DNA of 64,000 nt from Roseomonas sp. Lineage in GTDB: Bacteria; Pseudomonadota; Alphaproteobacteria; Acetobacterales; Acetobacteraceae. How positions within the stretch are numbered: the stretch's first letter is position 1; each line of letters opens with the position of its first letter. The position numbers were made by a program, and so were the translations under genes. Location of the stretch: NCBI GenBank assembly GCA_020249925.1, contig JADCER010000003.1, forward strand, positions 62,001 through 126,000, written 5' to 3'. Below are positions 1 to 64,000 of the stretch, one piece after another. Below the pieces are notes generated by a model. The model did not search any database. It had not been told where the DNA came from and worked only from the letters and a program-made list of their open reading frames with translations.

Positions 1-802
1 CCTTGTCAATCAGGTGTCTCGGCGCGGCCTTATAGTCATGGGTCGCATGGTCGGGCACATCACCCGCGAGGATGCCGGAATTATATGGCCCACCAATGAT
101 CACGCTGACATTCTTCGCTTCGGCATAAGGAAGAAACGCCTCCAGCGCGCCTTGTTCAAGCAAGGTGTAGCGCCCTGCCAGCAGCATGCAGTCAAAATCG
201 CCGGCCTTGGCAAAGCGCAGGCACATATCCGCTTCATTGAGGCCACAGCCAATCGCACCAATAACCCCCGCCCGGCGCAATTCATCAAGCGCGCGATAGC
301 CGCTATCCATCAGGGTTTGAAAACGCGCATCAAGCAGCGCGCGGTCCTGGATGGTCCAGAAATCTATATCATGCACAAGCAGGATATCCATGCGCGAAAT
401 CCCAAGCCTAAGGCAGCTTTGTTCAAGCGAACGCATGACGCCATCATAGCTATAGTCGAAGGCCGGGATGAAACCGGGCAAGCCATTGCTGCGCAAATCG
501 GCCGGCGCTTGTTCGCCCGGCTGCTGTGCATGCATGACACGGCCAATCTTGGTGGAGATGATGAATTCGTCCCTGGGGCATTGCCGCAAGAAATGCCCCA
601 GGCGCAATTCACTTCGCCCATAACCATAAAAGGGCGAGGTATCAAAGAAGCGCACACCGCCCTGCCAAGCGGTCTCCAGCAGCGCCTGGCCTTCAGCTTC
701 GGTGATGGTGGCACGAAAGCCGCCAATGGGCGCGGCGCCAAAGCCGAGCTCTGTGACGCTGAGCGCTGTGGTGCCAATGCGGCGGGCGGCGATGTGTTCC
801 AT
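1..802 (-). CDS. Aldo/keto reductase, C-terminus beyond window
   Basis: The minus-strand frame opens with MEHIAARRIGTTALSV and stays open for 267 codons to the left edge, so the end of the protein is missing. It shows the (beta/alpha)8 aldo/keto reductase pattern: ELGFGAAPIGG near residue 20, DTSPFYGYGRSE near residue 50 with the catalytic Asp/Tyr region, STKIGR with the catalytic Lys, and LLVHDID with the His. This order matches the L-fucose/D-threo-aldose dehydrogenase subgroup, which oxidises or reduces small sugars with NAD(P). It is divergent from the Bug receptor gene across a 400-nt gap. The family is certain; the substrate is inferred. Confidence 0.85.
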   Translation of the reverse strand, partial: MEHIAARRIGTTALSVTELGFGAAPIGGFRATITEAEGQALLETAWQGGVRFFDTSPFYGYGRSELRLGHFLRQCPRDEFIISTKIGRVMHAQQPGEQAPADLRSNGLPGFIPAFDYSYDGVMRSLEQSCLRLGISRMDILLVHDIDFWTIQDRALLDARFQTLMDSGYRALDELRRAGVIGAIGCGLNEADMCLRFAKAGDFDCMLLAGRYTLLEQGALEAFLPYAEAKNVSVIIGGPYNSGILAGDVPDHATHDYKAAPRHLIDK

Positions 803-1203
803 GGCGTGCTTCCTGATGCGTTATTGGCACGCCGATGTCTGGCGCGCTGGTTGGGGCCGCAAAATGGGCCGTCCCAGATTATTCACCATGCCAAGGCGGA
901 TATGGAATAGTGCTTTGCGCGAGGGATTGATCTTTTTGCAGGCCGCAAATCCTGCCTGCCCACACGCCATGCCCGCTATCAGCTAGCGACGCTGGCGCCC
1001 TGACCTTGCCGCTACGCGTGGCCAATCAGACGGTTCGGTATCCCCCTCATGAATTCCAGCCAGGGCAATGAATGTACAGGTCCGTGGCGAGAGAGAGGCG
1101 CGACTTGCAAGTGCTGTCACGGTTGAATTCGCGGAAAGATTACCATAAATCCATATCATAATGGTCGGATAGGCCGCCCATTTGAGGAAACGAGAACCAA
1201 AAC
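803..1203. promoter_or_regulatory. Divergent intergenic region, aldo/keto reductase / Bug receptor
   Basis: These 401 nt hold no convincing gene. They must contain both divergent promoters. On the plus strand TTGAAT at 1123-1128 lies 17 nt before TAAATC (1146-1151), and CATAAT is at 1157-1162; either could be part of a sigma70-type promoter for the gene at 1204. A purine-rich GAGG lies about 15 nt before the start codon. Confidence 0.35.
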
Positions 1204-2214
1204 ATGTCCCGCTCCATTCATCTGAAGCGCCGCACGGCGCTTGGCCTTGCCGCAGGTGGCGTGCTTGGCTTTCCCAACCTTGCCCGTGCTCAGGCACCGC
1301 GCGGGCCGGGTAATTGGCCGGACCGTCCGGTCAACTGGATCGTTGGCTTCCCGCCCGGCGGCCAGACCGATTTCGCGGCCCGCATGCTGCAATCACCCTT
1401 CTCTCGCGCCATTGGTCAGCCGGTGCCGATCGAAAATCGCGGCGGCGCTGGCGGCAATATCGCGGTGGAGCAGGTGCTGCGTGCCCGCCCGGATGGCTAT
1501 ACCCTGACGGTCGGCAATGTCGGCACTTTCGTGCTGAACCCCCATACCATGCAGGGGGTGAATTTTGACCCGCTGGAGTTGGTGCCCATCGGGTTGATGC
1601 TGCAATCGCCAGTGCTTCTGCTGGTCCACCCGGATGTGCCGGTGCGGAATTTCCAGGAATGGGTCGCTTGGGTACGAAGCCAGCAACCCCGTGGGGTAGA
1701 TATGGGCACAACCAGTGCCGGCGGCATTGCCCATGGGATTTCGGAAAAATTACGCGGTCGGCTAGGCAACCCGGTGATCAATTTCATTCATTATCGCGGC
1801 AGTGGGCCGGCCTTGCCGGATTTCATCGCCGGTCGTTATCAAACGCAGTTTGAAGCACCGTCGCTCGTGCATGGCTTCGTTCAGGAAGGCCGGCTCCGCC
1901 CGATCATGGTCACCTCCTCCACCCGGCTGCCTGCCTTCCCGAATGTGCCGACAGCCGAGGAATCCGGCCTGCCTAATTTTGTAACCGGAGCTTGGGTCGG
2001 CCTATTCGGCCCGCGCGGCCTACCGACCGACCTGGCGCGGCACATCAACGCCATGTTGAATATCGCTTGCCGGGACGAGGAAGCGCGTAACCGCATCGCG
2101 GAGCGGGGCGAAGAAATCGGCGGCGGTTCCATGGAAGAATTCGCCCGCCGCGTCCGCGCTGAGCATGCCGAATGGGGCAAGATTGTAAGGGAGGCCGGCA
2201 TCCGCGCCGAATAA
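1204..2214 (+). CDS. Bug-family (tripartite tricarboxylate transporter) substrate-binding protein
   Basis: The 336-aa protein has a twin-arginine-like signal (KRRTALGLAAGG, cleavage near ARAQA), so the mature form is periplasmic. The body has Bug/TctC hallmarks: WPDRPVNWIVGFPPGGQTD near residues 39-58, IENRGGAGGNIA near residues 78-89, ARPDGYTL, and a late VPTAEESGLP segment. Such proteins bind carboxylates or other small organic anions for TctAB-type carriers. No membrane subunits lie nearby, which is usual for this expanded family. A perfect hairpin follows the stop codon. The ligand cannot be told from the sequence. Confidence 0.9.
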   Translation: MSRSIHLKRRTALGLAAGGVLGFPNLARAQAPRGPGNWPDRPVNWIVGFPPGGQTDFAARMLQSPFSRAIGQPVPIENRGGAGGNIAVEQVLRARPDGYTLTVGNVGTFVLNPHTMQGVNFDPLELVPIGLMLQSPVLLLVHPDVPVRNFQEWVAWVRSQQPRGVDMGTTSAGGIAHGISEKLRGRLGNPVINFIHYRGSGPALPDFIAGRYQTQFEAPSLVHGFVQEGRLRPIMVTSSTRLPAFPNVPTAEESGLPNFVTGAWVGLFGPRGLPTDLARHINAMLNIACRDEEARNRIAERGEEIGGGSMEEFARRVRAEHAEWGKIVREAGIRAE

Positions 2215-2236
2215 CGCGGCCTGCTGACCCAACAGG

Positions 2237-2268
2237 TATTCGATCTGATGGCAGCATCAGATCGAATA
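2237..2268 (+). terminator. Perfect 14-bp hairpin after the Bug gene
   Basis: Two 14-nt arms (TATTCGATCTGATG and its exact complement) flank the loop GCAG, 22 nt after the stop codon at 2214. No T-run follows, so it is not a textbook intrinsic terminator. Its position between convergent genes suits a transcription end or an RNA-stabilising stem. It could instead be a leftover end of the adjacent insertion-sequence debris. Confidence 0.5.
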
Positions 2269-2540
2269 TCCCGCTGCAGTGGATTGCTGCGCAGGTACGC
2301 TGCGCGATCATTGTCCAGCGTTGAACCGCGTGCCTGAGCTTGATCTGAAATTCATCCGGCGATAGCGGTGCGGCCGTTGCGCCGATTTGGCTGAGGAATT
2401 CCTGGTACGGCGGATCGCGAAAGCCTACTGGTAACCGCCATTCGCAACGCTTCTTGGCGAAATTCTTCGGTCCCGCCTTTGCCTATGGTTCATCTCCTGC
2501 GCGGCGTAACATGTGAACGAAGGAGCGGTACACAACCGTG

Positions 2541-2724
2541 ACAGGTCCAGGCGGTCGCCGTCGCGTGGCTTGGCCGCACTCACACCATCGTCGCGCCAAC
2601 TGCGCAACCAGCGCACAGCAGTAGCGATGGAAACCCGAAACCGCGCTGGTGCAGCGCGGCGCGATGCTCCGCGATCCAACGCACCCATCACACCTACCCG
2701 AAGATCTTCAGATAAGAACGTCAC
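2541..2724 (-). pseudogene. IS630-family transposase N-terminal remnant
   Basis: From a GTG preceded by GGAGG, the minus strand reads TFLSEDLRVGVMGALDRG followed by ASRRAAPARFRVSIATAVR and WLRSWRDDG. This is the N-terminal helix-turn-helix of IS630/Tc1-mariner transposases, whose usual form is LSEDLR..V..A...G.SRR.AA.RFGVS...A.RW...W. After the KPRDGDRL segment the similarity stops and the DDE catalytic domain is absent. It is therefore a dead fragment of about 60 codons, marking an old insertion between the two convergent genes. Exact ends are approximate. Confidence 0.65.
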
Positions 2725-2867
2725 CACCTCCGTTAGCCCGCGCCCCGGCAGACAATACAAATCATATCGCTGCCGCATTGGGAAAGTCATGTTGTGGAGT
2801 CGGATTGAAAGTATCGCGCCGTCGCTGGGGTGGGATTACCCCCTGGCCCCGGACCCGCCGCGCCGTT

Positions 2868-3659
2868 CTACTGCGTGGTACTGCCCGAAACCCCGGCCGG
2901 TGCTGCGGTGCGCCCGCCATCCACGGTATATTCCCCGCCTGTCACATTGCTGGCGAGGTCTGAGAGCAGGAACAGCACCAGATTGGCGACTTCCTCCGCC
3001 GTGCCGTAACGCCGCAGCGGTATCCCCGCCGCATAGCGTTCCTCAACACTCTTGGGATTATTGGGCGAAACCTGGCGGGAGACTTCTTCGATCATGCGCG
3101 TCGCGATCGGGCCGGGGCAGACGGAGTTCACCCGAATACCATGCGGCCCGACCTCACCGGCGACACTTTTCGTCAGCCCATTCACCGCATGCTTGGAAGC
3201 GGAATAGGCGGCCATGCCTGGTGAGCCCACCAGCCCAGCGATGGAGGCTGTATTCACCACCGCGCCACGACCAGCCGCAATCATCACCGGCAGCACATGG
3301 CGCAGGCCCAGAAACACGCCCTTCACATTGACAGCCATTATCTGATCGAAAACGGCTTCCTCATATTCCGCGAGGCGCGCGACGCGGCCTTCAATGCCGG
3401 CGTTATTGTGGAAGCAATCAATGGCGCCAAAACGGTCCAGCGCTGCCTTCACATAGGCTGCGACATCGGCGGATTTGGTGACATCAGCGGCACGAAACAG
3501 CGCGGCTGCGCCAAGGGATGCTGCCAGCGCTTCTCCAGCCGCGGCATCGCGGTCCACAATCACCACCTTGCCGCCGCGCGCGACAAAACCGCGCGCCACC
3601 GCGGCACCAATGCCATTGGCGCCGCCCGTTACAATGCCGACCTTGCCCGAAAAATCCAT
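2868..3659 (-). CDS. SDR-family oxidoreductase
   Basis: The 263-aa protein is a classical short-chain dehydrogenase. It has the Rossmann motif TGGANGIGAAVARGF near residues 11-25, DRDAAA after beta-2 suggesting NAD(H) preference, HNNAGIEG near residue 85, a catalytic Ser in NTASIAG, and the YSASK Tyr/Lys pair near residues 152-156. The C-terminus carries TGGEYTVDGG, common in FabG-like and glucose-dehydrogenase-like members. It is transcribed leftward, downstream of glcB with a gap of 89 nt. The substrate is unknown. Confidence 0.9.
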   Translation of the reverse strand: MDFSGKVGIVTGGANGIGAAVARGFVARGGKVVIVDRDAAAGEALAASLGAAALFRAADVTKSADVAAYVKAALDRFGAIDCFHNNAGIEGRVARLAEYEEAVFDQIMAVNVKGVFLGLRHVLPVMIAAGRGAVVNTASIAGLVGSPGMAAYSASKHAVNGLTKSVAGEVGPHGIRVNSVCPGPIATRMIEEVSRQVSPNNPKSVEERYAAGIPLRRYGTAEEVANLVLFLLSDLASNVTGGEYTVDGGRTAAPAGVSGSTTQ

Positions 3660-3748
3660 GATGCGTTCCTCCTGCCCGGGTGGTCACCGCCACCCGCTTC
3701 GCATCATGCTTGCGCCGCTTGCCCGGAAAGACAAGCGGCGCCCGGATG

Positions 3749-5893
3749 TTACCCCGCCGCCTTGGCTTCCCGCCGCCGCGCCGTCAGCACAGATTCCGTA
3801 TAGCCATTGGGCTGTTCGCGGCCCTTCAGCACCAGATCACACGCCCCCTTGAAGGCCGGCCCGTCAAAGCCCGGCGCCATGGGGCGATAGGCCGCATCGC
3901 CGGCATTCTGCCGATCCACCACAGCCGCCATGCGCTTCATGGTTTCCATGACCTGCGCTTCGCTCACCACACCATGGCGCAGCCAATTGGCGATATGCTG
4001 GCTGCTGATGCGCAAGGTCGCGCGGTCTTCCATGAGCCCGACATCATTGATGTCCGGCACCTTGGAACAGCCAACCCCTTGGTCCACCCAGCGCACGACA
4101 TAGCCCAGAATGCCTTGCGCGTTATTGTCGAGCTCCGCCTGCACATCGGCGGGGGACCAGTTCGTGTCACGCGCCAGCGGCACGGTCAGGATATCATCCA
4201 GCTTCGCACGGCGGCCGCCCTTGGTGATTTCATCCTGCCTGTCGGCGACGCTGACCTGATGATAATGCAGCGCATGCAAGGTGGCTGCCGTGGGGGATGG
4301 CACCCAGGCGGTGGAAGCCCCCGCCTTGGGGTGGCCCACCTTCTGATCCAGCATCGCCGCCATGGCATCCGGCATGGCCCACATGCCCTTGCCGATCTGC
4401 GCGCGCCCACGCAGCCCGCAGGCAAGGCCTGTGTCCACATTCCAATCCTCATAGGCCTTGATCCAGGCAGCGCCCTTCATGTCATTCTTGCGAATGACAG
4501 CGCCGGCTTCCATGGCGGTGTGGATTTCATCGCCGGTGCGATCCAGGAAGCCGGTATTGATAAAGACCACGCGATCCTTGGCGGCTGCGATGCAGGCCTT
4601 CAGGTTCACCGTGGTGCGGCGTTCCTCATCCATGATGCCCATCTTGAGCGTGGCGCGCTTAAGGCCCAACGCATCTTCCACGCGGGCGAAAAGCGTATCC
4701 GCCCAGGCCACTTCTTCCGGCCCATGCATCTTGGGCTTCACGATATAAACGCTGCCGGCGCGCGAATTCAGCCGCTTGCCGCGAATATCATGCATGGCAA
4801 TGACGGATGTGCAGAAGGCGTCCAGAATGGTTTCCGGCACCTCCGCGCCATCCAGCTTCACCGCATCAATCATCATGTGGTGGCCAACATTGCGCACCAG
4901 CATGACCGAACGGCCATGCAGCGTAATGGCCCCACCGGCCGGGCGCTGAAACACGCGGTCCGGATTGAGGCGGCGGATCATGGTCTTGCCGCCCTTCTCA
5001 AAACTCGCTTCCAGATCGCCGCGCATCAGGCCAAGCCAATTGCGATAGACCGCAACCTTGTCTTCCGCATCCACGGCGGCGACGGAATCCTCGCAATCCT
5101 GAATGGTGGTCAGCGCGCTTTCCAGCACCACATCGGCAATGCCCGCCGCATCGGTCTTGCCAATCGGATGCGCACGATCAAGGCGCACTTCGATGTGCAG
5201 GCCGTTATTGACGAATAGCAGCGAAGACGCCGCATATGGTTCGCCCAGATAGCCCACGCATTGGCCAGGCCGCGCAAGGCCGGTTTTGCTGCCATCCTTC
5301 AACGTCACTTCCAAAGCGCCGCCTTCAATGCGGTAGCCCGTGGCATCGCTATGAGATCCCTTGGCGAGCGGCACGGCGCTATCCAGCACGCCGCGCGCAT
5401 AGGCAATCACCTTCGCCCCGCGTTCCGGGTCATAGCCCTTGCCAGAAGCGGTGCCGGGAATGGCATCCGTGCCATAAAGCGCATCATACAGGCTGCCCCA
5501 GCGCGCATTGGCCGCATTCAGCGCATAACGGGCATTGGATACCGGCACGACAAGCTGCGGGCCGGCCATGGAGGCGATTTCCGCATCCACATCGGTGGTC
5601 GCGACGGTCACACTTGCGGGTTCCGGCAGCAGATAGCCGATTTCCTTGAGGAAGGCGGTATAGGCCGCCTGATCAATCGGCTTGGCGGGGTTGGCGCGGT
5701 GCCAGGCATCAATTTTCCCTTGCAGCGCATCGCGCTTGGCGAGCAGCGCGGCATTGGTGGGCGCCATCTCCCGCAGGGTGCGTTCCATCGCGTCCCAGAA
5801 GCGCGCGGGCTCCACGCCCGTGCCGGGCAGGGCTTCGGTTTCAATGAAATTCTTCAGAATGGGGGCAACAAAAAGCCCCTTTGATGCAGACAT
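3749..5893 (-). CDS. glcB: Malate synthase G
   Basis: The 714-aa protein has the length and sequence of malate synthase G, which condenses glyoxylate with acetyl-CoA to malate in the cytosol. Visible landmarks are the N-terminal clasp ([19 protein letters not shown]), the [17 protein letters not shown] segment of the barrel, [37 protein letters not shown] and the C-terminal plug with NCA-like repeats ending in [12 protein letters not shown]. Its start lies 161 nt from the divergent gamma-glutamyltransferase start. No glycolate oxidase genes or isocitrate lyase are seen nearby, so the source of glyoxylate is not evident; ureide breakdown elsewhere in the window could supply it. Confidence 0.97.
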
Positions 5894-6054
5894 CCAAACG
5901 CTCCCCGCAGAAGGGGGCGGACGCCACAGCCCGCCCCTGGATCAAGGACCGCTCCCTTAAAAGGAAAGGCGCGGCGGGGCAAACGGGGCAGGGGCTTGCC
6001 GGAACGCCCTGCCGGCGCAAGGCTAGGGGCGCAAAAACCCGAGGAAACCCGATC
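5894..6054. promoter_or_regulatory. Divergent region glcB / gamma-glutamyltransferase
   Basis: These 161 nt separate the two divergent starts. The stretch GAGGAAACC at about 6041-6049 is a good ribosome-binding site for the ATG at 6055, which supports that start over an in-frame ATG at 5881 that would overlap glcB on the other strand. No operator is obvious. Confidence 0.4.
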
Positions 6055-7629
6055 ATGGCCTGGACCCCGCCGCGTCACACTTCCCAGCATTGGCATGTCA
6101 CAAAGCCCGCAGCCTCTGGCCGCAAGGGCATGGTGGCGTCCCAGGCGCGCGGCGCCGCCGAAGCGGGGGTCGCCATTCTGGAAGCCGGCGGTACGGCGGC
6201 CGATGCCGCGGTAGCCACGGCCTTTGCGCTGGCGACGCTGGAGCCCTGGAATAGCGGCCTGGGCGGCATTGGCTTCGCGCAAGTCATGTCCCCCGGCGGC
6301 GCGGCCGAGACCTTTGATTTCGGGCCGGTTTCCCCGCGCGGCTTGAAGCCTTCCGCCTTCCCCATGACCGGCAAGATGAAGGCGGATCTTTTCACCTGGC
6401 CGGAGGTGCTGGAAGACCGCAATGTGCATGGCCCGCTTTCCTTTGCCATCCCTTCGGCGGTTGCGGGCTATATGGAATTGCATGCGCGCCATGGCCGCAT
6501 GCCGATAAAGGACGTGCTGGCGCCGGCGGTGGCGCTGGCCAAGCGCGGCCTGGCGCAGGATTGGTTCACCACGCTGAAAGTGGCCAATTCGGCGTCCGTG
6601 CTGAAGCTTTATCCGGAATCCGCGCGCATCTATCTGCCGGGTGGGCTGCCACCCGTGGCGCCCTATCAAGGATCACCAGGCTTTTTCCAGCAAGGCAATC
6701 TGGCCGCCACGCTTGAACGCCTGGCCCATGCGGGGCTCGCTGATTTCTACACGGGCGATATCGCCGCCGCCATTGCCGCCGATTGCAAGGACATGGGCGC
6801 CTTTGTCAGCGCCGAGGATTTGGCGCATTGCAAGGCGCGCGTTGTGCCCGCACTTGAAGCCGCCTGGCGTGGCAAGCGGTTGTTTCTGGCCAACGGGCTG
6901 ACGGCTGCCCCCACCTTGATGCGGGTGCTGGATGGCATGCGCGATGCGGATTTCTCGGGCAAGGCGCCTTCGGCGGCTTGGTATGCGCAATTGGCCCGCG
7001 TCATGCGGGCTGCCTATGCGGAACGCTTGGCGGGGCTCGGGGATGCGGAACCGAAGGCGGCCGAATCCTGCACCACCCATCTGACGGTGGCGGACAAGAA
7101 CGGCATGATGGTCGCCATGACCACCACGCTGCTGTCCAGCATGGGCAGCCGCGTCGTGCTGCCGAAATCGGGCGTGCTGATGAACAATGGCGTGATGTGG
7201 TTCGACCCGCGCCCTGAAGCAGCCAATGCGCTGGCACCGGGCAAAAGGCCGCTCACGAATATGTGCCCGGTGATTGCCGCCGAGGGTGACAAACCCGTGC
7301 TGGCCACCGGTGCTTCCGGCGGGCGGCGCATCATGGCGTCTGTCTTCCAGATGCTGTCTTTCGTCGCCGATTTCGGCATGGAACCGGGACAGGCCGCGCA
7401 TCATCCAAGGCTTGATGTCTCAGCGCCTGAGGGTGTCACCGCCGATATCCGCCTCGGGGCGGAAACGCTGGCGGCGCTGGCCGCGGAAGATACGGTGACG
7501 GAGGTGGAACACGCCGTGCTGCCAGTCAATTTCGCCTGTCCCAATCTGATCCGCATCGGCGCCGATGGCACACGCACCGGCATTACCGATGTGATGAGTC
7601 CCTGGAGTGCGGCGATCGCCGAAGCGTAA
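6055..7629 (+). CDS. ggt: Gamma-glutamyltransferase family protein (Ntn hydrolase)
   Basis: The 524-aa product belongs to the gamma-glutamyltransferase/cephalosporin acylase family, in which a precursor cleaves itself to create an N-terminal Thr nucleophile. The signature ESCTTHLTVAD places the nucleophile at about Thr340, giving an N-terminal chain of about 339 residues and a C-terminal chain of about 185. Early motifs GMVASQARGAAEAG, GGTAADAAVAT and PWNSGLGGIGF are typical. No signal peptide is apparent from the ATG at 6055, so it is probably cytoplasmic, unlike E. coli Ggt. A family-5 ABC receptor gene follows after 21 nt, suggesting linked peptide uptake and breakdown. Confidence 0.9.
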   Translation: MAWTPPRHTSQHWHVTKPAASGRKGMVASQARGAAEAGVAILEAGGTAADAAVATAFALATLEPWNSGLGGIGFAQVMSPGGAAETFDFGPVSPRGLKPSAFPMTGKMKADLFTWPEVLEDRNVHGPLSFAIPSAVAGYMELHARHGRMPIKDVLAPAVALAKRGLAQDWFTTLKVANSASVLKLYPESARIYLPGGLPPVAPYQGSPGFFQQGNLAATLERLAHAGLADFYTGDIAAAIAADCKDMGAFVSAEDLAHCKARVVPALEAAWRGKRLFLANGLTAAPTLMRVLDGMRDADFSGKAPSAAWYAQLARVMRAAYAERLAGLGDAEPKAAESCTTHLTVADKNGMMVAMTTTLLSSMGSRVVLPKSGVLMNNGVMWFDPRPEAANALAPGKRPLTNMCPVIAAEGDKPVLATGASGGRRIMASVFQMLSFVADFGMEPGQAAHHPRLDVSAPEGVTADIRLGAETLAALAAEDTVTEVEHAVLPVNFACPNLIRIGADGTRTGITDVMSPWSAAIAEA

Positions 7630-7650
7630 ACCATAACAAAGGAAACGCCC

Positions 7651-9246
7651 ATGAAGCGTCGTCATTTGCTGCAAGGGGCCGCGGCGCTTGCCGGGGCCTC
7701 GGGCTTTGCCGCGCCTTCGCTGGCGCAGCCCGCGCGCACCGCCACGCTGCGCTTCGTGCCGCAGGCCAATCTGACCGCGCTTGATCCGATTTGGACCAGC
7801 GCCATTGTCACGCAAATGCACGGCTATCATGTTTATGACACGCTTTACGCCGTGGATGGGCAGCAGCGCGCCCGTCCGCAAATGGCCGCAGGGCATGAGG
7901 TTTCCGCCGATGGCCGGGTGTGGCGCATCCGCCTGCGTGAAGGGCTGTTCTTCCATGATGGGGAGCCTGTGCGCGCGGCCGATTGCGCCGCATCTCTCGC
8001 GCGTTGGTCGCGGCGTGATCCTTTCGGGCAAATCCTGGCAGCGCAGGTGGAAGAATGGCGCGCCGCGGATGATCGCACGCTGGAAATTCGCCTGAAGCGC
8101 CCGTTCCCGCTTTTGTTGGATGCGCTGGCGAAGCCCGATTCCAACGTGCCCTTCATCCTGCCGGAGCGTCTGGCGCGGACCGATGCCGGCACGCAAGTCA
8201 GCGAGGTTGTGGGCAGCGGTCCCTATCGCTTCATGCGCGATGAATTCGTCTCTGGCAGTCGCGTGGTTTATATGCGGAATGACCGCTATCGCCCGCGTGA
8301 TGAACCATCCGATTGGGCGTCCGGTGGCAAGGTGGCGCATTTCCCGCGCATTGAATGGCATATCTTGCCCGACCCCGCGACCGCGGCAGCCGCGCTGCAA
8401 TCAGGTGAGATTGATTGGCTGGAACAGCCCTTGGCCGATCTTGTGCCAACGCTGCAGCGCAACCGCAATATTGAAGTGGGCATTCTGAACCCGACCGGCT
8501 TGATGAGCATCATGCGCCTTAACCATTTGCAAGCGCCCTTCAATAATCTGCGCGTGCGACAGGCGGTGGCGCTGGCTGTGGATCAGGCGGATTACATGCG
8601 TTCCACGCTCGGTGATGATCGCAGCATCTGGCAGGAATGCCGCAGCCTGTTTCCGTGCGGCACGCCTTATGGCGTTGAGAACCTGTCAGAGCTTAATGCC
8701 CCGCCGCGCAGCCTGGATCGCGCGCGCGCGGCACTGCAAGCAAGCGGCTACAACGGGGAGAAGGTGGTCATTATCAACCCGACCGATTTCCCGCTGATTG
8801 GCCCGCATGGGCAAGTCACGGCGGATCGGCTGCGCCGCATTGGCATGAATGTGGAATTGGCGGAAACCGATTGGGGCACGGTGGTGCAGCGGCGCGTGCG
8901 CACCGAACCCACCGATCGCGGCGGCTGGAGCATTTTCCACACTTATGGTTCATCGCTTGCTTACCTGAACCCGGCGGTAAGTTCGCTGGTGAAGGGGCCG
9001 GGCGCGACAGGCTGGTTTGGCTGGTATGACAGCCCAGCGATGCAGGAACGCATCCAGGCCTGGATTGATGCACCGGATGCCGCGCGGCAAAAGGCGCTGG
9101 CGGATGAGATCAATAAGCTTGCGCAGGATGATGTCGCCACCATCCCGCTAGGCCAATTCCGCATCCGCAGCGCCTGGCGGCGCAGCATCACCGGGCTTGC
9201 CCAGGGCAGCATGCCCTATCCCTGGGGCGTGCGGCCTGTTGGCTAA
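7651..9246 (+). CDS. ABC transporter substrate-binding protein, family 5 (peptide/nickel type)
   Basis: The 531-aa protein starts with a twin-arginine-type signal (MKRRHLLQGAAALAG, cleavage near SLAQPA), and the mature part has the DppA/OppA fold: LDPIWTSAIVT, YDTLYAVDG, WRIRLREGLFFHDGEPV, VGSGPYRFMRDEF, and FNNLRVRQAVALAVDQ near residue 290. These receptors deliver peptides, nickel or glycosides to a two-permease, two-ATPase importer. No such permease or ATPase lies nearby, so its partners are elsewhere. It probably forms an operon with the gamma-glutamyltransferase (21-nt gap). A hairpin follows the stop. Confidence 0.92.
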   Translation: MKRRHLLQGAAALAGASGFAAPSLAQPARTATLRFVPQANLTALDPIWTSAIVTQMHGYHVYDTLYAVDGQQRARPQMAAGHEVSADGRVWRIRLREGLFFHDGEPVRAADCAASLARWSRRDPFGQILAAQVEEWRAADDRTLEIRLKRPFPLLLDALAKPDSNVPFILPERLARTDAGTQVSEVVGSGPYRFMRDEFVSGSRVVYMRNDRYRPRDEPSDWASGGKVAHFPRIEWHILPDPATAAAALQSGEIDWLEQPLADLVPTLQRNRNIEVGILNPTGLMSIMRLNHLQAPFNNLRVRQAVALAVDQADYMRSTLGDDRSIWQECRSLFPCGTPYGVENLSELNAPPRSLDRARAALQASGYNGEKVVIINPTDFPLIGPHGQVTADRLRRIGMNVELAETDWGTVVQRRVRTEPTDRGGWSIFHTYGSSLAYLNPAVSSLVKGPGATGWFGWYDSPAMQERIQAWIDAPDAARQKALADEINKLAQDDVATIPLGQFRIRSAWRRSITGLAQGSMPYPWGVRPVG

Positions 9247-9247
9247 G

Positions 9248-9289
9248 CATTTTCAAGCCAAGTGGAATCACTTGGCTGCCCGGAAAATG
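9248..9289 (+). terminator. Bidirectional terminator-like hairpin
   Basis: Right after the stop at 9246, AGCCAAGTG (9256-9264) pairs perfectly with CACTTGGCT (9269-9277) around a GAAT loop. An outer CATTTTC/GAAAATG pair (9248-9254, 9283-9289) extends the structure. It sits between two convergent genes, so it can serve both directions. Confidence 0.6.
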
Positions 9290-9349
9290 CGATCAAACAA
9301 GTTTTTAGTGGGTTGCCCATGAACTAAGGTGAATGGGCAGCACACTAAA

Positions 9350-11665
9350 TCAGGCTGCCCGCTGCGCCCGCAAGGCACGCCAGACCGCTTCCGGCGTGAT
9401 CGGCATATCAATATGCGCAACCCCCAGCGCATCACAGACCGCTGAGATAATGGCGGGCGGCGCACCGCAAGCGCCGCCCTCACCCGCGCCCTTCACGCCA
9501 AGATCATTGGATGGGCAAGGCACCACATTCAGATCAAGATTGAAGGAAGGCGCATCGCCCGCGCGCGGCATGCAGTAATCCTGGAAAGTCGCGGTCAGGA
9601 ATTGGCCGCTTTCCGGATCATATTGCGCATGTTCCAGCATGGCCTGACCAATGCCGGCCATGATGCCGCCATGGCATTGGCCATGCACCAGCATGGGGTT
9701 GATCGGCACGCCGACATCATCCACGGCCGCGTAATTGGCGATGGAGACTTCGCCGGTGGTGGGGTCAATCTCTACCTCCGCGACATGGCAGCCATTGGGG
9801 AAATTGCATTCCGTATCGCGCGTGTAAGTCAGTTGTTCGTCAAGTCCCGGCGTTTCACCCGGCGGCAGGCGCGCGGGGTCATGCGCGGCGGCAATCACCG
9901 CTTGCCAGCTTGTGGCGATATCGGTCCCCGCGACGCTGAAGCGGCCATTGAGGAATTCAATATCCGCAACCCCCGCTTCCAATAAATGCGCCGCGATGCG
10001 CTTGGCTTTTTCGATCACGAGCGCCGCCGCGCGGCTGGTGGCAACCCCGCCCATCTGGGACGAACGCGACCCGCCCGTGCCACCACCCTTCAGCACCACA
10101 TCCGAATCGCCCTGCACCAGATCAATCGCTTCAAAAGGCAGGCCAAGCTTTTCAGACAGGATTTGCGCAAAGGCCGTTTCATGCCCCTGCCCATGGCTGA
10201 ACGTGCCGACCGTGAGCTTGGCGCGTCCCTCAGGCGTTAACGCCACACGCGCCCATTCAAAAGGCTGGCCGCCTGAGGCTTCAATGAAATAGCCAAGCCC
10301 GATACCGCGTAGCTTGCCGTGCTTGGCGGCTACCGCACGGCGCGCGGCGAAACCCTGCCAATCCGCCAAGTTCAGCGCCATATCCTGGGTTTCCGCGAAG
10401 CGCCCGGAATCGATCACATTGCCGGCGACATTGCGATAGGGGATTTGATCCGGGCGGATGTAATTGCGCCGCCTGATTTCTTCCCGCCCAATGCCGAAAG
10501 CTGCGGCGCCTTGGTCAAACAAGCGTTCCAGCACATAGGCGGTTTCCGGCCGGCCAGCGCCGCGATAGGCATCGGTCGGCACTGTATTGGTAAAGACGCA
10601 GCGCACCTGCACATTCAAGGCCTGAAGGTCATAGACCGTACCATTGATGCGCCCGCCCGCCATGGTGGGCACGCGCGGGCCGAAATCCAACAAATAGGCG
10701 CCCATGGCGGCCAAGGTGCGAATACGCACGCCAATCGCCTTGGCGTTTTCATCAAAGGCCATTTCGGCATGCGTCACATGATCACGCCCATGCGGGTCTG
10801 ACAGAAAGGTCTCTGTCCGGCCCGCGCGCCATTTCACCGGCCGGCCAAGCTTGCGCGCCGCCCAAAGCACCATGGCGCTTTCCGGAAACAGCTTGCCGCG
10901 CAGGCCGAAACCGCCGCCGACATCGGGCGAGATGACGCGGATTTTTTCAAGCGGCACGTTGAAGACCAGCTTCGCGAGATTATCGCGTACCTTGACCGCG
11001 CCCTGGGATGGCGAAACCAGCGTCCAACGTTCCCCGTCCCAATCGCCGAGGGCAACACGCGGCTCCATCGGATTGCCGACAATGCGGTTCTGCACCAGAT
11101 CAACGGAGACGATACGCGCGGCACCGGTAAAAGCCTCATCCGCTTCCGCGGCGCGGCCGCTATCCCAATGGACGCAGAGATTGCTGCCCTGGTCTTCCCA
11201 GATCACTGGCGCGTCAGCATCAAGCGCCTTACCGGTTTCGGTAATGCTGGGCAGGGTTTCATAGTCAATCTGGATCAGCTCGGCCGCATCCATTGCCTGA
11301 TCACGGGTTTCCGCGACCACAAGTGCGACCGGGTCGCCCACATAGCGCACGCGTTCGGTTTGCAGGATATGGCGCGTGGGGGCGAAAAGCGGCTTGTCCT
11401 TGCCTGGCACTTCTACCTGCACCGGCAGCGCGCCAACGCCGTCAGCAATGGCGTCATGGCCGGTCAGCACCGCCAGCACCCCAGGGGCAGCGCGCGCTTC
11501 GCTGACATCCATGGAGATGATGCGCGCATGGGCATGCGGTGAGCGCAGCACCACCGCGTGGGCTTGGCCGGGGCGGTTCATGTCATCCGTATAGGTGCCG
11601 CGCCCTGTCAGCAGCCGCACATCTTCCTTGCGCCGTACCGGTTGACCAATGCCGAACTTATCCAT
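9350..11665 (-). CDS. Xanthine dehydrogenase-family molybdopterin-binding subunit
   Basis: The 771-aa protein is the large, molybdenum-cofactor subunit of the xanthine dehydrogenase/CO dehydrogenase family. Residues 1-150 form the small ab domain (RRKEDVRLLTGRGTYTDD). The cofactor domains follow, with DVGGGFG near residue 250, AYRGAGR at 366-372 and GAGEGGACGAPPAI near the C-terminus with the catalytic Glu. AYRGAGR is the form-II type, not the AYRCSFR loop of true CO dehydrogenase, so hydroxylation of an aromatic or N-heterocyclic compound is likelier. It is the last gene of the nine-gene leftward operon, 3 nt after the isochorismatase-fold gene. The 2Fe-2S and FAD subunits that normally accompany it are missing here. 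Confidence 0.9.
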   Translation of the reverse strand: MDKFGIGQPVRRKEDVRLLTGRGTYTDDMNRPGQAHAVVLRSPHAHARIISMDVSEARAAPGVLAVLTGHDAIADGVGALPVQVEVPGKDKPLFAPTRHILQTERVRYVGDPVALVVAETRDQAMDAAELIQIDYETLPSITETGKALDADAPVIWEDQGSNLCVHWDSGRAAEADEAFTGAARIVSVDLVQNRIVGNPMEPRVALGDWDGERWTLVSPSQGAVKVRDNLAKLVFNVPLEKIRVISPDVGGGFGLRGKLFPESAMVLWAARKLGRPVKWRAGRTETFLSDPHGRDHVTHAEMAFDENAKAIGVRIRTLAAMGAYLLDFGPRVPTMAGGRINGTVYDLQALNVQVRCVFTNTVPTDAYRGAGRPETAYVLERLFDQGAAAFGIGREEIRRRNYIRPDQIPYRNVAGNVIDSGRFAETQDMALNLADWQGFAARRAVAAKHGKLRGIGLGYFIEASGGQPFEWARVALTPEGRAKLTVGTFSHGQGHETAFAQILSEKLGLPFEAIDLVQGDSDVVLKGGGTGGSRSSQMGGVATSRAAALVIEKAKRIAAHLLEAGVADIEFLNGRFSVAGTDIATSWQAVIAAAHDPARLPPGETPGLDEQLTYTRDTECNFPNGCHVAEVEIDPTTGEVSIANYAAVDDVGVPINPMLVHGQCHGGIMAGIGQAMLEHAQYDPESGQFLTATFQDYCMPRAGDAPSFNLDLNVVPCPSNDLGVKGAGEGGACGAPPAIISAVCDALGVAHIDMPITPEAVWRALRAQRAA

Positions 11666-11668
11666 GAC

Positions 11669-12286
11669 CTACTTCCCCGTTATTTCCTGCAAAGCCTGTT
11701 CGATGGTGGTGATGCGCGCAACCGGACGCAGCCCTTCAATCGCCGCCTGATGCACCGCGGCGGAAAACGCCGCACAGCCATCTTCCAATACCGTAACTTC
11801 GAATTCGCGCACATGCGCACCACGCACGGTGGAAGCGACACCACCATTGGTGACAATGCCGGCCACCAGCAGCTTGCGAATGCCAGCCTTGCGCAAGGCC
11901 CATTCCAGGCGCGAATTCCAAAAAGCGTCATAGCCGATTTTCTCGACCATCAGATCGGATGGCGCCAATTCGTCCACCAAAGCCTGGCCCCAGGATGCCG
12001 GCGCGAAATCCCCCTTGCGCAAAAAGGGCCGCATTTGCTTGAGGTGCTCCGCAATGAAAGGCTCACCACCCTTGCCCGGCACCAGCGTGAAATGGGTGGA
12101 GGCGATCCAGCCGCCTTGTGCGCGCATCGCTGCGCACAGCGGTGCAAGGCGCGCGGGCAGCGCTGCAATGCTGGCATCACCTTGCCCGCCGCGCGCATAA
12201 GCGCCCTTGGGGTGGATGAAATCATTCTGCAAATCACAAAGCAGCAAAGCGGTTTCGCTGATGGGAATGGCGCCTGCCATGATCAC
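11669..12286 (-). CDS. Isochorismatase-fold hydrolase lacking the catalytic Cys
   Basis: The 205-aa protein has the isochorismatase/nicotinamidase fold: Asp18 in LLLCDLQNDF, Lys116 in VEKIGYDAF, and the strand-turn GIVTNGGVASTVR at 143-155. In amidases of this family (nicotinamidase, N-carbamoylsarcosine amidase, biuret hydrolase) the turn contains the nucleophilic Cys before the Val; here that position is Gly149, and codons GGT GGT GTC confirm it. Asp and Lys are kept. Some true isochorismatases work without the Cys, so it may hydrolyse by acid-base chemistry or have lost amidase activity. It overlaps the HyuA end by 4 nt (a second ATG at 12280 is possible) and abuts the molybdenum subunit gene. 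Confidence 0.8.
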   Translation of the reverse strand: MIMAGAIPISETALLLCDLQNDFIHPKGAYARGGQGDASIAALPARLAPLCAAMRAQGGWIASTHFTLVPGKGGEPFIAEHLKQMRPFLRKGDFAPASWGQALVDELAPSDLMVEKIGYDAFWNSRLEWALRKAGIRKLLVAGIVTNGGVASTVRGAHVREFEVTVLEDGCAAFSAAVHQAAIEGLRPVARITTIEQALQEITGK

Positions 12287-14334
12287 GCCCTTTCGATAAT
12301 CAGATTGCCAAAGCGGTCCACCCGCGCCACCAGGCCAGGATCCACCACCACGGTTGCATCGGGTTGTTCCAGAATGGCGGGACCTGGGATTTCAGCGCCT
12401 ACCGGCAAATCAAGCCGCGCATAAATGCGTGCCTCATGCCAAGCACCATCGAACCACACCTGCCGCGCGCCACGCGCTGCTGTTTCAAGGCTTGCGTCCG
12501 CGCCGGGTGCAAGTGCTGCCAAATCAAACGCCGGGCGCCGGCCAATCGCGGCACTACGGAGCGACACAATCCTGACCGGCAATCCCGGCAGCAAGCGGCT
12601 GAAGGCGCGTTGATAGGCGGCTTCAAAAGCATTGCGCACAATCTCTCGCGTCACGCCGGTGCTATTGCCCGCCACGGTCACGGGCAAAGGCACGGCAACA
12701 GTATGCGTCTGCCCAGCGTAATGCATATCAAGCGTGAAAATCGTTTCAATCGCCTCCACCGGCAGGCCCGCATCGCGCACCACCGCCACAGCCGCGCTTG
12801 CTTCGCGCGCCAGATGCGCATCCAGCGCGGCGGGATCAAGGCTATCCAAATCCAGATTGAGTGTGCGCACCTGATCATGCCGCACATCGGCGATGATGCA
12901 GCCAAGTGCTGAGGTAACCCCCGGAAAGCGCGGCACCAAAGCGGCCTTCAAGCCGACCTCGGTCAGCAGCGCACCGACATGCAAGGCACCACCACCACCG
13001 AAGGGAAGTGCCACAAACCGCGCCGGATCAAGCCCGCGTTCGATGGAAACAAGCCGAATGGCGCCAGCCATTTTCGCATTCGCCACGCGCAGAATGGCCT
13101 CTGCTGCCGCCATGGCATCCAAGCCCAAGGGCGCGCCGACATGCTGTTCAATCGCGGCCTTTGCGGCATCCACATCAAGGCTGGCCAGCGCACCGCCAAT
13201 CGGCCGCGCAGCATTGATGCGGCCCAGCACCAAATTTGCATCTGTCAGAGTCGGGCGATCATTGCCCTGCCCATAGCAGACCGGCCCGGGCCGACTGCCC
13301 GCGCTTTCCGGCCCCACTTGCAGCAAGCCACCGCGATCCACCACCGCGATGGAACCGCCACCTGCGCCAATTGTCGTGATTTCAATCATGGGGGAGCGGA
13401 TGACCAGGCCAAAATCAATTGTCGCCTGCGCGGCCAGGGCCATCTGCCCATCAGCAATCAGCGATACATCAAAGGAAGTGCCACCCAGATCGCAGGTAAT
13501 CACATGGCTGAAGCCAGCTGCCTTGGCGATAGCACCCGCCGCAATCACCCCTGCCGCCGGGCCGGAAAGCGCGGTGCGTGCCGGGAAGCGCCGCGCGGTC
13601 GCGGTGGACATGATCCCGCCATTGGATTGCACAATGTGAAACCGCCCGCCAAAACCTTCATCGGCCAGCGCACCTTCCAGGTTGCCGAGATAACCCGCGA
13701 CCAGTGGTTGCAAATAGGCATTGAGTGCCGTGGTCGAAGCCCGCTCAAACTCGCGAATTTCCGGCAGAATTTCTGAGGAAACCGAAACATGCGGATTGGG
13801 CCAGAGGCGCCGCACCGCTTCCGCCGCTGCCTGTTCATTGGCAGGATTGGCATAGGCATTGATGAAGATAATCGCGCAGGCTTCCGCGCCAGCGGCGAGC
13901 AATTGCCGCGCGGCTGCTTCCACCGCGACGATATCCACTGGCGTGTGGATACTGCCATCAGCCAGACAGCGTTCCGGGACTTCCAGGCGCAAATCGCGCT
14001 CAGCGATCGGTTGGAAATCCCCCCAAAGCCCCCACGTGTGGCGACGATCTCTGCGGCGCATTTCCAAGACATCGCGAAAACCGGCCGTGGTGATCACGCC
14101 AAGCTTGGCACCCTTTCGCTCAAGCAGCGCATTGGTGCCAACCGTCGTGCCATGCACCACCGCCGCCATGCCCGCCGCGCCCCCAAGCGCGCGAAGGCCC
14201 GCGAGAAAACCCGAAGCCTCATCACCGCGCTGGCTTGGCACTTTCGCTGTCTGAAAGCGCCCTGTCGCGGGATCGAACAGAAACAGATCGGTGAAGGTGC
14301 CACCGACATCAACGCCGACAATCGCGCCGCTCAT
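12283..14334 (-). CDS. hyuA: Hydantoinase/oxoprolinase subunit A
   Basis: The 683-aa protein is a HyuA-type subunit of ATP-dependent hydantoinases, oxoprolinases and acetone carboxylase relatives. It opens with the actin-like phosphate loop GVDVGGTFTDLFLFD, has VVHGTTVGTNALLERKGA near residue 60, then VQSNGGIMS, LSGPAAGVIAAG, TCDLGGTSFDVSLI and GAGGGSIAVVDRGG, where the ATPase core sits. The family couples ATP hydrolysis to opening of a cyclic amide such as N-methylhydantoin or 5-oxoproline together with subunit B. Its gene overlaps hyuB by 4 nt, so the two are translationally coupled. The imported ligand of the upstream Liv-type system is probably the cyclic substrate. Confidence 0.93.
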   Translation of the reverse strand: MSGAIVGVDVGGTFTDLFLFDPATGRFQTAKVPSQRGDEASGFLAGLRALGGAAGMAAVVHGTTVGTNALLERKGAKLGVITTAGFRDVLEMRRRDRRHTWGLWGDFQPIAERDLRLEVPERCLADGSIHTPVDIVAVEAAARQLLAAGAEACAIIFINAYANPANEQAAAEAVRRLWPNPHVSVSSEILPEIREFERASTTALNAYLQPLVAGYLGNLEGALADEGFGGRFHIVQSNGGIMSTATARRFPARTALSGPAAGVIAAGAIAKAAGFSHVITCDLGGTSFDVSLIADGQMALAAQATIDFGLVIRSPMIEITTIGAGGGSIAVVDRGGLLQVGPESAGSRPGPVCYGQGNDRPTLTDANLVLGRINAARPIGGALASLDVDAAKAAIEQHVGAPLGLDAMAAAEAILRVANAKMAGAIRLVSIERGLDPARFVALPFGGGGALHVGALLTEVGLKAALVPRFPGVTSALGCIIADVRHDQVRTLNLDLDSLDPAALDAHLAREASAAVAVVRDAGLPVEAIETIFTLDMHYAGQTHTVAVPLPVTVAGNSTGVTREIVRNAFEAAYQRAFSRLLPGLPVRIVSLRSAAIGRRPAFDLAALAPGADASLETAARGARQVWFDGAWHEARIYARLDLPVGAEIPGPAILEQPDATVVVDPGLVARVDRFGNLIIERA

Positions 14335-16022
14335 GATGCGCGCCTTCCGTAATCGCGGAACGCGGCTTCGGCGCTGACATAGCCAAGGCGGATATCACGC
14401 GCGATGGCCTCCATGGGCCGCGCGGCGGGGTCGCCCCAACCGCCACCGCCTGGGCTTTCCAGCCGCACGCGTTCACCCTGGCCGATGGAAACACCCACAA
14501 TCTTGCTTGCCATCGGCGGCGTTTCACCCGCTGCTCCCCAGGTGAAGCGATTAAGCGCACCATCCGCACCACCCGCCACACCAAAGGGCGCGAAACGCCC
14601 GCGTTCACCCAGCAAGGCGACTTCCGTGCGCCCCAGGGCCAGCGCCTCAATCTCATAAATCGCGCCAACACCGCCGCGATGTTCGCCAGCGCCGCCGCTA
14701 TCGGGGCGGAGCGCCCATTGCGTGAACATCACCGGATAGGCGGCTTCCAGAATCTCCACCGGCGGGATTGTCGCTGTTGAGATCGGGTTATTCGCGTGAT
14801 GCAAGCCATCGGTTGCGGGGTTGCCGCCAAGCCCGCCACCGAAGAAGGAAAACATCACCCAGCGCGTGCCATTTTCGCGCTGACCCGACAGCGCCAGCGC
14901 ATTGATGGTACCGAAAGGCGCGGCAGTCGCAGTGGCGGGGCGCGCCTTGCCCAGTGCGCCGAAAATCACGCCAATCAGGCGCAGAATGGTTTCGGTATAG
15001 CCAGCGACAGGGCGTGGTGCCTCCGCACCCAATAGCGTCGTCGGCGGTGCAATGACTTCCACCGGGCGAAGCACACCGGCATTGGCCGGCACGTCCGGGA
15101 AAGCGTGCTTGAGCGCAACATAACAAGCCGCCACCGTGGTTGCGACCGAGATATTGAGTGGCCCTGCGCAAGGCGGTGAGGAGCGCGACATATCCAGAGT
15201 CAGCCGATCACCTTCAACCGTCAGATCAAGCGCAATGCGCAGCGCTTCATCCTTCACGCCGTCATTATCCAGGAAATCATCGAAGCTATAGCGCCCATCG
15301 GGCAGGGCCGCGATTTCCGCGCGCATCAGCGCTTCCGCGCGATCGGCCAATTGCGCGAAGGCGGCGGCAATGCGCGCATCGCCGTAATCATCCAGCAATT
15401 CAATCAGCCGCTTTTCACCAAGATCGAGTGCATTCAACTGCCCATTCAAATCACCCCAATTGGATTGCGGCACGCGCGAATTCGCTGCCAGAATATCCAG
15501 AATATCCTGCTGCATCTGCCCGGCGCGGATCAGTTTTACGGGCGGGAAACGTACACCTTCCTGATGGCTTTCCGTTGCGCGCGGATTGTAATTGCCGGGC
15601 ACATTGCCGCCGATATCCAGCCAATGGCCAACACTCGCCACCCAGCAGAACAGCTTACCCGCGCGGAAAATTGGCCGCACCAGGCGGAAGTCATTCAAAT
15701 GCGTCCCGCCATCATAGGGGTCATTGAACAGGAAGGTATCGCCTTCCTGAAGCCCGCCTTCCGCCGCGACCTTGCGAATGACGGAACGCACGGCAAAGGA
15801 CATGGCGCCAACAAAAATCGGCAAGCCCTTGGTGCCCTGCACCAGAGTATCGCCGGTGATCGCATCATAAACGCCATGGCAGGCATCGCGCGCTTCGGCG
15901 ATGATCGGGTTGAAGGCGCTGCGATAAAGTGTCGCGTCCATCTCATCGGCGATTTGCTCAAGCCGGCCCTTCAGCACGGCCAGGGTCACGGCATCAAGGC
16001 GCGTCGTTACGGCTTCGGTCAT
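14331..16022 (-). CDS. hyuB: Hydantoinase/oxoprolinase subunit B
   Basis: The 563-aa protein is the HyuB partner: LAVLKGRLEQIADEMDATL at the N-terminus, FNDPYDGGTHLNDFRLVRP near residue 95, GDGRYSFDDFLDNDG-like central segment, and the Gly-rich C-terminal LESPGGGGWGDPAARP. I chose the ATG at 16022 (MTEAVTTRLDA), because an upstream in-frame ATG would run far into the preceding ATPase gene, whereas 16022 starts one base away from that gene's stop. Subunits A and B form the ATP-dependent cyclic-amide hydrolase. It lies directly downstream of the Liv-type ATPase in one transcription unit. Confidence 0.93.
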   Translation of the reverse strand: MTEAVTTRLDAVTLAVLKGRLEQIADEMDATLYRSAFNPIIAEARDACHGVYDAITGDTLVQGTKGLPIFVGAMSFAVRSVIRKVAAEGGLQEGDTFLFNDPYDGGTHLNDFRLVRPIFRAGKLFCWVASVGHWLDIGGNVPGNYNPRATESHQEGVRFPPVKLIRAGQMQQDILDILAANSRVPQSNWGDLNGQLNALDLGEKRLIELLDDYGDARIAAAFAQLADRAEALMRAEIAALPDGRYSFDDFLDNDGVKDEALRIALDLTVEGDRLTLDMSRSSPPCAGPLNISVATTVAACYVALKHAFPDVPANAGVLRPVEVIAPPTTLLGAEAPRPVAGYTETILRLIGVIFGALGKARPATATAAPFGTINALALSGQRENGTRWVMFSFFGGGLGGNPATDGLHHANNPISTATIPPVEILEAAYPVMFTQWALRPDSGGAGEHRGGVGAIYEIEALALGRTEVALLGERGRFAPFGVAGGADGALNRFTWGAAGETPPMASKIVGVSIGQGERVRLESPGGGGWGDPAARPMEAIARDIRLGYVSAEAAFRDYGRRAS

Positions 16023-16023
16023 C

Positions 16024-16725
16024 TCACAATCCAAGATAGCTGCGGCGCAATTCCGGATCGGCGGCGATATCGCGCGCGGCACCACTCAGGCTGATGACGC
16101 CATTTTCCAGCACATGCGCCTGATCCGCCACTTCCAGGCTTTGCGCAACATTCTGTTCCACCAGCATGATGGTGAGCCCATCCGCATGCAGGCGCCTTAT
16201 CAGCGTGAACATTTCCTCGACCAGCAAAGGCGAAAGGCCGAGGGAGGGTTCATCCAATATCAGCAGCTTCGGTTCCGCCATCAGCCCGCGCCCGATGGCG
16301 AGCATTTGCTGTTCGCCACCGGAAAGCGTGCCGGCGGCCTGGCGGGTTCGTTCCTTCAAGCGCGGGAAAATACCAAAGACGCGCTCCAGATTACGCGCAC
16401 GATTGCCCCGCGCACGGCGATAGGAACCAAGTTCCAGTACTTCGCGCACATTCAAATTCGGGAAAATCTTGCGGCCTTCCGGCACATGGATCAGGCCAAG
16501 CGACACGATCTCAGGTGGAGAAAGCGCGGCCAGGCTCTGCCCCGCGAAACGAATTTCCCCACCGCGCGGACGCACCACACCGCTGATGGTCATGTTCAGC
16601 GTTGTCTTGCCCGCACCATTGGCGCCGAGCACGGCCACCAACGCGCCTTCGGGGACACTCAGATCAATGCCCCGCAGGATCAGCGTTTCGCCATAGCCTG
16701 CTTCAAGCGCCTTGATTTCAAGCAT
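16024..16725 (-). CDS. livF: Branched-chain-type ABC transporter ATPase
   Basis: With the ATG at 16725 (MLEIKALEAGYGET) the protein is 233 aa, the normal LivF length, and overlaps livG by 8 nt. It has Walker A GANGAGKTT, signature LSGGEQQMLAIGRGLM, Walker B LLILDEPSLGLSP and the H-loop region TIMLVEQNVAQSLE. LivF is one of two ATPases energising uptake of hydrophobic amino acids or, in many paralogues, amides and urea. Fusion of this transporter operon to hyuBA suggests uptake of an amide or ureide. Confidence 0.95.
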   Translation of the reverse strand: MLEIKALEAGYGETLILRGIDLSVPEGALVAVLGANGAGKTTLNMTISGVVRPRGGEIRFAGQSLAALSPPEIVSLGLIHVPEGRKIFPNLNVREVLELGSYRRARGNRARNLERVFGIFPRLKERTRQAAGTLSGGEQQMLAIGRGLMAEPKLLILDEPSLGLSPLLVEEMFTLIRRLHADGLTIMLVEQNVAQSLEVADQAHVLENGVISLSGAARDIAADPELRRSYLGL

Positions 16726-17479
16726 GGCCCGCCAACCTTTGCGCGGCGCCATGGCCCAAATAGGCCTCAATGACGGCGGGATTGCCCACTACCTCGGCCG
16801 CCTCGCCCGAGGCAATGATACGCCCCCCGGAAATCACATGCACATATTCGCAAAGGCTCATTACCGCCTGCATCACATGTTCGATCATCAGGATGGTGAC
16901 ACCACCCGCGCGAATATCCTGCAGCACCGGCAGGAAATCACGCAGTTCGGATGGATTCAGCCCCGCCAAGACTTCATCCAATAAAAGAATGCGCGGACGC
17001 GTGGCGAGTGCGCGCGCCACTTCCAGGCGCTTCCGCCCAGCCACCGTCAGCGCTGCCGCGGGTTTGTCCAATTGCGGGCCAAGGCCAAGGCGCTGGCCTA
17101 CTTCTTCCGCCAACGCCAATGCATCGCGGCGCTTGGGCAAGCGCAGAAAGGCGCCGACAGCGATGTTCTCGCGCACAGAAAGCCCGCCGAAGGGCTGCAC
17201 AATCTGGAAGGTGCGCGCCAGGCCAAGCTTCGCCAAATCATGCGGCTTGCGGCCGGTGATTTCCTCACCATCCAGCAACACCAGGCCAGCGCTTGGTGGT
17301 TCAAAGCCCGCGATCATGGCGAAAAGCGTCGTCTTGCCCGCACCATTCGGGCCGATCAGCCCGGTGATGGAACCTTCCCGCACATCGAAGGTTGCGTCAG
17401 AAACTGCCGTCAGCCCGCCAAAGCGCTTGGTGAGATCACGCACCGCGAGGAAGGCGGGGTCCCTCCCTTGCCCGGTCAT
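16718..17479 (-). CDS. livG: Branched-chain-type ABC transporter ATPase
   Basis: The 253-aa protein has FGGLTAVSDATFDV, Walker A GPNGAGKTT near residue 37, the long LivG insertion before the signature, LTVAGRKRLEVARALATRP, Walker B ILLLDEVLAGLNP and the C-terminal helix with VVGNPAVIEAYLG. The signature Ser-Gly-Gly is TVAGRKR here, the usual LivG deviation. The start overlaps the livM stop by 4 nt (ATGA). It pairs with LivF on the cytoplasmic face of LivHM. Confidence 0.95.
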   Translation of the reverse strand: MTGQGRDPAFLAVRDLTKRFGGLTAVSDATFDVREGSITGLIGPNGAGKTTLFAMIAGFEPPSAGLVLLDGEEITGRKPHDLAKLGLARTFQIVQPFGGLSVRENIAVGAFLRLPKRRDALALAEEVGQRLGLGPQLDKPAAALTVAGRKRLEVARALATRPRILLLDEVLAGLNPSELRDFLPVLQDIRAGGVTILMIEHVMQAVMSLCEYVHVISGGRIIASGEAAEVVGNPAVIEAYLGHGAAQRLAGHA

Positions 17480-18435
17480 GGCGCCCCCTTGCCGCGCCAG
17501 CGCGCGGCGATGAGGCCTGGGATGCGATGCAAGGGAAAGCGCACCACCAGGATCAACAGCACCCCGAAGATAATGAGATCAATGCCGGGGATACGGCCGA
17601 TCAGCATTTTGGTGCCCTCACTGAGGCCTTGCAGGATCAGCGCACCAATCAGCGGCCCAAAGACTGTGCCCGCACCGCCAATGATGGGCGCCAGCAGCGC
17701 TTCAACCGAAATCCAGGTGCCGAAGGCAATATTGCTGTCAATATAAAGGAAATACTGCGCGTAAAGCGCCCCCGCCGCACCGGTCAGCGCAGCCGATAGG
17801 CTGATGGCGCGCAGCTTCACCGCCAGAATATCCACGCCAAGTGCCGCCGCCGCCGATTCATTTTCGCGCACCGCGACAAGCTGCGCACCGATACGGCTTT
17901 TCTCCAAGGCCAGCGTGATCAGCATGGCAAGCGCCAACAGCACCGCAGCCAAAATCAAAAAGCTTGAGCGATTGGCGAATTGCAGATTGCCAGCGCCGAG
18001 ATTGAGGCTGATCAGCAAACCCGCCGCACCACCCGTGATCTCGGTTGCATTGGCCAAAATGCGCAGGACCTCGGCAAAAGCCAGCGTCACCAGCGCGAAA
18101 TAGGAACCGCGCAGCCCAGCGCGAAACACCATGGCACCAATCGCATAGCCCAGCAGTGCGGCGGCAGCGATGCCGAAGGCCACCGCCGGATAGGCATTAA
18201 CGCCAAAGCGCTGTTGCAGAATGGCGCTCACATAAGCGCCCATGCCGAAAAACGCCGCATGGCCGAAGGAGTATTGCCCGCCATAACCGCCGAGCAGATT
18301 CCACCCTTGCGCCGCAATCGCCAGAATCAGCGTGAAGACCAGAAAATTCAGCACCACATTGCTGGTGACAAATAGCGAAACCAGCACGGCAACGACCAGA
18401 AAGCCCAGAATGGGCAAAGCCTCACGAGCGGTCAT
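17476..18435 (-). CDS. livM: Branched-chain-type ABC transporter permease
   Basis: The 319-aa integral membrane protein has about nine hydrophobic segments and the LivM motif GYGGQYSFGHAAFFGMGAY near residue 50, plus ALEKSRIGAQLVAVRENESAAAALGVD, the coupling loop that contacts the ATPase. The end contains PLIGALILQGLSE. It overlaps livH by 4 nt and livG by 4 nt, so the permease and ATPase genes are translated as a coupled block. Confidence 0.95.
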   Translation of the reverse strand: MTAREALPILGFLVVAVLVSLFVTSNVVLNFLVFTLILAIAAQGWNLLGGYGGQYSFGHAAFFGMGAYVSAILQQRFGVNAYPAVAFGIAAAALLGYAIGAMVFRAGLRGSYFALVTLAFAEVLRILANATEITGGAAGLLISLNLGAGNLQFANRSSFLILAAVLLALAMLITLALEKSRIGAQLVAVRENESAAAALGVDILAVKLRAISLSAALTGAAGALYAQYFLYIDSNIAFGTWISVEALLAPIIGGAGTVFGPLIGALILQGLSEGTKMLIGRIPGIDLIIFGVLLILVVRFPLHRIPGLIAARWRGKGAP

Positions 18436-19307
18436 GCGCGCGCCCCAAACAACCCGGTCGGGCGCAGCAGCAGCACCAGGATGAAGATCAGGAATATGCC
18501 AATCTGTCCAAGGCTATCGCCAAAATAAAGGCCGCTAAGGCTTTCCACCACACCAATGAACAGCCCGCCCAGCAATGCCCCCGTCACGCTGCCCATGCCG
18601 CCGAGAACCACAATGGTGAAAGCCACCAGCACAAAGGCATTGCCCACGCGCGGCGAGACATAAAAGGACGGCAGCAAAAGACAGGCGGCGATGGCAAGAC
18701 AGGCCGTACCAATGCCGAAAGTTACCGCATAGACATGTGCGACATCAATGCCGACCAAAGCCGCGCCGGTGCGTTCCTTCGCCACGGCACGTATCGCGCG
18801 GCCGGTATCGGTGCGCGTCATCAGCACAAACAACAAAACCGCCAGCAGCAGCGTCACGCTAAAGCCGATCAGCCGCGGCACTGACAGCAGCACATCGCCA
18901 AGCTCCACCATGGACATGGCGTATGGCAGGCGGAGCGTCATGGTGTCCGACCGGAAAATCGCCAGCATGGCGTTTTCGATAATGATCGAAAGCCCAAGTG
19001 TGACCAGTAGCATATTGGAATCATCGCCACGGCTGGCAGGGCCAATCACCAGGCGCTGCACCAGATAGCCGAGTACGAAAAAAAGCCCCGCCAGGGGTAC
19101 CATCGCCGCATAGGGATCAAGCCCAAAGGCACCATGCGCGACAAAGGCCGCATACATGGCCAGCGTCAGCAAGGCGCCATGGGCGAAGTTGATGATGTGC
19201 AACACGCCGTAAACCAGCGTGAGGCCCAGCGCCACCAGCCCATACACAGCCCCCATCAGGAGGCCGTTTGCCACGGCCTCCAGCAATATTTCGGGCGGGT
19301 AGCCCAT
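18432..19307 (-). CDS. livH: Branched-chain-type ABC transporter permease
   Basis: With the ATG at 19307 (MGYPPEILLEAVANG) the product is 291 aa, the LivH norm, and starts one base from the receptor gene's stop. It shows eight or so membrane segments, the LivH N-terminal GLLMGAVYGLVALGLTLVYG, IINFAHGALLTLAMY, the coupling loop TRTDTGRAIRAVAKERTGAAL with GIDV, and VLGGMGSVTGALLGG. It forms the inner-membrane channel with LivM. Confidence 0.95.
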   Translation of the reverse strand: MGYPPEILLEAVANGLLMGAVYGLVALGLTLVYGVLHIINFAHGALLTLAMYAAFVAHGAFGLDPYAAMVPLAGLFFVLGYLVQRLVIGPASRGDDSNMLLVTLGLSIIIENAMLAIFRSDTMTLRLPYAMSMVELGDVLLSVPRLIGFSVTLLLAVLLFVLMTRTDTGRAIRAVAKERTGAALVGIDVAHVYAVTFGIGTACLAIAACLLLPSFYVSPRVGNAFVLVAFTIVVLGGMGSVTGALLGGLFIGVVESLSGLYFGDSLGQIGIFLIFILVLLLRPTGLFGARA

Positions 19308-19308
19308 C

Positions 19309-20520
19309 TCAGCCGGTGACGGGATAGATCGGCTGGGCGTCCGCAAAATCGCGCGGGAAGATCACCTTGATATCGCCGCTTTGCACCTGGGTATTCACCG
19401 GCCTGCCGCCCTGATTCTGGCCATTGACGAATTGCGTCGGCCCATAAGGCATGATGTGGCGATCAAAAGCCGCACCGGTTGCCGCGAGCGCCTGGATCAG
19501 CGCGCCACGATCCGCCCGGCCAGCGCGTTCCAGCGCATCAGCGAACAACATCACGGCGGAATAATTCAGCGGCACATTGTACAGCCAGAAGCGGTTCTGC
19601 GCTTCCACGCGCCGGCGCAATTCGGCAGTTTTTGGCTTGCGCGGATCGGCCCAATGGTTGCAATCCATCACCAGATTGGCCGCTTCCGGGAATTCCCGCA
19701 CGAAACGGAAATTGGAAGCCGCGCCATTCAGGATGCAATAGATACCCTTCGGGCGAATGCGCCGCTGCTGCAAGGTTTGCGATAGCAGAACGAATTCCGC
19801 GTAATAGGATGACGGGATGATCAGATCGGGATTGAGCGCCCTTATACGCAGCGCCACATTGGACATGTCACGCGATGGGGTTGGGTGCGCAATCGTCTCC
19901 AGCACCTGAAAGCCGCGCTTGGGCAATTCGGCATTCAAAAGCCGCGCCATGCCGGAACCGAACAACCCATCCTCATGCACAATCACCGCAGTGCGGGAAG
20001 GCCTGCCGGCGGCATCATTGATCGCAACAAGGTTATCCAAGGCCGTTGACGTCACGGTGCCAAAGCCAGGCCCGAAGCGGAAGGTATTCGTCAAGCCGCG
20101 CGAAACGATCTGATCGGACACGCCGACATCAACAATATAAGGCAGGTCATAGCGCGACGCGGCCTGCGAAGCGGCGAGGCAGATCGGGCTTGCGAAGCCG
20201 CCCACAATCGCGAGCACGCCCTCGGCCTGCATTTTCTCAACCTCGGCCACGCCGCCATCGGGGGTGGAGCGCGCATCGCCGAACACCATTTCAATCGGGG
20301 CGCCACCAAGCGCCCGGATACCGCCGCCAGCATTGATATCGGCAATGGCAAGTTCGGCGCCAAGCCGACCATATTCCCCATCCTGCGCCAAGGCGCCGGT
20401 CACGGGCTGGATAATGCCAAGCTTGACGGCGCGCGGCTGCGCCTGCGCAATGGCGGGGGCAGCTAGCAGAGCCGGAGCAGCCAGCAGCGCCTGCCGCCGG
20501 GAAAGGCTGAAAGTGGACAT
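19309..20520 (-). CDS. livJ: Branched-chain-type ABC transporter receptor
   Basis: Starting at the ATG at 20520, the 403-aa protein has a twin-arginine-like signal (LSRRQALLAAPALLAAP, cleavage near AIAQAQP) and a type-I periplasmic-binding fold: VKLGIIQPVTGALAQDGEYG, IGGFASPICLAASQAASRY, DLPYIVDVGVSD and VIVHEDGLFGSGMA. Close relatives bind amino acids, amides or urea. It is the first gene of the nine-gene leftward operon, which makes its ligand the likely substrate for HyuAB. The ligand is not deducible by eye. Confidence 0.93.
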   Translation of the reverse strand: MSTFSLSRRQALLAAPALLAAPAIAQAQPRAVKLGIIQPVTGALAQDGEYGRLGAELAIADINAGGGIRALGGAPIEMVFGDARSTPDGGVAEVEKMQAEGVLAIVGGFASPICLAASQAASRYDLPYIVDVGVSDQIVSRGLTNTFRFGPGFGTVTSTALDNLVAINDAAGRPSRTAVIVHEDGLFGSGMARLLNAELPKRGFQVLETIAHPTPSRDMSNVALRIRALNPDLIIPSSYYAEFVLLSQTLQQRRIRPKGIYCILNGAASNFRFVREFPEAANLVMDCNHWADPRKPKTAELRRRVEAQNRFWLYNVPLNYSAVMLFADALERAGRADRGALIQALAATGAAFDRHIMPYGPTQFVNGQNQGGRPVNTQVQSGDIKVIFPRDFADAQPIYPVTG

Positions 20521-20694
20521 TGGAGACTCCCCTGTTATGAGCCGGACATGGTCATGCCCCAGGCTTTGCCAATTGGCCAGAGGGAAGAAAAGCCGGAAAT
20601 GCGCCACCTCACCTATAGGGGCGACAGTTTGGCAGATGCTCAGCGCTATTTGTCTCACCCTACCCAAACACCGTGCCGCAGGGGATGGCCAGGC
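20521..20694. promoter_or_regulatory. Divergent region livJ-operon / MFS carrier
   Basis: These 174 nt hold the promoter for the nine-gene liv-hyu operon on one side and the MFS gene on the other. GGGGAG-like purines (minus strand, just upstream of 20520) give the livJ ribosome-binding site. No operator repeat stands out. Confidence 0.35.
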
Positions 20695-21870
20695 ATGATC
20701 ACCGCACCCGGCAGCAAGCGCCGCAATATGGCGCTGTTGGTGGGCGCGATTGTGCTGACGCTTTCCGTCTGGTTTGCCGGCACCGCCGCCGTCCCGGCGC
20801 TATTGGCCGAAGGGCAGATCACGCCAAGCCGCGCCGCCTGGCTGACCGCCTCTGTCCAATTGGGCTTTGTCTTTGGCACGCTGATGAGTGCGGTTTTCTC
20901 ATTGGCGGATCGTTGGTCGGCGCGCTGGCTATTCCTCGGCTGCGCCTTGCTGGCGGCGGGGGCGACGCTGGCGCAAATAATGGTGGCGCCGGCGGGCGAT
21001 ATGGCGCTGATGCTCCGCTTCATCGCAGGTGCGGCCATGGCGGGGGTTTATCCGGTTGGCATGAAGCTCGCCGCTTCCTGGGCCAAGGGGGATTTGGGCC
21101 TGCTGATTGGGCTGGTGGTGGGCGCGGTGACGCTCGGTTCCGCGCTGCCCCATGCGCTGCCATCCCTGGTTGGGGCCTTGGATTGGCGCGCGGCCTATGT
21201 CGGGGCAGGGGTGCTGGCCGCCCTTGGCGGGGCGCTGATCCTGGGGTTTCAGCCGGGGCCTTTGCTCGGCGCCCGGCCACCCTTTCGCCCGGCGCAGATG
21301 CTGGAAGCCTGGCGCAATAAGGGTCTGCGTTTGGCCAATCTGGGGTATCTTGGCCATATGTGGGAACTCTATGCCATGTGGGCTTGGATTGGCGTGTTCC
21401 TGGCCGCCGTGCTGGAAAGCCCCGCCATCGGTCCCTGGGTTTTCGCCGTGGTGGCCGCCGGCGCCTTGGGCTGCATCCTGGCGGGGCTCGCGGCTGATCG
21501 CTGGAATCGCGCCAAGGTGGCCGGCGCCTGCATGCTGGCTTCGGGTGCCTGCGCGCTGCTGATCGGCCCGGCCTGCGCCTGGCCCATGCTGGCGCTGGCG
21601 ATTGCCTTCATCTGGGGGCTGACCGTGGTGGCCGATTCCGCGCAGTTTTCCGCCTGTATCGTGAGCCTTTCGCCACCCGATTACGTCGGCACCATGCTGA
21701 CGGTGCAGACCGCGCTTGGCTTTTTGCTGACGGCCGGCACGATCTGGGCCTTGCCGCGGGCCATGGAAATGCTTGGCATGTCGGCGGGTTTTGCCTTGCT
21801 GGGCATCGGGCCGCTGCTTGGCGCCTGGGCAATGTGGAGGTTAGCCCCCTTGCTACCCCGCCCACGTTAA
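20695..21870 (+). CDS. MFS transporter
   Basis: The 391-aa protein has about twelve hydrophobic segments and the typical loop ADRWSARWLFLG after helix 2, with an N-terminal short KRR cap. I chose the ATG at 20695 (MITAPGSKRRN), since the sequence before it is not membrane-like and reads as noise. It resembles CynX/NimT-like small-molecule carriers, but no substrate motif is recognised. Gene order suggests a role linked to the divergent liv-hyu operon, which is only an inference. Confidence 0.85.
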   Translation: MITAPGSKRRNMALLVGAIVLTLSVWFAGTAAVPALLAEGQITPSRAAWLTASVQLGFVFGTLMSAVFSLADRWSARWLFLGCALLAAGATLAQIMVAPAGDMALMLRFIAGAAMAGVYPVGMKLAASWAKGDLGLLIGLVVGAVTLGSALPHALPSLVGALDWRAAYVGAGVLAALGGALILGFQPGPLLGARPPFRPAQMLEAWRNKGLRLANLGYLGHMWELYAMWAWIGVFLAAVLESPAIGPWVFAVVAAGALGCILAGLAADRWNRAKVAGACMLASGACALLIGPACAWPMLALAIAFIWGLTVVADSAQFSACIVSLSPPDYVGTMLTVQTALGFLLTAGTIWALPRAMEMLGMSAGFALLGIGPLLGAWAMWRLAPLLPRPR

Positions 21871-21876
21871 GGCGGG
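21857..21876 (+). terminator. Short GC hairpin over the MFS stop codon
   Basis: CCCGCC (21857-21862) pairs with GGCGGG (21871-21876) around an 8-nt loop containing the stop codon, followed by CGTTT. It is short and could be a weak intrinsic terminator before lepA. Confidence 0.35.
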
Positions 21877-21957
21877 CGTTTGACTTCCGGCCCTGCTGCC
21901 TTATCTCCGACCTAGAAATGCAAGGCGCTACTCCGCGCCGGCACCCCCGGGACCATC

Positions 21958-23763
21958 ATGACTGACACGCCGCTTTCGCTGATCCGCAATTTCTCGATCA
22001 TTGCCCATATTGATCATGGGAAATCCACGCTTGCCGATAGGCTGATCCAGGCCACCGGCGCGCTTTCCGCGCGGGAGATGAAGGAACAGGTCCTGGATAA
22101 TATGGAGCTTGAGCGCGAACGCGGCATCACCATCAAGGCACAGACCGTCCGGCTCACCTATCCTGCCAAGGATGGCAAAACCTATGTGCTGAATTTGATG
22201 GACACGCCCGGCCATGTGGACTTCGCCTATGAAGTCAGCCGGTCACTTGCCGCCTGCGAAGGCTCGCTTCTGGTGGTGGATGCATCCCAGGGGGTTGAGG
22301 CGCAAACACTTGCCAATGTCTACCAGGCAATTGATGCGGGGCATGAGATTGTGCCCGTGCTGAACAAGATTGACCTGCCGGCGGCCGAACCTGATCGCGT
22401 GAAGCAGCAGATCGAAGATGTGATTGGGCTTGATGCTTCGGACGCGGTGATGATCAGCGCCAAGACGGGCCTGAATATCGAAGGCGTGCTGGAAGCAATT
22501 GTGGAACGCCTGCCGCCCCCCAAGGGTGATGCATCTGCCACCAACAAGGCGCTTTTGGTGGATAGCTGGTATGATGCCTATCTTGGCGTCATCATCCTGG
22601 TGCGCGTGAAGGATGGCCATTTGCGCAAGGGTCAGCGCATTCGCATGATGTCATCCGGTTCCGTGCATACAATTGAACAGGTCGGCGTCTTCACGCCGAA
22701 GCTGGTGCCGGTGGAAAGCCTTGGGCCTGGGGAGATGGGCTATGTGACGGCTGCGATCAAAACCGTGGCCGATACCAATGTTGGCGATACCATCACGGAT
22801 GATCGCAACCCGGCGGCCGAGGCTTTGGCTGGCTTCAAGCCTTCCATCCCCGTGGTGTGGTGCGGGCTTTATCCGGTGGACGCGGATGATTTCGAAAAGC
22901 TGCGGGAATCACTCGGCAAGCTCAGGCTGAATGACGCATCCTTTCATTATGAACCGGAAACCAGCGCCGCGCTTGGCTTTGGCTTTCGCTGCGGCTTCCT
23001 CGGCCTTCTGCATTTGGAAATCGTACAGGAACGGCTTTCGCGCGAATTCGATCTCGATCTGATCGCGACCGCGCCTTCGGTTGTGTACAAGGTGCACAAG
23101 ACGAATGGCGAAATGTTCGAATTGCACAACCCTGCCGATATGCCCGATGGCAGCGTGCTGGATCATATTGAGGAGCCTTGGATCAAGGCGACCATCATGC
23201 TGCCCGATGATTACCTCGGCGCCGTGCTGGCCCTTTGCAACGAACGCCGCGGGCAGCAGGTGGAACTGACCTATGTCGGGTCGCGGGCCATGCTGGTCTA
23301 TCGCATACCGTTGAATGAGGTGGTGTTCGATTTCTATGATCGGTTGAAGTCAGTCTCACGCGGCTATGCTTCCTTCGATTACCAGATGGATGGCTATGAC
23401 GAAGGCGATCTGGTGAAGATTTCCATCCTGGTGAATAACGAACCTGTGGATGCGCTGGCCTTCATGGCGCATCGCAGCCAGGCGGAACGCCGCGGGCGGC
23501 AGATTTGCGAGAAATTGAAGGATCTGATTCCGCGCCAATTGTTCAAAATCCCGATCCAGGCGGCGATTGGCGGGCGCGTGATTGCGCGTGAGACGATCTC
23601 CGCCCTGTCCAAGGATGTGACGGCGAAGTGTTATGGCGGTGACATCACCCGCAAGCGCAAGCTTCTGGAAAAGCAGAAGGAAGGCAAGAAGCGCATGCGG
23701 CAATTCGGCAAGGTGGAAATCCCGCAAAGCGCCTTTATCGCTGCGCTGAAGATGGATAGCTGA
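21958..23763 (+). CDS. lepA: Elongation factor 4 (LepA) GTPase
   Basis: The 601-aa protein is full-length LepA, a ribosome-associated translational GTPase that back-translocates stalled ribosomes. It has G1 [14 protein letters not shown], switch-[14 protein letters not shown]3 DTPGHVDF, G4 NKIDLP, the EF-G-like domains ([19 protein letters not shown]) and the LepA-specific C-terminal domain with [20 protein letters not shown]. It is an ordinary housekeeping gene and an anchor for orientation. A perfect palindrome lies just after the stop. Confidence 0.98.
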
Positions 23764-23796
23764 GGCAGGGTCCGTTGAGTTGCGTTTGAGAAGCCC

Positions 23797-23814
23797 GTTC
23801 AAAAGGTTTTGAAC
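23797..23814. terminator. Palindrome between convergent lepA and methyltransferase genes
   Basis: GTTCAAAA, loop GG, TTTTGAAC form a perfect 8-bp stem in the 93-nt gap between lepA (+) and the convergent methyltransferase (-). Its symmetric A and T tracts fit a bidirectional terminator, although the stem is AT-rich and therefore weak. Confidence 0.4.
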
Positions 23815-23856
23815 ATGGCACCTCTTCTGGCTTCAATGGCAGATGACCGAACGCAT

Positions 23857-25110
23857 TCAAGGCTCTGCCCGGGTCAATTCGGCTTGCGGAAAATAGGAAT
23901 AGAAGGCCGAACCTGCCGGCACCCCGCAAGCGAGCAGCTTGCCCTTCAGTTCCTTTCTGAAATTCCAGGCGGTAATCACGAACAGCGTCGGTTCGGTGAA
24001 GGAGTTGGCGGTATCGAGGTGTTCAACAAGCGCACCAACACCGGGCGCGTATTTTCCGATCTTCATCGGCGCCTCATCCAGGAAATGATCCGGCCTAACG
24101 CCACAGGCATTGATAACGGTAAGCGCCTTGGCCGCTGCGCCAACAAAGGCGATCTTGTGGCCCTGGGCCCGAAAATCTGCGACCGTCTTCACCAGGTCAT
24201 GCAGCACTTCTTTGGCCATGCGTTCAAAACGCACATAGGTATGCGCCTCGTAAAGCCCGATCTTTTCTTCGTATCGCGGAAGGTTTTCGCGAATGCCGAA
24301 TTCTCCCGCGCTGAAGGCAGCAATCAACCTTTCGACGGGCGGCGGGCTATCCGGCAGCCCCAGGAAATAGACAGGGCTATCGCCATGCACGGCAACCAGT
24401 GCCGCGCCGTAAAGATGGAGCCCTGCATTTTCCGCAAGCTTCGCCATAGACCGCATATTGAAGAAGGAAATATGCTCGTGATAAATCGTATCGAATTCGC
24501 CGTTTTCGAACATGCGCGCCTGGGATGGCTGAATGATCAGCACCCCACCCGGATTGAGCCGCCCCCGGCATGCCGCGACGAAACTGAGCGGATCATCCAC
24601 ATGGGCGACCACATTCATGCAAATGATGACGTCGAATTTCCCGTCAACCTCATCCTGGACATCGGGCCAATAGCCGCAGGTGATCGGCAGCCCGCGCGCC
24701 TTGGCCAAATCAACAATATTGCGCGCCGGATCCACCCCCGCAACTTCAAAGTGCCGAGACTTCAGATGCGTGAGCAGCGATCCATCATTCGCGGCAAGCT
24801 CGAGCACTCTTGACTGGCCGGGATAGCATTCGGAAAGCCTTTCGCCGAACCAGCGAAAGAAACGATCAAGCGTGCCGGAAGTGGCGCTGACATAGGCGTA
24901 ATGATCGAAGATCGCGCGGCGATCCACGCAAAAGGTCAATTGTGCATGCCAGCAGGAAGCGCATAGGTTCAGCCCCAGCGGGTAGCGCGCCAATTCTTCT
25001 TGCGGTGAGGAGGTATAGCTATTGGCAGGGGGCTGGACGCCAAGATCAATAACGCATGCCAAATCCGACGAAGCACAACAAAGGCATGCGGTCAGAAATC
25101 GGTGGGTCAT
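23857..25110 (-). CDS. SAM-dependent C-methyltransferase (NDP-sugar type)
   Basis: The 417-aa protein has the three-part structure of NDP-hexose C-methyltransferases. An N-terminal zinc-binding module contains CCASSDL and NLCASCWHAQL (four Cys). The central SAM-binding domain has VLELAANDGSLLTHLKSRH near residue 105 and VVAHVDDPLSF near 175. The C-terminal domain has IAFVGAAAKALTVINACG, a conserved nucleotide-sugar-binding-like loop. Such enzymes methylate a keto-sugar carbon on dTDP or CDP sugars for surface glycans. It directly abuts the epimerase gene with no gap. The sugar is not known, and no glycosyltransferases are nearby. Confidence 0.85.
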   Translation of the reverse strand: MTHRFLTACLCCASSDLACVIDLGVQPPANSYTSSPQEELARYPLGLNLCASCWHAQLTFCVDRRAIFDHYAYVSATSGTLDRFFRWFGERLSECYPGQSRVLELAANDGSLLTHLKSRHFEVAGVDPARNIVDLAKARGLPITCGYWPDVQDEVDGKFDVIICMNVVAHVDDPLSFVAACRGRLNPGGVLIIQPSQARMFENGEFDTIYHEHISFFNMRSMAKLAENAGLHLYGAALVAVHGDSPVYFLGLPDSPPPVERLIAAFSAGEFGIRENLPRYEEKIGLYEAHTYVRFERMAKEVLHDLVKTVADFRAQGHKIAFVGAAAKALTVINACGVRPDHFLDEAPMKIGKYAPGVGALVEHLDTANSFTEPTLFVITAWNFRKELKGKLLACGVPAGSAFYSYFPQAELTRAEP

Positions 25111-26079
25111 TTACGGCCTGTCCAATCCTTGCGCCGCAATGAAAGCGCGGCATTCAGCCAAAAGCGCCTCGCTCCCCCGCATTGGGCCACAAAGCGCCTC
25201 GGCCTTGCTGCAATCAAGCTTGAAGGAATAGGTGGGGCTCTCCCCCTCGTCAATCACGGCAGCGCCCCAGGCTTTGGCGATCTGCCGGCCGAATTCACCG
25301 ATGGAAGCGGTGATGCTGCCCGCATTGTAAAACCCGCTTGGCGCATCATGGCGGATCAAATGGTCAACCAGTTTCCAAAGATCGCTCAAGAACAGGATGG
25401 TCCGAAAGACAGCGGCATTCTTCACCCGCACCGTGCCGGTCTTGAAGGCAGAAAGGTTCATCGCATTGAAGATCAATTCCGGGCGCAGATTGGGGCTATG
25501 GCCGGAAACCGTACCCATCCGAATGCCATGGAAGCGGTCAAGAAAATGTTCAGCAAGATAATCAAAGGCGAATTTCGAAATATCATAGGCATTCTGCGCG
25601 GGTATGCGTATCAGGGACGCCTCGCTGATCGGGGCGCCGGCATCATCCAACGGATAAAGGCTTGCCGTTGAAGCATAGATCAGCCTGGTCGTGATCGGCA
25701 GTTTTTTCGCCAAGGAAAAAAGATTGAGGCAGTTATTGGCGATCGCGCCCTGAGGATCGGTGATGGATTGGCCAACGCTGGAATGGCCGGCAAACCACAA
25801 GACCGTATCGAAAGACGCCAAGACCTCCGGCGTCAGATCATTGTAATCCAGCGCCTTGATCGGCAGCGCCAGGGGATTGCCACGGGTCAGCTTGTCGCAA
25901 ACGCTGACCCCGTAACCATGGGCAAGAAGGCGTTGAAACAAATAGGATCCGACATAACCGCAGCCACCAATCAGCAATATCCTCTGTTGTCTGACCGATG
26001 CCACTTCCTGCCCAGCTTTGCCGAGAAATATCGGCAAGGGGCCATCCGTTTCTTGGCAGACAAATCCCGAAAGGGTCAT
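25111..26079 (-). CDS. NAD-dependent epimerase/dehydratase
   Basis: This extended SDR has ILLIGGCGYVGSYLFQRL with the GxxGxxG nucleotide-binding loop, VLWFAGHSSVGQSI, IYASTASLYPLDD with the catalytic Ser region, and YDISKFAFDYLAEHF with the Tyr-xxx-Lys pair. The first 25 residues of the frame from 26079 are not family-like, so a GTG near 26004, close to the Rossmann strand, may be the real start. It is transcribed with the C-methyltransferase and probably acts on the same nucleotide sugar. Confidence 0.85.
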   Translation of the reverse strand: MTLSGFVCQETDGPLPIFLGKAGQEVASVRQQRILLIGGCGYVGSYLFQRLLAHGYGVSVCDKLTRGNPLALPIKALDYNDLTPEVLASFDTVLWFAGHSSVGQSITDPQGAIANNCLNLFSLAKKLPITTRLIYASTASLYPLDDAGAPISEASLIRIPAQNAYDISKFAFDYLAEHFLDRFHGIRMGTVSGHSPNLRPELIFNAMNLSAFKTGTVRVKNAAVFRTILFLSDLWKLVDHLIRHDAPSGFYNAGSITASIGEFGRQIAKAWGAAVIDEGESPTYSFKLDCSKAEALCGPMRGSEALLAECRAFIAAQGLDRP

Positions 26080-26333
26080 GGGCTGAAGGGGTTCCGCGGG
26101 CTTTTCGTCAGGAATGAAAAGATTGGGATCAGCGCTATCATCGAAGCGCCCCAGGCGACAAGCGGCCTTCCGCTTGGCTGAACCTCATTGGGCCAAATAC
26201 CTTGGGGCTTGACGGGTGCAGGACATGCTCACTTACTCTTGTCCTTCAATGATTGGCCCGCCGCTGGAATTCGCCAGCGATGGGGCATGCAGCTTGAAGC
26301 ATCCCTTCCAGGGGCTGCAAGGATAGACCCGAC
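26080..26333. promoter_or_regulatory. Divergent region epimerase / peroxidase operon
   Basis: No gene is seen in these 254 nt. They contain the promoters of two divergent units and show no repeat or operator that I can identify. Confidence 0.3.
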
Positions 26334-26906
26334 ATGACCAAGCCCCCCATCGCCCGCACCCCCATCCCCGATATCGCTGCCCTGCCGGAAGATATCCGCG
26401 CGCGCATCCTGACCGTGCAGGAAAAATCGGGTTTTGTGCCGAATGTCTTTCTGATGCTGGCGCATCGCCCGGCGGAATTCCGCGCCTTCATGGCCTATCA
26501 CGATACGCTGATGGACAAGGCCGAGGGACTTTCCAAGGCGGAACGCGAAATGATTGTGGTCGCCGTATCATCGCGCAATCAATGCCAATATTGCGTGGTG
26601 GCGCATGGCGCCATTTTGCGTATCCGCGCCAAGAATGCGCTGATCGCGGACCAGATCGCCGCCAATTGGCGCAAGGCCGATATCTCAGCGAAACAGAAGG
26701 CCATGCTGGAATTCGCGCTAAAGGTCACTGACCGCGCCAATGAAGTGAATGATGCGGATCATGAGGCGTTGCGCGCAGCGGGTTTCGATGACGAAGCCAT
26801 CTGGGACATCGCCGCCATCGCCGCCTTCTTCGGCATGTCGAACCGCTTGGCAAATGTGACCAATCTGCGCCCCAATGACGAATTCTACGCCATGGGAAGG
26901 GGCTGA
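26334..26906 (+). CDS. AhpD-like peroxidase-related protein
   Basis: The 190-aa protein is an alkylhydroperoxidase/carboxymuconolactone-decarboxylase fold protein of the peroxidase-related type. Its active-site motif is Cys84-Gln-Tyr-Cys87 followed by His91 (NQCQYCVVAHGA), the redox CxxC pair with a proton relay; PNVFLMLAHRPAEFRAFM and NRLANVTNLRPNDEFYAMGR flank it. It leads a rightward operon with a creatininase-family and an FAH-family gene, whose pathway may generate reactive intermediates. The physiological reductant is unknown. Confidence 0.88.
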   Translation: MTKPPIARTPIPDIAALPEDIRARILTVQEKSGFVPNVFLMLAHRPAEFRAFMAYHDTLMDKAEGLSKAEREMIVVAVSSRNQCQYCVVAHGAILRIRAKNALIADQIAANWRKADISAKQKAMLEFALKVTDRANEVNDADHEALRAAGFDDEAIWDIAAIAAFFGMSNRLANVTNLRPNDEFYAMGRG

Positions 26907-26910
26907 AGCC

Positions 26911-27708
26911 ATGACCGAAACCCGCTGGGAACGCATGACAGCGCCCGAATTGCGCGCGCTCGCGGAACGCAACGCCGTGGTGATCCTGCCCGTGGCCGCG
27001 CTGGAACAGCATGGGCCGCATTTGCCTGTCTGGACCGATAGTTTCATCGGCCATTCGGTCGCCATTCGCGCCGCTGAGTTATGCGCCGATCTGCCCGCCG
27101 TTGTGCTGCCGCCGATGTGGATGGGCCTGTCGGAGCATCACTTCCCGTTCGGCGGCACGATCAGCCTGGATTACGCGACTTTTGCCGGTGTGCTGCGTTG
27201 CGTGATGCGGTCCCTGCTGGCGGATGGGTTTTCGCGGCTGATGCTGTTCAATTCCCATGGTGGTAATGCCGAGCCCCTGGCCGTGGCTTCGCGCGAAATG
27301 GCGCATGAATTCGGCGTGCCGGTACTGACCACCTCCATCACGCGCGTCGCACCCAAGGAAATCGCCGCAGCCCTGACCGCGCAGCCGGGCATCCAGCACG
27401 CCTGCGAAGGCGAAACCAGCCTTTGGCTGCATCTTGATCCTTCCCAGGTAAGGATGGACCAGCTTGCCAATTCCGTCTCGCCGGGCAATTTCGATACCTC
27501 TGCGCTTGCGGTGACGCGCTTCTGGTCATTTTCTGAGCGCGCGCCCGTGACCGGCGTGAAGGGCGATGCCCGTGTGGCTACGCCAGAAAAGGGCAAGGCG
27601 ATTTTCGAAGCCATGGCGGCGGGGCTGGCGCGGGAATTGCGCGATACCGCGCTTTGGGCCAAGCCTGACGCGGTATGGACCCCTGGCCGCGCCCAGGGGC
27701 CCCGCTGA
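26911..27708 (+). CDS. Creatininase-family amidohydrolase
   Basis: With the ATG at 26911, five bases past the previous stop, the protein is 265 aa. It shows the creatininase-family metal motifs: ALEQHGPHLPVWTDS with the Glu/His/Asp ligands, LFNSHGGNAEPL and ACEGETSLWLHL. Members hydrolyse creatinine, or deformylate mycofactocin and F420-like precursors, using two divalent metals. In this operon, between a peroxidase-like and an FAH-fold gene, and in a window rich in hydantoin hydrolases, a cyclic-amide substrate is plausible but unproven. Confidence 0.88.
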   Translation: MTETRWERMTAPELRALAERNAVVILPVAALEQHGPHLPVWTDSFIGHSVAIRAAELCADLPAVVLPPMWMGLSEHHFPFGGTISLDYATFAGVLRCVMRSLLADGFSRLMLFNSHGGNAEPLAVASREMAHEFGVPVLTTSITRVAPKEIAAALTAQPGIQHACEGETSLWLHLDPSQVRMDQLANSVSPGNFDTSALAVTRFWSFSERAPVTGVKGDARVATPEKGKAIFEAMAAGLARELRDTALWAKPDAVWTPGRAQGPR

Positions 27709-27729
27709 CACAAGAATAGGGAAACTGCC

Positions 27730-28497
27730 ATGAGCCAGGACACCGCCGAACACATCATCGCCACACGCCGCGCGAAGCGGATTCTGGCGCCTTTGGGCGC
27801 CGCTGCCCCGGCGACCCCGGCGGAGGGCTATCGGCTGCAATACCAGGTAGCCACCAAGCTTGGCGCCGTGCCGCCGGCTGGCTTCAAGATCGGCGCCACC
27901 ACGAAGCAAATGCAGAATATCCTCGGCCTGACCGGCCCGGCCGGTGGCTTCGTGCCGAAGGAAGGGTTGCGCAATACGCCGGCAGTGGTTCGGTTCGCGG
28001 ATTTCCTCAACCCCGGCGTCGAATGCGAAGTGGGCCTCAGGCTTGGGCAGGATCTGCCGCATGGCCCGCATACGCGTGAAAGCGTCGCCGCCGCAGTGGC
28101 CGAGGTTTTCCCGGCCATCGAGATTGTCGAAAAGCGCTATGGCGATTGGGCAGAGCTTGGCACGCCAAGCCTGATTGCCGATCAGGTGTTTCATGCCGCT
28201 GGCGTGCTCGGCGCCCCCACGCCGAATTGGCGCGCGCTTGATCTTGGCGCGACTCGCGGGCGCATGACTGTGGCAGGAACCGTGCGGGGCGAAGGGGTAG
28301 GCGCTGATTTATTGGGCCACCCGATGGAAGCGCTGGCCTGGCTTGCCGGTTCCGATTGCGCGCGGGAATTCGGCGGGCTGCGCGCCGGGCAGGTGGTGTT
28401 CCTCGGCTCGGTCACGCCGCCCATTTGGCTTGATGGCCCTTGTGATGTGCTGGTCGAATTCGACACCCTTGGTAAGGTTGCCTTGAGCTTTACCTGA
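27730..28497 (+). CDS. 2-keto-4-pentenoate hydratase / FAH-fold enzyme
   Basis: The 255-aa protein belongs to the MhpD/DmpE/HpcG group. It has the EGYRLQYQVATKL start, GFKIGATTKQMQNILGL, the metal-binding ECEVGLRLG, FPAIEIVEKRYGDW and a C-terminal GSVTPPIWL. These enzymes hydrate 2-hydroxydienoates in aromatic-ring meta-cleavage or decarboxylate related keto acids with Mg. It is the last gene of the small operon, 21 nt after the creatininase-family gene. Confidence 0.88.
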   Translation: MSQDTAEHIIATRRAKRILAPLGAAAPATPAEGYRLQYQVATKLGAVPPAGFKIGATTKQMQNILGLTGPAGGFVPKEGLRNTPAVVRFADFLNPGVECEVGLRLGQDLPHGPHTRESVAAAVAEVFPAIEIVEKRYGDWAELGTPSLIADQVFHAAGVLGAPTPNWRALDLGATRGRMTVAGTVRGEGVGADLLGHPMEALAWLAGSDCAREFGGLRAGQVVFLGSVTPPIWLDGPCDVLVEFDTLGKVALSFT

Positions 28498-28507
28498 TAA
28501 TTCGTCG

Positions 28508-28533
28508 GGGCGCGGTGGCTGGACGCCGCGCCC
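28508..28533 (+). terminator. GC-rich hairpin after the FAH-family gene
   Basis: GGGCGCGG (28508-28515) pairs perfectly with CCGCGCCC (28526-28533) around a 10-nt loop, 11 nt after the stop. There is no following T-run, but an AT-rich stretch begins 20 nt later. It is a plausible end for the 26.3-28.5 kb operon. Confidence 0.5.
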
Positions 28534-28674
28534 AATGTGTCAATTAATCGCAAATAAATTTTCGATATTTACCCTTTCGCTTACTTTTTGTTAACTTTTC
28601 CGCTGTTACAAGGGTCTTATGGCGTTGATCACGCCCTGAACGTGCCAAAACGGCTGTGTGAATGGACCAAAACC

Positions 28675-28902
28675 ATGCAGACCGCCGATTGGAAAATGCT
28701 TCCCGACGAAGTGCAGCTAGTGCTTTCCCGCGAAGCCATGCGCCGCGCCGCCGATACGCTGGCCGAACACGCTGAACTGCTTGCCGCTGAAATGGAAGAT
28801 GGCGCATTGCGCGATCGCGGCGGCCCTGACGCGCTCCGGCTTTTCGCCGCGCTGGTGCGCACCACGCATGATGACAGCTTTGGCCAGGTCGGCCACGCCT
28901 GA
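28675..28902 (+). CDS. Small hypothetical protein, 75 aa
   Basis: Starting from the ATG at 28675, the protein is acidic and helical (VQLVLSREAMRRAADTLAE, then LLAAEMEDGALRDRGGPDAL). It has no transmembrane segment and no motif I recognise. An upstream in-frame ATG lies in AT-rich leader DNA and is less likely. It is convergent with the TonB-like gene with no gap between the stop codons. I do not know its function. Confidence 0.6.
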   Translation: MQTADWKMLPDEVQLVLSREAMRRAADTLAEHAELLAAEMEDGALRDRGGPDALRLFAALVRTTHDDSFGQVGHA

Positions 28903-28920
28903 TCAGCGCCCGATCAGGCG
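28896..28920. terminator. Hairpin across the two abutting stop codons
   Basis: CGCCTGATC (28896-28904) pairs perfectly with GATCAGGCG (28912-28920), loop AGCGCCC. The hairpin is formed by the last codons of both the 75-aa gene (+) and the TonB-like gene (-), whose stops lie at 28900-28902 and 28903-28905. Confidence 0.55.
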
Positions 28921-29979
28921 ATAATGGATACGCAGATCAATCTCGATCTCGTTTGACGTTGGGCGCTTGAAGGCGGGCAATTTCGCACCGCGAAAGACGG
29001 ATTGCGAATAGTGATTGAGCGTGATGGAGCGTGAGGCGGTGCGGAGTTCAACGCGCCGCACCGTACCATCGGGTGTTGTGAAGATGCGCACGGCAACCAG
29101 CCCCTGTTCGCCGAGTTCAGCGGCATCACGCGGGTAGCGCAGATTAAGCGCCAGCCAACGATAGAATTCGCGCTGCCAATCATCGGCATCCTCCGCACCG
29201 CGCACCTGCAGATTCGGAATGCCAAGCTGCAAATTGCCAACCGGCGGCAGCGTGAAATCCAATTGGTTACGCGGCCGATAGCCCTGCTCCCCCAATCTGA
29301 TCGGCGGTAAATGTGAAAAATCAAGTGGTGGGCGCGGTTCCGTGGCGGGGCGTTCGGGCTCGGCGCGCTGCGGAGTCTCAGGCTGGGGCGGCACCGGGGC
29401 AGGGCGTGGCGGCGGCGTGACCGGCCGCGGCGCTTCCGCCATTTGCGGTGGGGCGGGCGGGGGCGGCGGCGGTGGTGGTGGCGGCGGCGCCGGAGCCTCA
29501 ACAAGTGGTCTTGGCGGCGGTGGCGGCGGGGGTGGCGCTTCAACCAAGGGCCTTGGCGGCGGCGGGCTTGGCGGGCTCGGCACCGTCTGGGGAAGCCGTG
29601 GTTCTGCCGCGCGCGGCGCTTCCGGCGCGGGCGGCGCCGGAGGGGGCGGCACCATCATGGCGCTTGGCGGTGGCGGCGGCACAGAAGCCGGCGCCGGCGG
29701 CGCGGATGAGGGCGGCACCGCGACCGGCGCGCCTGGTTCCAGGGAGCCCTGGAAAACAATGTCAAATCCTTGCTCGACAATGTCCAGCGCGCCATGGCGT
29801 GGGGCGCGCGGGTCTATTTCCAGAAAAATCACGATGGTAAAAAGCAGATGCACGAGTACCGAGGCCAGAACAGCGCGACCCCCCAGGCCTGGCCGCTGCG
29901 GGCCGCGCCAGCCTATCGGCCGCCGCCCTCCGCCGTCAGGCGCACCAGGGCGGGTCAATTCAGGTTCGATACGGCGCAT
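28903..29979 (-). CDS. TonB-like energy transducer, proline-rich
   Basis: The 358-aa protein has a cationic N-terminus, one membrane anchor (AVLASVLVHLLFTIVIFLEI) near residues 37-56, a long proline-rich periplasmic spacer (about residues 90-220, very repetitive PPPP and PAPP tracts), and a C-terminal TonB-like domain: QREFYRWLALNLRYPRDAAELG, GLVAVRIFTTPDGTVRRVELR. Such proteins transmit proton-motive force from ExbBD to outer-membrane receptors. No exbB, exbD or receptor is nearby. The GGC/GGT-type complement of the spacer produces simple repeats in the DNA at about 29440-29700. Confidence 0.85.
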   Translation of the reverse strand: MRRIEPELTRPGAPDGGGRRPIGWRGPQRPGLGGRAVLASVLVHLLFTIVIFLEIDPRAPRHGALDIVEQGFDIVFQGSLEPGAPVAVPPSSAPPAPASVPPPPPSAMMVPPPPAPPAPEAPRAAEPRLPQTVPSPPSPPPPRPLVEAPPPPPPPPRPLVEAPAPPPPPPPPPPPAPPQMAEAPRPVTPPPRPAPVPPQPETPQRAEPERPATEPRPPLDFSHLPPIRLGEQGYRPRNQLDFTLPPVGNLQLGIPNLQVRGAEDADDWQREFYRWLALNLRYPRDAAELGEQGLVAVRIFTTPDGTVRRVELRTASRSITLNHYSQSVFRGAKLPAFKRPTSNEIEIDLRIHYRLIGR

Positions 29980-30071
29980 CGGGGGGTCGAAGGGGTCCTG
30001 AAAAAAGAAGGCACGACTCGGCGCGGGGCCGAGTTGCCGAATAAGCGCACTCTGCTACATCAATCCCGCGC

Positions 30072-30146
30072 GCCGGGTTAGCACAGGGGTAGTGCAGCTG
30101 ATTTGTAATCAGAAGGTCGGGGGTTCAAATCCCTCACCCGGCACCA
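30072..30146 (+). tRNA. tRNA-Thr (anticodon TGT)
   Basis: The acceptor stem GCCGGGT (30072-30078) pairs exactly with ACCCGGC (30136-30142), then discriminator A and an encoded CCA. The D stem is GCAC/GTGC, the anticodon loop TTTGTAA at 30102-30108 holds TGT (30104-30106), and the T arm carries GGTTCAAATCC. The 3' 50 nt of this gene is duplicated at 38475-38524, so the gene serves as the attachment site of an integrated element and is restored intact by the left junction. Confidence 0.93.
30097..30146 (+). repeat. attL, left copy of the 50-nt tRNA repeat
   Basis: This 50-nt tract (anticodon arm to CCA) is identical to 38475-38524. The flanking bases differ at both ends (A versus G before, T versus G after), which defines the repeat exactly. 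As the left copy retains the whole tRNA 5' half, integration kept the tRNA functional. Confidence 0.93.
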
Positions 30147-30184
30147 TTTTTCAATAGGTTAGCACCCTTCAAGACATGCCACTT

Positions 30185-30220
30185 GGGGCACATTTTTTCC
30201 GGGGGCACACCGGGGGCACA
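30185..30220 (+). promoter_or_regulatory. Integrase arm-site-like octamers, left cluster
   Basis: GGGGCACA occurs at 30185-30192, 30202-30209 and 30213-30220, 39 nt inside attL. The last two are 11 nt apart, one helical turn. The same octamer recurs five times near attR. The placement matches arm-type sites of tyrosine integrases or accessory bending protein sites. Confidence 0.6.
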
Positions 30221-30326
30221 TTTTTCGTGGGGACCCCCTTTGTCGGCCATGCCTCTGCCGCCCACCCAAATAGGCCCGAATCGCATCCACTGAAGCGCGC
30301 GTGGGATGCAGCCCGCCCCCTACCAG

Positions 30327-30608
30327 CCGGACGGCTGATCCCCGCCCCCCCCCCTTTGCAGTCGTCCGCAGGTGTCCGCCCGAGGCAGGCCCAAGCGCTT
30401 GATTTTGTTCAATCCCCGGACGACCGGACGGCTCGGACGACTTTTTCCCTACTTGCCTCTTTTGCATTGCTGCCACTCCCCCACTCTCCCTATTTTTTTT
30501 CAATGAAAGGATAGGGTCGTCCGGGCCGTCCGGGTCGTCCGGTATTGGCGGAAATCAAGGGTTCCAGAGGGTGCCCAGGTCGTCCGGGTGCCGTCCGCAC
30601 CCGTCCGC
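30327..30608. other. Iteron-flanked, pyrimidine-rich origin-like region
   Basis: A GTCCG-core repeat occurs in inverted form (CCGGACG at 30327-30333, 30416-30422 and 30424-30430; TCGGACG at 30433-30439) to the left of a pyrimidine-rich tract (about 30440-30500). On the right it is direct (CGTCCGG at 30518-30524, 30527-30533 and 30536-30542 with exact 9-nt spacing, again at 30581-30587; CGTCCGC at 30592-30598 and 30602-30608). CGTCCGC and TGTCCGC also lie at 30363-30379. Repeats in opposite orientation around a low-stability core are the layout of SaPI-type satellite origins. It is downstream of the primase/helicase genes, as expected for a replicator they act on. Confidence 0.6.
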
Positions 30609-30916
30609 AGATCGGCAATCGGGCGGCCATTCAGTGAACCAAGATTTCACCAATCGGGCATCCAAAAGCATTGGCGCGCATCGCCAGCGGCCAAGCCCAC
30701 CGGAAAATTTACCGTTTAACCTCAGAATTTCACCCCAAAACTAGGAAATCGCCGCGCGCCAGCTGCCCGCATACGGGGCAGGCCAGGAAGGACCCCAGGA
30801 AATTTTACGGTCCACCCCATTCTTTTGCGGGCGACGTGCGACCATCAGCCCAAGGGGGATAGGGGGAAATCCTGGCCTGGGCTTCAAGGGTGTGAAGCCC
30901 ATCAGGCTGATGCGCG

Positions 30917-31567
30917 TTAGAGGTGTGAAGGTGTGCACCCATCCACAACAGGCCAGGCCCAGCCGGGATCGGTCACGATACGCTGCGCCAGCGCCAACAT
31001 GCGCGCGGTGGGTTCGGGATCGGCTGTCACCTGATCCAGTAGCCGATCAATCTCCGGGCCAGTGATCAGCCCGCGCCGGAATAGCGCAGCCGCCACAGTC
31101 GCCACGGCTGAGGCATGGCGGACCAGCGTTGCATCCACCCAATCCACAACAAGCGGACCAATTGCCGACCCATGCAAGCCCATGGCGTAAAGCCGTTCAC
31201 TTGCGCCATACCACCCGCGCGAATCATCACGGCTCATGTTGCGGTAATGGCCAGCGTAGGGCTGCCAGGCGGCTTGCGGGCGCGTAGCCTCTCGCAGCGC
31301 TACCGCGCATCCACCCGCCGCATAGGATGCCATCAGGGCCAATTGCGCCCCCGCCGTTGCAGCGCGCGGCGCGGGGCCGGAAAGCCGGCGCCGGCTGCGC
31401 GTGGCGAGAATAGCCGCCTTGTCACTGTCAGGCGTCACCATGCCCCGCCCTTGGCGCGCTGTAGCGCGCGCAAGGGGAAACCCGAGTGATGCCATCACAA
31501 TGACGTGGCCAGCTTCATGCAGGGCGGCCAAAAGGGTTTGGCAGCCCTGGGCATGCGCCGTGATCAT
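30917..31567 (-). CDS. M41-like zinc peptidase domain protein (HEAGH)
   Basis: The 216-aa protein contains LLAALHEAGHVIVMASLGF, a zincin HExxH motif with His17, Glu18 and His21. After a spacer it has SYAAGGCAVALREAT and SRDDSRGWYGASERLYAM (Asp113/Asp114), the arrangement of the third acidic ligand and helix in the peptidase domain of FtsH (family M41). It lacks the AAA ATPase and membrane anchors of FtsH, so it is a stand-alone peptidase-like domain. The start overlaps the preceding gene by 4 nt (ATGA). It is the last gene of the element's leftward string. Target and activity are unknown. Confidence 0.7.
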   Translation of the reverse strand: MITAHAQGCQTLLAALHEAGHVIVMASLGFPLARATARQGRGMVTPDSDKAAILATRSRRRLSGPAPRAATAGAQLALMASYAAGGCAVALREATRPQAAWQPYAGHYRNMSRDDSRGWYGASERLYAMGLHGSAIGPLVVDWVDATLVRHASAVATVAAALFRRGLITGPEIDRLLDQVTADPEPTARMLALAQRIVTDPGWAWPVVDGCTPSHL

Positions 31568-32205
31568 TGACGGGGCTGCGCCAAATACCCGCCCGCGTGA
31601 TCCTGATGCGACCAGTAAGGCGCAGCCCCGTCAATGCGGGGCAGCACCAGGCGCGGGCCAAGGGGCTGCCGACTGAGGGTAACGCCAATCTCAGAGTCAT
31701 TCGGCACCATGTAGATTTCTGGCGACGGCTCCAGCCCCGCACGTTCATCTTCCGGCAATTCGAAAAAGGCGTAGTGACCGGCGCGCGCCGCGCGTATGGC
31801 TTCAGCTTCCAGCCTCAGGCCAGCGGCCAGCTTTTCGGCCAGGCCGGGATACTCAGATTCCAGAAATGCGCGCCAGCGGCCATTCGCCCTTTTGGCTTCA
31901 GAGAGCTTTGCCTTAAAGGCAGCCTTCCGGGCAGCGCGTTCAGTCTCGACAACACGGTTACGCAAAGCCTCTGCCAGCGCCGACGCGCGTTCAGCATCAT
32001 CGCGCGCCGAAGCGATGGCAATTTCATTGCGGGAGACTTCATCCGGCGTGCCATCCAACAATAAGCGCCCGCGTTGCGCGGTGAGGTTTTGCGCACGCGC
32101 GGCGGCTTCCCGCTGCGCTGCATCAGCCGCGACAATGGCCTCGGCCAATTCAGCCGGGGTGGCGGTAGATTTCGGGCGAATGCCGAGTAATTGCTTCAGG
32201 TTCAT
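31564..32205 (-). CDS. Unrecognised coiled-coil protein of the element
   Basis: From ATG 32205 (MNLKQLLGIRPK) the 213-aa protein has Ala/Glu/Arg-rich heptad-like stretches from about residue 20 to 140 (EAIVAADAAQREAAARAQNL, RDDAERASALAEALRNRVVE), a conserved-looking RRAFLESEYP-like segment, and a globular tail with EIYMVPNDSEIGVTLSRQP. I recognise no family. It overlaps the M41-like gene by 4 nt, so they are translationally coupled and may function together. Confidence 0.65.
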   Translation of the reverse strand: MNLKQLLGIRPKSTATPAELAEAIVAADAAQREAAARAQNLTAQRGRLLLDGTPDEVSRNEIAIASARDDAERASALAEALRNRVVETERAARKAAFKAKLSEAKRANGRWRAFLESEYPGLAEKLAAGLRLEAEAIRAARAGHYAFFELPEDERAGLEPSPEIYMVPNDSEIGVTLSRQPLGPRLVLPRIDGAAPYWSHQDHAGGYLAQPRQ

Positions 32206-32286
32206 CGCATCAGTTCCGTGCCGCAAGATTGCCGCGCCCAGCCGTGCGGCCAGCGGTATCGGGGCGGGATTTTGTGAAGGCGCAGG

Positions 32287-33819
32287 TCATGCCGTTTTTT
32301 TCAGGAACCAAAAACGGCTGCTATTCGTGCCACCTTTTCCAGGCACCATGTCCACCTGGTGCACCGTGCGCATGGCGGGTGCGATGCGCCTTAGCTTTTC
32401 GCCAAGCCCCACCGCACTTTTCGGCCAGAGGGTGCTTTTCCGCACATGATCCGGCGCCAGTTCCAGCAGCCGGTCATAAAGGGCTGTGGGGCTGCCCTTC
32501 CAATGATCAAGCCCAAGATCAGCCTGGGCTTGCAGCAGCTTCAGCACCGCTTGCGCGACATCATCAGCATCCAGCGCAACGCGATCGGCACCGGCACGAT
32601 TGGCCATCCAGGCGCGGGTGATCAAACCAGGCTCAATCCCGACCCCCGGCGCGCAGGCTTCAGCCCATGTGCAGGCATCCAGCATCCGGGGGCCAATCTC
32701 GATTTTCGTGGTCGGCAGATTGCGTAGGCCAGCGGCCAGGCCATCATAAAGCAGCCCAAGAAGCGCCGGGTGAAGCACCTCAAATTCGGCGAAAATCTCT
32801 ACCTCTTCACGCCTTTCGCCCTTGGGCAGCGGTTTCAATTCGAAGGCGATTGTGCGGTCCCGCATGTCATCGCGGCCAAGCAGGCCAGAGGGAATCCCGC
32901 CAAAGAGCATAGGCCGGCAAGCGGTGATGCTGAATTCCTCACCATCAGTATGCAGCGCGCGCGCAGAGTAACTACCCCCCGTGGCCAGCGGCGCAATCTG
33001 ATCAGCAAATTGGCCGGAGATGGTGCTTAGGTTATCGTAAGCGATAAGGTGCCGACGATTTGCAGAGACCCAAAAATCCCGCGGCTCCCGCGGCATGACG
33101 CGACCCGTCAGGCGGGAAGGATCAATCAGGGCTTGTAAAATTTTCAGGGCCTTCGATTTCCCAGTCCCTTGTTCACCATGCACCAGGCCGATGGGATACT
33201 GCCCCGCCCCATCCGAAAAGGGTCGCAAGGCAGCAAACAGATATGCCCAAAGCAGCGCTACATCATCATCCGTTTCGACATTCATCACGCGGCGAAGGTC
33301 GCCCCATTGGGCCTCGCCTTGCACTGGTTTGGGCAGCGGGAGTTGATCCTTGTCTCGCAGGAAGGTGACAGGCACATCCTTCGCCGGCGTGATGCACCAT
33401 CCTTCATCCGTGATGCGCACGGCGTCACGCTCGCCACCGGGGTCGCGTCCGCCGAGATCAATCCAGATTTCCCCATTATGCCCGGCGGTGCGGTGCCAGG
33501 TGGCGCGGACTTCACCGGCTGCCAAAGCCTTGCCCGCGGCCAGCGCGACCAGATCGGCAAGGGCCGTGGCAGAAATGCCGTCGCCATGCATCTGGAAATT
33601 CTTGATGCGCAGATGGCTCTCGAATTCGCGTGACGCGATGCGCACATGCTCCAAGTGCCCTTTCAGGTGCGGTAGCGATGCGTGCGGCGTTCCGTCATCC
33701 GTCACCCAAAATTCGATGCCTGCAAGTAGCAGCGCGCGTTCATCGCGGCGGTTTCGCTTTGCTGGTTTCTCGCCCTCCGGCGTGGCGGGTTCGCCGTCAT
33801 CCATCACGAATTCGCTCAT
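32287..33819 (-). CDS. Helicase-type replicative ATPase of the element
   Basis: The 510-aa protein (ATG 33819) has Walker A GEQGTGKSKA at about residues 215-224, Walker B-like HLIAYDN near 257-263, then STISGQFADQIAPLATGG and an arginine-bearing loop (GLLGRDDMRDRTIAFEL). This is the AAA+/superfamily-3-like ATPase found next to primases in prophages and satellites. The N-terminal 140 residues hold a Phe/His-rich segment likely to be DNA binding. It overlaps the primase gene by 4 nt (ATGA), giving a primase/helicase pair for element replication. I place it by motif, not by a named homologue. Confidence 0.75.
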   Translation of the reverse strand: MSEFVMDDGEPATPEGEKPAKRNRRDERALLLAGIEFWVTDDGTPHASLPHLKGHLEHVRIASREFESHLRIKNFQMHGDGISATALADLVALAAGKALAAGEVRATWHRTAGHNGEIWIDLGGRDPGGERDAVRITDEGWCITPAKDVPVTFLRDKDQLPLPKPVQGEAQWGDLRRVMNVETDDDVALLWAYLFAALRPFSDGAGQYPIGLVHGEQGTGKSKALKILQALIDPSRLTGRVMPREPRDFWVSANRRHLIAYDNLSTISGQFADQIAPLATGGSYSARALHTDGEEFSITACRPMLFGGIPSGLLGRDDMRDRTIAFELKPLPKGERREEVEIFAEFEVLHPALLGLLYDGLAAGLRNLPTTKIEIGPRMLDACTWAEACAPGVGIEPGLITRAWMANRAGADRVALDADDVAQAVLKLLQAQADLGLDHWKGSPTALYDRLLELAPDHVRKSTLWPKSAVGLGEKLRRIAPAMRTVHQVDMVPGKGGTNSSRFWFLKKTA

Positions 33820-34661
33820 GGTGCGGCACCCCCTCGCGCGCGCCATAGGTCGTTAAAATCGGCGCCGGGTGTTTGGGGCCGCGCGATTTTCACCGCCCGG
33901 CCTTCAGCCTTCCACCTCGCCAGCGCAGCGCGTGCCGCCTTCAGGCCAGGGCCATCATGATCAGCCGCCACCACGATTTCCTTGATGCTGGCCGGCAGTT
34001 TCAGCTTGAATTCCAAATTCGGCGCAGAGATTGCAGCCCAGGCCGGGGCACCCATCATCAGGCCGGCGCTGATGCTGGTTTCGATTCCCTCGCCAATAAC
34101 CAGCCGATCGGCAATTGGTGCCAGCCGCACCGCCGCGCCGGCAACTATGCCCAGGGTTTTGCGCGGCGTGGCGATCGGCGCCTTGCCTTTGCCATCCTGC
34201 GCGATGAATGTGCGGTGGATGGCCTGGGGGGTGCCCGCGCAGTCCACCATCAGCGCGACCATGACCGGCCAGCGCTTGCCGCCGTCACGGTCAAGATGAT
34301 TCGGCAGGAAGCGCAGCGGCATGTCATCGCGCAGCGTGATCCCGCGCGCGGTGAGGTATCGTTCCACCACCGTCCCCGCCGCTGGCAGCGCATCGGCCCA
34401 AAGCGCCAAAGCCCATTCGCGCTTTTGCACTTGGCTTGCATCAGCCGCCGCGGCCATCGGCGCGGCCTGCGCGGCCTGGCCTGAAATTGCAGCGGTGACG
34501 GCTGCCTGGTCTTGGCAGGCGCCGCACCACCATAAGGCTCGGCCATTCTGCGAGGTGATGCGCAGCGAATCCTTGTAACCGCATGCCGGGCATGTCCCGA
34601 TGAAAGCGCCAGCTTGCGCGCGCAGATTGAAGCGCCGCGCGATTTCTCGAATGTCAGTCAT
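33816..34661 (-). CDS. Zinc-finger/Toprim primase of the element
   Basis: Starting at 34661 (MTDIREIARRFNLR), the 281-aa protein has a CHC2-type zinc finger (Cys24, Cys27, Cys46, Cys49) and a Toprim domain: IGEGIETSISAG with Glu191/Glu194 and IVVAADHDGPGLKAA with Asp234/Asp236 binding the metals. This is the DnaG-like primase architecture without the DnaB-binding tail. It overlaps the 92-aa upstream gene by 8 nt and the helicase by 4 nt. Likely role: priming at the iteron region near 30.3-30.6 kb. Confidence 0.82.
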   Translation of the reverse strand: MTDIREIARRFNLRAQAGAFIGTCPACGYKDSLRITSQNGRALWWCGACQDQAAVTAAISGQAAQAAPMAAAADASQVQKREWALALWADALPAAGTVVERYLTARGITLRDDMPLRFLPNHLDRDGGKRWPVMVALMVDCAGTPQAIHRTFIAQDGKGKAPIATPRKTLGIVAGAAVRLAPIADRLVIGEGIETSISAGLMMGAPAWAAISAPNLEFKLKLPASIKEIVVAADHDGPGLKAARAALARWKAEGRAVKIARPQTPGADFNDLWRARGGAAP

Positions 34662-34932
34662 GAGGCACTGCCGGAAGATAGCGGCGCCACTCGTTGCGGT
34701 CGGCCTTGTCATCTTGCGCGGCGATGCTGGCCATAGCGGCCTTCAGCAGATCACGTTCGCAGCGGCGGCGTTCGGTGGCGGGGTCCCGGTTTTCTATCGC
34801 GTAGCGCAGGGCGCGGGCCTGCCCCCACCAGCGCGGCCGGCGGACTGGCGCCGGACCCGCAGTTAGCGCCGCGGCATGCGCCAGCAGCGCGCGCAGGCTC
34901 TCGGCCAGCGCATCATTCGCACGATAAGACAT
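34654..34932 (-). CDS. Unrecognised 92-aa protein of the element
   Basis: A basic, Arg- and Ala-rich helical protein (AESLRALLAHAAALTAG, RYAIENRDPATERRRCERDL). No motif is recognised. It is embedded in the replication gene block by an 8-nt overlap with the primase gene, which argues that it is real and may be a primase accessory factor. Confidence 0.55.
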   Translation of the reverse strand: MSYRANDALAESLRALLAHAAALTAGPAPVRRPRWWGQARALRYAIENRDPATERRRCERDLLKAAMASIAAQDDKADRNEWRRYLPAVPHD

Positions 34933-34941
34933 GGCGCAGAC

Positions 34942-35223
34942 TCAGGCCGCCGAATTCATGCGCGCCATGCGCCGGGCCGCGGCCTGGTTGCGTGGCAGGC
35001 AGCGGGTTTGTTCCATTGCGGCGCGAATTTCTGAGGCATACCAGCGCGGCGCGCGGGGCATAGGATAGACCGGCGCCGGCATGCGACCAGCCGCCACCGC
35101 GCGCCAGAATGCACCCAGAGACAAGCCCGCCACGGGTGCGGCGGCTTCAGCATCCAAGGGGATTTCAGCCGGGTTATGCTGCGCCGGGATGCTGGCGGTT
35201 TGGCTATGGGTATTCGGTTGCAT
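34942..35223 (-). CDS. AlpA-like helix-turn-helix regulator
   Basis: From ATG 35223 the 93-aa protein carries GLSLGAFWRAVAAGRMPAP followed by RAPRWYASEIRAAM, the MerR/AlpA winged helix (sensor of the form L...F...V..G..P.P....R...W...EI). AlpA-type proteins are transcription activators and excision-directing factors of P4-like satellites. It is upstream of the primase block. It may be the switch for integrase or replication genes. Confidence 0.65.
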   Translation of the reverse strand: MQPNTHSQTASIPAQHNPAEIPLDAEAAAPVAGLSLGAFWRAVAAGRMPAPVYPMPRAPRWYASEIRAAMEQTRCLPRNQAAARRMARMNSAA

Positions 35224-35313
35224 GGGTGGCGACACTCCTAATGATTCGGGAATGTCTCGCCATAGACAGCATGATTGGCGCAGAATCAAAATAAGGTTGG
35301 GCGGATTGCCGTC

Positions 35314-36021
35314 CTATCGGGGCGGGTCCAATTCAATACGCAATTGTTCCGCCGGACGGATGCTGAAGCCGTCACCACCCCCCTGAAAGATGCGCCGCGC
35401 ATCCTCAGCCTCGGCAACCAAGCGGCGCAGCCTTGCCTGGGGATCAGGCGCGCAGGCCAGCGCAGGCCAATCCCATGGCGAAACATCAGCCGCAAAGAAT
35501 GCCTCTTGCAGCGCATGGGCAAGGTGAAGGACGGGGCGGCTTTCTCGCCATTCACCTCGCATATTCATTGCCGTGTTTTCAGTCGCCACGAGCCCGCGCC
35601 GATAGAATTCAGCCTGTTCGGCACGGGCCGCAAGAATGCGGGCGAATCCTTCCAAGGTTTGCGTCACACCCTGCCCCTCGGGGCGCAGCATCATGCGCAG
35701 ACGCAATTCAAGCGCGGCGAAGCGGCGCATCATCAGCCTATGGCCGGTCAATTGGATCAGCTTGTCGCCATTTTCAGGCGTCATCTCTCGCCAAGCGGGG
35801 CGGCGAGGGAATATGCCATAGGCCCGAGTGTGCCAGGAAACCCGCACGCCATTCGCGCGTTCCATTCCTGCAATGAAGGCGGCCATGGCGCGATCAAAGG
35901 CAGCCGATTGCGCCCTGGTGCCGATCGGCGGCCAGGCGCAAGCGCAGATCAGCACGGCAATCGAAAGCCGTGCCAGTTCATCCGAATGGGCAAAGACGCG
36001 GATGGGGCTTTCTGCGATCAT
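35314..36021 (-). CDS. Unrecognised 235-aa protein of the element
   Basis: From ATG 36021 (MIAESPIRVFAHSDELARLS) the protein has no signal or membrane segment; it carries FDRAMAAFIAGMERANG, LTGHRLMMRRFAALELRLRM and a C-terminal GDGFSIRPAEQLRIEL. An upstream ATG at 36060 would extend it into a repeated DNA tract in a different frame, so I prefer 36021. I recognise no family and make no functional claim. Confidence 0.6.
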   Translation of the reverse strand: MIAESPIRVFAHSDELARLSIAVLICACAWPPIGTRAQSAAFDRAMAAFIAGMERANGVRVSWHTRAYGIFPRRPAWREMTPENGDKLIQLTGHRLMMRRFAALELRLRMMLRPEGQGVTQTLEGFARILAARAEQAEFYRRGLVATENTAMNMRGEWRESRPVLHLAHALQEAFFAADVSPWDWPALACAPDPQARLRRLVAEAEDARRIFQGGGDGFSIRPAEQLRIELDPPR

Positions 36022-36082
36022 GCTGCGCGGCGATTTCCAGCGGCACCAAAGGTCCGGCACCGCGCCGCTGATGTTCCGTCAT
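35978..36082 (-). CDS. 34-codon micro-ORF in the 50-nt repeat, overlapping a gene start
   Basis: ATG at 36082 reads MTEHQRRGAGPLVPLEIAAQ and stops at 35978. Its first 20 residues match EHQRRGGGPLVPLEITAAEE in the 65-aa protein at 36756-36953, in the same relative frame. It overlaps the 235-aa gene's start by 44 nt in another frame. It may be a duplicated fragment of the 65-aa gene or a leader peptide. Low support. Confidence 0.3.
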   Translation of the reverse strand: MTEHQRRGAGPLVPLEIAAQHDRRKPHPRLCPFG

Positions 36083-36867
36083 CAGCGGCGCAATTGATCA
36101 GCCGAGAAATCACGTCTTTGGAATGGTGGCCAATGCTGCCACCCATTCAGGTGGCAGATCGGGCGTTTTCGGAATGCTGCGCCCACAGTATTCCTCAAGC
36201 GATTCGCGCCGCGCGTCCGCTTCCATATTCGTGAACCAGCGCGGCGGCTCCCTATGCAGGATGGCCCGTAATTCTTCGGCGCGTGAATTCAGTTCAACCG
36301 CCAACCAGGTTATCGCCTGCTCCGTCCCGGTCCCTCTCTGGTCGGGATTGATGCAGGTCAGGTCAGACAGAATGGCGGTCATATGCGCGATGGGGCGGAC
36401 GAATTGCTCCAGCGTGCAATCATCCACAAAAGACGGCGCATTATGCGCCACCTTGGAAGGCTTGCGCCGCGGTGGGGAATTCGCCGGGGGCGGCGCAGGC
36501 ATGGCCGGCGGCTTGCCTGGGGGCGGCGATGCACCTGGTTCAAGGAAGGCTTCAGGCGATTGGCCGGGGTGATTTGCAGCGGTGGCGGGTTTCCGCTTGG
36601 CCGACTCACCATTATGGGGGGTTCTAGCTTCGCTTGGCATGGGTTCTCTCCATCCTTGTGAGGTCAGGCGGGGCAGGTGATACGAGCACCAGCCCCGCCG
36701 CTTTGATTGCCGGGGAAAGCGCCCCGGCGCGCATCTCTCGCAGCCGCCGCGCGTTTCAATGCGTGGTGGCCTTGCCTATGGCGGCTTCCACCGCCTGGTT
36801 AAGCGCTTCCTCTGCCGCGGTGATTTCCAGCGGCACCAAAGGCCCGCCACCGCGGCGCTGATGTTCC
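36027..36867. repeat. Imperfect 50-nt repeat pair inside the element
   Basis: About 50 nt at 36027-36077 (GATTTCCAGCGGCACCAAAGG followed by CGCGCCGCTGATGTTCC-type sequence) recur at 36816-36867 with a few substitutions. The copies lie 740 nt apart. The right copy is inside the 65-aa gene; the left copy is just upstream of the 235-aa gene. Confidence 0.7.
36110..36640 (-). CDS. Unrecognised 176-aa Pro-rich protein of the element
   Basis: The first 65 residues are low-complexity and Pro-rich (PPPGKPPAMPAPPPANSPPR), followed by a folded part with FVDDCTLEQFVRPIAHMTAI, ITWLAVELNSRAEELRAIL and PPRWFTNMEADARRESLEEY. No family is recognised. The order of a disordered tail then a helical domain could suit an adapter. 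It is followed by the 65-aa gene and integrase upstream. Confidence 0.55.
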   Translation of the reverse strand: MPSEARTPHNGESAKRKPATAANHPGQSPEAFLEPGASPPPGKPPAMPAPPPANSPPRRKPSKVAHNAPSFVDDCTLEQFVRPIAHMTAILSDLTCINPDQRGTGTEQAITWLAVELNSRAEELRAILHREPPRWFTNMEADARRESLEEYCGRSIPKTPDLPPEWVAALATIPKT

Positions 36868-36953
36868 AGCACCAACACGCGCAGGTGATCCGCCGCCACC
36901 TTCACCGCCGGGAAATCAGCTTCAAGGTCTCGGGTATAGCGGGGGTGGATCAT
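36756..36953 (-). CDS. 65-aa small protein coupled to integrase
   Basis: ATG 36953 overlaps the integrase stop by 4 nt (ATGA), arguing that it is translated from the int mRNA. The product (MIHPRYTRDLEADFP, VLVLEHQRRGGGPLVPLE, ITAAEEALNQAVEAAIGK) is small and helical. An excisionase-like or regulatory role is plausible from position only. It contains the right copy of the 50-nt internal repeat. Confidence 0.55.
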   Translation of the reverse strand: MIHPRYTRDLEADFPAVKVAADHLRVLVLEHQRRGGGPLVPLEITAAEEALNQAVEAAIGKATTH

Positions 36954-38245
36954 GCGCCGGCGCCTCTGGCGCGGCGGTCGGCCAGCGTGACCAGTTCCGC
37001 ACCCTGTCCGACCAGGCCCGCCACATGCCCCTGCCACAAGGTCAGGGCTGCAATGATTTCCTGAGCGTAGTTATGGCGTTCATATGTGCCGACCAGCCCG
37101 GCACGTCCGCCGATATGGTTGATGCTCGCCTCGGCATGCTCACGCGGCACACCAAGGCGGGTTAGGCCCGTCCGCACCGTGCGGCGCAGATCATGCCAGC
37201 GCCATGGCGCCAGGGCCGGCAAGCCCACCTTTGCGGCTTCACTGGCCATTGCGTCATCCACCCTTTCCTTCAGCTTGGAAAAGCCCCGGAAACCGGCGCT
37301 GCGCATCCGCCCAAGCAGGTGATGGCCGGGCCGCATGTCATCACTGGCAGGCCATACCGCGCGCAATTCCGCCAAGGCTGATGCGTTTAGCGGCACCGTA
37401 TAGCCGGCCTGGTTCTTTGTTCGCTCACCGGGGATAGACCAAAGGCCGGCGGCGAGATCAATTTCCCGGCACACCATATCGGCAACCTCAATCTCTCTGG
37501 CGCCAGTCAGGATCAGCAGCCGCACAAAGGCGCGCAGCTTTGGCGGCTCTCGGTTGGCGACACTCCAAAGCAGGGCAAGTTCCTGATCAGTCAAAACCCT
37601 ATCCCGCGGCTTTGGTGCGGGTGCCAGCGTGGCAGCGCCTTTGCGTGGCAGTAGGGGCAGGTCCACCAAACCCTGCGCCTCGGCATGGTTGAGGAAGGCG
37701 GAAACGACGCGATAGATCAGCGCTGCCATGGCGGGGGCGGTTTTCCGCTTTGCGGTGACTATCGCGGTCCAATCGGCGCGCGTGGTGTGCTTCAGCTTGC
37801 GCTTGCCCAGCTTGGGCAGAATGTAGCGGTCGGCAATGCGCGCCACTTCGGTTGAATGCCGGTCAGACCAGGGGTTATGCGCATCGGCCGCGCGATCGGC
37901 TTGCCATGCGGCCAGCGCCTCTTGCACGGTTTGCAGCCGCGATTCCTCTGCCCGCGCAGCGCGGGCGGCCTTGCGTTCCGCCGCGGGATCAGCGCCCAAG
38001 GTGACACTGGCCAGCATCTTCTTTGCTGTCTTGCGCGCATCGGCAATGCCCATCTCTGGCCAGGTGCCCATCTTCACGCGGGTTTGCTTTCCGCCCTTGG
38101 TGCGGGTGCGGATGCACCAGGTAGCCGCCCCGGTTGAGGTCATCCGCAGAACCAGGCCCGAGACTCGCGTGTCGCGAATCTCGACCCGCACCGCGGTGGG
38201 GGTCTCCAGGGTGCGAAGCCAAGCATCATTCAAATCGCGCTGCAT
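36950..38245 (-). CDS. int: Tyrosine-recombinase integrase (P4/DUF4102 type)
   Basis: The 431-aa protein has an N-terminal DUF4102-like DNA-binding region (residues 16-100, GLVLRMTSTGAATWCIRTRT), a SAM-like core-binding domain (about 105-200), and a catalytic domain with Arg250, Lys277, His351-Asp-Leu-Arg354, His377 and nucleophile Tyr388 (GTYERHNY). This complete RKHRH-Y set predicts activity. Its start faces attR across 229 nt of octamer sites. Insertion in tRNA-Thr fits the family. Confidence 0.9.
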   Translation of the reverse strand: MQRDLNDAWLRTLETPTAVRVEIRDTRVSGLVLRMTSTGAATWCIRTRTKGGKQTRVKMGTWPEMGIADARKTAKKMLASVTLGADPAAERKAARAARAEESRLQTVQEALAAWQADRAADAHNPWSDRHSTEVARIADRYILPKLGKRKLKHTTRADWTAIVTAKRKTAPAMAALIYRVVSAFLNHAEAQGLVDLPLLPRKGAATLAPAPKPRDRVLTDQELALLWSVANREPPKLRAFVRLLILTGAREIEVADMVCREIDLAAGLWSIPGERTKNQAGYTVPLNASALAELRAVWPASDDMRPGHHLLGRMRSAGFRGFSKLKERVDDAMASEAAKVGLPALAPWRWHDLRRTVRTGLTRLGVPREHAEASINHIGGRAGLVGTYERHNYAQEIIAALTLWQGHVAGLVGQGAELVTLADRRARGAGA

Positions 38246-38474
38246 CAGCCCATTGCCCTTTCCGGTCCACGATGTGCCCCAGTCAGTTTATCGCAGGGTA
38301 TGTGCCCCCGTTTTCGAGTTTCTGGGGCACAAAACCGCGCGGGGGCACATTGGGGGCACAAAATATGCGCGATGCTGGGGCATTGCAAGTTATTCCCGAA
38401 AATTAGCGGTGATGTATTTCAAAGGAAAGTTTTCGAGGTGGAATTTTTCGGCCCCACCCGGCGGGACAATATCG
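38246..38474. promoter_or_regulatory. Integrase upstream region
   Basis: The 229 nt between the integrase start and attR carry five octamer sites and presumably the int promoter. Part of it, around 38400-38440, is AT-rich (TATTTCAAAGGAAAGTTTTC). No gene is seen. Confidence 0.45.
38273..38360. promoter_or_regulatory. Integrase arm-site-like octamers, right cluster
   Basis: Between the integrase start and attR lie two inverted copies (TGTGCCCC at 38273-38280 and 38301-38308) and three direct copies (GGGGCACA at 38324-38331, 38342-38349 and 38353-38360). The last two repeat the 11-nt spacing seen on the left. These 229 nt also must carry the integrase promoter, so the sites could autoregulate int. 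Confidence 0.6.
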
Positions 38475-38524
38475 GCTGATTTGTAATCAGAAGGTCGGGG
38501 GTTCAAATCCCTCACCCGGCACCA
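38475..38524 (+). repeat. attR, right copy of the 50-nt tRNA repeat
   Basis: The second copy of the tRNA-Thr 3' half. It lacks the 5' acceptor strand and D arm, so it is not a tRNA gene. Host sequence resumes at 38525. Confidence 0.93.
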
Positions 38525-38775
38525 GGAACTCCATTACCCTATGCCAAAAACCGTGCGACATCAAAAGATTTGACTTGAACCGCACCGGTTTTGCCAGGGG
38601 CCGTCTTGCTGAAGCCATGCTGCCATGGCCTTTGGGCGCCCATGCCCTGAAGCGCTGCTGGAGCCCAGATTATTGCAGCCTGTTCCCAACAACCGCGCCA
38701 ATCGGGCGACCAAACATGCGAACCCTGCTGCGCGGGGCTTTACGGGGGCGGGAAAGTCCAGCCTGCATCGCGCCA
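38525..38775. other. Host sequence past attR, 251 nt without a gene
   Basis: Short open frames here have no family features. The stretch separates attR from upp, which is transcribed toward it. I see no terminator or repeat. Confidence 0.35.
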
Positions 38776-39429
38776 TCACGTGCCGAAAACGCGATCCCCG
38801 GCATCGCCGAGCCCCGGGCGGATATAGCCATTCTCATCCAGTTTTTCGTCAATCGCCGCGGTCCAGATGGGCACATCGGGATGGGCTTGCCGCACATGCC
38901 GAATTCCCTCAGGCGCGGCGAGTAGGCAGATGAAGCGAATGCGCGTCGCACCGCGCGCCTTCAGCCTATCCAGCGCGGCAACGGCTGAATTGCCGGTCGC
39001 CAGCATGGGATCAAGCAAAATCACCAGGCGTTCGGCCAAATCTTCTGGCGCCTTGAAGTAGTATTCATGCGCCTCCAGCGTCTTGTGGTCGCGATAGACG
39101 CCGATATGTGCAACACCCGCTTCCGGCAGCAGGTTCAGCATGCCATCCAAAAAGCCAATGCCCGCGCGCAGCACCGGGGCGAAGATAGGCGGCTTGCCGG
39201 CAAGCTTCGGCGCGGCCATGCGTTCCAGCGGCGTTTCAATTTCGCGCGCTTCAAGCGGCAGATCAGCCAGCGCGGCAGCGCCCAGCAGCATGGCTATTTC
39301 CCGCAGCAGGGCGCGGAAGGTCGGCACGGGACAGGATTTTTCGCGCATTTGCGAAAGGCGATGTTGGATCAGCGGATGCCCCACCACGGTCAGCATGCCG
39401 TCATTATCTGATCCTGAAAGCGCAGCCAT
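38776..39429 (-). CDS. upp: Uracil phosphoribosyltransferase
   Basis: From ATG 39429 the 217-aa protein matches Upp: [18 protein letters not shown] near the start, [11 protein letters not shown], the PRPP loop [17 protein letters not shown] near residue 140, and the C-terminal [13 protein letters not shown] that closes the uracil site. It salvages uracil to UMP in the cytosol. An in-frame ATG at 39441 is also possible. It is ordinary housekeeping DNA beside the island. Confidence 0.96.
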
Positions 39430-39585
39430 GATTGCCTCCAACCCGCGGGAAGCGCTGCTTTAGGGGAGAATCCGCCGGGGAGGAAATAGGCTTTCCCGCC
39501 TGGGATGCCCTGAAAACAAGGGTTTAGCATCGGCCTTGGGGCCGGCGGCGCCTTGCCTATCTGGAGCAGCGGTGGGTGCTATGGT

Positions 39586-39612
39586 AAAAAAATAACCATA
39601 GGTTGTTTTTTT
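39586..39612. promoter_or_regulatory. A/T-tract hairpin upstream of UDP-sugar dehydrogenase
   Basis: AAAAAAATAACC (39586-39597) can pair with GGTTGTTTTTTT (39601-39612) through one G-U wobble. It lies between divergent upp and the dehydrogenase gene in an unusually AT-rich spot for this chromosome, and may be a regulator site or a transcription stop. Confidence 0.35.
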
Positions 39613-39623
39613 GAAAAGTAATG

Positions 39624-39643
39624 CAATCATAAGACTATGATTG
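39624..39643. promoter_or_regulatory. Inverted repeat over the UDP-sugar dehydrogenase start codon
   Basis: CAATCATA, spacer AGAC, TATGATTG form a perfect 8-bp inverted repeat whose right arm contains the ATG at 39637. In RNA it would hide the start codon; in DNA it could be a repressor site. Confidence 0.4.
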
Positions 39644-40902
39644 TGAGCCTGGTACACCCAGTACTTGCCCCCACGCCAAGCCTCAGCCGCGGGCGATTGG
39701 CCGTGCTCGGCCTTGGCTATGTCGGCCGGCCCTTGGCGCTGGGCGCTGCTGCCGCTGGCTATGATGTATGTGGCTTTGACCCGTCGCCCTCGGCGCGCGA
39801 GATTGCCGAGAAAGCCCATGCCGGCGGCCATGGCGGATTTCAGGCTTGCGCAGACCCGGTTCAGCTTGCCGGCGCCGATACCTGGCTGATTTGTGTCCCA
39901 ACGCCGCTTGATGCGCGCGGGCGGCCTGATCTGACCGCTGTGCGCGCAGCGCTTGGCATGGTGGTGCGCAGGCTGAAGCCGGGTGCGCTGGTTTGTCTGG
40001 TTTCCACCTGCCAGCCAGGGGCGACCAATGGCCTTTGTCGTTCGGTGCTGGAAGAAGCGGGTTGGCGCATCGGGCAGGATGTCTTTCTGGCTGTTTCGCC
40101 CGAACGCGACAACCCAGGGCCGCATGCGCCGCCAAGCCGCAGCATTCCGCGCCTGCTGGGCGCACCCGATGATGCCTCGCTTCGCCGTGCCCTGGCCTTT
40201 TGGCGCGATATTGTTGACCGGATTGAAGTGGTGGCGAACCCCGAGGTCGCCGAATGCGCCAAGCTTCTCGAAAATACCTATCGGCTGGTGAATATCGCGC
40301 TGATGGATGAACTCCACGCCGCTTTCACCGCGCTTGGGGTCGCGACGCGCGATGTGGTGGCGGCAGCGGCCACCAAACCCTTCGGCTTTTCGCCCTTTTG
40401 GCCCGGGCTTGGCGCGGGTGGGCATTGCATTCCGGTGGACCCGGCCTTTTTGCAAATGGAGGCAGCACGCGCGGGCGCCCCATCCGTTCTGTTGGCGAAG
40501 GCCATGGTGCGCAATCGCGGGCGCGTGGCGCGCGTGATGGGACAAATCCGCGCGAGGCTTGGTGATGATCTGGAAGACAAGCGCGTACTGGTCGCGGGCG
40601 TGACCTATAAACCCGATGTCGCGGATTTGCGCGCCGCCGCGCCGCTCAGGCTTTTGCGCCACTTGCATCTCGCGCGGGCTGAGCTTGCCTGGCATGATCC
40701 GGTGATCGGCACGATACCCAAGGCGCTGTCAGCCATTCCACGCAGCGCTGCCTTGATGATGCCGGATGGCGCGCGGCCAGAGGCGATCATCCTCGGCACG
40801 CCGCATCGCGCTTTTGACTTGGCGGCGATCATGCGCGCCGCGCCTTTGGTCTTTGACCCTTTCGGCATTTTGCCGCCAGGGCCGAGCGTTATCGTGGTCT
40901 GA
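39637..40902 (+). CDS. UDP-sugar 6-dehydrogenase (WbpA/Ugd family)
   Basis: The 421-aa enzyme oxidises a UDP-hexose C6 alcohol to the acid with NAD. It has Rossmann GLGYVGRPLALGAAAAG near residue 25, ICVPTPLDARGRPDLT near 85-100, Lys209 and Asn213 in AKLLENTYRLVNIALMDE, catalytic Cys264 in GAGGHCIPVDP, and VLVAGVTYKPDVADLRAAA. The VSTCQPGAT loop and PTPLD are closer to the WbpA type (UDP-GlcNAc 6-dehydrogenase) than to Ugd, but the substrate is an inference. It lies alone, convergent with D-carbamoylase. Confidence 0.92.
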   Translation: MIVSLVHPVLAPTPSLSRGRLAVLGLGYVGRPLALGAAAAGYDVCGFDPSPSAREIAEKAHAGGHGGFQACADPVQLAGADTWLICVPTPLDARGRPDLTAVRAALGMVVRRLKPGALVCLVSTCQPGATNGLCRSVLEEAGWRIGQDVFLAVSPERDNPGPHAPPSRSIPRLLGAPDDASLRRALAFWRDIVDRIEVVANPEVAECAKLLENTYRLVNIALMDELHAAFTALGVATRDVVAAAATKPFGFSPFWPGLGAGGHCIPVDPAFLQMEAARAGAPSVLLAKAMVRNRGRVARVMGQIRARLGDDLEDKRVLVAGVTYKPDVADLRAAAPLRLLRHLHLARAELAWHDPVIGTIPKALSAIPRSAALMMPDGARPEAIILGTPHRAFDLAAIMRAAPLVFDPFGILPPGPSVIVV

Positions 40903-40904
40903 CC

Positions 40905-41867
40905 TTAAGCCCCGCCCTGCCATTCCGCCGGCGGCACGCTGCCCACCTGTTCGGCAATGCGGCCATAATGTTCCGGGCGGCGATGGCGCGCGAAATCGAA
41001 AATCGTCTTCCGCCCCAATTCGCATTTGCCGAGGTCAGCTTCCGCCACGATCAGCTCATCATCCCAGCTTGTCGCCTGAGCCATGATCTCGCCCTGCGGG
41101 TTCACGATGATGGAATGGCCGAACAGCTCATGCCCATCTTCCGTGCCGGCCTTGGCCGTTGCGACCGCGAAGCAGGAATTCTGATAGCACCCGGATTGGA
41201 TGGATAAATGGCTATGGAACACGCGCAAATGAGGCGCCTCAAAGCCACGATTTTCCATATTCAGTGACGGCGTATTGTAGCCGAGCATGACCAATTCCAC
41301 CTGCTGCAAGCCCATCACGCGCCAGGCTTCCGGCCAGCGGCGGTCATTGCAGATCATCATGCCAAGATTGACAGGCTGGCCCGCAACGGGCGCACGGATC
41401 ACGGGAAAGCCGAGATCGCCCGGTTCGAAATAACGCTTTTCCAGATGCTGCACATGGCGGACGGGATCGAATTCCTTATGCCCCGGCAAATGCACCTTAC
41501 GGTATTTGAGAACGATCTCGCCAGAGGGCAGCACGAAGACCGCGGTATTGAAGCGCCTGCCTTCCGGCGTTTTCTCGGCATAGCCCAGATGAAAGGCGAT
41601 GCCGTATTTGCGCGCGGCTTCAAAGAGCGGCGCGGTTTCATTGGAAGGGAGTGCCGCTTCATACCAATGATCCGCATTGGCGAGGTCTTCCTCATACCAG
41701 CGCGGGAAGAAGGTGGTCAGCGCCAATTCTGGAAACACCACAACCTCAGCACCGCGTTGATGCGCCTTTTCCATCAGTCGGATCATGCGCCCGACGGCAA
41801 CATCACGGCCTTCGGCCTTTTGGATCGGGCCCAGCTGCGCGGCGGCCAGAACAAGGGAACGGGTCAT
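40905..41867 (-). CDS. N-carbamoyl-D-amino acid hydrolase (nitrilase family), copy 1
   Basis: The 320-aa protein matches the D-carbamoylase branch of the nitrilase family: catalytic Glu47 (VFPELALTTFFPRW), Lys124 (YRKVHLPGH) and Cys173 (ICNDRRWPEAWR), with HLEKRYFEPGDLGFPV and HSHLSIQSGCYQN. It cleaves N-carbamoyl-D-amino acids to the free D-amino acid, CO2 and ammonia, the last step of hydantoin breakdown. The paralogue at 42558-43502 lies beyond a divergent VOC gene. Its start is 133 nt from that VOC gene. Confidence 0.9.
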   Translation of the reverse strand: MTRSLVLAAAQLGPIQKAEGRDVAVGRMIRLMEKAHQRGAEVVVFPELALTTFFPRWYEEDLANADHWYEAALPSNETAPLFEAARKYGIAFHLGYAEKTPEGRRFNTAVFVLPSGEIVLKYRKVHLPGHKEFDPVRHVQHLEKRYFEPGDLGFPVIRAPVAGQPVNLGMMICNDRRWPEAWRVMGLQQVELVMLGYNTPSLNMENRGFEAPHLRVFHSHLSIQSGCYQNSCFAVATAKAGTEDGHELFGHSIIVNPQGEIMAQATSWDDELIVAEADLGKCELGRKTIFDFARHRRPEHYGRIAEQVGSVPPAEWQGGA

Positions 41868-42000
41868 GAATGCATCCTTCGCTCAATCAGTATATCACCC
41901 TCAATATATAGCTGCAGACATCCTGTTCTACTTCTTGTTTTTTGTCCCTATTTCACTGTTATCGTTGATTTCCGCCCAATATTTTGCGAAAGCACTGACC

Positions 42001-42423
42001 ATGACCTCATCAATTCCGCCCCCTAAACCAATCGCTCTCGTCCCAGAGCTAGAGGTGGCGGATTTTGATCGCAGCATGCATTTCTATGTCGAGGTGCTTG
42101 GCTTTGTCATCCAATATGACCGGCCAGAACGCCCGTTCGCGTATCTGGCATTGGGAGATGCGCATATCATGATCGAGAAGGGCGGTGGATGGATGACAGG
42201 CCACCTTGAGCGCCCTTACGGGCGTGGCATCAACTTCCAGGTACGCGTACCCGAAGTTAAGTCAGTAAGCGAACGCCTTGCCGCCGCCGGCTGGCCAGTG
42301 TTCCAAGACATCGAGGATGCTTGGTACAGGCGCGGCACCGAGCATTTTGGTGCACGAGAACTGGTCGTCCAGGACCCGGATGGCTACCTCTTGCGCTTCT
42401 CGCAGGACCTGGGCGTTCGCTAA
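42001..42423 (+). CDS. VOC-family (glyoxalase/bleomycin-resistance) protein
   Basis: The 140-aa protein starts at 42001. It has the paired betaalphabetabetabeta modules of the vicinal-oxygen-chelate family: LVPELEVADFDRSMHFYVEV, FAYLALGDAHIMIEKGG, GRGINFQVRVPEVKSVSERL and ELVVQDPDGYLLRFSQDL. It resembles bleomycin-binding proteins and lacks a clear full metal triad by eye. Upstream DNA (41880-41990) is AT-rich compared with the surroundings, hinting at transfer. It sits between two D-carbamoylase paralogues, opposite to both. Confidence 0.8.
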   Translation: MTSSIPPPKPIALVPELEVADFDRSMHFYVEVLGFVIQYDRPERPFAYLALGDAHIMIEKGGGWMTGHLERPYGRGINFQVRVPEVKSVSERLAAAGWPVFQDIEDAWYRRGTEHFGARELVVQDPDGYLLRFSQDLGVR

Positions 42424-42557
42424 GCAGGGGCGGCAAGCAGGCCACTTGGAGCACCAGCATGGCCGAGGCAAGCGAGCTTTCTTGGTACTGGCTCGGCCCA
42501 ATGCTGTGACCAATTTTGGGGTCCGAAAGAGTGTGCGCGTGATTCGCGCGGCGCGCA

Positions 42558-43502
42558 TCACGCCGGCGGCACGGCCCCCACCTGGTCAATAATGGCACGA
42601 TACCATTGCGGCCGGCGATGGGCGGCGAAGTTGAACATCTTCTCCTTCCCCTGCTTGCAGGCATCAAAATCCACATCGGCGATGATGATCTCATCATCCA
42701 GCGTCTTGGCTTCCGCCACCACGCGGCCATTCGGGTCCACAATCACCGAACCACCAATGAGGCCCGAGCCATCCTCAACCCCGGCCTTGGCGACCGAAAT
42801 CGCCCAGGTTGCATTCATATAGGCATTGCCCTGCACCGCGAGGGTGGAATGAAAGGTGCGGAGCGACTGGTCTTCGCTATCGCCCCCCATTGGATCATAG
42901 GCGGCGGAGTTATAGCCAATCAGCATCAACTCGATCCCCTGCAAGCCATAGCAGCGCCAGGCTTCCGGCCAGCGGCGGTCATTGCAGATCAACATGCCAA
43001 GCACGGGCCGGCCCCAGGCATCGGGGCCGCGAAAGGCGGGGAAGCCCAGATCGCCATATTCGAAATAGCGCTTTTCCAATTGCTGGAAGCGATCCCCCAC
43101 GCGCGGTTCCACCGTGCCGGGCAGATGGATTTTGCGATATTTTCCGAGCACGCTGCCATCCGGCCCCACCGTGATGGCCGTATTGTAGCGCTTGCCATGC
43201 GGCGTCAGTTCCGCATAGCCAAGATAAAAGCCAACGCCGAGCGCGCGCGCGCGATCAAACAAGGGCTGCACGCGCGGATTGGGCATTTCGCGTTCAAAAT
43301 AACTGTCCAATTCCGCCTGATCGGTGAACAGCCAGCGCGGGAAGAAGGTGGTCAGCGGCAATTCCGGAAACACCACCATCTTCGCCCCCGCGGCGGCGGC
43401 CTGTTCCAGCAGGGCGATCATGCGCGCCAGGATCGCTTCCCGACTATCAGCTTTTTGGTTCGGCCCCATTTGGGCGCCGGCAAGGCGCAATACGCGGCTC
43501 AT
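42558..43502 (-). CDS. N-carbamoyl-D-amino acid hydrolase (nitrilase family), copy 2
   Basis: The 314-aa protein has Glu47, Lys124 and Cys173 at the same positions as copy 1 (VFPELPLTTFFPRW, YRKIHLPGT, ICNDRRWPEAWR) and a shared C-terminus (HRRP..Y, QVGAVPPA). The two clearly derive from a duplication but have diverged widely, so different D-amino acid preferences are likely. The stop of the upstream Bug gene overlaps the start by 4 nt, placing this copy in the hydantoin operon. Confidence 0.9.
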   Translation of the reverse strand: MSRVLRLAGAQMGPNQKADSREAILARMIALLEQAAAAGAKMVVFPELPLTTFFPRWLFTDQAELDSYFEREMPNPRVQPLFDRARALGVGFYLGYAELTPHGKRYNTAITVGPDGSVLGKYRKIHLPGTVEPRVGDRFQQLEKRYFEYGDLGFPAFRGPDAWGRPVLGMLICNDRRWPEAWRCYGLQGIELMLIGYNSAAYDPMGGDSEDQSLRTFHSTLAVQGNAYMNATWAISVAKAGVEDGSGLIGGSVIVDPNGRVVAEAKTLDDEIIIADVDFDACKQGKEKMFNFAAHRRPQWYRAIIDQVGAVPPA

Positions 43503-44491
43503 TGTTCAAGCTCCGGGCGAATGGCCTCGACAATCGGGCGATAGCGCGCGGTCTCGGCGGCGATGAAAGCGGCGGCGCTGGCGGGGGTGCCAGGCGCGGA
43601 AGCAGTGATGCCGGATGCGGCAAGGCTCGCACGGAAGGCCGGATCACTGAGGGCAGCATTGGTCGCTGCCGAAAGCCTTTCCAGGACCGGCGCGGGCAGG
43701 GCAGGGGGCGCGAAGACCGCATGCCACAGCACCGCTTCAAATCCGGCAAGGCCAAGCGCTTCGGCAACGGTCGGCACATCGGGCGCGGCTTCCAAACGCT
43801 GCGCGGTTGCCACCGCCAGCATGCGCGCGCGTCCACCTTGATGCAGGGGAAGGCCTCCGCCGAAAGTATTGACCGCGAGTGCCAAGGTGCCGCCCACCAA
43901 ATCATTCATCGCCGGCGCCGCACCGCGATAAGGCACATGGGTCAGCGCCACTCCGCCCGCCTGCTGCTTCAGCAATTCGGTCGCAAGATGCATCATGGTC
44001 CCGCTGCCCGGCGAGCCATAGGAAAGCGGTGGATTGGCGTTGCGCGCCGCAACCAGAAATTCGCGCAAGCTCGCGGGGCGAGACGGATGCGCCAGCCAAC
44101 AAAGCGGCCCGCCGCCCAGTTCAGCAATCGTCGTGAAATCGCGCACCACATCGAACTGAGGCTGGCGCGTGACCAGCGGGTAAAGCGCATGGGTCGAAGC
44201 CGTGCCGAATAGGATCGTATAGCCATCGGGCCGCGCGCGAGAGACTTCAAGCGATCCAATCGCGCCCCCCGCACCGCCACGATTTTCCGTCACCACCGGC
44301 TGACCCAATTCGCGGCCCAGGCGTTCAGCATAAAGCCGCGCATAGACATCGGTCGGGCCACCGGCAGGGAAGGGGATAATCATGCGGATCGGGCGGGAGG
44401 GAAAAACCTCCTGCGCCCGCGCCCGATGCGTGATCAGCGCCGCGCCAACGCCGAGCAGCGCAGCGCGGCGGCCAATCCTACAAGGCAGCAT
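43499..44491 (-). CDS. Bug-family substrate-binding protein of the hydantoin operon
   Basis: Starting at 44491 (MLPCRIGRRAALLG) the 330-aa protein has a twin-arginine-like signal (cleavage near ARAQE), then FPSRPIRMIIPFPAGGPTD, VTENRGGAGGAIGSLEV and ARPDGYTILFG. Its start overlaps the GlcG-like gene's stop region by 14 nt, and its stop overlaps carbamoylase copy 2. The operon context points to a hydantoin, ureide or N-carbamoyl amino acid as ligand. Confidence 0.88.
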   Translation of the reverse strand: MLPCRIGRRAALLGVGAALITHRARAQEVFPSRPIRMIIPFPAGGPTDVYARLYAERLGRELGQPVVTENRGGAGGAIGSLEVSRARPDGYTILFGTASTHALYPLVTRQPQFDVVRDFTTIAELGGGPLCWLAHPSRPASLREFLVAARNANPPLSYGSPGSGTMMHLATELLKQQAGGVALTHVPYRGAAPAMNDLVGGTLALAVNTFGGGLPLHQGGRARMLAVATAQRLEAAPDVPTVAEALGLAGFEAVLWHAVFAPPALPAPVLERLSAATNAALSDPAFRASLAASGITASAPGTPASAAAFIAAETARYRPIVEAIRPELEQ

Positions 44492-44975
44492 CACGCCAAT
44501 TCTCCACCGCCGCATCGGGGTGGGAAGCGAGCCCGGCGGCCTTGATGCCCTCGCACGCCGCATGTTCATCGCGGTCTGACGCATCACCGCTCACGCCAAC
44601 CGCGCCAATCACGGCACCGGCGGCATTCAGGATCAAGACGCCACCAGGTACGGGCACGAATCTGCCATCGGAAGCGGCGGCGACAGCGGCCTGGAAGGCG
44701 ATGCGTTCCTTCAAGCGGTCGCGCGCAATGCGGCTGCCAATACCCATGCCGAGCGCAGCATAGGCTTTGCCGCGCGCAATCTCGGCGCGCAGAATGCCAG
44801 AGCCATCTTCGCGCTTTTGCACCACAACATGCCCGCCGGCATCCAGCACCACGACCGTCAGCGGCAGCATGCCCGCCGCGCGGCCCGTCGCCAGCGTGAC
44901 ATCGGCGATCTTATCGGCCGTCGCCAAAGGCAAATCCACCGCGAGGTGCTTCACATAATAATCTGCGGAATTCAT
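44478..44975 (-). CDS. GlcG/HbpS-family protein
   Basis: From ATG 44975 (MNSADYYVKHLAVDLP) the 165-aa protein has TVVVLDAGGHVVVQKREDGS, GKAYAALGMG, PVPGGVLILNAAGAVIGAVG and SGDASDRDEHAACEGI. These match the GlcG/HbpS family, found beside glycolate and heme or cofactor-related genes; its molecular role is unclear. It lies in the hydantoin operon between the Bug receptor and a small membrane protein. Confidence 0.82.
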   Translation of the reverse strand: MNSADYYVKHLAVDLPLATADKIADVTLATGRAAGMLPLTVVVLDAGGHVVVQKREDGSGILRAEIARGKAYAALGMGIGSRIARDRLKERIAFQAAVAAASDGRFVPVPGGVLILNAAGAVIGAVGVSGDASDRDEHAACEGIKAAGLASHPDAAVENWRDAAL

Positions 44976-45044
44976 CGCGCGTCTCCCTGCGAAAAATTGA
45001 AGGCCCTTCCATGGGCCAAGCGTCACGTGGCGGCAAGCCAGGGT

Positions 45045-45338
45045 TCAGAAAAACAAATCCCGGAAATCCTGCCGCGTGCCGCCAAACAGGCGCCAAGTGG
45101 CAATGGCGCCAATGCAAAGCCCAATGCCGGCGGCAATGGCCGGCACGGGATCGGGCAGGCCACCCGCGCCCGTGGCGGCGGCGTTCAACATCCCAAGCAT
45201 AATGCCAACCGAACCCGCGATCATCGCCTGTATCAGCCCGGGCTTGCGCCGCGGTGGCGGTGCGGCGGGTTTGGATGGCCGCGGCGGCCGCTTGATCCAA
45301 TGCCCTTCCGGGCGCTGCTTGTCCTTATTCCCCGACAT
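45045..45338 (-). CDS. Small two-helix membrane protein
   Basis: From ATG 45338 the 97-aa protein has a basic Pro-rich cytoplasmic N-terminus and two membrane segments (AMIAGSVGIMLGMLNAAA and VPAIAAGIGLCIGAIATWRL). It overlaps the hydantoinase end by 14 nt, so it belongs to this operon. No family is recognised. Confidence 0.6.
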   Translation of the reverse strand: MSGNKDKQRPEGHWIKRPPRPSKPAAPPPRRKPGLIQAMIAGSVGIMLGMLNAAATGAGGLPDPVPAIAAGIGLCIGAIATWRLFGGTRQDFRDLFF

Positions 45339-46713
45339 AGGTTTCCTTGTGTTGACGCGGCACGAAGCGCCCGGCGCCGGGCTTGGCCAAAACCTGCTTG
45401 CCATCCCAAATCTGCTGCCCGCGCAGCCAGGTGGCGGCGACCCGCCCCTTCACCTTCATGCCGTCATAAGGCGACCATTGGGCATCTTCCTGGTCCTGGA
45501 TATCGCGCGCATCAAAGGTGAAATCGCCTTCTTCCATCACCAGCAGATCGGCATCCGTACCAACGCGCAAAGCGCCCTTCTTCGGATAAAGCCCATGGAA
45601 GCGCGCCGGGCGTTCGGCGCAATAAAGCGCCATCAGGCTGGGCGACAGGCCGCGTTGCTTGAGCAGCGTGAACATCACGGGCGCGAAGCTTTGCATGCCC
45701 GTGAGCCCCGCGCCGACCGTGAAGATATCGCCCGTATAGGTCTTGCGATCACGCGGCCAGGGCGCATGATCGGTCGAAACATAAGCGACCTGCCCCTTGG
45801 CGAAGGCGCCCCACATGCGTTCCACCTCATCCGCCGTGCGGAAGGGCGGGTTGCATTTGCCGAAGCCCTCAAGCCGGATGATGTCTTCCTCTGTCATGCA
45901 CAGATATTGCAGGCAGGCCTCGCCCGATGCCTTGCCGCCCATGCGGCGGAATACCTCGGCAATCTCAAAACCGCGCGCCAGCGATGAATGGGCGATATGC
46001 ACATGCGCGCCCGTCTCAAGCCCGATTTCGAAAATCTCCAGATCCGCCATGGTCTCGCACAGCGGCGGGCGGGTGCGGCAATGCCAGATGGGGGAGGTAT
46101 TGCCGGCGGCCTTGGCTTCCTCCGTCAGCCGCACCACGATTTCCTGATCCTCATTATGCACGGCGACCATCAGCCCGGTCTTGGCGATTTCGCGAAAGGC
46201 CGCGACCATGGTCGGGTGGTCAATGCGCGGGAAGCGCACCGGGTCATATTCATAGGTGGAAAGCTTGAAGGAACAGGCGCCGGCTTCCGCCAGCCCCGCA
46301 ATGGCATCCACACCGCCCGATTTCAGGATGGTGCCGTAAAGCGCGATATCCACATGGGACAGGCGGTTCACATATTCGACCTTCTCCTTGAAAATGCCGG
46401 CATCCGTCACCGGGCGCGGCACGTCATAGGGCATGTCAACGCAGGTGGTCACACCGCCCGCGGCAGCGGTTTTGGAAGCGCCCTCAATCCCCGGCCACCC
46501 GCGGGAGGAGGAGGTATGCATATGCCCATCCACCAGCCCCGGCATGATGTAGCGGGTCCCATAATCCTCCACGGAAACCGCAACCGGAGACGGCCCTTCG
46601 CCGATGCCGGCAATCACTTCACCGCGCGTGGCGACCCAGCCATTGGCCAGGATGCGATCGGGCAGCACCAGCGTGCCACGAATGACGCGATCAAAAGGGG
46701 TGGTGGCGGGCAT
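45325..46713 (-). CDS. Cyclic-amide hydrolase (hydantoinase/allantoinase type)
   Basis: The 462-aa enzyme has the complete dihydropyrimidinase/allantoinase metal set: His64 and His66 (VDGHMHTSS), carboxylated Lys150 (CSFKLSTYEYDP), His186 (VAVHNEDQ), His242 (HIAHSSL) and Asp315 (STDHAPWP). It opens hydantoins, dihydropyrimidines or allantoin; AllB-like spacing of these motifs makes allantoin or a hydantoin the likelier ring. It heads the leftward hydantoin operon, 39 nt after the LysR gene. Confidence 0.92.
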   Translation of the reverse strand: MPATTPFDRVIRGTLVLPDRILANGWVATRGEVIAGIGEGPSPVAVSVEDYGTRYIMPGLVDGHMHTSSSRGWPGIEGASKTAAAGGVTTCVDMPYDVPRPVTDAGIFKEKVEYVNRLSHVDIALYGTILKSGGVDAIAGLAEAGACSFKLSTYEYDPVRFPRIDHPTMVAAFREIAKTGLMVAVHNEDQEIVVRLTEEAKAAGNTSPIWHCRTRPPLCETMADLEIFEIGLETGAHVHIAHSSLARGFEIAEVFRRMGGKASGEACLQYLCMTEEDIIRLEGFGKCNPPFRTADEVERMWGAFAKGQVAYVSTDHAPWPRDRKTYTGDIFTVGAGLTGMQSFAPVMFTLLKQRGLSPSLMALYCAERPARFHGLYPKKGALRVGTDADLLVMEEGDFTFDARDIQDQEDAQWSPYDGMKVKGRVAATWLRGQQIWDGKQVLAKPGAGRFVPRQHKETYVGE

Positions 46714-46752
46714 GGGCTACTCCTGCAAGTGTGATCCGGATGGCGGATCAAG

Positions 46753-47679
46753 CTAACGCAGGCCCGTGTTGCGGGCCAGGGCTGATGGCCCGAATTGCGC
46801 ATCCGCGATCTGAAGCGCGAGGCTTGTCGCCTCATTCTCCCGCTCCGCATTCCAGGCGAGCGCCACGCCCACACCGCGAATGGGGCCGGCCAGAATCCGA
46901 AACGCCACACCCGGCGGGTTGAGCCGCGCCATGCCTTCCGAGACCAGCGCCACACCCAAACCGGCGGCGACGAAACCAAGCTGCGCCATGGCCGAACCCA
47001 CTTCGCGCACCACGCGCGGCGTGAAGCCCGCCGCATGGCAGGCGGCAGTCATCGCATCCGAATAGGCCGGGCTGATGGCGCGCGGCAGCATCAGCATGGG
47101 CGCTTCGGCGAGTGCCGCCAGCGGCAAAGGGTCAGGACCGCTCAAGATCGGATGGCCCTCCGGCAAGGCGGCGGCGAGCCTGTCTTCCCCCAAGGGCCGT
47201 AGCTTGATCGGCGCGCGGTCACGATCCGAACGGAGCAAGGCCAGATCAACCTCTCCCCGGCGGAGCGCTTCCAGGGCCTCGGCCGTATCCATCTCGCGCA
47301 CGCCAATCGCGGCTTCCGGGCGTGCCGCCTGCATGGCGCGCACGATGGGCGGCAGGTAATCAAACAACGCCGAGGTGACGCAGGCGATGGAAACCGGCGC
47401 GTGATGGCCCATGCGCAATTCGCGCGCCAGGCTTTCAAGGTCTGCCGCATTGCCGGCAATGCGCCGCGCGAGTGGCAGCAGCGCTTCCCCCTCCCGCGTC
47501 GGGCGCGCGCCCTTGCCGCTGCGTTCCAGCAGCCTCACGCCCAATTCGCGTTCCAGCAATTGGATTTGCGCGGTCAGCGGTGGCTGCGAAATTCCAAGCC
47601 GCGCGGCGGCACGGCCGAAATGGCCTTCTTCGGCCACGGCCAGAAAATGCCCCAGGCGGCGGATCAGGCGAAAATCCAT
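46753..47679 (-). CDS. LysR-family transcription regulator
   Basis: The 308-aa protein has the N-terminal winged helix ([36 protein letters not shown]) and a periplasmic-binding-fold effector domain. It is just upstream of the hydantoin operon on the same strand and divergent from the PrpD gene, so it could control either. An imperfect GGTTT-N12-AAACC box is 15 nt before its start. Confidence 0.92.
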
Positions 47680-47693
47680 GGGTGGTCCAATGC

Positions 47694-47715
47694 GGTTTCG
47701 CCCATACGGAAAACC
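47694..47715. promoter_or_regulatory. Possible LysR box
   Basis: GGTTT (47694-47698), 12 nt, AAACC (47711-47715) form an inverted repeat in the 140-nt divergent region between LysR and the PrpD-type gene, in the place expected for LysR autoregulation. Confidence 0.35.
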
Positions 47716-47819
47716 TATCAGCGCGCCACGTCAATTGGATTGGACGATGGCGCGCGATGGGCGCAGAAGATCACCCCATCAGGCAAGCCGCCAGACACAA
47801 GAAAGGGAGAATGCCCCAA

Positions 47820-49346
47820 ATGAAACTGCACCCGGTAAAAGTTCACCCATCCAAGGCGCTATTGAAGCGCGAAGATCAATTGGCCTGGAAAATGGCCGGA
47901 GTCGCCGTGGACAAGGTCGCGGTCGAAAAGCCGGTGCAGGAGATGATCATCAACCGGATCATCGATAATGCTTCGGTCGCCATCGCCGCCATCAACCGCC
48001 GCCCGGTCGTCTCGGCGCGCGGCATGGCGCTTGGCCATGCGAAGAAGGCGGGCGGCGCGCAGGTGTTTGGCGTGAAGGCCGCGACCACCGTCTCCCCCGA
48101 ATGGGCGGCCTGGGCGAATGGCACGGCCGTGCGCGAATTGGACATGCACGACACTTTCTTGGCCGCCGATTACTCCCACCCTGGCGACAATATCCCGCCG
48201 ATCCTGGCGGTGGCGCAGGCCATGGGGAAATCCGGGCGCGATCTGATCCGTGGCCTTGCCACCGGCTATGAACTGCATATTGATTTGGTGCGCGCGATTT
48301 GCCTGCATGAACACAAGGTGGATCATATCGCCCATCTCTGCCCTGCGGCGGCGGCTGGCATTGGCACGCTGCTCGGGCTCAAGCAGGAAGTGGTGTTCCA
48401 ATCCATCCAGCAGGCTTTGCATACCTCCATCTCCTTCCGCCAATCCCGCAAGGGCGAGATTTCATCCTGGAAGGCCTATGCGCCCGCCCATGCCGGCAAG
48501 CTCGCCGTGGAAGCCGTGGATCGCTGCATGCGTGGTGAGGGCGCGCCTTCGCCGATTTATGAAGGCGAAGACAGCGTCATTGCCTGGGTGCTCGCCGGGC
48601 GGTCCAACCGCAAGGATGTCTATGGCCCGGTCTATTATGAGGTGCCGCTGCCGGAAGCGGGCGAACCGAAGCGCTCCATTCTTGATTCCTACACCAAGGA
48701 ACACTCGGCCGAATACCAATCCCAGGCCCTGATTGACCTCGCTTTCCGCATGCGCGAGCAGATCAAGGATATGGAGGCGATTGAGAAGATCATCATCCAT
48801 ACCAGCCATCACACCCATTACGTGATCGGCACCGGCGCCAATGACCCGCAGAAGATGGACCCGAAGGCGAGCCGTGAGACGCTGGACCATTCCATCATGT
48901 ATATCTTCGCGGTCGCGCTGCAGGATGGGCGCTGGCATCATGTGGATAGCTACGCGCCGAAGCGGGCGGGCCGCGCCGATACCGTCAGGCTCTGGCACAA
49001 GATCGAAACGCGGGAAGATGCGGAATGGACCCGCAAATACCATTCCCGCGACCCGAATGAGCTTTCCTTCGGCGGGCGCGTGGAAATCCTGTTCAAGGAT
49101 GGGTCGAAGCTGGTGGATGAGCTGGGTGTGGCCAATGCCCATCCGAATGGCGCCAAGCCCTTCGGCCGGGCGGATTACATCCGCAAATTCCAGACGCTGA
49201 CGGATGGCATCATCTCGGCCCGCGAGTCCAACCGCTTCCTGGAAGCGGTGCAGGATCTGGCGAAGCTGAAGGCGGGTGAGCTCAGCGCGCTGAATGTAGC
49301 GCTGCCGGCCGGTGGCCTGCTGGACAGCAAGCCCGGTATCTTTTGA
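47820..49346 (+). CDS. prpD: MmgE/PrpD-family dehydratase
   Basis: The 508-aa protein matches 2-methylcitrate dehydratase and other MmgE/PrpD members: [76 protein letters not shown] and [19 protein letters not shown] chose ATG 47820, nine bases after an AAGGGAG site; ATG 47811 in the same frame is too close. With the following synthase it would convert 2-methylcitrate to cis-methylaconitate in propionate breakdown. Confidence 0.88.
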
Positions 49347-49419
49347 AGTTTGGTTGAGGAAGGCAGGGTCGGCGCCGCGCGCGCCGGCCCAAAGCCAGGT
49401 TAGCAAGGGAAGAAACCCG

Positions 49420-50556
49420 ATGAACGAAACCACGAAACCCGAAATCTATAAGGGCCTGGTCGGCGTTTATGCCGATGTCTCGGCTGTATCGAAGGTGATG
49501 CCGGAGACGAATAGCCTGACCTATCGCGGCTATGCGGTGCAGGATTTGGCCGAAAATTGCAGCTTTGAAGAAGTGGCCTATCTGCTCTGGGAAGGCGAAT
49601 TGCCCAATGCCAAGCAGCTTGCCGATTTCAAGGCCGAGACCGCGGCCGAGCGTGAGATCAGCCCCGCGCTGCATCGCGTGATCCGCGAATTCCCCAAGGA
49701 TGCGCACCCGATGGATGCCATCCGCACCGCCGTGTCCTTCATGGGGATGGAAGACCCGGAAGCGGGCGATGTCTCGCAGGCGGCGCAATATCGCAAGGCG
49801 AAGCGGCTTTTCGCCAAGATCCCAACGGCGATTGCAGCCGCCTATCGTGCTTCCCGCGGCCTGCCGGTGGTGGCGCCGAACCCCGCGCATAGCTTTGCCG
49901 AGAATGTCTTCAGCCTGATCCTGGGCAAGGTGCCGCAGCCTGAAGTGCTGAAATCCTTCGATGTTTCCATGATCCTCTATGCGGAGCATACCTTCAACGC
50001 CTCCACCTATACGGCGCGGCTGGTGACCTCCTCAGGCGCCGATATGCATGGCGCGATCACGGCGGGCATCGCGTCACTCAAGGGCCCGCTGCATGGCGGC
50101 GCCAATGAGGCGGTGATGCATACGCTGAAGGAAATCGGCGACCCCAAGCTGGCCAAGGAGTGGATCCAAAGCCGCTTCGACCACAAGGCGCTGGTGATGG
50201 GCTTTGGCCATCGCGTCTACAAGACCGGCGATAGCCGCGTGCCCACCATGCGCAAATATGCCGAGAAAATGGCCGAAGTTGTGGGCGACAAGACCTGGAT
50301 GGAGATCAGCCGCATCCTGGCCGGGGAGATGCTGGAGAAGAAGAACATCCACCCGAATCTCGATTTCCCGGCAGGCCCTGCCTATTACCTGATGGGTTTT
50401 GAGATCCCGCTCTTCACGCCGATCTTCGTCGCTTCCCGCATCACGGGCTGGTCGGCGCATGTGATCGAGCAGGGTGCGGATAATCGCCTTATTCGCCCGC
50501 TGTCTTGGTACACAGGGCCCGATCAGCGCCCAGTGCCGCCGCTTTCAGCGCGATAG
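49420..50556 (+). CDS. prpC: Citrate/2-methylcitrate synthase
   Basis: From ATG 49420, which has an AAGGGAAG site, the 378-aa enzyme has the citrate-synthase core: LTYRGYAVQDLAEN, LYAEHTFNASTYTARL with the catalytic His, ALVMGFGHRVYKTGDSR and HPNLDFPAGPAYYLMG with the Asp. Next to a PrpD gene it is best read as 2-methylcitrate synthase (propionyl-CoA plus oxaloacetate). The pair lacks prpB nearby. A strong terminator follows. Confidence 0.9.
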   Translation: MNETTKPEIYKGLVGVYADVSAVSKVMPETNSLTYRGYAVQDLAENCSFEEVAYLLWEGELPNAKQLADFKAETAAEREISPALHRVIREFPKDAHPMDAIRTAVSFMGMEDPEAGDVSQAAQYRKAKRLFAKIPTAIAAAYRASRGLPVVAPNPAHSFAENVFSLILGKVPQPEVLKSFDVSMILYAEHTFNASTYTARLVTSSGADMHGAITAGIASLKGPLHGGANEAVMHTLKEIGDPKLAKEWIQSRFDHKALVMGFGHRVYKTGDSRVPTMRKYAEKMAEVVGDKTWMEISRILAGEMLEKKNIHPNLDFPAGPAYYLMGFEIPLFTPIFVASRITGWSAHVIEQGADNRLIRPLSWYTGPDQRPVPPLSAR

Positions 50557-51196
50557 TTTGCAGGCGTCTTCATCATTTTTTCAGAAATGGCGAAGGCGCG
50601 CCGCAAGGCGCAAGACCGCGACATGCATGTCACACTGCGCGCATCGCAATGCGATGCGTGCATTTTTTTTTGCGTGTTGTGACGGATTTTGTTGACACGA
50701 CTCATGGTGATGAAGATAGCGTGCGTTGCGCGCGATTCCTTTGCGCGATTCGCACTGCCTCCGCGCTGCGAAAAATCGCTCCCCAGATCAGGTGCATCAC
50801 CTGAAATAAGGCGCGATGAAGCGGGAAGGTGCTGCGATCGGCAAGGCAGAATTGCCGCAGCAGGGAAGGACGGTCCATGGACCGCAGACTCATGGGGCTC
50901 TTCGCTTCACGCGATCAAGGTCCCACACCACCCCAAGCCGCCATCACGGCGTGTGCAAGGGGCGGGAGAGAGGCCAGGGGGAACACGCCGCGCTGGAATG
51001 CCGCGCGCCGTGAAGCTTTTGGCGGCTGCGCTTCGCGGAGACTTTCAGTCCTGTCGGTCCGCGCATCGGGATCCGCGCGTCGCCGCCATCACCGACCCCA
51101 CCTGCTGTACCCCGGGTTGGAATTGGGATTTTGTCGCGCCAAGCGCGACCTTCCCATGAACGCCTTCAACAGGAACACATGGAGATTCATCCTCTG
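50557..51196. other. 640-nt gap before the lysine-rich protein
   Basis: Beyond the terminator the gap has TTGACA at 50692-50697, a good -35 box, with a weak -10 candidate 17 nt later (GATAGC). Further in are a CAGGTG-CAT-CACCTG palindrome near 50790, and a perfect 14-nt palindrome CGGTCCATGGACCG at 50871-50884. I see no convincing gene; a structured 5' leader or a small RNA upstream of the histone-like gene is possible. Confidence 0.4.
50637..50671 (+). terminator. Intrinsic terminator of the prpD-prpC operon
   Basis: GCGCGCATCGC (50637-50647) pairs with GCGATGCGTGC (50651-50661) around an AAT loop, with one G-U pair, followed by nine T residues (50663-50671). This is the clearest rho-independent terminator of the window, 80 nt after the stop. 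Confidence 0.9.
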
Positions 51197-51667
51197 ATGA
51201 CTGATATCATCGAGACTACCGAAACCGAAGAAACCCCGCGCGCCCAGGCGATGGCCATGGCCGCGGCGAAGAAGAAGGCGCCGGCGAAGCGCAAGCCTGC
51301 TGCGAAGAAGCCGGCTGCGAAGAAGGCCGCTGCCAAGAAGCCGGCGGCGAAGAAGGCCGCTGCGAAGAAGAAGCCGGCTGCGAAGAAGGCCGCTGCCAAG
51401 AAGCCGGCTGCGAAGAAGGCTGCTGCGAAGAAGCCCGCCGCGAAGAAGGCTGCCGCCAAGCGGAAGCCCGCTGCGAAGAAGGCTGCTGCGAAGAAGCCGG
51501 CTGCGAAAAAGGCTGCTGCGAAGAAGCCTGCCGCGAAGAAGGCCGCTGCCAAGAAGCCGGCTGCGAAGAAGGCTGCTGCAAAGAAGCCCGCCGCGAAGAA
51601 GGCCGCGCCGCGTCGTCGCAAGGCCGCTGCCCCTGCTCCGGCGCCGTCCGAAACCCCGGCGAGCTGA
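51197..51667 (+). CDS. Histone H1-like lysine/alanine-rich protein
   Basis: From ATG 51197 the 156-aa protein has a short acidic head ([15 protein letters not shown]) and then a tail of repeated AAKKPAAKK-type units rich in Lys, Ala and Pro, ending in ARRRKAA-like residues. Bacterial H1-like proteins (AlgP-like, HctB-like) bind and compact DNA through such tails. An in-frame ATG at 51179 is an alternative start. Repeat number is likely variable between strains. Confidence 0.82.
51290..51605 (+). repeat. Coding tandem repeat of [10 protein letters not shown] units
   Basis: A roughly 27-30-nt unit (AAGAAGCCGGCTGCGAAGAA and close variants) repeats about ten times within the H1-like gene. It is imperfect at the DNA level, so slippage has happened long ago or codons have drifted. 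Confidence 0.85.
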
Positions 51668-51745
51668 TCAGCTACCGGATCCCGGCACTGGGGCGTCGCA
51701 TGCCAGGCATGCGGCGCCCTTGGTGCTTTTGGACCCCGCATCATC

Positions 51746-52213
51746 ATGCCGTTCGAGACGCGCCTGCTGCCGGCGCATGACCATCAGCTTCTTTTGCCTT
51801 TGCTCTCTGCCTATGGTGCGGAAATGGCGCCGCATTTGGCTGGTGCTGCGCCTGCCACGGCGTCTGAGATGCTGAAGCTGATCACCGCTGACCCGCGCGC
51901 GGAAATCCTGATGGCCTTCCGTGGTGACGCGCCCTTGGGCTTTGCGCTGTTTTTCGACCTGCTGGAAATTGTCTTCGCGCGGCGCTGCGGCGCGCTGGAT
52001 GATCTTTTCGTGGCACCCGTCGCGCGCCGCCAGGGCGTGGCGCAAGCATTGATTGAAGCGCTTACTGCCATTGGGCATTCGCGGGGCTGGTCGCATCTGC
52101 GCTGGATCGTGCCGGAGACAGACCAGGCCGCCATCGCGCTTTATGAGCGTATTGCCGCGCGCGCGCCCTGGCGTTCCTATGTGCTGCGGCTCGATCCGAC
52201 AGTATCCCTTTAA
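51746..52213 (+). CDS. GNAT-family N-acetyltransferase
   Basis: The 155-aa protein has the GNAT acetyl-CoA loop LFVAPVARRQGVAQALIEAL near residues 88-107 preceded by the GFALFFDLLEIVF strands, and a C-terminal ETDQAAIALYERIAARAPW. The acceptor substrate is unknown. It overlaps the convergent comM/yifB gene's stop by 4 nt (a shared TTAA). Confidence 0.85.
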   Translation: MPFETRLLPAHDHQLLLPLLSAYGAEMAPHLAGAAPATASEMLKLITADPRAEILMAFRGDAPLGFALFFDLLEIVFARRCGALDDLFVAPVARRQGVAQALIEALTAIGHSRGWSHLRWIVPETDQAAIALYERIAARAPWRSYVLRLDPTVSL

Positions 52214-53727
52214 GCCGCAACCCTTCCCGGCATGCGATGGCGAAAGGCCAGCGCCTCGGCAATATGCGCGCGGCGGATCATGGCGCTACCGGCAAGATCA
52301 GCAATGGTGCGCGCGACACGCAGGCTGCGAACTTGCCCGCGCGATGATAGCCCAAGCCGCGTCGCGGCGACCTCAAGCAAATGCGCCGCCTCAGCCTCAA
52401 TGCCCTGCTGCAATTGGGCAAGGCTTGCTTCGGCATTATTTGGTGGACCATCCGCGCCATATCGCGCGCGTTGCGCCGCACGCGCGGCCTTCACACGCGC
52501 GGCGACTGCCGTGCTCGCCTCACCCGCCGGGGCGCGGGCCAATTCGGCGGGGGCAATCGGCATGACTTCAATGGTGATATCCATGCGATCAAGCAGCGGG
52601 CCGGAAAGCCGCATCTGGTAATCCTCACCACAGCGTGGCGCGCGACCGCATTCGCGCCCCGGTTGCCCCAAATAGCCGCAGCGGCAGGGATTCATCGCTG
52701 CAATGCACTGAAACCGCGCTGGATAGGTCACATGCGAATGCACGCGGCTGATCGTAGTGCGCCCGGTTTCCATCGGCTGACGCAGGGCCTCCAGCGCCTG
52801 GCGCGGAAATTCCGGCCATTCATCCAGAAACAAAACGCCACGATGCGCCAGGCTGATTTCGCCGGGCTTGGCACGCGACCCACCACCAACCAGCGCGGGC
52901 ATGGAAGCAGAATGATGCGGCTCCCGGAATGGAGGGCGCGTCACCAGCCGCCCGCCTTGCAACAGGCCCGCAATGGAATGCACAAGGCTCACTTCTAAAG
53001 CCTCAGCCGGCGAAAGATCAGGGAGCAAGGCGGGCAGGCGCGCTGCCAGCATGGATTTGCCACCACCCGGCGGGCCGATCATGAGCAGATTGTGCCCGCC
53101 CGCCGCGGCAATTTCCAAGGCGCGCTTCGCGGTTTCCTGCCCCTTCACATCGGAAAGGCAGGGGCCTGATTGCGGCGCGGCATCCAGCTTTGGCGCTTCC
53201 GGCGCGCGCAAAACCTGCACGCCCTTGAAGTGATTGAGCAGTGCGGGAAGATCAGGTGCCGCGAGCACTTCAATCTGCCCGGCCCAGGCGGCCTCGCCAC
53301 CCTGCGCGGCAGGGCAGATCAGCCCCAATTCGCGCGCCGAGGCGCCAAGGGCGGCCGGCAATACGCCCGCCACCGGCATGATCGCACCATCGAGAGACAA
53401 TTCGCCGAGCGCGGCAAAGCCCGCCAATTCATCGCGCGGCAGCACATCCATCGCTGCCAGTACCGCGAGCGCAATGGGCAGATCGAAATGGCTGCCTTCC
53501 TTGGCGATATCAGCCGGTGCCAGGTTCACCAGCACGCGCTTGGGCGGCATGGAAAGGCCAAGGCCAAGCAAGGCCGCGCGCACCCTTTCGCGGCTTTCGG
53601 CAACCGCCTTATCGGGCAGACCCACCACGAGGAAGGCCGGCAGGCCGGGGGCGATTTGCACCTGTACCTCCACCGCCTGGGCTTCGATCCCAGCGAAGGC
53701 GAAGGTGGCAATGCGGGCAATGGACAT
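52210..53727 (-). CDS. comM: YifB/ComM family Mg-chelatase-like AAA ATPase
   Basis: The 505-aa protein has the N-terminal Lon-substrate-binding-like domain (LPAFLVVGLPDKAVAESRERV), Walker A MIGPPGGGKSMLAARLPALL near residues 216-235, Walker B LFLDEWPEF and the Mg-chelatase ChlI-like C-terminus including the four-Cys CRCGYLGQPGRECGR zinc segment. ComM helicases promote branch migration in natural transformation. A normal full-length member. Confidence 0.93.
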   Translation of the reverse strand: MSIARIATFAFAGIEAQAVEVQVQIAPGLPAFLVVGLPDKAVAESRERVRAALLGLGLSMPPKRVLVNLAPADIAKEGSHFDLPIALAVLAAMDVLPRDELAGFAALGELSLDGAIMPVAGVLPAALGASARELGLICPAAQGGEAAWAGQIEVLAAPDLPALLNHFKGVQVLRAPEAPKLDAAPQSGPCLSDVKGQETAKRALEIAAAGGHNLLMIGPPGGGKSMLAARLPALLPDLSPAEALEVSLVHSIAGLLQGGRLVTRPPFREPHHSASMPALVGGGSRAKPGEISLAHRGVLFLDEWPEFPRQALEALRQPMETGRTTISRVHSHVTYPARFQCIAAMNPCRCGYLGQPGRECGRAPRCGEDYQMRLSGPLLDRMDITIEVMPIAPAELARAPAGEASTAVAARVKAARAAQRARYGADGPPNNAEASLAQLQQGIEAEAAHLLEVAATRLGLSSRGQVRSLRVARTIADLAGSAMIRRAHIAEALAFRHRMPGRVAA

Positions 53728-53769
53728 GCCGCATCAATGGCGCATCCTGCGCCGAAATACAACCATAAG

Positions 53770-54777
53770 TTATATTTCAGCTATCCCCTGCACCCGCCGC
53801 ATCAGCCGCCGGAAATTGCCGGACCAGAGCAGATCAATCTCCCGCGCGCCATACCCGCGGCGATGCAGTTCCGCGGTCAGGTTCATGGTCTCCCCGGCAT
53901 TGGCCCAGCCGGGAATGCCGCCGCCGCCATCGAAATCCGATGACAGGCCGACATGATCAAGCCCGATGCGGCGCACCGCGTAATCCACATGATCCACCAT
54001 ATCTGCAACCGTCGCGGGAGATTTGCCATCCGCCCCAGGTGGGCGAAGAAAGGCATCCAGTGCGGTAATCTGCACCAGACCGCCCTTTGCCCGCAGCATA
54101 TCCAATTGCTCATCATCCAGGTTGCGCGGATGATCGCATAGCGCGCGGCAGCAGGAATGCGTCGCCACAATCGGCGCGTGGGAAAGCTCGGCCGCCTGCA
54201 TCATGGAAGATTTCGCAGCGTGCGAGACATCAATCATCAGGCCAATACGATTCATCTCCGCAATCGCTTGCCGCCCAAGATCGGAAAGCCCGCCATGTTG
54301 CGCCGTGCCATCGCCAAGCGCGGGCTTGGGCCGCGCGGCATCGGCCAGATCATTATGCCCATCATGCGTGATGGTCAGATAAATCGCGCCCAGATCGCGC
54401 CAGAGCTTCAGCCGCGCCAAATCGCGGCCCATGGCATTGCCGTTTTCAACCGCGCTCAGCACCGCAAGCGCGCCGGCCTGGTGCGCCGCTTCCAATTCAT
54501 CGGCGGTGGCGCAAAAGCGCCGTGCCACGCCATCAGCGCGTGTGCGGATATGGCGCAGCATGGCCTCCGCCCGGTCAGCCGCAGCCTGATGGCCAGCGGC
54601 ATCGCGCGGGCCTTGCGGCGTATAGGCAATGAAGACAACGGCCTTCAGCCCGCCGCGCTGCATTTTCGGGAAATCAACGCAGCGATCAGTTTCCTGCGTC
54701 GCATCGGGCGGGTCGGGCCATTTGATATCCACATGGGTATCAAGGGTCAGGGTTGCCGCGTGGATCGCCTCACTCAT
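53770..54777 (-). CDS. Membrane-type dipeptidase (peptidase M19)
   Basis: The 335-aa enzyme has the binuclear zinc set of renal-type dipeptidases: DTHVDIKWPD, a Glu in SAVENGNAMG, TITHDGHNDLAD with its His, and the DVSHAAKSS and THSCCRALCDHPRN His residues, plus SSDFDGGGGIPGW. It cleaves dipeptides. No signal is seen. Its start overlaps the deacetylase-fold gene by 4 nt, so the two share an operon. Confidence 0.92.
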   Translation of the reverse strand: MSEAIHAATLTLDTHVDIKWPDPPDATQETDRCVDFPKMQRGGLKAVVFIAYTPQGPRDAAGHQAAADRAEAMLRHIRTRADGVARRFCATADELEAAHQAGALAVLSAVENGNAMGRDLARLKLWRDLGAIYLTITHDGHNDLADAARPKPALGDGTAQHGGLSDLGRQAIAEMNRIGLMIDVSHAAKSSMMQAAELSHAPIVATHSCCRALCDHPRNLDDEQLDMLRAKGGLVQITALDAFLRPPGADGKSPATVADMVDHVDYAVRRIGLDHVGLSSDFDGGGGIPGWANAGETMNLTAELHRRGYGAREIDLLWSGNFRRLMRRVQGIAEI

Positions 54778-55811
54778 GCCGCATCTCCCCAGGCTTGCAG
54801 GAAGCCCGCCAATAAATCGCCGATGACATCTACATTATAGCCGCCTTCCTGAGTGATGGCGGTGGGCAGCTTGAGCCCGCCAATCATCGCCCCCGCGCGG
54901 GCGAAACCATCCGCTGTAACTTTCAGCGCAGCAAGCGGTTCATGTTCCGAGGCATCAAAGCCAAGCGGCAGCACCAGCGCATCGGTTTTATGGTCGCGGA
55001 TCGCGGCCATGGCGTAGCGAATGGCGTCCAGCCAACCCTCATCCCCCGTGCCGATGGCAAGCGGCATATTCATATTGCGCCCATCACCGGCGCCGGCACC
55101 GCGTTCGCGCGTGCGGCCCACAAACCAGGGGTAATAGCGATCAGGATCGCCATGGATGGAAATGGTCAGCACATCACCGCGTTCCCAGAAAATACCCTGG
55201 GTGCCATTGCCGTGATGGCTATCAATATCCAGCACCGCAACGCGCTTGGCGCCCGCATCCACCAAAGCCTGCGCGGCAAGTGCTGCGTTATTCACATAGC
55301 AATGCCCACCAGCGCGCGCGGCATAGGCGTGATGGCCAGGCGGGCGGCACAGTGCATAGGCGCTTCGCCCCGCAGCCGCTTCACGCGCGGCGGCCATGGC
55401 GCAAGCGGCCGAACCTTGAATCGCTTGCCAGGTACCGGGACCAATCGGGCAGGCTGCATCAGCCATGTACCAACCCGCGCGCGCGACAATACTATTCGAA
55501 CAAGCCGCACCTTGCGCCAGCATCTCCGGCGAGGGGTGCATATTCGCGACAACCTCAGGCCCCGCATCGGCAAGCGCTGCCCAATCGCGTGCAGCTTCTG
55601 CCAGAAAAGCCAGGTAATCCGCGCTATGGACGGATTGCAGCGCGGCAAGGGGCACGGCTTCCGGCGTGCTCGGCGCAAGCCCAAGGCGAAGCAGCGCCGC
55701 TTCCAGCGCTGCCGCGCGGGCGGGGATTTCGAAATTCGCGCGCGTGCGGCCGCGAATCAGGAAGAAAGCCGGTTGATGCCCGGCATGATCCGGATGGGCG
55801 AAGGTTTTCAT
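54774..55811 (-). CDS. Histone deacetylase-fold (acetylpolyamine amidohydrolase-type) hydrolase
   Basis: The 345-aa protein has the HDAC-fold zinc site: YALCRPPGHHAYAARAGG, then DIDSHHGNGTQGIFWE with Asp, His and the active His pair, and a GFDASEHEP Asp. It is closer to bacterial acetylpolyamine amidohydrolase and AcuC-type enzymes than to eukaryotic HDACs. It deacetylates small amides; the substrate is inferred. Divergent from the M20 gene. Confidence 0.92.
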   Translation of the reverse strand: MKTFAHPDHAGHQPAFFLIRGRTRANFEIPARAAALEAALLRLGLAPSTPEAVPLAALQSVHSADYLAFLAEAARDWAALADAGPEVVANMHPSPEMLAQGAACSNSIVARAGWYMADAACPIGPGTWQAIQGSAACAMAAAREAAAGRSAYALCRPPGHHAYAARAGGHCYVNNAALAAQALVDAGAKRVAVLDIDSHHGNGTQGIFWERGDVLTISIHGDPDRYYPWFVGRTRERGAGAGDGRNMNMPLAIGTGDEGWLDAIRYAMAAIRDHKTDALVLPLGFDASEHEPLAALKVTADGFARAGAMIGGLKLPTAITQEGGYNVDVIGDLLAGFLQAWGDAA

Positions 55812-55916
55812 GGGTAAAGGCTAACCAGTTTTGCCGCCGCTGCGAAGCCGCCGCGCTTGCTGCGCTTGGCCTGGCTGGCTAGCGTCGTTGGGCATCACGT
55901 TAAGGACCCTGCCGAT

Positions 55917-57209
55917 ATGCAAGCTCTCGACCCCGGTGCGCGGCGCGCCATTCTGGAAGCGGTGGATGAGCTGCGCGCGGAAAGCATCTCAATGCTTTCG
56001 CGTCTGGTGCGTTGCCCCTCAACCCTTGGCAATGAGGCGTCCGCCCTGAATGAAATGGCGCGGATTTATGAGGGGCTTGGCCTGACACCGCAGCGCATTC
56101 CAACCGTGCCGAGCGCGCTTGAAGGTCATCCTGGCTTTTCGCCACTGCTTATTTCCTATGAAGGGCGAGATAATGTCGTCGCGGTCTTCACGCCGCGTGA
56201 AGCCAAGGGGCGCAGCCTGACCCTGCAAGGCCATGTGGATGTGGTGCCGGAGGGTGCCGCGGATATGTGGGAAACGCCGCCTTATGAACCCAGCATTCGC
56301 GATGGCCGCATGTATGGCCGTGGTGCGGGCGATATGAAGGCGGGCATTATTTCCTACGTCACCGCCTTTCGCGCCTTGAAGCGCGCAGGCTTGCAGCCGG
56401 CAGCCCAGGTGCAGATGCAATCCGTGATTGAAGAAGAATGCACCGGCAATGGTGCGCTGGCAGCGATGCTGGCATTACCGCCATCCGATGCGGTGATCAT
56501 CCCAGAACCTGGCCCCGGCCTGCCCGCCATGTACAGTGCGGAAGTCGGCGTGGTTTGGGCCTGGGTCACGGTTTCCGGCCGCCCCGCCCATGTGCGCGAT
56601 ATGCAGGCCGGGCTGAATGCCATTGAAGCGGCCAGCACCATCGCGGGCTATTTCAAGCGCTATGAGGCGGAGATGAACCGCGCCGAAAACATTCATGCCT
56701 CCTTCCACGGCGTGAACCATCCGGTGAATGTGAACCTCGGCACGATTGAAGGCGGCGAATGGAATTCTTCCGTGCCGACCCGCGCACGCATCGGATTACG
56801 TGTGGGTGTCATGATGGGCAATAGCGCGCGGGCCGTGAAGGCGGATATTGAAAAGCTGGTCGCCGAAGCCGGCGCCGATGAAAAGCTGCGCGGCGCCAAG
56901 ATCAAGCTGGAATTCAAGGGCTTCATGGCCGAACCCTGCGTCTTTGACATGCAGGCGCCGATTGTGCGCATGGCCAAGCGCCATTTCACCGATGTCTCAG
57001 GCGGTGCCTTGCGCGATTATCCTTCCGCAGGGCTCACGGATGGGCGGCATTTCGTGCTGCATCAGGGCGTGCCGGTGGCGTGTTTTGGCCCGGATGCTGA
57101 GAATATTCACGGCATTGACGAAAGTGTCGGCCTGCAATCCATGCATGACATTACCCGCACCATCGCACTCACCATGGCGGAATGGTGCGGGGTGGAGAAA
57201 CCATCATGA
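55917..57209 (+). CDS. ArgE/DapE-type M20 metallohydrolase
   Basis: From ATG 55917 the 430-aa enzyme has the M20 fold: LTLQGHVDVVPEGAADMW with His/Asp, GRGAGDMKAG (bridging Asp), VIEEECTGNGALAAML with the catalytic Glu and metal Glu, and a dimerisation domain VSGRPAHVRDMQ. The end has ENIHGIDESVG with its ligand His. The family covers acetylornithine deacetylase and related amidases. It overlaps the following gene by 4 nt (ATGA). Confidence 0.9.
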   Translation: MQALDPGARRAILEAVDELRAESISMLSRLVRCPSTLGNEASALNEMARIYEGLGLTPQRIPTVPSALEGHPGFSPLLISYEGRDNVVAVFTPREAKGRSLTLQGHVDVVPEGAADMWETPPYEPSIRDGRMYGRGAGDMKAGIISYVTAFRALKRAGLQPAAQVQMQSVIEEECTGNGALAAMLALPPSDAVIIPEPGPGLPAMYSAEVGVVWAWVTVSGRPAHVRDMQAGLNAIEAASTIAGYFKRYEAEMNRAENIHASFHGVNHPVNVNLGTIEGGEWNSSVPTRARIGLRVGVMMGNSARAVKADIEKLVAEAGADEKLRGAKIKLEFKGFMAEPCVFDMQAPIVRMAKRHFTDVSGGALRDYPSAGLTDGRHFVLHQGVPVACFGPDAENIHGIDESVGLQSMHDITRTIALTMAEWCGVEKPS

Positions 57210-58465
57210 CCACGAACCTGCCCCTTTCCGGCGCCCGGCTTTGGGATAGCCTGATGGAACTCGCCAAGATTGGCGGCACGCCAAAAGGTGGCTGCAATCG
57301 GCAGACGCTGACCGACCTTGATTCCGAAGGCCGCCATTTGCTGCGCCGCTGGGGGGAGGCGATTGGGTGCACGCTTTCTGTTGATCGCCTCGGCAATATG
57401 GTGCTGCGCCGCGAAGGGCGTGACCCGACGCGCAAGCCAGTCGCGATGGGTAGCCATTTGGATACGCAACCAACAGGCGGCAAGTTTGACGGCCCGCTTG
57501 GTGTGTTGGCTGGCCTTGAAGTGCTGCGTGCGCTGCATGAGGCCGGGATTGAAACCGAAGCACCCTTGGTGCTGATCAATTGGACCAATGAGGAAGGGGC
57601 GCGCTTCTCGCCCCCCATGATGGGCAGTGGCGCGGCGATGGGAGTTTTCGCTGAGGCTGATGTGCTCGCCTTGCGTGATACGGACGGCAAGGCGTTTGGC
57701 GATGAACTCACGCGCATCGGCTGGCAGGGAGACGCCGACCCCACTGGCCTGGCTGATCTTGCCGCCTATTTCGAATTGCACATCGAACAGGGCGCGCTGC
57801 TGGAGAATGCCGGCAAGGATATTGGCGTGGTGACGCATGCCCTGGCGCAAGCCTGGTATGAGGTCACCATCGAAGGTGTTGAAGCCCATGGCGGTTCCCC
57901 CATGGCCGGGCGGCGCGATGCCATGATGGCCGCCGCCCCTTTGATGGCCGCGATTGAGGACATCGCTTTGCGCGCCGTCAGCCCTTCTGGTGAACCAGGC
58001 CGGGCCACGGTCGGGCGGCTCACGGTCTATCCCGATAGCCGCAATATCGCGCCGTCACGCATCTGGTTCAGCATTGATACGCGCCATGGCGACCCGGCAT
58101 TGCTCGCGCGCATGGGTACGGAGCTTCGCGCCAAGGCAGCGGAACTATCCGCCGCGCGGGGTGTGACCATCACCATCACCGATTTCTGGCAATCGCCTTT
58201 GACGCCGTTTGATACTGCGCTGGTCGGGCGCGTGCGTGATGCCGCAACCCGGCTGGGTCTGCCGCATATGGATATGCCAACCGGCATCGGGCATGATGCG
58301 GTTTATGTCGCGCGGCGCGTGCCGGCGGCGATGATTTTCTGCCCCTGCCATGGCGGCATCAGCCATAATGAAGCGGAAAGCATCACGCCCGCCTGGGCCG
58401 AAGCTGGCTTACGCGTTTTGGCCCAGGCGGTGCTCGCCACCGCCGGAATTGCGAAGGAGAAATAA
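57206..58465 (+). CDS. AllC/HyuC-type Zn-dependent amidase
   Basis: From ATG 57206 the 419-aa enzyme has the N-carbamoyl-L-amino acid hydrolase/allantoate amidohydrolase features: GNMVLRREG, VAMGSHLDTQPTGGKFDGP with His/Asp, LINWTNEEGARFSPPMMGS with the catalytic Glu, and GIGHDAVYVARRVPAAMIF with a metal His. It would free L-amino acids or ureidoglycine-type products, complementing the D-carbamoylases. Confidence 0.9.
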   Translation: MTTNLPLSGARLWDSLMELAKIGGTPKGGCNRQTLTDLDSEGRHLLRRWGEAIGCTLSVDRLGNMVLRREGRDPTRKPVAMGSHLDTQPTGGKFDGPLGVLAGLEVLRALHEAGIETEAPLVLINWTNEEGARFSPPMMGSGAAMGVFAEADVLALRDTDGKAFGDELTRIGWQGDADPTGLADLAAYFELHIEQGALLENAGKDIGVVTHALAQAWYEVTIEGVEAHGGSPMAGRRDAMMAAAPLMAAIEDIALRAVSPSGEPGRATVGRLTVYPDSRNIAPSRIWFSIDTRHGDPALLARMGTELRAKAAELSAARGVTITITDFWQSPLTPFDTALVGRVRDAATRLGLPHMDMPTGIGHDAVYVARRVPAAMIFCPCHGGISHNEAESITPAWAEAGLRVLAQAVLATAGIAKEK

Positions 58466-58466
58466 C

Positions 58467-59966
58467 ATGACCCGCATCGCCATTGGCGGCTTTTTGCATG
58501 AAAGCCATTCCTTCGCGCCGTTGCCGACCGGCTGGCATGAATTCGTCAAACCCGGCGGCTTTCCGCCTCTGCAACGCCCGGCTGGGTTGATCGAGGCCAT
58601 GCGCCCGACCAGCGCGCCAATTGCGGGTGCCATCATGGTGGCGGAAGAAGCGGGCGTTGCACTCGCCCCCTTGGTCTGGTGCTTTGCCAATCCTGCTGGG
58701 CCTGTCACGGCGGAAGCATTTGAACGCATCGCCGCGCTATTGGTGGCAAGCCTGTCGGACGCGCTGGAAGCCGGCCCGATTGATGGCGTCTATCTTGATT
58801 TGCACGGTGCCATGGTGGCGGTCGGTTTTGATGATGCAGAAGCCGAAGTGCTGCGCCGCGTGCGCGCCGTGGTGGGGCCGGATTTGCCCATCGCCGTCAG
58901 CCTTGACCCGCATGCGAACAAGACCGCGGAGATGGTCGCCCTTTCCGATGTGCTGGTGCCGTTCCGCACCTATCCGCATGTGGATATGAAGCCGGCCGGC
59001 GCACAGGCAACGCGGCTATTGCTCCGCATGATCAAGGAAACCCGCAAACCGGCGAAACTCTTTCGCGATCTGGATTTCTGGACGCCCTTGCCCGGCCAAT
59101 GCACCATGGTCGCGCCCATGGCCGATGTTATGGCAGAACGCGCCAGGCTGGGTGCAGCATCAGGCGTTTGGGAATTGGGCTTCTGCTTTGGCTTTCCCTA
59201 TGCCGATTTCCCCGGCTGCGGCATGGCCATTGCGGCCTATGCCGATACGCTGGATCAAGCCGGCGCGGCGGCGGAAGCACTCGCCGCTTTCATTGCCAGC
59301 AAGGAACCGGAATTCGCGCTGGGTGTCGCAACCGCGGCTGAGGGCGTGGCGCGCGCCATGGCCGGTGGCGGCAAGGGGCCGGTGGTGCTGGCCGACACTC
59401 AAGATAATCCCGGCGGTGGTGGCCATGGCGACACCACCGGTTTGCTCGCGGAATTGATCCGGCAAAATGCGCGAGGTGCCGTGCTGGCACCGATGAATGA
59501 TGCCGAAGCCGCTGCCGCTTGCCATGCGGCGGGGGAAGGTGCGCGCCTTACGCTCGACCTTGGTGGCAAGAGCGATGGCGTGCCGTTGCGGGTGGAAGCG
59601 GTGGTCGAAAAACTCTCTGACGGGTGCTTTACGCTGAGTGGCCCGATGGGCAAGGGCAATCCCGCCGATCTTGGGCCTTCCGCGCTGATCCGTGTCGCAC
59701 CTGGCGTGCGCGTGGTGGTGGTCAGCCGCAAGATGCAGGGCCATGATCAGGAATTGTTCCGTCAGGTCGGCGTGGAACCGGCGGAACAGGCGATTGTCGC
59801 CGTGAAATCCAGCGTGCATTTCCGCGCTCATTTCCAGCCGATTGCATCTGAGGTGATTGTGGTAACCGCGCCCGGCCCGGTTGTGGCGGACCCGGCGATT
59901 TTGCCCTTCACCAATCTGCGCCCAGGGCTGCGCTTGCGCCCCAGCGATAATCGCGCCTGGGGATAA
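58467..59966 (+). CDS. M81-family metallopeptidase (MlrC-like)
   Basis: From ATG 58467 (2 nt after the previous stop) the 499-aa protein has the MlrC/M81 pattern: IAIGGFLHESHSFAP, YLDLHGAMVAVGFDDAEAEV, SLDPHANKTAEMV and ADTQDNPGGGGHGDTTGLL, with Asp/His metal ligands. Such proteins include the microcystin linear-peptide hydrolase. It is the third gene of a tight hydrolase operon. Confidence 0.9.
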   Translation: MTRIAIGGFLHESHSFAPLPTGWHEFVKPGGFPPLQRPAGLIEAMRPTSAPIAGAIMVAEEAGVALAPLVWCFANPAGPVTAEAFERIAALLVASLSDALEAGPIDGVYLDLHGAMVAVGFDDAEAEVLRRVRAVVGPDLPIAVSLDPHANKTAEMVALSDVLVPFRTYPHVDMKPAGAQATRLLLRMIKETRKPAKLFRDLDFWTPLPGQCTMVAPMADVMAERARLGAASGVWELGFCFGFPYADFPGCGMAIAAYADTLDQAGAAAEALAAFIASKEPEFALGVATAAEGVARAMAGGGKGPVVLADTQDNPGGGGHGDTTGLLAELIRQNARGAVLAPMNDAEAAAACHAAGEGARLTLDLGGKSDGVPLRVEAVVEKLSDGCFTLSGPMGKGNPADLGPSALIRVAPGVRVVVVSRKMQGHDQELFRQVGVEPAEQAIVAVKSSVHFRAHFQPIASEVIVVTAPGPVVADPAILPFTNLRPGLRLRPSDNRAWG

Positions 59967-60890
59967 TCAGCCGCGTTCGAGCAAGCCGAGCACCGCATCT
60001 GGCAAGGGCAAAGGTGCCACCGCGCCATAGCCCGTGGTGGAAAGTGCTGCGGCCGCATTGGCGTAACGCGCGGCATCCAGCGGCGCATCGCCCGCGAGCA
60101 AGCGCGCGAGGAAATTGCCGGCAAAGCAATCCCCCGCGCCGGTGGCATCCACCGCCGCCACCTTGTGCGCGGGCAGGCGGTGGCGAGCTTCGCGCGTGGC
60201 CAGAATAGCACCCTCAGCGCCGCATTTCAGCACCACCAGCGGTGCCAGGCGCAGATAGAAATCGCAGATGGCGTCAGCGTTTTGCAGTCCGGTTAACGCG
60301 GTTGCATCTTCCAAAGACGGCAGCGCGATATCGGCCATGGCAATCGCGGCATGGATCACCGCCGCAGCGCGTGATGCCGGCCAAAGCCTGAGGCGCAGAT
60401 TGGTGTCATAGGAAATGCGCACACCGGCCGCACGGGCGATCTCCATGGCGCGAAAGCCAGCATCACAGGCGCTGATGGAAATTGCCTGGCTGATGCCGGA
60501 CAGATGCAGGAATTTCGCCTGGCGAATGGCCGCTTCTGGTACATCCTCTGGCCGATAAAGTGACGCCGCGCTGCCGCTCCGGTAAAAGCTGAAATGATGG
60601 CCGCGCGTATCATGCGTCACGAAGTAAATCCCCGTCGGCGCGGCAGGGTTGCGGATGACATGCGCGGTATCCACGCTTTCCTTGGCCCAAAGCTGCATGA
60701 AGCTCTCGCCAGGCCCATCCTGGCCAAGCGCGGTCAGCATCCCAACCGATGCCCCGGCGCGTGCGGCGGCGATGGCAGCGTTGGAAGTATCTCCGCCATG
60801 GCCTTCCAGATAGTAGCGCCGCCCATCCGCGCCCGGCTTTTGGGCGTTGAATTCCAGCATGGGTTCGCCAAGGCAAAGTATATCAGCCAT
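59967..60890 (-). CDS. PfkB-family sugar kinase
   Basis: From ATG 60890 the 307-aa kinase has LEGHGGDTSNAAIAAARAGA, GMLTALGQDGPGESF, and the PfkB signature AVDATGAGDCFAGNFLARLL with catalytic Asp near residue 255. The GIYFVTHDTRGHHFSFYR segment fits 2-keto-3-deoxygluconate kinase. It abuts the M81 gene convergently with no gap. Confidence 0.88.
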   Translation of the reverse strand: MADILCLGEPMLEFNAQKPGADGRRYYLEGHGGDTSNAAIAAARAGASVGMLTALGQDGPGESFMQLWAKESVDTAHVIRNPAAPTGIYFVTHDTRGHHFSFYRSGSAASLYRPEDVPEAAIRQAKFLHLSGISQAISISACDAGFRAMEIARAAGVRISYDTNLRLRLWPASRAAAVIHAAIAMADIALPSLEDATALTGLQNADAICDFYLRLAPLVVLKCGAEGAILATREARHRLPAHKVAAVDATGAGDCFAGNFLARLLAGDAPLDAARYANAAAALSTTGYGAVAPLPLPDAVLGLLERG

Positions 60891-60955
60891 GCCCAATGCT
60901 TGGCCGATGCAGGAGAGGATTTCAAGCAGAGCGCAAGACGGACTATAGAACCCCC

Positions 60956-62620
60956 ATGATCCGCCTGACTGAATTGCGCTTGCCGTTGAACCACCCGGAA
61001 GACGCCCTGCGCGCTGCCGTACTGGCGCGGCTTGGCATTGCCGATGCGGCGCTCAAGGCGATGCAGGTGTTCCGTCGCGGTTATGATGCGCGCAAGCCCC
61101 AGGCGATCATGCTGGTCTATACGTTGGATTGCGACGTGACGGATGAAGCGGCAGTACTCGCACGCCATGCCGGGGATCAGCGTATTTCGCGTGCGCCAGA
61201 TACCGCCTATCGCTTCGTTGCCCGCGCGCCGGAAGGCATGCGCCGCCCCGTTGTGGTCGGCACCGGGCCTTGCGGCTTCATGGCGGCGCTGTTGTTGGCG
61301 CAAATGGGTTTCCGCCCCCTGATTCTGGAACGCGGCAAGGTGGTACGCGAACGCACCAAGGACACCTGGGGCCTTTGGCGCCGCGGCCTGCTGAACCCCG
61401 AAAGCAATGTGCAATTCGGCGAGGGCGGAGCAGGGACGTTTTCTGACGGCAAACTCTACAGCCAAATCCGCGATCCGCGCCATTACGGGCGCATGGTGCT
61501 CGCTGAATTCGTCAAGGCCGGCGCGCCTGAGGAGATCCTTTATGTCTCCAAGCCGCATATCGGCACCTTCCGCCTGGTTTCCATGGTGGAACATATCCGC
61601 GCTGAGATTGAAGCCCTTGGCGGCGAATACCGCTTCGGCGCTCGGGTGGATGATTTGATGATTGAAACTGAGGCCGATGGCACGCGCCGCCTGCGTGGCC
61701 TGGTGCTGGCGGATGGCGAGGTGATTGAGGCTGATCACGCCATCCTTGCCCTTGGTCATAGCGCACGCGATAGCTTCGCCATGATGCACGCGCGCGGCAT
61801 CGCCATGCAGGCCAAGCCTTTTTCCATCGGCGTGCGGATCGAACACCCGCAAGGCATGATCGACCGTGCGCGTTTTGGCCCCAATGCCGGCAATCCGCTG
61901 CTCGGCGCCGCCGATTACAAGCTGGTGCATCACGCCAAGAATGGCCGCAGCGTCTATAGTTTTTGCATGTGTCCTGGTGGTACCGTGGTGGCTGCCACCA
62001 GCGAGGCCGGGCGCGTCGTGACCAATGGCATGAGCCAATATTCGCGCGCCGAACGCAATGCCAATGCCGGCATGGTGGTTGGCATTTCGCCCGAGGATTA
62101 TCCGGGCGATGTGCTTTCCGGCATTGCCTATCAACGCCATTGGGAAAGCGCGGCGTTTGTGGCGGGCGGCGGCGATTACCGCGCCCCCGCGCAGCTTGTG
62201 GGCGATTTCCTCGCCGGCCGCCCCAGCACTTCTCTTGGCGATGTGCTGCCCAGCTATAAGCCGGGCGTAACTCCCACCGATCTCGCGCTTTGCCTGCCGG
62301 ATTTCGCCGTTGCGGCGATGCGTGAGGCATTGCTGGCTTTCGATCAGCAATTGCCCGGCTTCGCGCGGCCCGATGCGGTGATGACCGGCGTTGAAACCCG
62401 CACCAGCAGCCCCATTCGCATCCCACGTGGTTTTGATTTTCAAAGCGTGAATACGGCGGGGCTTTTCCCGGCTGGTGAGGGTGCGGGTTACGCTGGCGGG
62501 ATTCTCAGCGCCGGCGTGGATGGCATTCGCGTGGCTGAGGCCTTGGCGCTGACCATGACCGGTCAGCCCATTCCGCGTGACATGAGCCGGGGCGCGGAAT
62601 CCAGCATGACGTATGGGTGA
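60956..62620 (+). CDS. Uncharacterised FAD-dependent dehydrogenase
   Basis: From ATG 60956 the 554-aa protein has an N-terminal domain of about 90 residues before the FAD loop VVVGTGPCGFMAALLLAQMG, then VQFGEGGAGTFSDGKLYSQI, GHSARDSFAMMHARGIAMQ and the C-terminal GAGYAGGILSAGVDGIRVAE. This is the bacterial NAD(P)/FAD oxidoreductase group with no firm substrate (COG2509-like). A GXGXXG start and two long insertions support the family. Confidence 0.85.
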   Translation: MIRLTELRLPLNHPEDALRAAVLARLGIADAALKAMQVFRRGYDARKPQAIMLVYTLDCDVTDEAAVLARHAGDQRISRAPDTAYRFVARAPEGMRRPVVVGTGPCGFMAALLLAQMGFRPLILERGKVVRERTKDTWGLWRRGLLNPESNVQFGEGGAGTFSDGKLYSQIRDPRHYGRMVLAEFVKAGAPEEILYVSKPHIGTFRLVSMVEHIRAEIEALGGEYRFGARVDDLMIETEADGTRRLRGLVLADGEVIEADHAILALGHSARDSFAMMHARGIAMQAKPFSIGVRIEHPQGMIDRARFGPNAGNPLLGAADYKLVHHAKNGRSVYSFCMCPGGTVVAATSEAGRVVTNGMSQYSRAERNANAGMVVGISPEDYPGDVLSGIAYQRHWESAAFVAGGGDYRAPAQLVGDFLAGRPSTSLGDVLPSYKPGVTPTDLALCLPDFAVAAMREALLAFDQQLPGFARPDAVMTGVETRTSSPIRIPRGFDFQSVNTAGLFPAGEGAGYAGGILSAGVDGIRVAEALALTMTGQPIPRDMSRGAESSMTYG

Positions 62621-62681
62621 CTTGCGGTAACGCGCAAGCCTTGCAAGGCTTCCTGATCTGCAAGGAACAGGAGGAAACATC

Positions 62682-63434
62682 ATGCGCGTAGCAAACAAGG
62701 TAGCGCTGATTACGGGTGCAGCATCTGGCATGGGTGCTGCCACCGCGCGATTAATGGCGCGCGAAGGTGCCAAGGTGGTGGTGGCCGATATGCTGGAAGC
62801 CGAAGGCCGCGCCGTTGTTGCGGAAATCACCAAGGCCGGCGGTTCTGCCAGCTACATCAACCTGGATGTGGCGGATGAAGCGCAGTGGGAAGCCGCCATC
62901 GCCGCCGTGTTGGCTGCGCACGGCAGGCTTGATGTGTTGGTCAATAATGCCGGCATTTCCGGCAGCAATACCAATAATCTTTATGACACCGCGCTGTGGG
63001 ATCGCATTATGGCCGTGAACGCCCGCGGTGTATTTCTTGGCGTCAAGCACGGCGTTGCCGCCATGCGGAAAACCGGCGGCGGGTCCATCATCAACCTATC
63101 CTCGATCTCAGGCGTGGTTGGGCAGGATCGGATTCACTGCGCCTATAATGCCTCAAAGGCAGCGGTGCGGTTACTCACGAAATCCATCGCAGTGCAGGAA
63201 GGTGCTTCCGGCATTCGGCTGAACACGGTCCATCCCGGCCTCATGCCGCCCATGCGCACCAGCGGCGCCACAGCCGATCCCGTGTTTCGCGCCAAAATGC
63301 TCGGCCATGTGCCCATGGGCCGCACCGGTGAGGTGGATGAGGTCGCCTACGCTATCCTGTTCCTGGCGTCTGACGAATCATCCTATATGACCGGATCAGA
63401 AATGCATGTGGATGGCGGGTATCTCGCGTCCTGA
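62682..63434 (+). CDS. SDR-family oxidoreductase
   Basis: The 250-aa classical short-chain dehydrogenase has TGAASGMGAATARLM, ADMLEAEGRA, NNAGISGSNTN, NLSSISGVVG with catalytic Ser, YNASKAAVRLLTKS with Tyr/Lys and TGSEMHVDGG. An AGGAGG-like site precedes ATG 62682. Cyclohexanol/3-hydroxysteroid-dehydrogenase-like members look closest, but the substrate is unknown. Confidence 0.9.
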   Translation: MRVANKVALITGAASGMGAATARLMAREGAKVVVADMLEAEGRAVVAEITKAGGSASYINLDVADEAQWEAAIAAVLAAHGRLDVLVNNAGISGSNTNNLYDTALWDRIMAVNARGVFLGVKHGVAAMRKTGGGSIINLSSISGVVGQDRIHCAYNASKAAVRLLTKSIAVQEGASGIRLNTVHPGLMPPMRTSGATADPVFRAKMLGHVPMGRTGEVDEVAYAILFLASDESSYMTGSEMHVDGGYLAS

Positions 63435-63461
63435 TTTGCCGTTTCGCTGCGTGGGTTGGCT

Positions 63462-64000
63462 TCAAATAACCCGCGCAGCGCGTAGCGCTTCCATTTCGGC
63501 ATCCGATAATTTCAACCAATCGCGATAAGTTTCCTGATTATGCTCGCCCATGGCAGGGCCAAGCCAGCGCACTTCGCCCGGTGTTTCGGATAGCCGCGGC
63601 ACAAGATTGGGGATGGCCAATTCACCAATGCGTGGGTCCTGCATCGTCAGGATATTACCGCGCGCCTTGTATTGCGGGTCTTCGAAAATCTCATCAATCG
63701 CATAGACCGGGCCGCAGGGCACTTGCGCTTCCTCGCAAATTTGCAGCAATTCATCCCGCGTAAGGCGGCTGGTCCAGGCGCCGACATAGGCATCCACCTC
63801 CGCGCGCGCGGCTTCGCGCTGACGAATGGTGCCCCATTTTCCATCATCGCCAAGCTCCGGCGCGCCCATGGCAGCGGCAAGTCGAGCGAAAATCTTGTCT
63901 GATGTGCAGGCAATCGCGATCCAGCGCCCATCCTTGGTCGGGTAATGGCTATGCGGGACAACATTGACGGTGCCTGGCCCCATGCGTTCACGCACATAGC
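63462..64000 (-). CDS. CaiB/BaiF-type CoA transferase, N-terminus beyond window
   Basis: The frame is open to the right edge and ends in LKLSDAEMEALRAARVI. It has the family-III CoA-transferase features: GTVNVVPHSHYPTKDGRWIA, IACTSDKIFARLAAAMG, AQVPCGPVYAIDEIFEDPQY and GEHNQETYRDWLKLSD. The catalytic Asp region should lie in the missing N-terminal part. It is convergent with the SDR gene. Confidence 0.88.
   Translation of the reverse strand, partial: YVRERMGPGTVNVVPHSHYPTKDGRWIAIACTSDKIFARLAAAMGAPELGDDGKWGTIRQREAARAEVDAYVGAWTSRLTRDELLQICEEAQVPCGPVYAIDEIFEDPQYKARGNILTMQDPRIGELAIPNLVPRLSETPGEVRWLGPAMGEHNQETYRDWLKLSDAEMEALRAARVI

Follow-up and report, generated by a model that had tools for sequence, protein, structure and literature searches.

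The 64-kb window (the whole stretch of DNA analysed here, 64,000 nucleotides) contains an island of 8,378 bp, at 30097-38474, inserted in a tRNA-Thr gene. This tRNA-Thr (TGT) gene, recognised by both ARAGORN and Rfam, lies at 30072-30146 on the plus strand, and ends in the left copy (30097-30146) of an exact 50-bp attachment repeat whose right copy is found at 38475-38524 on the same strand. Two genomes of the same genus (L189 and L190) carry the empty site, in which the DNA left of 30146 joins that right of 38475, with flanks of 95-97% identity and the same 50 bp common to both sides; the 8,378 bp are therefore an insertion. An Rfam search found no known RNA other than tRNA.

Read from the far end, the island encodes a tyrosine integrase identified by family matches (36950-38245), several small ORFs, an AlpA-like small DNA-binding protein (34942-35289), a TOPRIM primase (33816-34712; DUF7146 plus Toprim_3, phrog_510) and, as a separate protein, an AAA+ ATPase of 519 aa (32287-33846). 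After the ATPase come an ORF of 220 aa (31564-32226), with a homologue beside the ATPase in the related islands L043 and L217, and an ORF of 216 aa (30917-31567), in which we noticed by eye a HEAGH motif and which has no Pfam or PHROG match; these are followed by a cluster of short repeats and the tRNA. The integrase, AlpA-like, primase and ATPase genes and the two ORFs after the ATPase are on the minus strand, and the first four keep the same order in L043 and L217. The AlpA-like protein is 55-64% identical in six relatives and its sole family match is a weak one to phrog_597 ‘DNA binding protein’; the designation AlpA-like is our own reading. Among the ten window ORFs scanned, none matched a phage structural or lytic gene. 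The ATPase, the putative initiator helicase of the island, matches no Pfam family above the cut-off. It is a candidate remote relative of the D5/DUF5906 helicases (hhalign probability 85, E 6.6e-6 over 238 columns), while a profile search against the PDB returned mostly ABC-transporter P-loops among the best 60 of 103 matches at E ≤ 10. A second relative of the primase, 39% identical, is encoded elsewhere in the window's genome (G000:C24:435057-435647; L201), perhaps in another island, and a genome of the window's genus contains a match of 62 residues to the ATPase (G267:C45:12521-12703; L027), perhaps a remnant.

The repeat cluster occupies 30327-30608. Within these 282 bp the hexamer CGTCCG or its complement CGGACG occurs 11 times, out of 36 occurrences in the 64 kb, and the copies fall into four modules around a core. 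The inner left arm (30398-30439) holds a triad of CGGACG starting at 30417, 30425 and 30434, spaced by 8 and 9 nt, and its outer end, CTTGATTT, pairs with the other arm. The inner right arm (30518-30559) holds a triad of CGTCCG at 30518, 30527 and 30536, in exact 9-nt tandem, and terminates in AAATCAAG. The three repeats on either side are thus opposed across a core of 78 nt (30440-30517). Further out lie a degenerate module, D (30327-30379), with CGGACG at 30328, CGTCCG at 30363 and a near match, GTGTCCGC, at 30372-30379, and a module A (30581-30608), with CGTCCG at 30581, 30592 and 30602. A preliminary description of the locus had placed CCGGACG-type repeats left of the core and CGTCCGG-type repeats right of it, three of them in exact 9-nt tandem. 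The right side is as described; on the left four copies agree and the copy at 30363 points the opposite way, so the original wording was slightly too neat there.

The core had also been described as pyrimidine-rich and of low stability, and both properties were recovered. Its first 64 nt (30440-30503) are 81% pyrimidine, and among windows of 78 nt the core is less stable than 99.6% across the 64 kb and 99.9% within the island. With an A+T content of 56% the core is properly called unstable, but ‘AT-rich’ would apply only relative to its surroundings. GC skew at the site was uninformative.

Simple tandem duplication of 9-mers is common, and low-complexity repeats arising by chance or drifting tandem duplications without function might have produced such a cluster. 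However, when the 64 kb were dinucleotide-shuffled 200 times, no CGTCCG/CGGACG cluster exceeded 5 copies, as against the 11 observed. Of the 6 places at which the 10-mer GGTCGTCCGG is found in the 3.94-Mb genome, 4 are in the cluster, whereas the same word read backwards is found at 51. When opposed tandem pairs of any 6-mer were sought throughout the 64 kb, the sole match was 30416-30602.

The window's ATPase was then used as a query, giving matches at three taxonomic levels: in 24 of 299 family genomes, in 20 of 395 from the order and in 13 of 385 from the class (the window's own genome is included and the draws overlap); scanning genome contigs and viral contigs with this single sequence yielded no relatives. 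In three of the islands found (L043, L217 and L218; ATPases 41-52% identical) the mirrored arms and the core are present in the same orientation to the ATPase. L043, from Falsiroseomonas (Roseomonas) oleicola and identical to NZ_JAERQM010000003.1 over the 900 bases compared, has an integrase 53% and an ATPase 45% identical to those of the window and uses the same repeat word in the same modules: three CGGACG, three CGGACG, the core, three CGTCCG and three CGGACG. Read in the ATPase sense, its origin region aligns with that of the window through all modules. L217 (ATPase 52%, integrase 53% identical) is bounded by its own attachment repeat at 7301 and 15388 and, at the expected place about 300 bp inside the end of a tRNA-Gly, has the arms GGTCGACCCGGACGCGGCTGGCG and CGCCAGCCGCGTCCGGGTCGACC around a pyrimidine core; its arms are mirrored and its direct repeats degenerate. 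In L218, from the same genus (ATPase 41% identical by local tblastn, 44% in another search), CGTCAC-type triads and outer triads of ATGTCAGCG lie about 0.8 kb 3′ of the ATPase. Each island has a repeat word of its own, which the two arms carry in mirror image, and all four share TAGGRAAAA directly before the distal triad in the ATPase sense.

The site is at the attachment end in the window, L043 and L217, and its distance from the ATPase is 0.8 kb in L218, 1.7 kb in the window and L217 and 6.4 kb in L043. The preliminary description had put it at the end of the primase/helicase block, which holds for the order of the genes; two ORFs and about 1.7 kb nevertheless lie between it and the ATPase stop at 32287.

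Profiles built from three of the four sites returned the missing one as the best match in its own 16-64 kb (E 2.2e-14 for the window over 64 kb, 1.5e-20 for L043, 5.8e-11 for L217 and 8.6e-10 for L218). Profiles of the core alone recovered three of the four sites and missed that of the window; without its iterons the core is weakly conserved, 67 of 2000 shuffles reaching the score of window against L043. An ATPase 46% identical is encoded in G106 (L044) next to a tRNA end and TGTGCCCC repeats, yet no origin-like site was found there; CTGGCC repeats in this locus were rejected as spread-out simple repeats. No site was present on the ATPase contigs L040 (G285) and L039 (G241), and L039, L041 and L042 have little downstream DNA. 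A repeat finder allowing one mismatch was too unspecific for use.

Because other islands with a homologous ATPase share this layout, we consider it very probable that the island, an integrative, PICI-like element of 8.4 kb, replicates from an origin at 30327-30608, with the ATPase binding the iterons and the mirrored triads serving to melt the core. The reading draws on computed features, namely the repeats and the mirror symmetry of their arrangement, the low stability of the core, the borders of the island and its empty site, the conserved arrangement and a partial linkage to the ATPase family.

As the repeats adjoin the attachment site, we considered whether they could instead be arm-type sites for the integrase or excisionase in site-specific recombination. 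The distance between the tRNA end and the start of the cluster is 181 bp in the window and 139 bp in L043. However, a different repeat is placed as arm sites should be, beside the attachment core at both ends of the window, L043 and L217 islands. The 64 kb of the window contain 8 copies of TGTGCCCC, and each of them lies at one end or the other of the island: three TGTGCCCC/GGGGCACA repeats at 30185-30220, outside the putative origin, and five at 38273-38360. At least eight copies arose in 4 of 100 shuffles, so the count alone is not very unusual, and it is the placement that recurs, at 828-878 and 16669-16705 in L043 and at 7402-7420 and 15249-15364 in L217. TGTGCCCC also adjoins the tRNA in L044 and in L239 (position 8087). 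It is kept in the window, L043 and L217 along with integrases roughly 53% identical, and it stays constant while the iteron words vary between islands; in distant islands, moreover, the iterons remain with the ATPase, kilobases from the integrase and the tRNA. The TGTGCCCC/GGGGCACA repeats are probably the integrase arm sites, apart from the iterons, and we rejected the CGTCCG cluster for that role, which we regard as highly improbable.

L043 carries head-protease-like and small-terminase-like genes (10608-11228 and 15591-16157), and for this reason the element may be a phage satellite with capsid genes. The second of these products, encoded about 200 bp from the repeat cluster, matches a small terminase subunit family (phrog_57, E 1e-10), which would suit a pac or cos site, that is, a packaging or terminase recognition site of the satellite. 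The same protein also matches excisionases (phrog_66, E 0.001), though, and its sole Pfam match is a sub-threshold HTH; none of the ten window ORFs tested matched a terminase, and in part of the wider family the repeats adjoin the helicase gene. We hold a packaging site to be very improbable.

As a test of prediction, a sequence-only model of the four sites (window, L043, L217 and L218) was run on 397 genomes of the family at E ≤ 0.01. Fourteen genomes matched, the four used for training and ten others. The best two of the new ones, G285 (3e-9) and G244 (2e-8), both encode close ATPases (48-49% identical) on other contigs, which had been found by protein search before the model was run, and at both sites the triads are opposed and consist of new words, CGTCAG and CGCCAG. 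In G244 a distance of 327 bp, with one TGTGCCCC within it, separates the site from the end of a tRNA-Arg, and no attachment repeat was found in its contig piece; on the G285 contig, distinct from that of the ATPase, there is no tRNA or TGTGCCCC near the site. Opposed triads were also present in G245 (6e-5) and G141 (1.5e-3), making four of the ten, and here GCGTCA-type triads are at the 3′ end of a VapE/DUF5906 helicase rather than a member of the window's ATPase family. The remaining six genomes and a second match in G285 have no opposed triads. The matches without triads include one in G366 at the end of a TonB-receptor gene and those in L230-L234 and L237; all of these are weak (E 4e-4 to 9e-3), and we take them to be chance. 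A strict pattern of the repeat words was found in two of the 397 genomes, the window's and G231, both with an ATPase island, and in one of 35 genomes of the genus, the window's own; the reversed control pattern was found in none of the 397.

Seven sites could be tested for symmetry of the arms. The 30-nt arms agree with their mirror partners at 22, 29, 26, 26, 26, 25 and 22 positions out of 30, even though the arm sequences vary from one island to another, and of 1,486 random arm placements in the window none reached 22, the maximum being 20. The shuffles and word counts given above, the absence of the reversed pattern from the family, the leave-one-out recovery, the matches in new genomes and this symmetry together refute chance, for which we see a negligible probability; the refutation does not prove function.

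The arms match beyond the iterons in several islands, and the inner 162-nt unit of the window folds as single-stranded DNA with z = -6.7, as might be expected if the arms formed a long hairpin or cruciform, serving single-strand initiation or as a conjugative nick site, rather than iterons read by a protein. Against this, the phased triads are kept while the words change, L217 excepted. Iterons beside the core are spaced by 9 nt in the sites mapped, apart from L242 with 10 nt on one side; further from the core the spacing is 7-9 nt and in some sites mirrored. The spacer between the arms is 75-92 nt, which also speaks against a hairpin, and none of the ten window ORFs tested matched a relaxase or rolling-circle Rep. 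A structural role of this kind is improbable in our estimation.

The ATPase family was extended to 106 loci, 26 from genomes of the family or plasmids and 80 viral (the best 80 of 198), near-duplicates included; the viral relatives were found with an alignment of the ATPase family rather than with the window's ATPase alone. Opposed iterons were present between -120 and +480 of the 3′ end of the ATPase match in 37 of the 106 loci (15 of 26 and 22 of 80), a search space of 63 kb in total, compared with 16 clusters in the 1,035 kb elsewhere in the same loci; the other 69 have no detectable cluster at the 3′ end. CGTC is contained in 27 of 38 consensus iteron words, those of the window and L043 included. 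At several loci the ATPase reading frame stays open across the iterons, among them L046, L047, L050, L051 and L053 of the sister group, in which the sequence between the repeats contains a CTAACCCATTGAAAA-like motif. The k-mers conserved across this wider set came mainly from near-duplicate viral loci, with a CCATTGAAA motif in part of the sister group.

We also asked how far the iteron word follows the ATPase sequence, using 38 loci (the near-duplicate L117 was dropped) and the 595 of 703 pairs with enough overlap. Similarity of the iterons correlated with that of the C-terminal part of the ATPase at rho 0.25 (0 of 300 permutations as high), with that of the AAA part at 0.23 (3 of 300) and with that of the N-terminal part at 0.20 (5 of 300); the partial r was 0.12 for the C-terminal part against 0.05 and 0.06 for the others. 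The word thus follows the ATPase weakly and in a manner hardly specific to the C-terminal part.

This weak correlation leaves some room for an origin whose iterons are read by the AlpA-like protein, the 220-aa product (31564-32226) or a host factor, with the ATPase acting just as the helicase. In the clade of the window the site is set apart from the ATPase gene, and a homologue of the 220-aa protein follows the ATPase in the window, L043 and L217, as such a reader might. In part of the wider family, on the other hand, the iterons are at the 3′ end of the ATPase gene, a tblastn search of 13 sister-group stretches (L045-L057) found no homologue of the 220-aa gene, and the SaPI and SCC helicases themselves bind their iterons (PMC7581432). 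Another reader is in our judgement unlikely, and we infer that the ATPase, rather than another island protein, recognises the iterons.

With the ATPase as initiator, the island would excise, the ATPase (32287-33846) would bind the 9-nt iterons, and two of its oligomers, one on each of the mirrored triads, would melt the pyrimidine-rich core that the triads enclose; priming of synthesis would then fall to the separate TOPRIM primase (33816-34712). The outer repeats would probably help to load or regulate the complex, and the island may depend on a helper phage. Two oligomers opening a core from mirrored iterons have been proposed for the SaPI and SCC helicases in PMC7581432, which also assigns iteron reading in SaPI Rep to its C-terminal domain.

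The preliminary description had called the site a SaPI-like origin. According to PMC6092414, the origin of a PICI consists of an AT-rich region between two sets of iterons and is positioned immediately 3′ of rep. The opposed short iteron sets around a weakly paired core are shared with the SaPIs and Gram-negative PICIs as these sources present them, as are an element-encoded primase and initiator helicase and a small island with an integrase and an AlpA-like regulator. In contrast to PICIs, the site is 0.8-6.4 kb from the ATPase and at the attachment end in the window, L043 and L217; a position directly 3′ of the helicase gene, which the window does not show, occurs in part of the wider ATPase family. 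The island, at 8,378 bp, is also smaller than the 12-15 kb of PICIs, its ATPase has no Pfam family above threshold and is separate from the primase, and the core between its two iteron sets is just 56% A+T, although locally unstable. The organisation into integrase, replication module and master regulator agrees with that of PICIs, with the AlpA assignment depending on a weak match, and structural and lytic genes are absent among the ten window ORFs scanned. Two further characters of PICIs are an attachment site never used by prophages, where the island has an empty counterpart in relatives, and induction and packaging by a helper phage. The island shares some of the characters of PICIs and departs from them in size and origin position. 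It resembles a phage satellite of PICI-like type, and the conserved layout with a homologous ATPase supports a putative origin that would work like that of SaPIs and PICIs; a place directly downstream of rep does not apply, and membership of either group is not implied.

Other known systems share parts of this arrangement. The SCCmec element with Cch2, as portrayed in PMC7581432, has a D5-type helicase that recognises iterons (AAGTG) downstream of its gene and a separate primase, and differs in being a staphylococcal cassette for which that account reports just three iterons. PICMIs (PMC10803314) are likewise minimal islands with an integrase, AlpA and a primase and without capsid remodelling genes, but they belong to Vibrionaceae, their prototype is at fis, and their primase model includes DUF3987/DUF5906. 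The general kind of origin is thus known from phage satellites, whereas the position, the ATPase family and the switching repeat words look new; we found no described satellite origin from the host's bacterial family in the open-access literature. For an AAA+ ATPase family that reaches the threshold of no Pfam model, the site offers a putative origin and initiator that can be tested as a pair, and islands with the same layout and different words could show which part of the initiator helicase reads the iterons. Its place beside the attachment site raises the question of a coupling between excision and the start of replication.

The architecture was also searched for by itself. The pattern CGGACGNNNCGGACG-(65-95)-CGTCCGNNNCGTCCG was found in 31 stretches of genome contigs and 7 of viral contigs; one of these 38 loci (L071, 271 bp) was too short for an ORF test and was dropped, leaving 37. 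With GCAGGC, a control word of the same composition, 8 viral stretches matched as compared with 7 for the real word, and we therefore rejected the number of matches as evidence; this control was confined to viral contigs, so the rate of the real word in genome contigs is not strictly comparable. The information is in the neighbourhood of the pattern and not in its count. Among the 37 loci, the longest ORF within 1 kb matched DUF5906 in 11, and the window's ATPase family occurs at three of the 38 (L059, L076 and L093). At the eight control loci the longest ORFs comprised 5 collagen-like proteins, which are not independent since 4 of the other 7 ORFs are 100% identical to the first, and 1 D5 helicase. 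The D5 helicase locus is the viral L099, where opposed GCAGGC repeats found with the control pattern (about 2630-2738) start 10 nt after the gene.

At the D5/DUF5906 loci (from Verrucomicrobiota, Pirellulaceae, Chlamydiia and a viral contig) opposed CGGACG/CGTCCG repeats near the 3′ end of the helicase gene resemble those of the window, but they are mostly two plus two and the proteins are different, from a remotely related helicase family. In eight DUF5906 loci the pattern starts 13-129 nt past the gene end in five, overlaps the gene in one and starts at 346 and 562 nt in two. More broadly, one could tentatively envisage a widespread modular origin, a generalisation that we think possible but somewhat less than evenly probable: triads phased at 8-9 nt, with a CGTC-like core word, would be mirrored around a purine/pyrimidine-skewed core, with an element-specific word changed together on both arms, and would serve at least three helicase families (the present ATPase family, D5/DUF5906 and VapE) in several phyla. 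In the island clade of the window the origin would have lost its link to the helicase gene and moved to the attachment site. If this were true, pairs of word and helicase would amount to a natural code for origin recognition by such helicases.

Seven of the loci found by architecture (L060, L066, L070, L074, L078, L083 and L092), from Verrucomicrobia, Chlamydiia, a Planctomycete and related contigs and one viral contig, have the CGGACG/CGTCCG arrangement adjoining a large primase-helicase-like ORF, with DUF5906 in six and just a DnaG zinc finger in L066. A contig of Planctomycetaceae (L072) carries at 5918-6234 a dense array of about 32 CGTCCG, mostly at 9-10-nt spacing.
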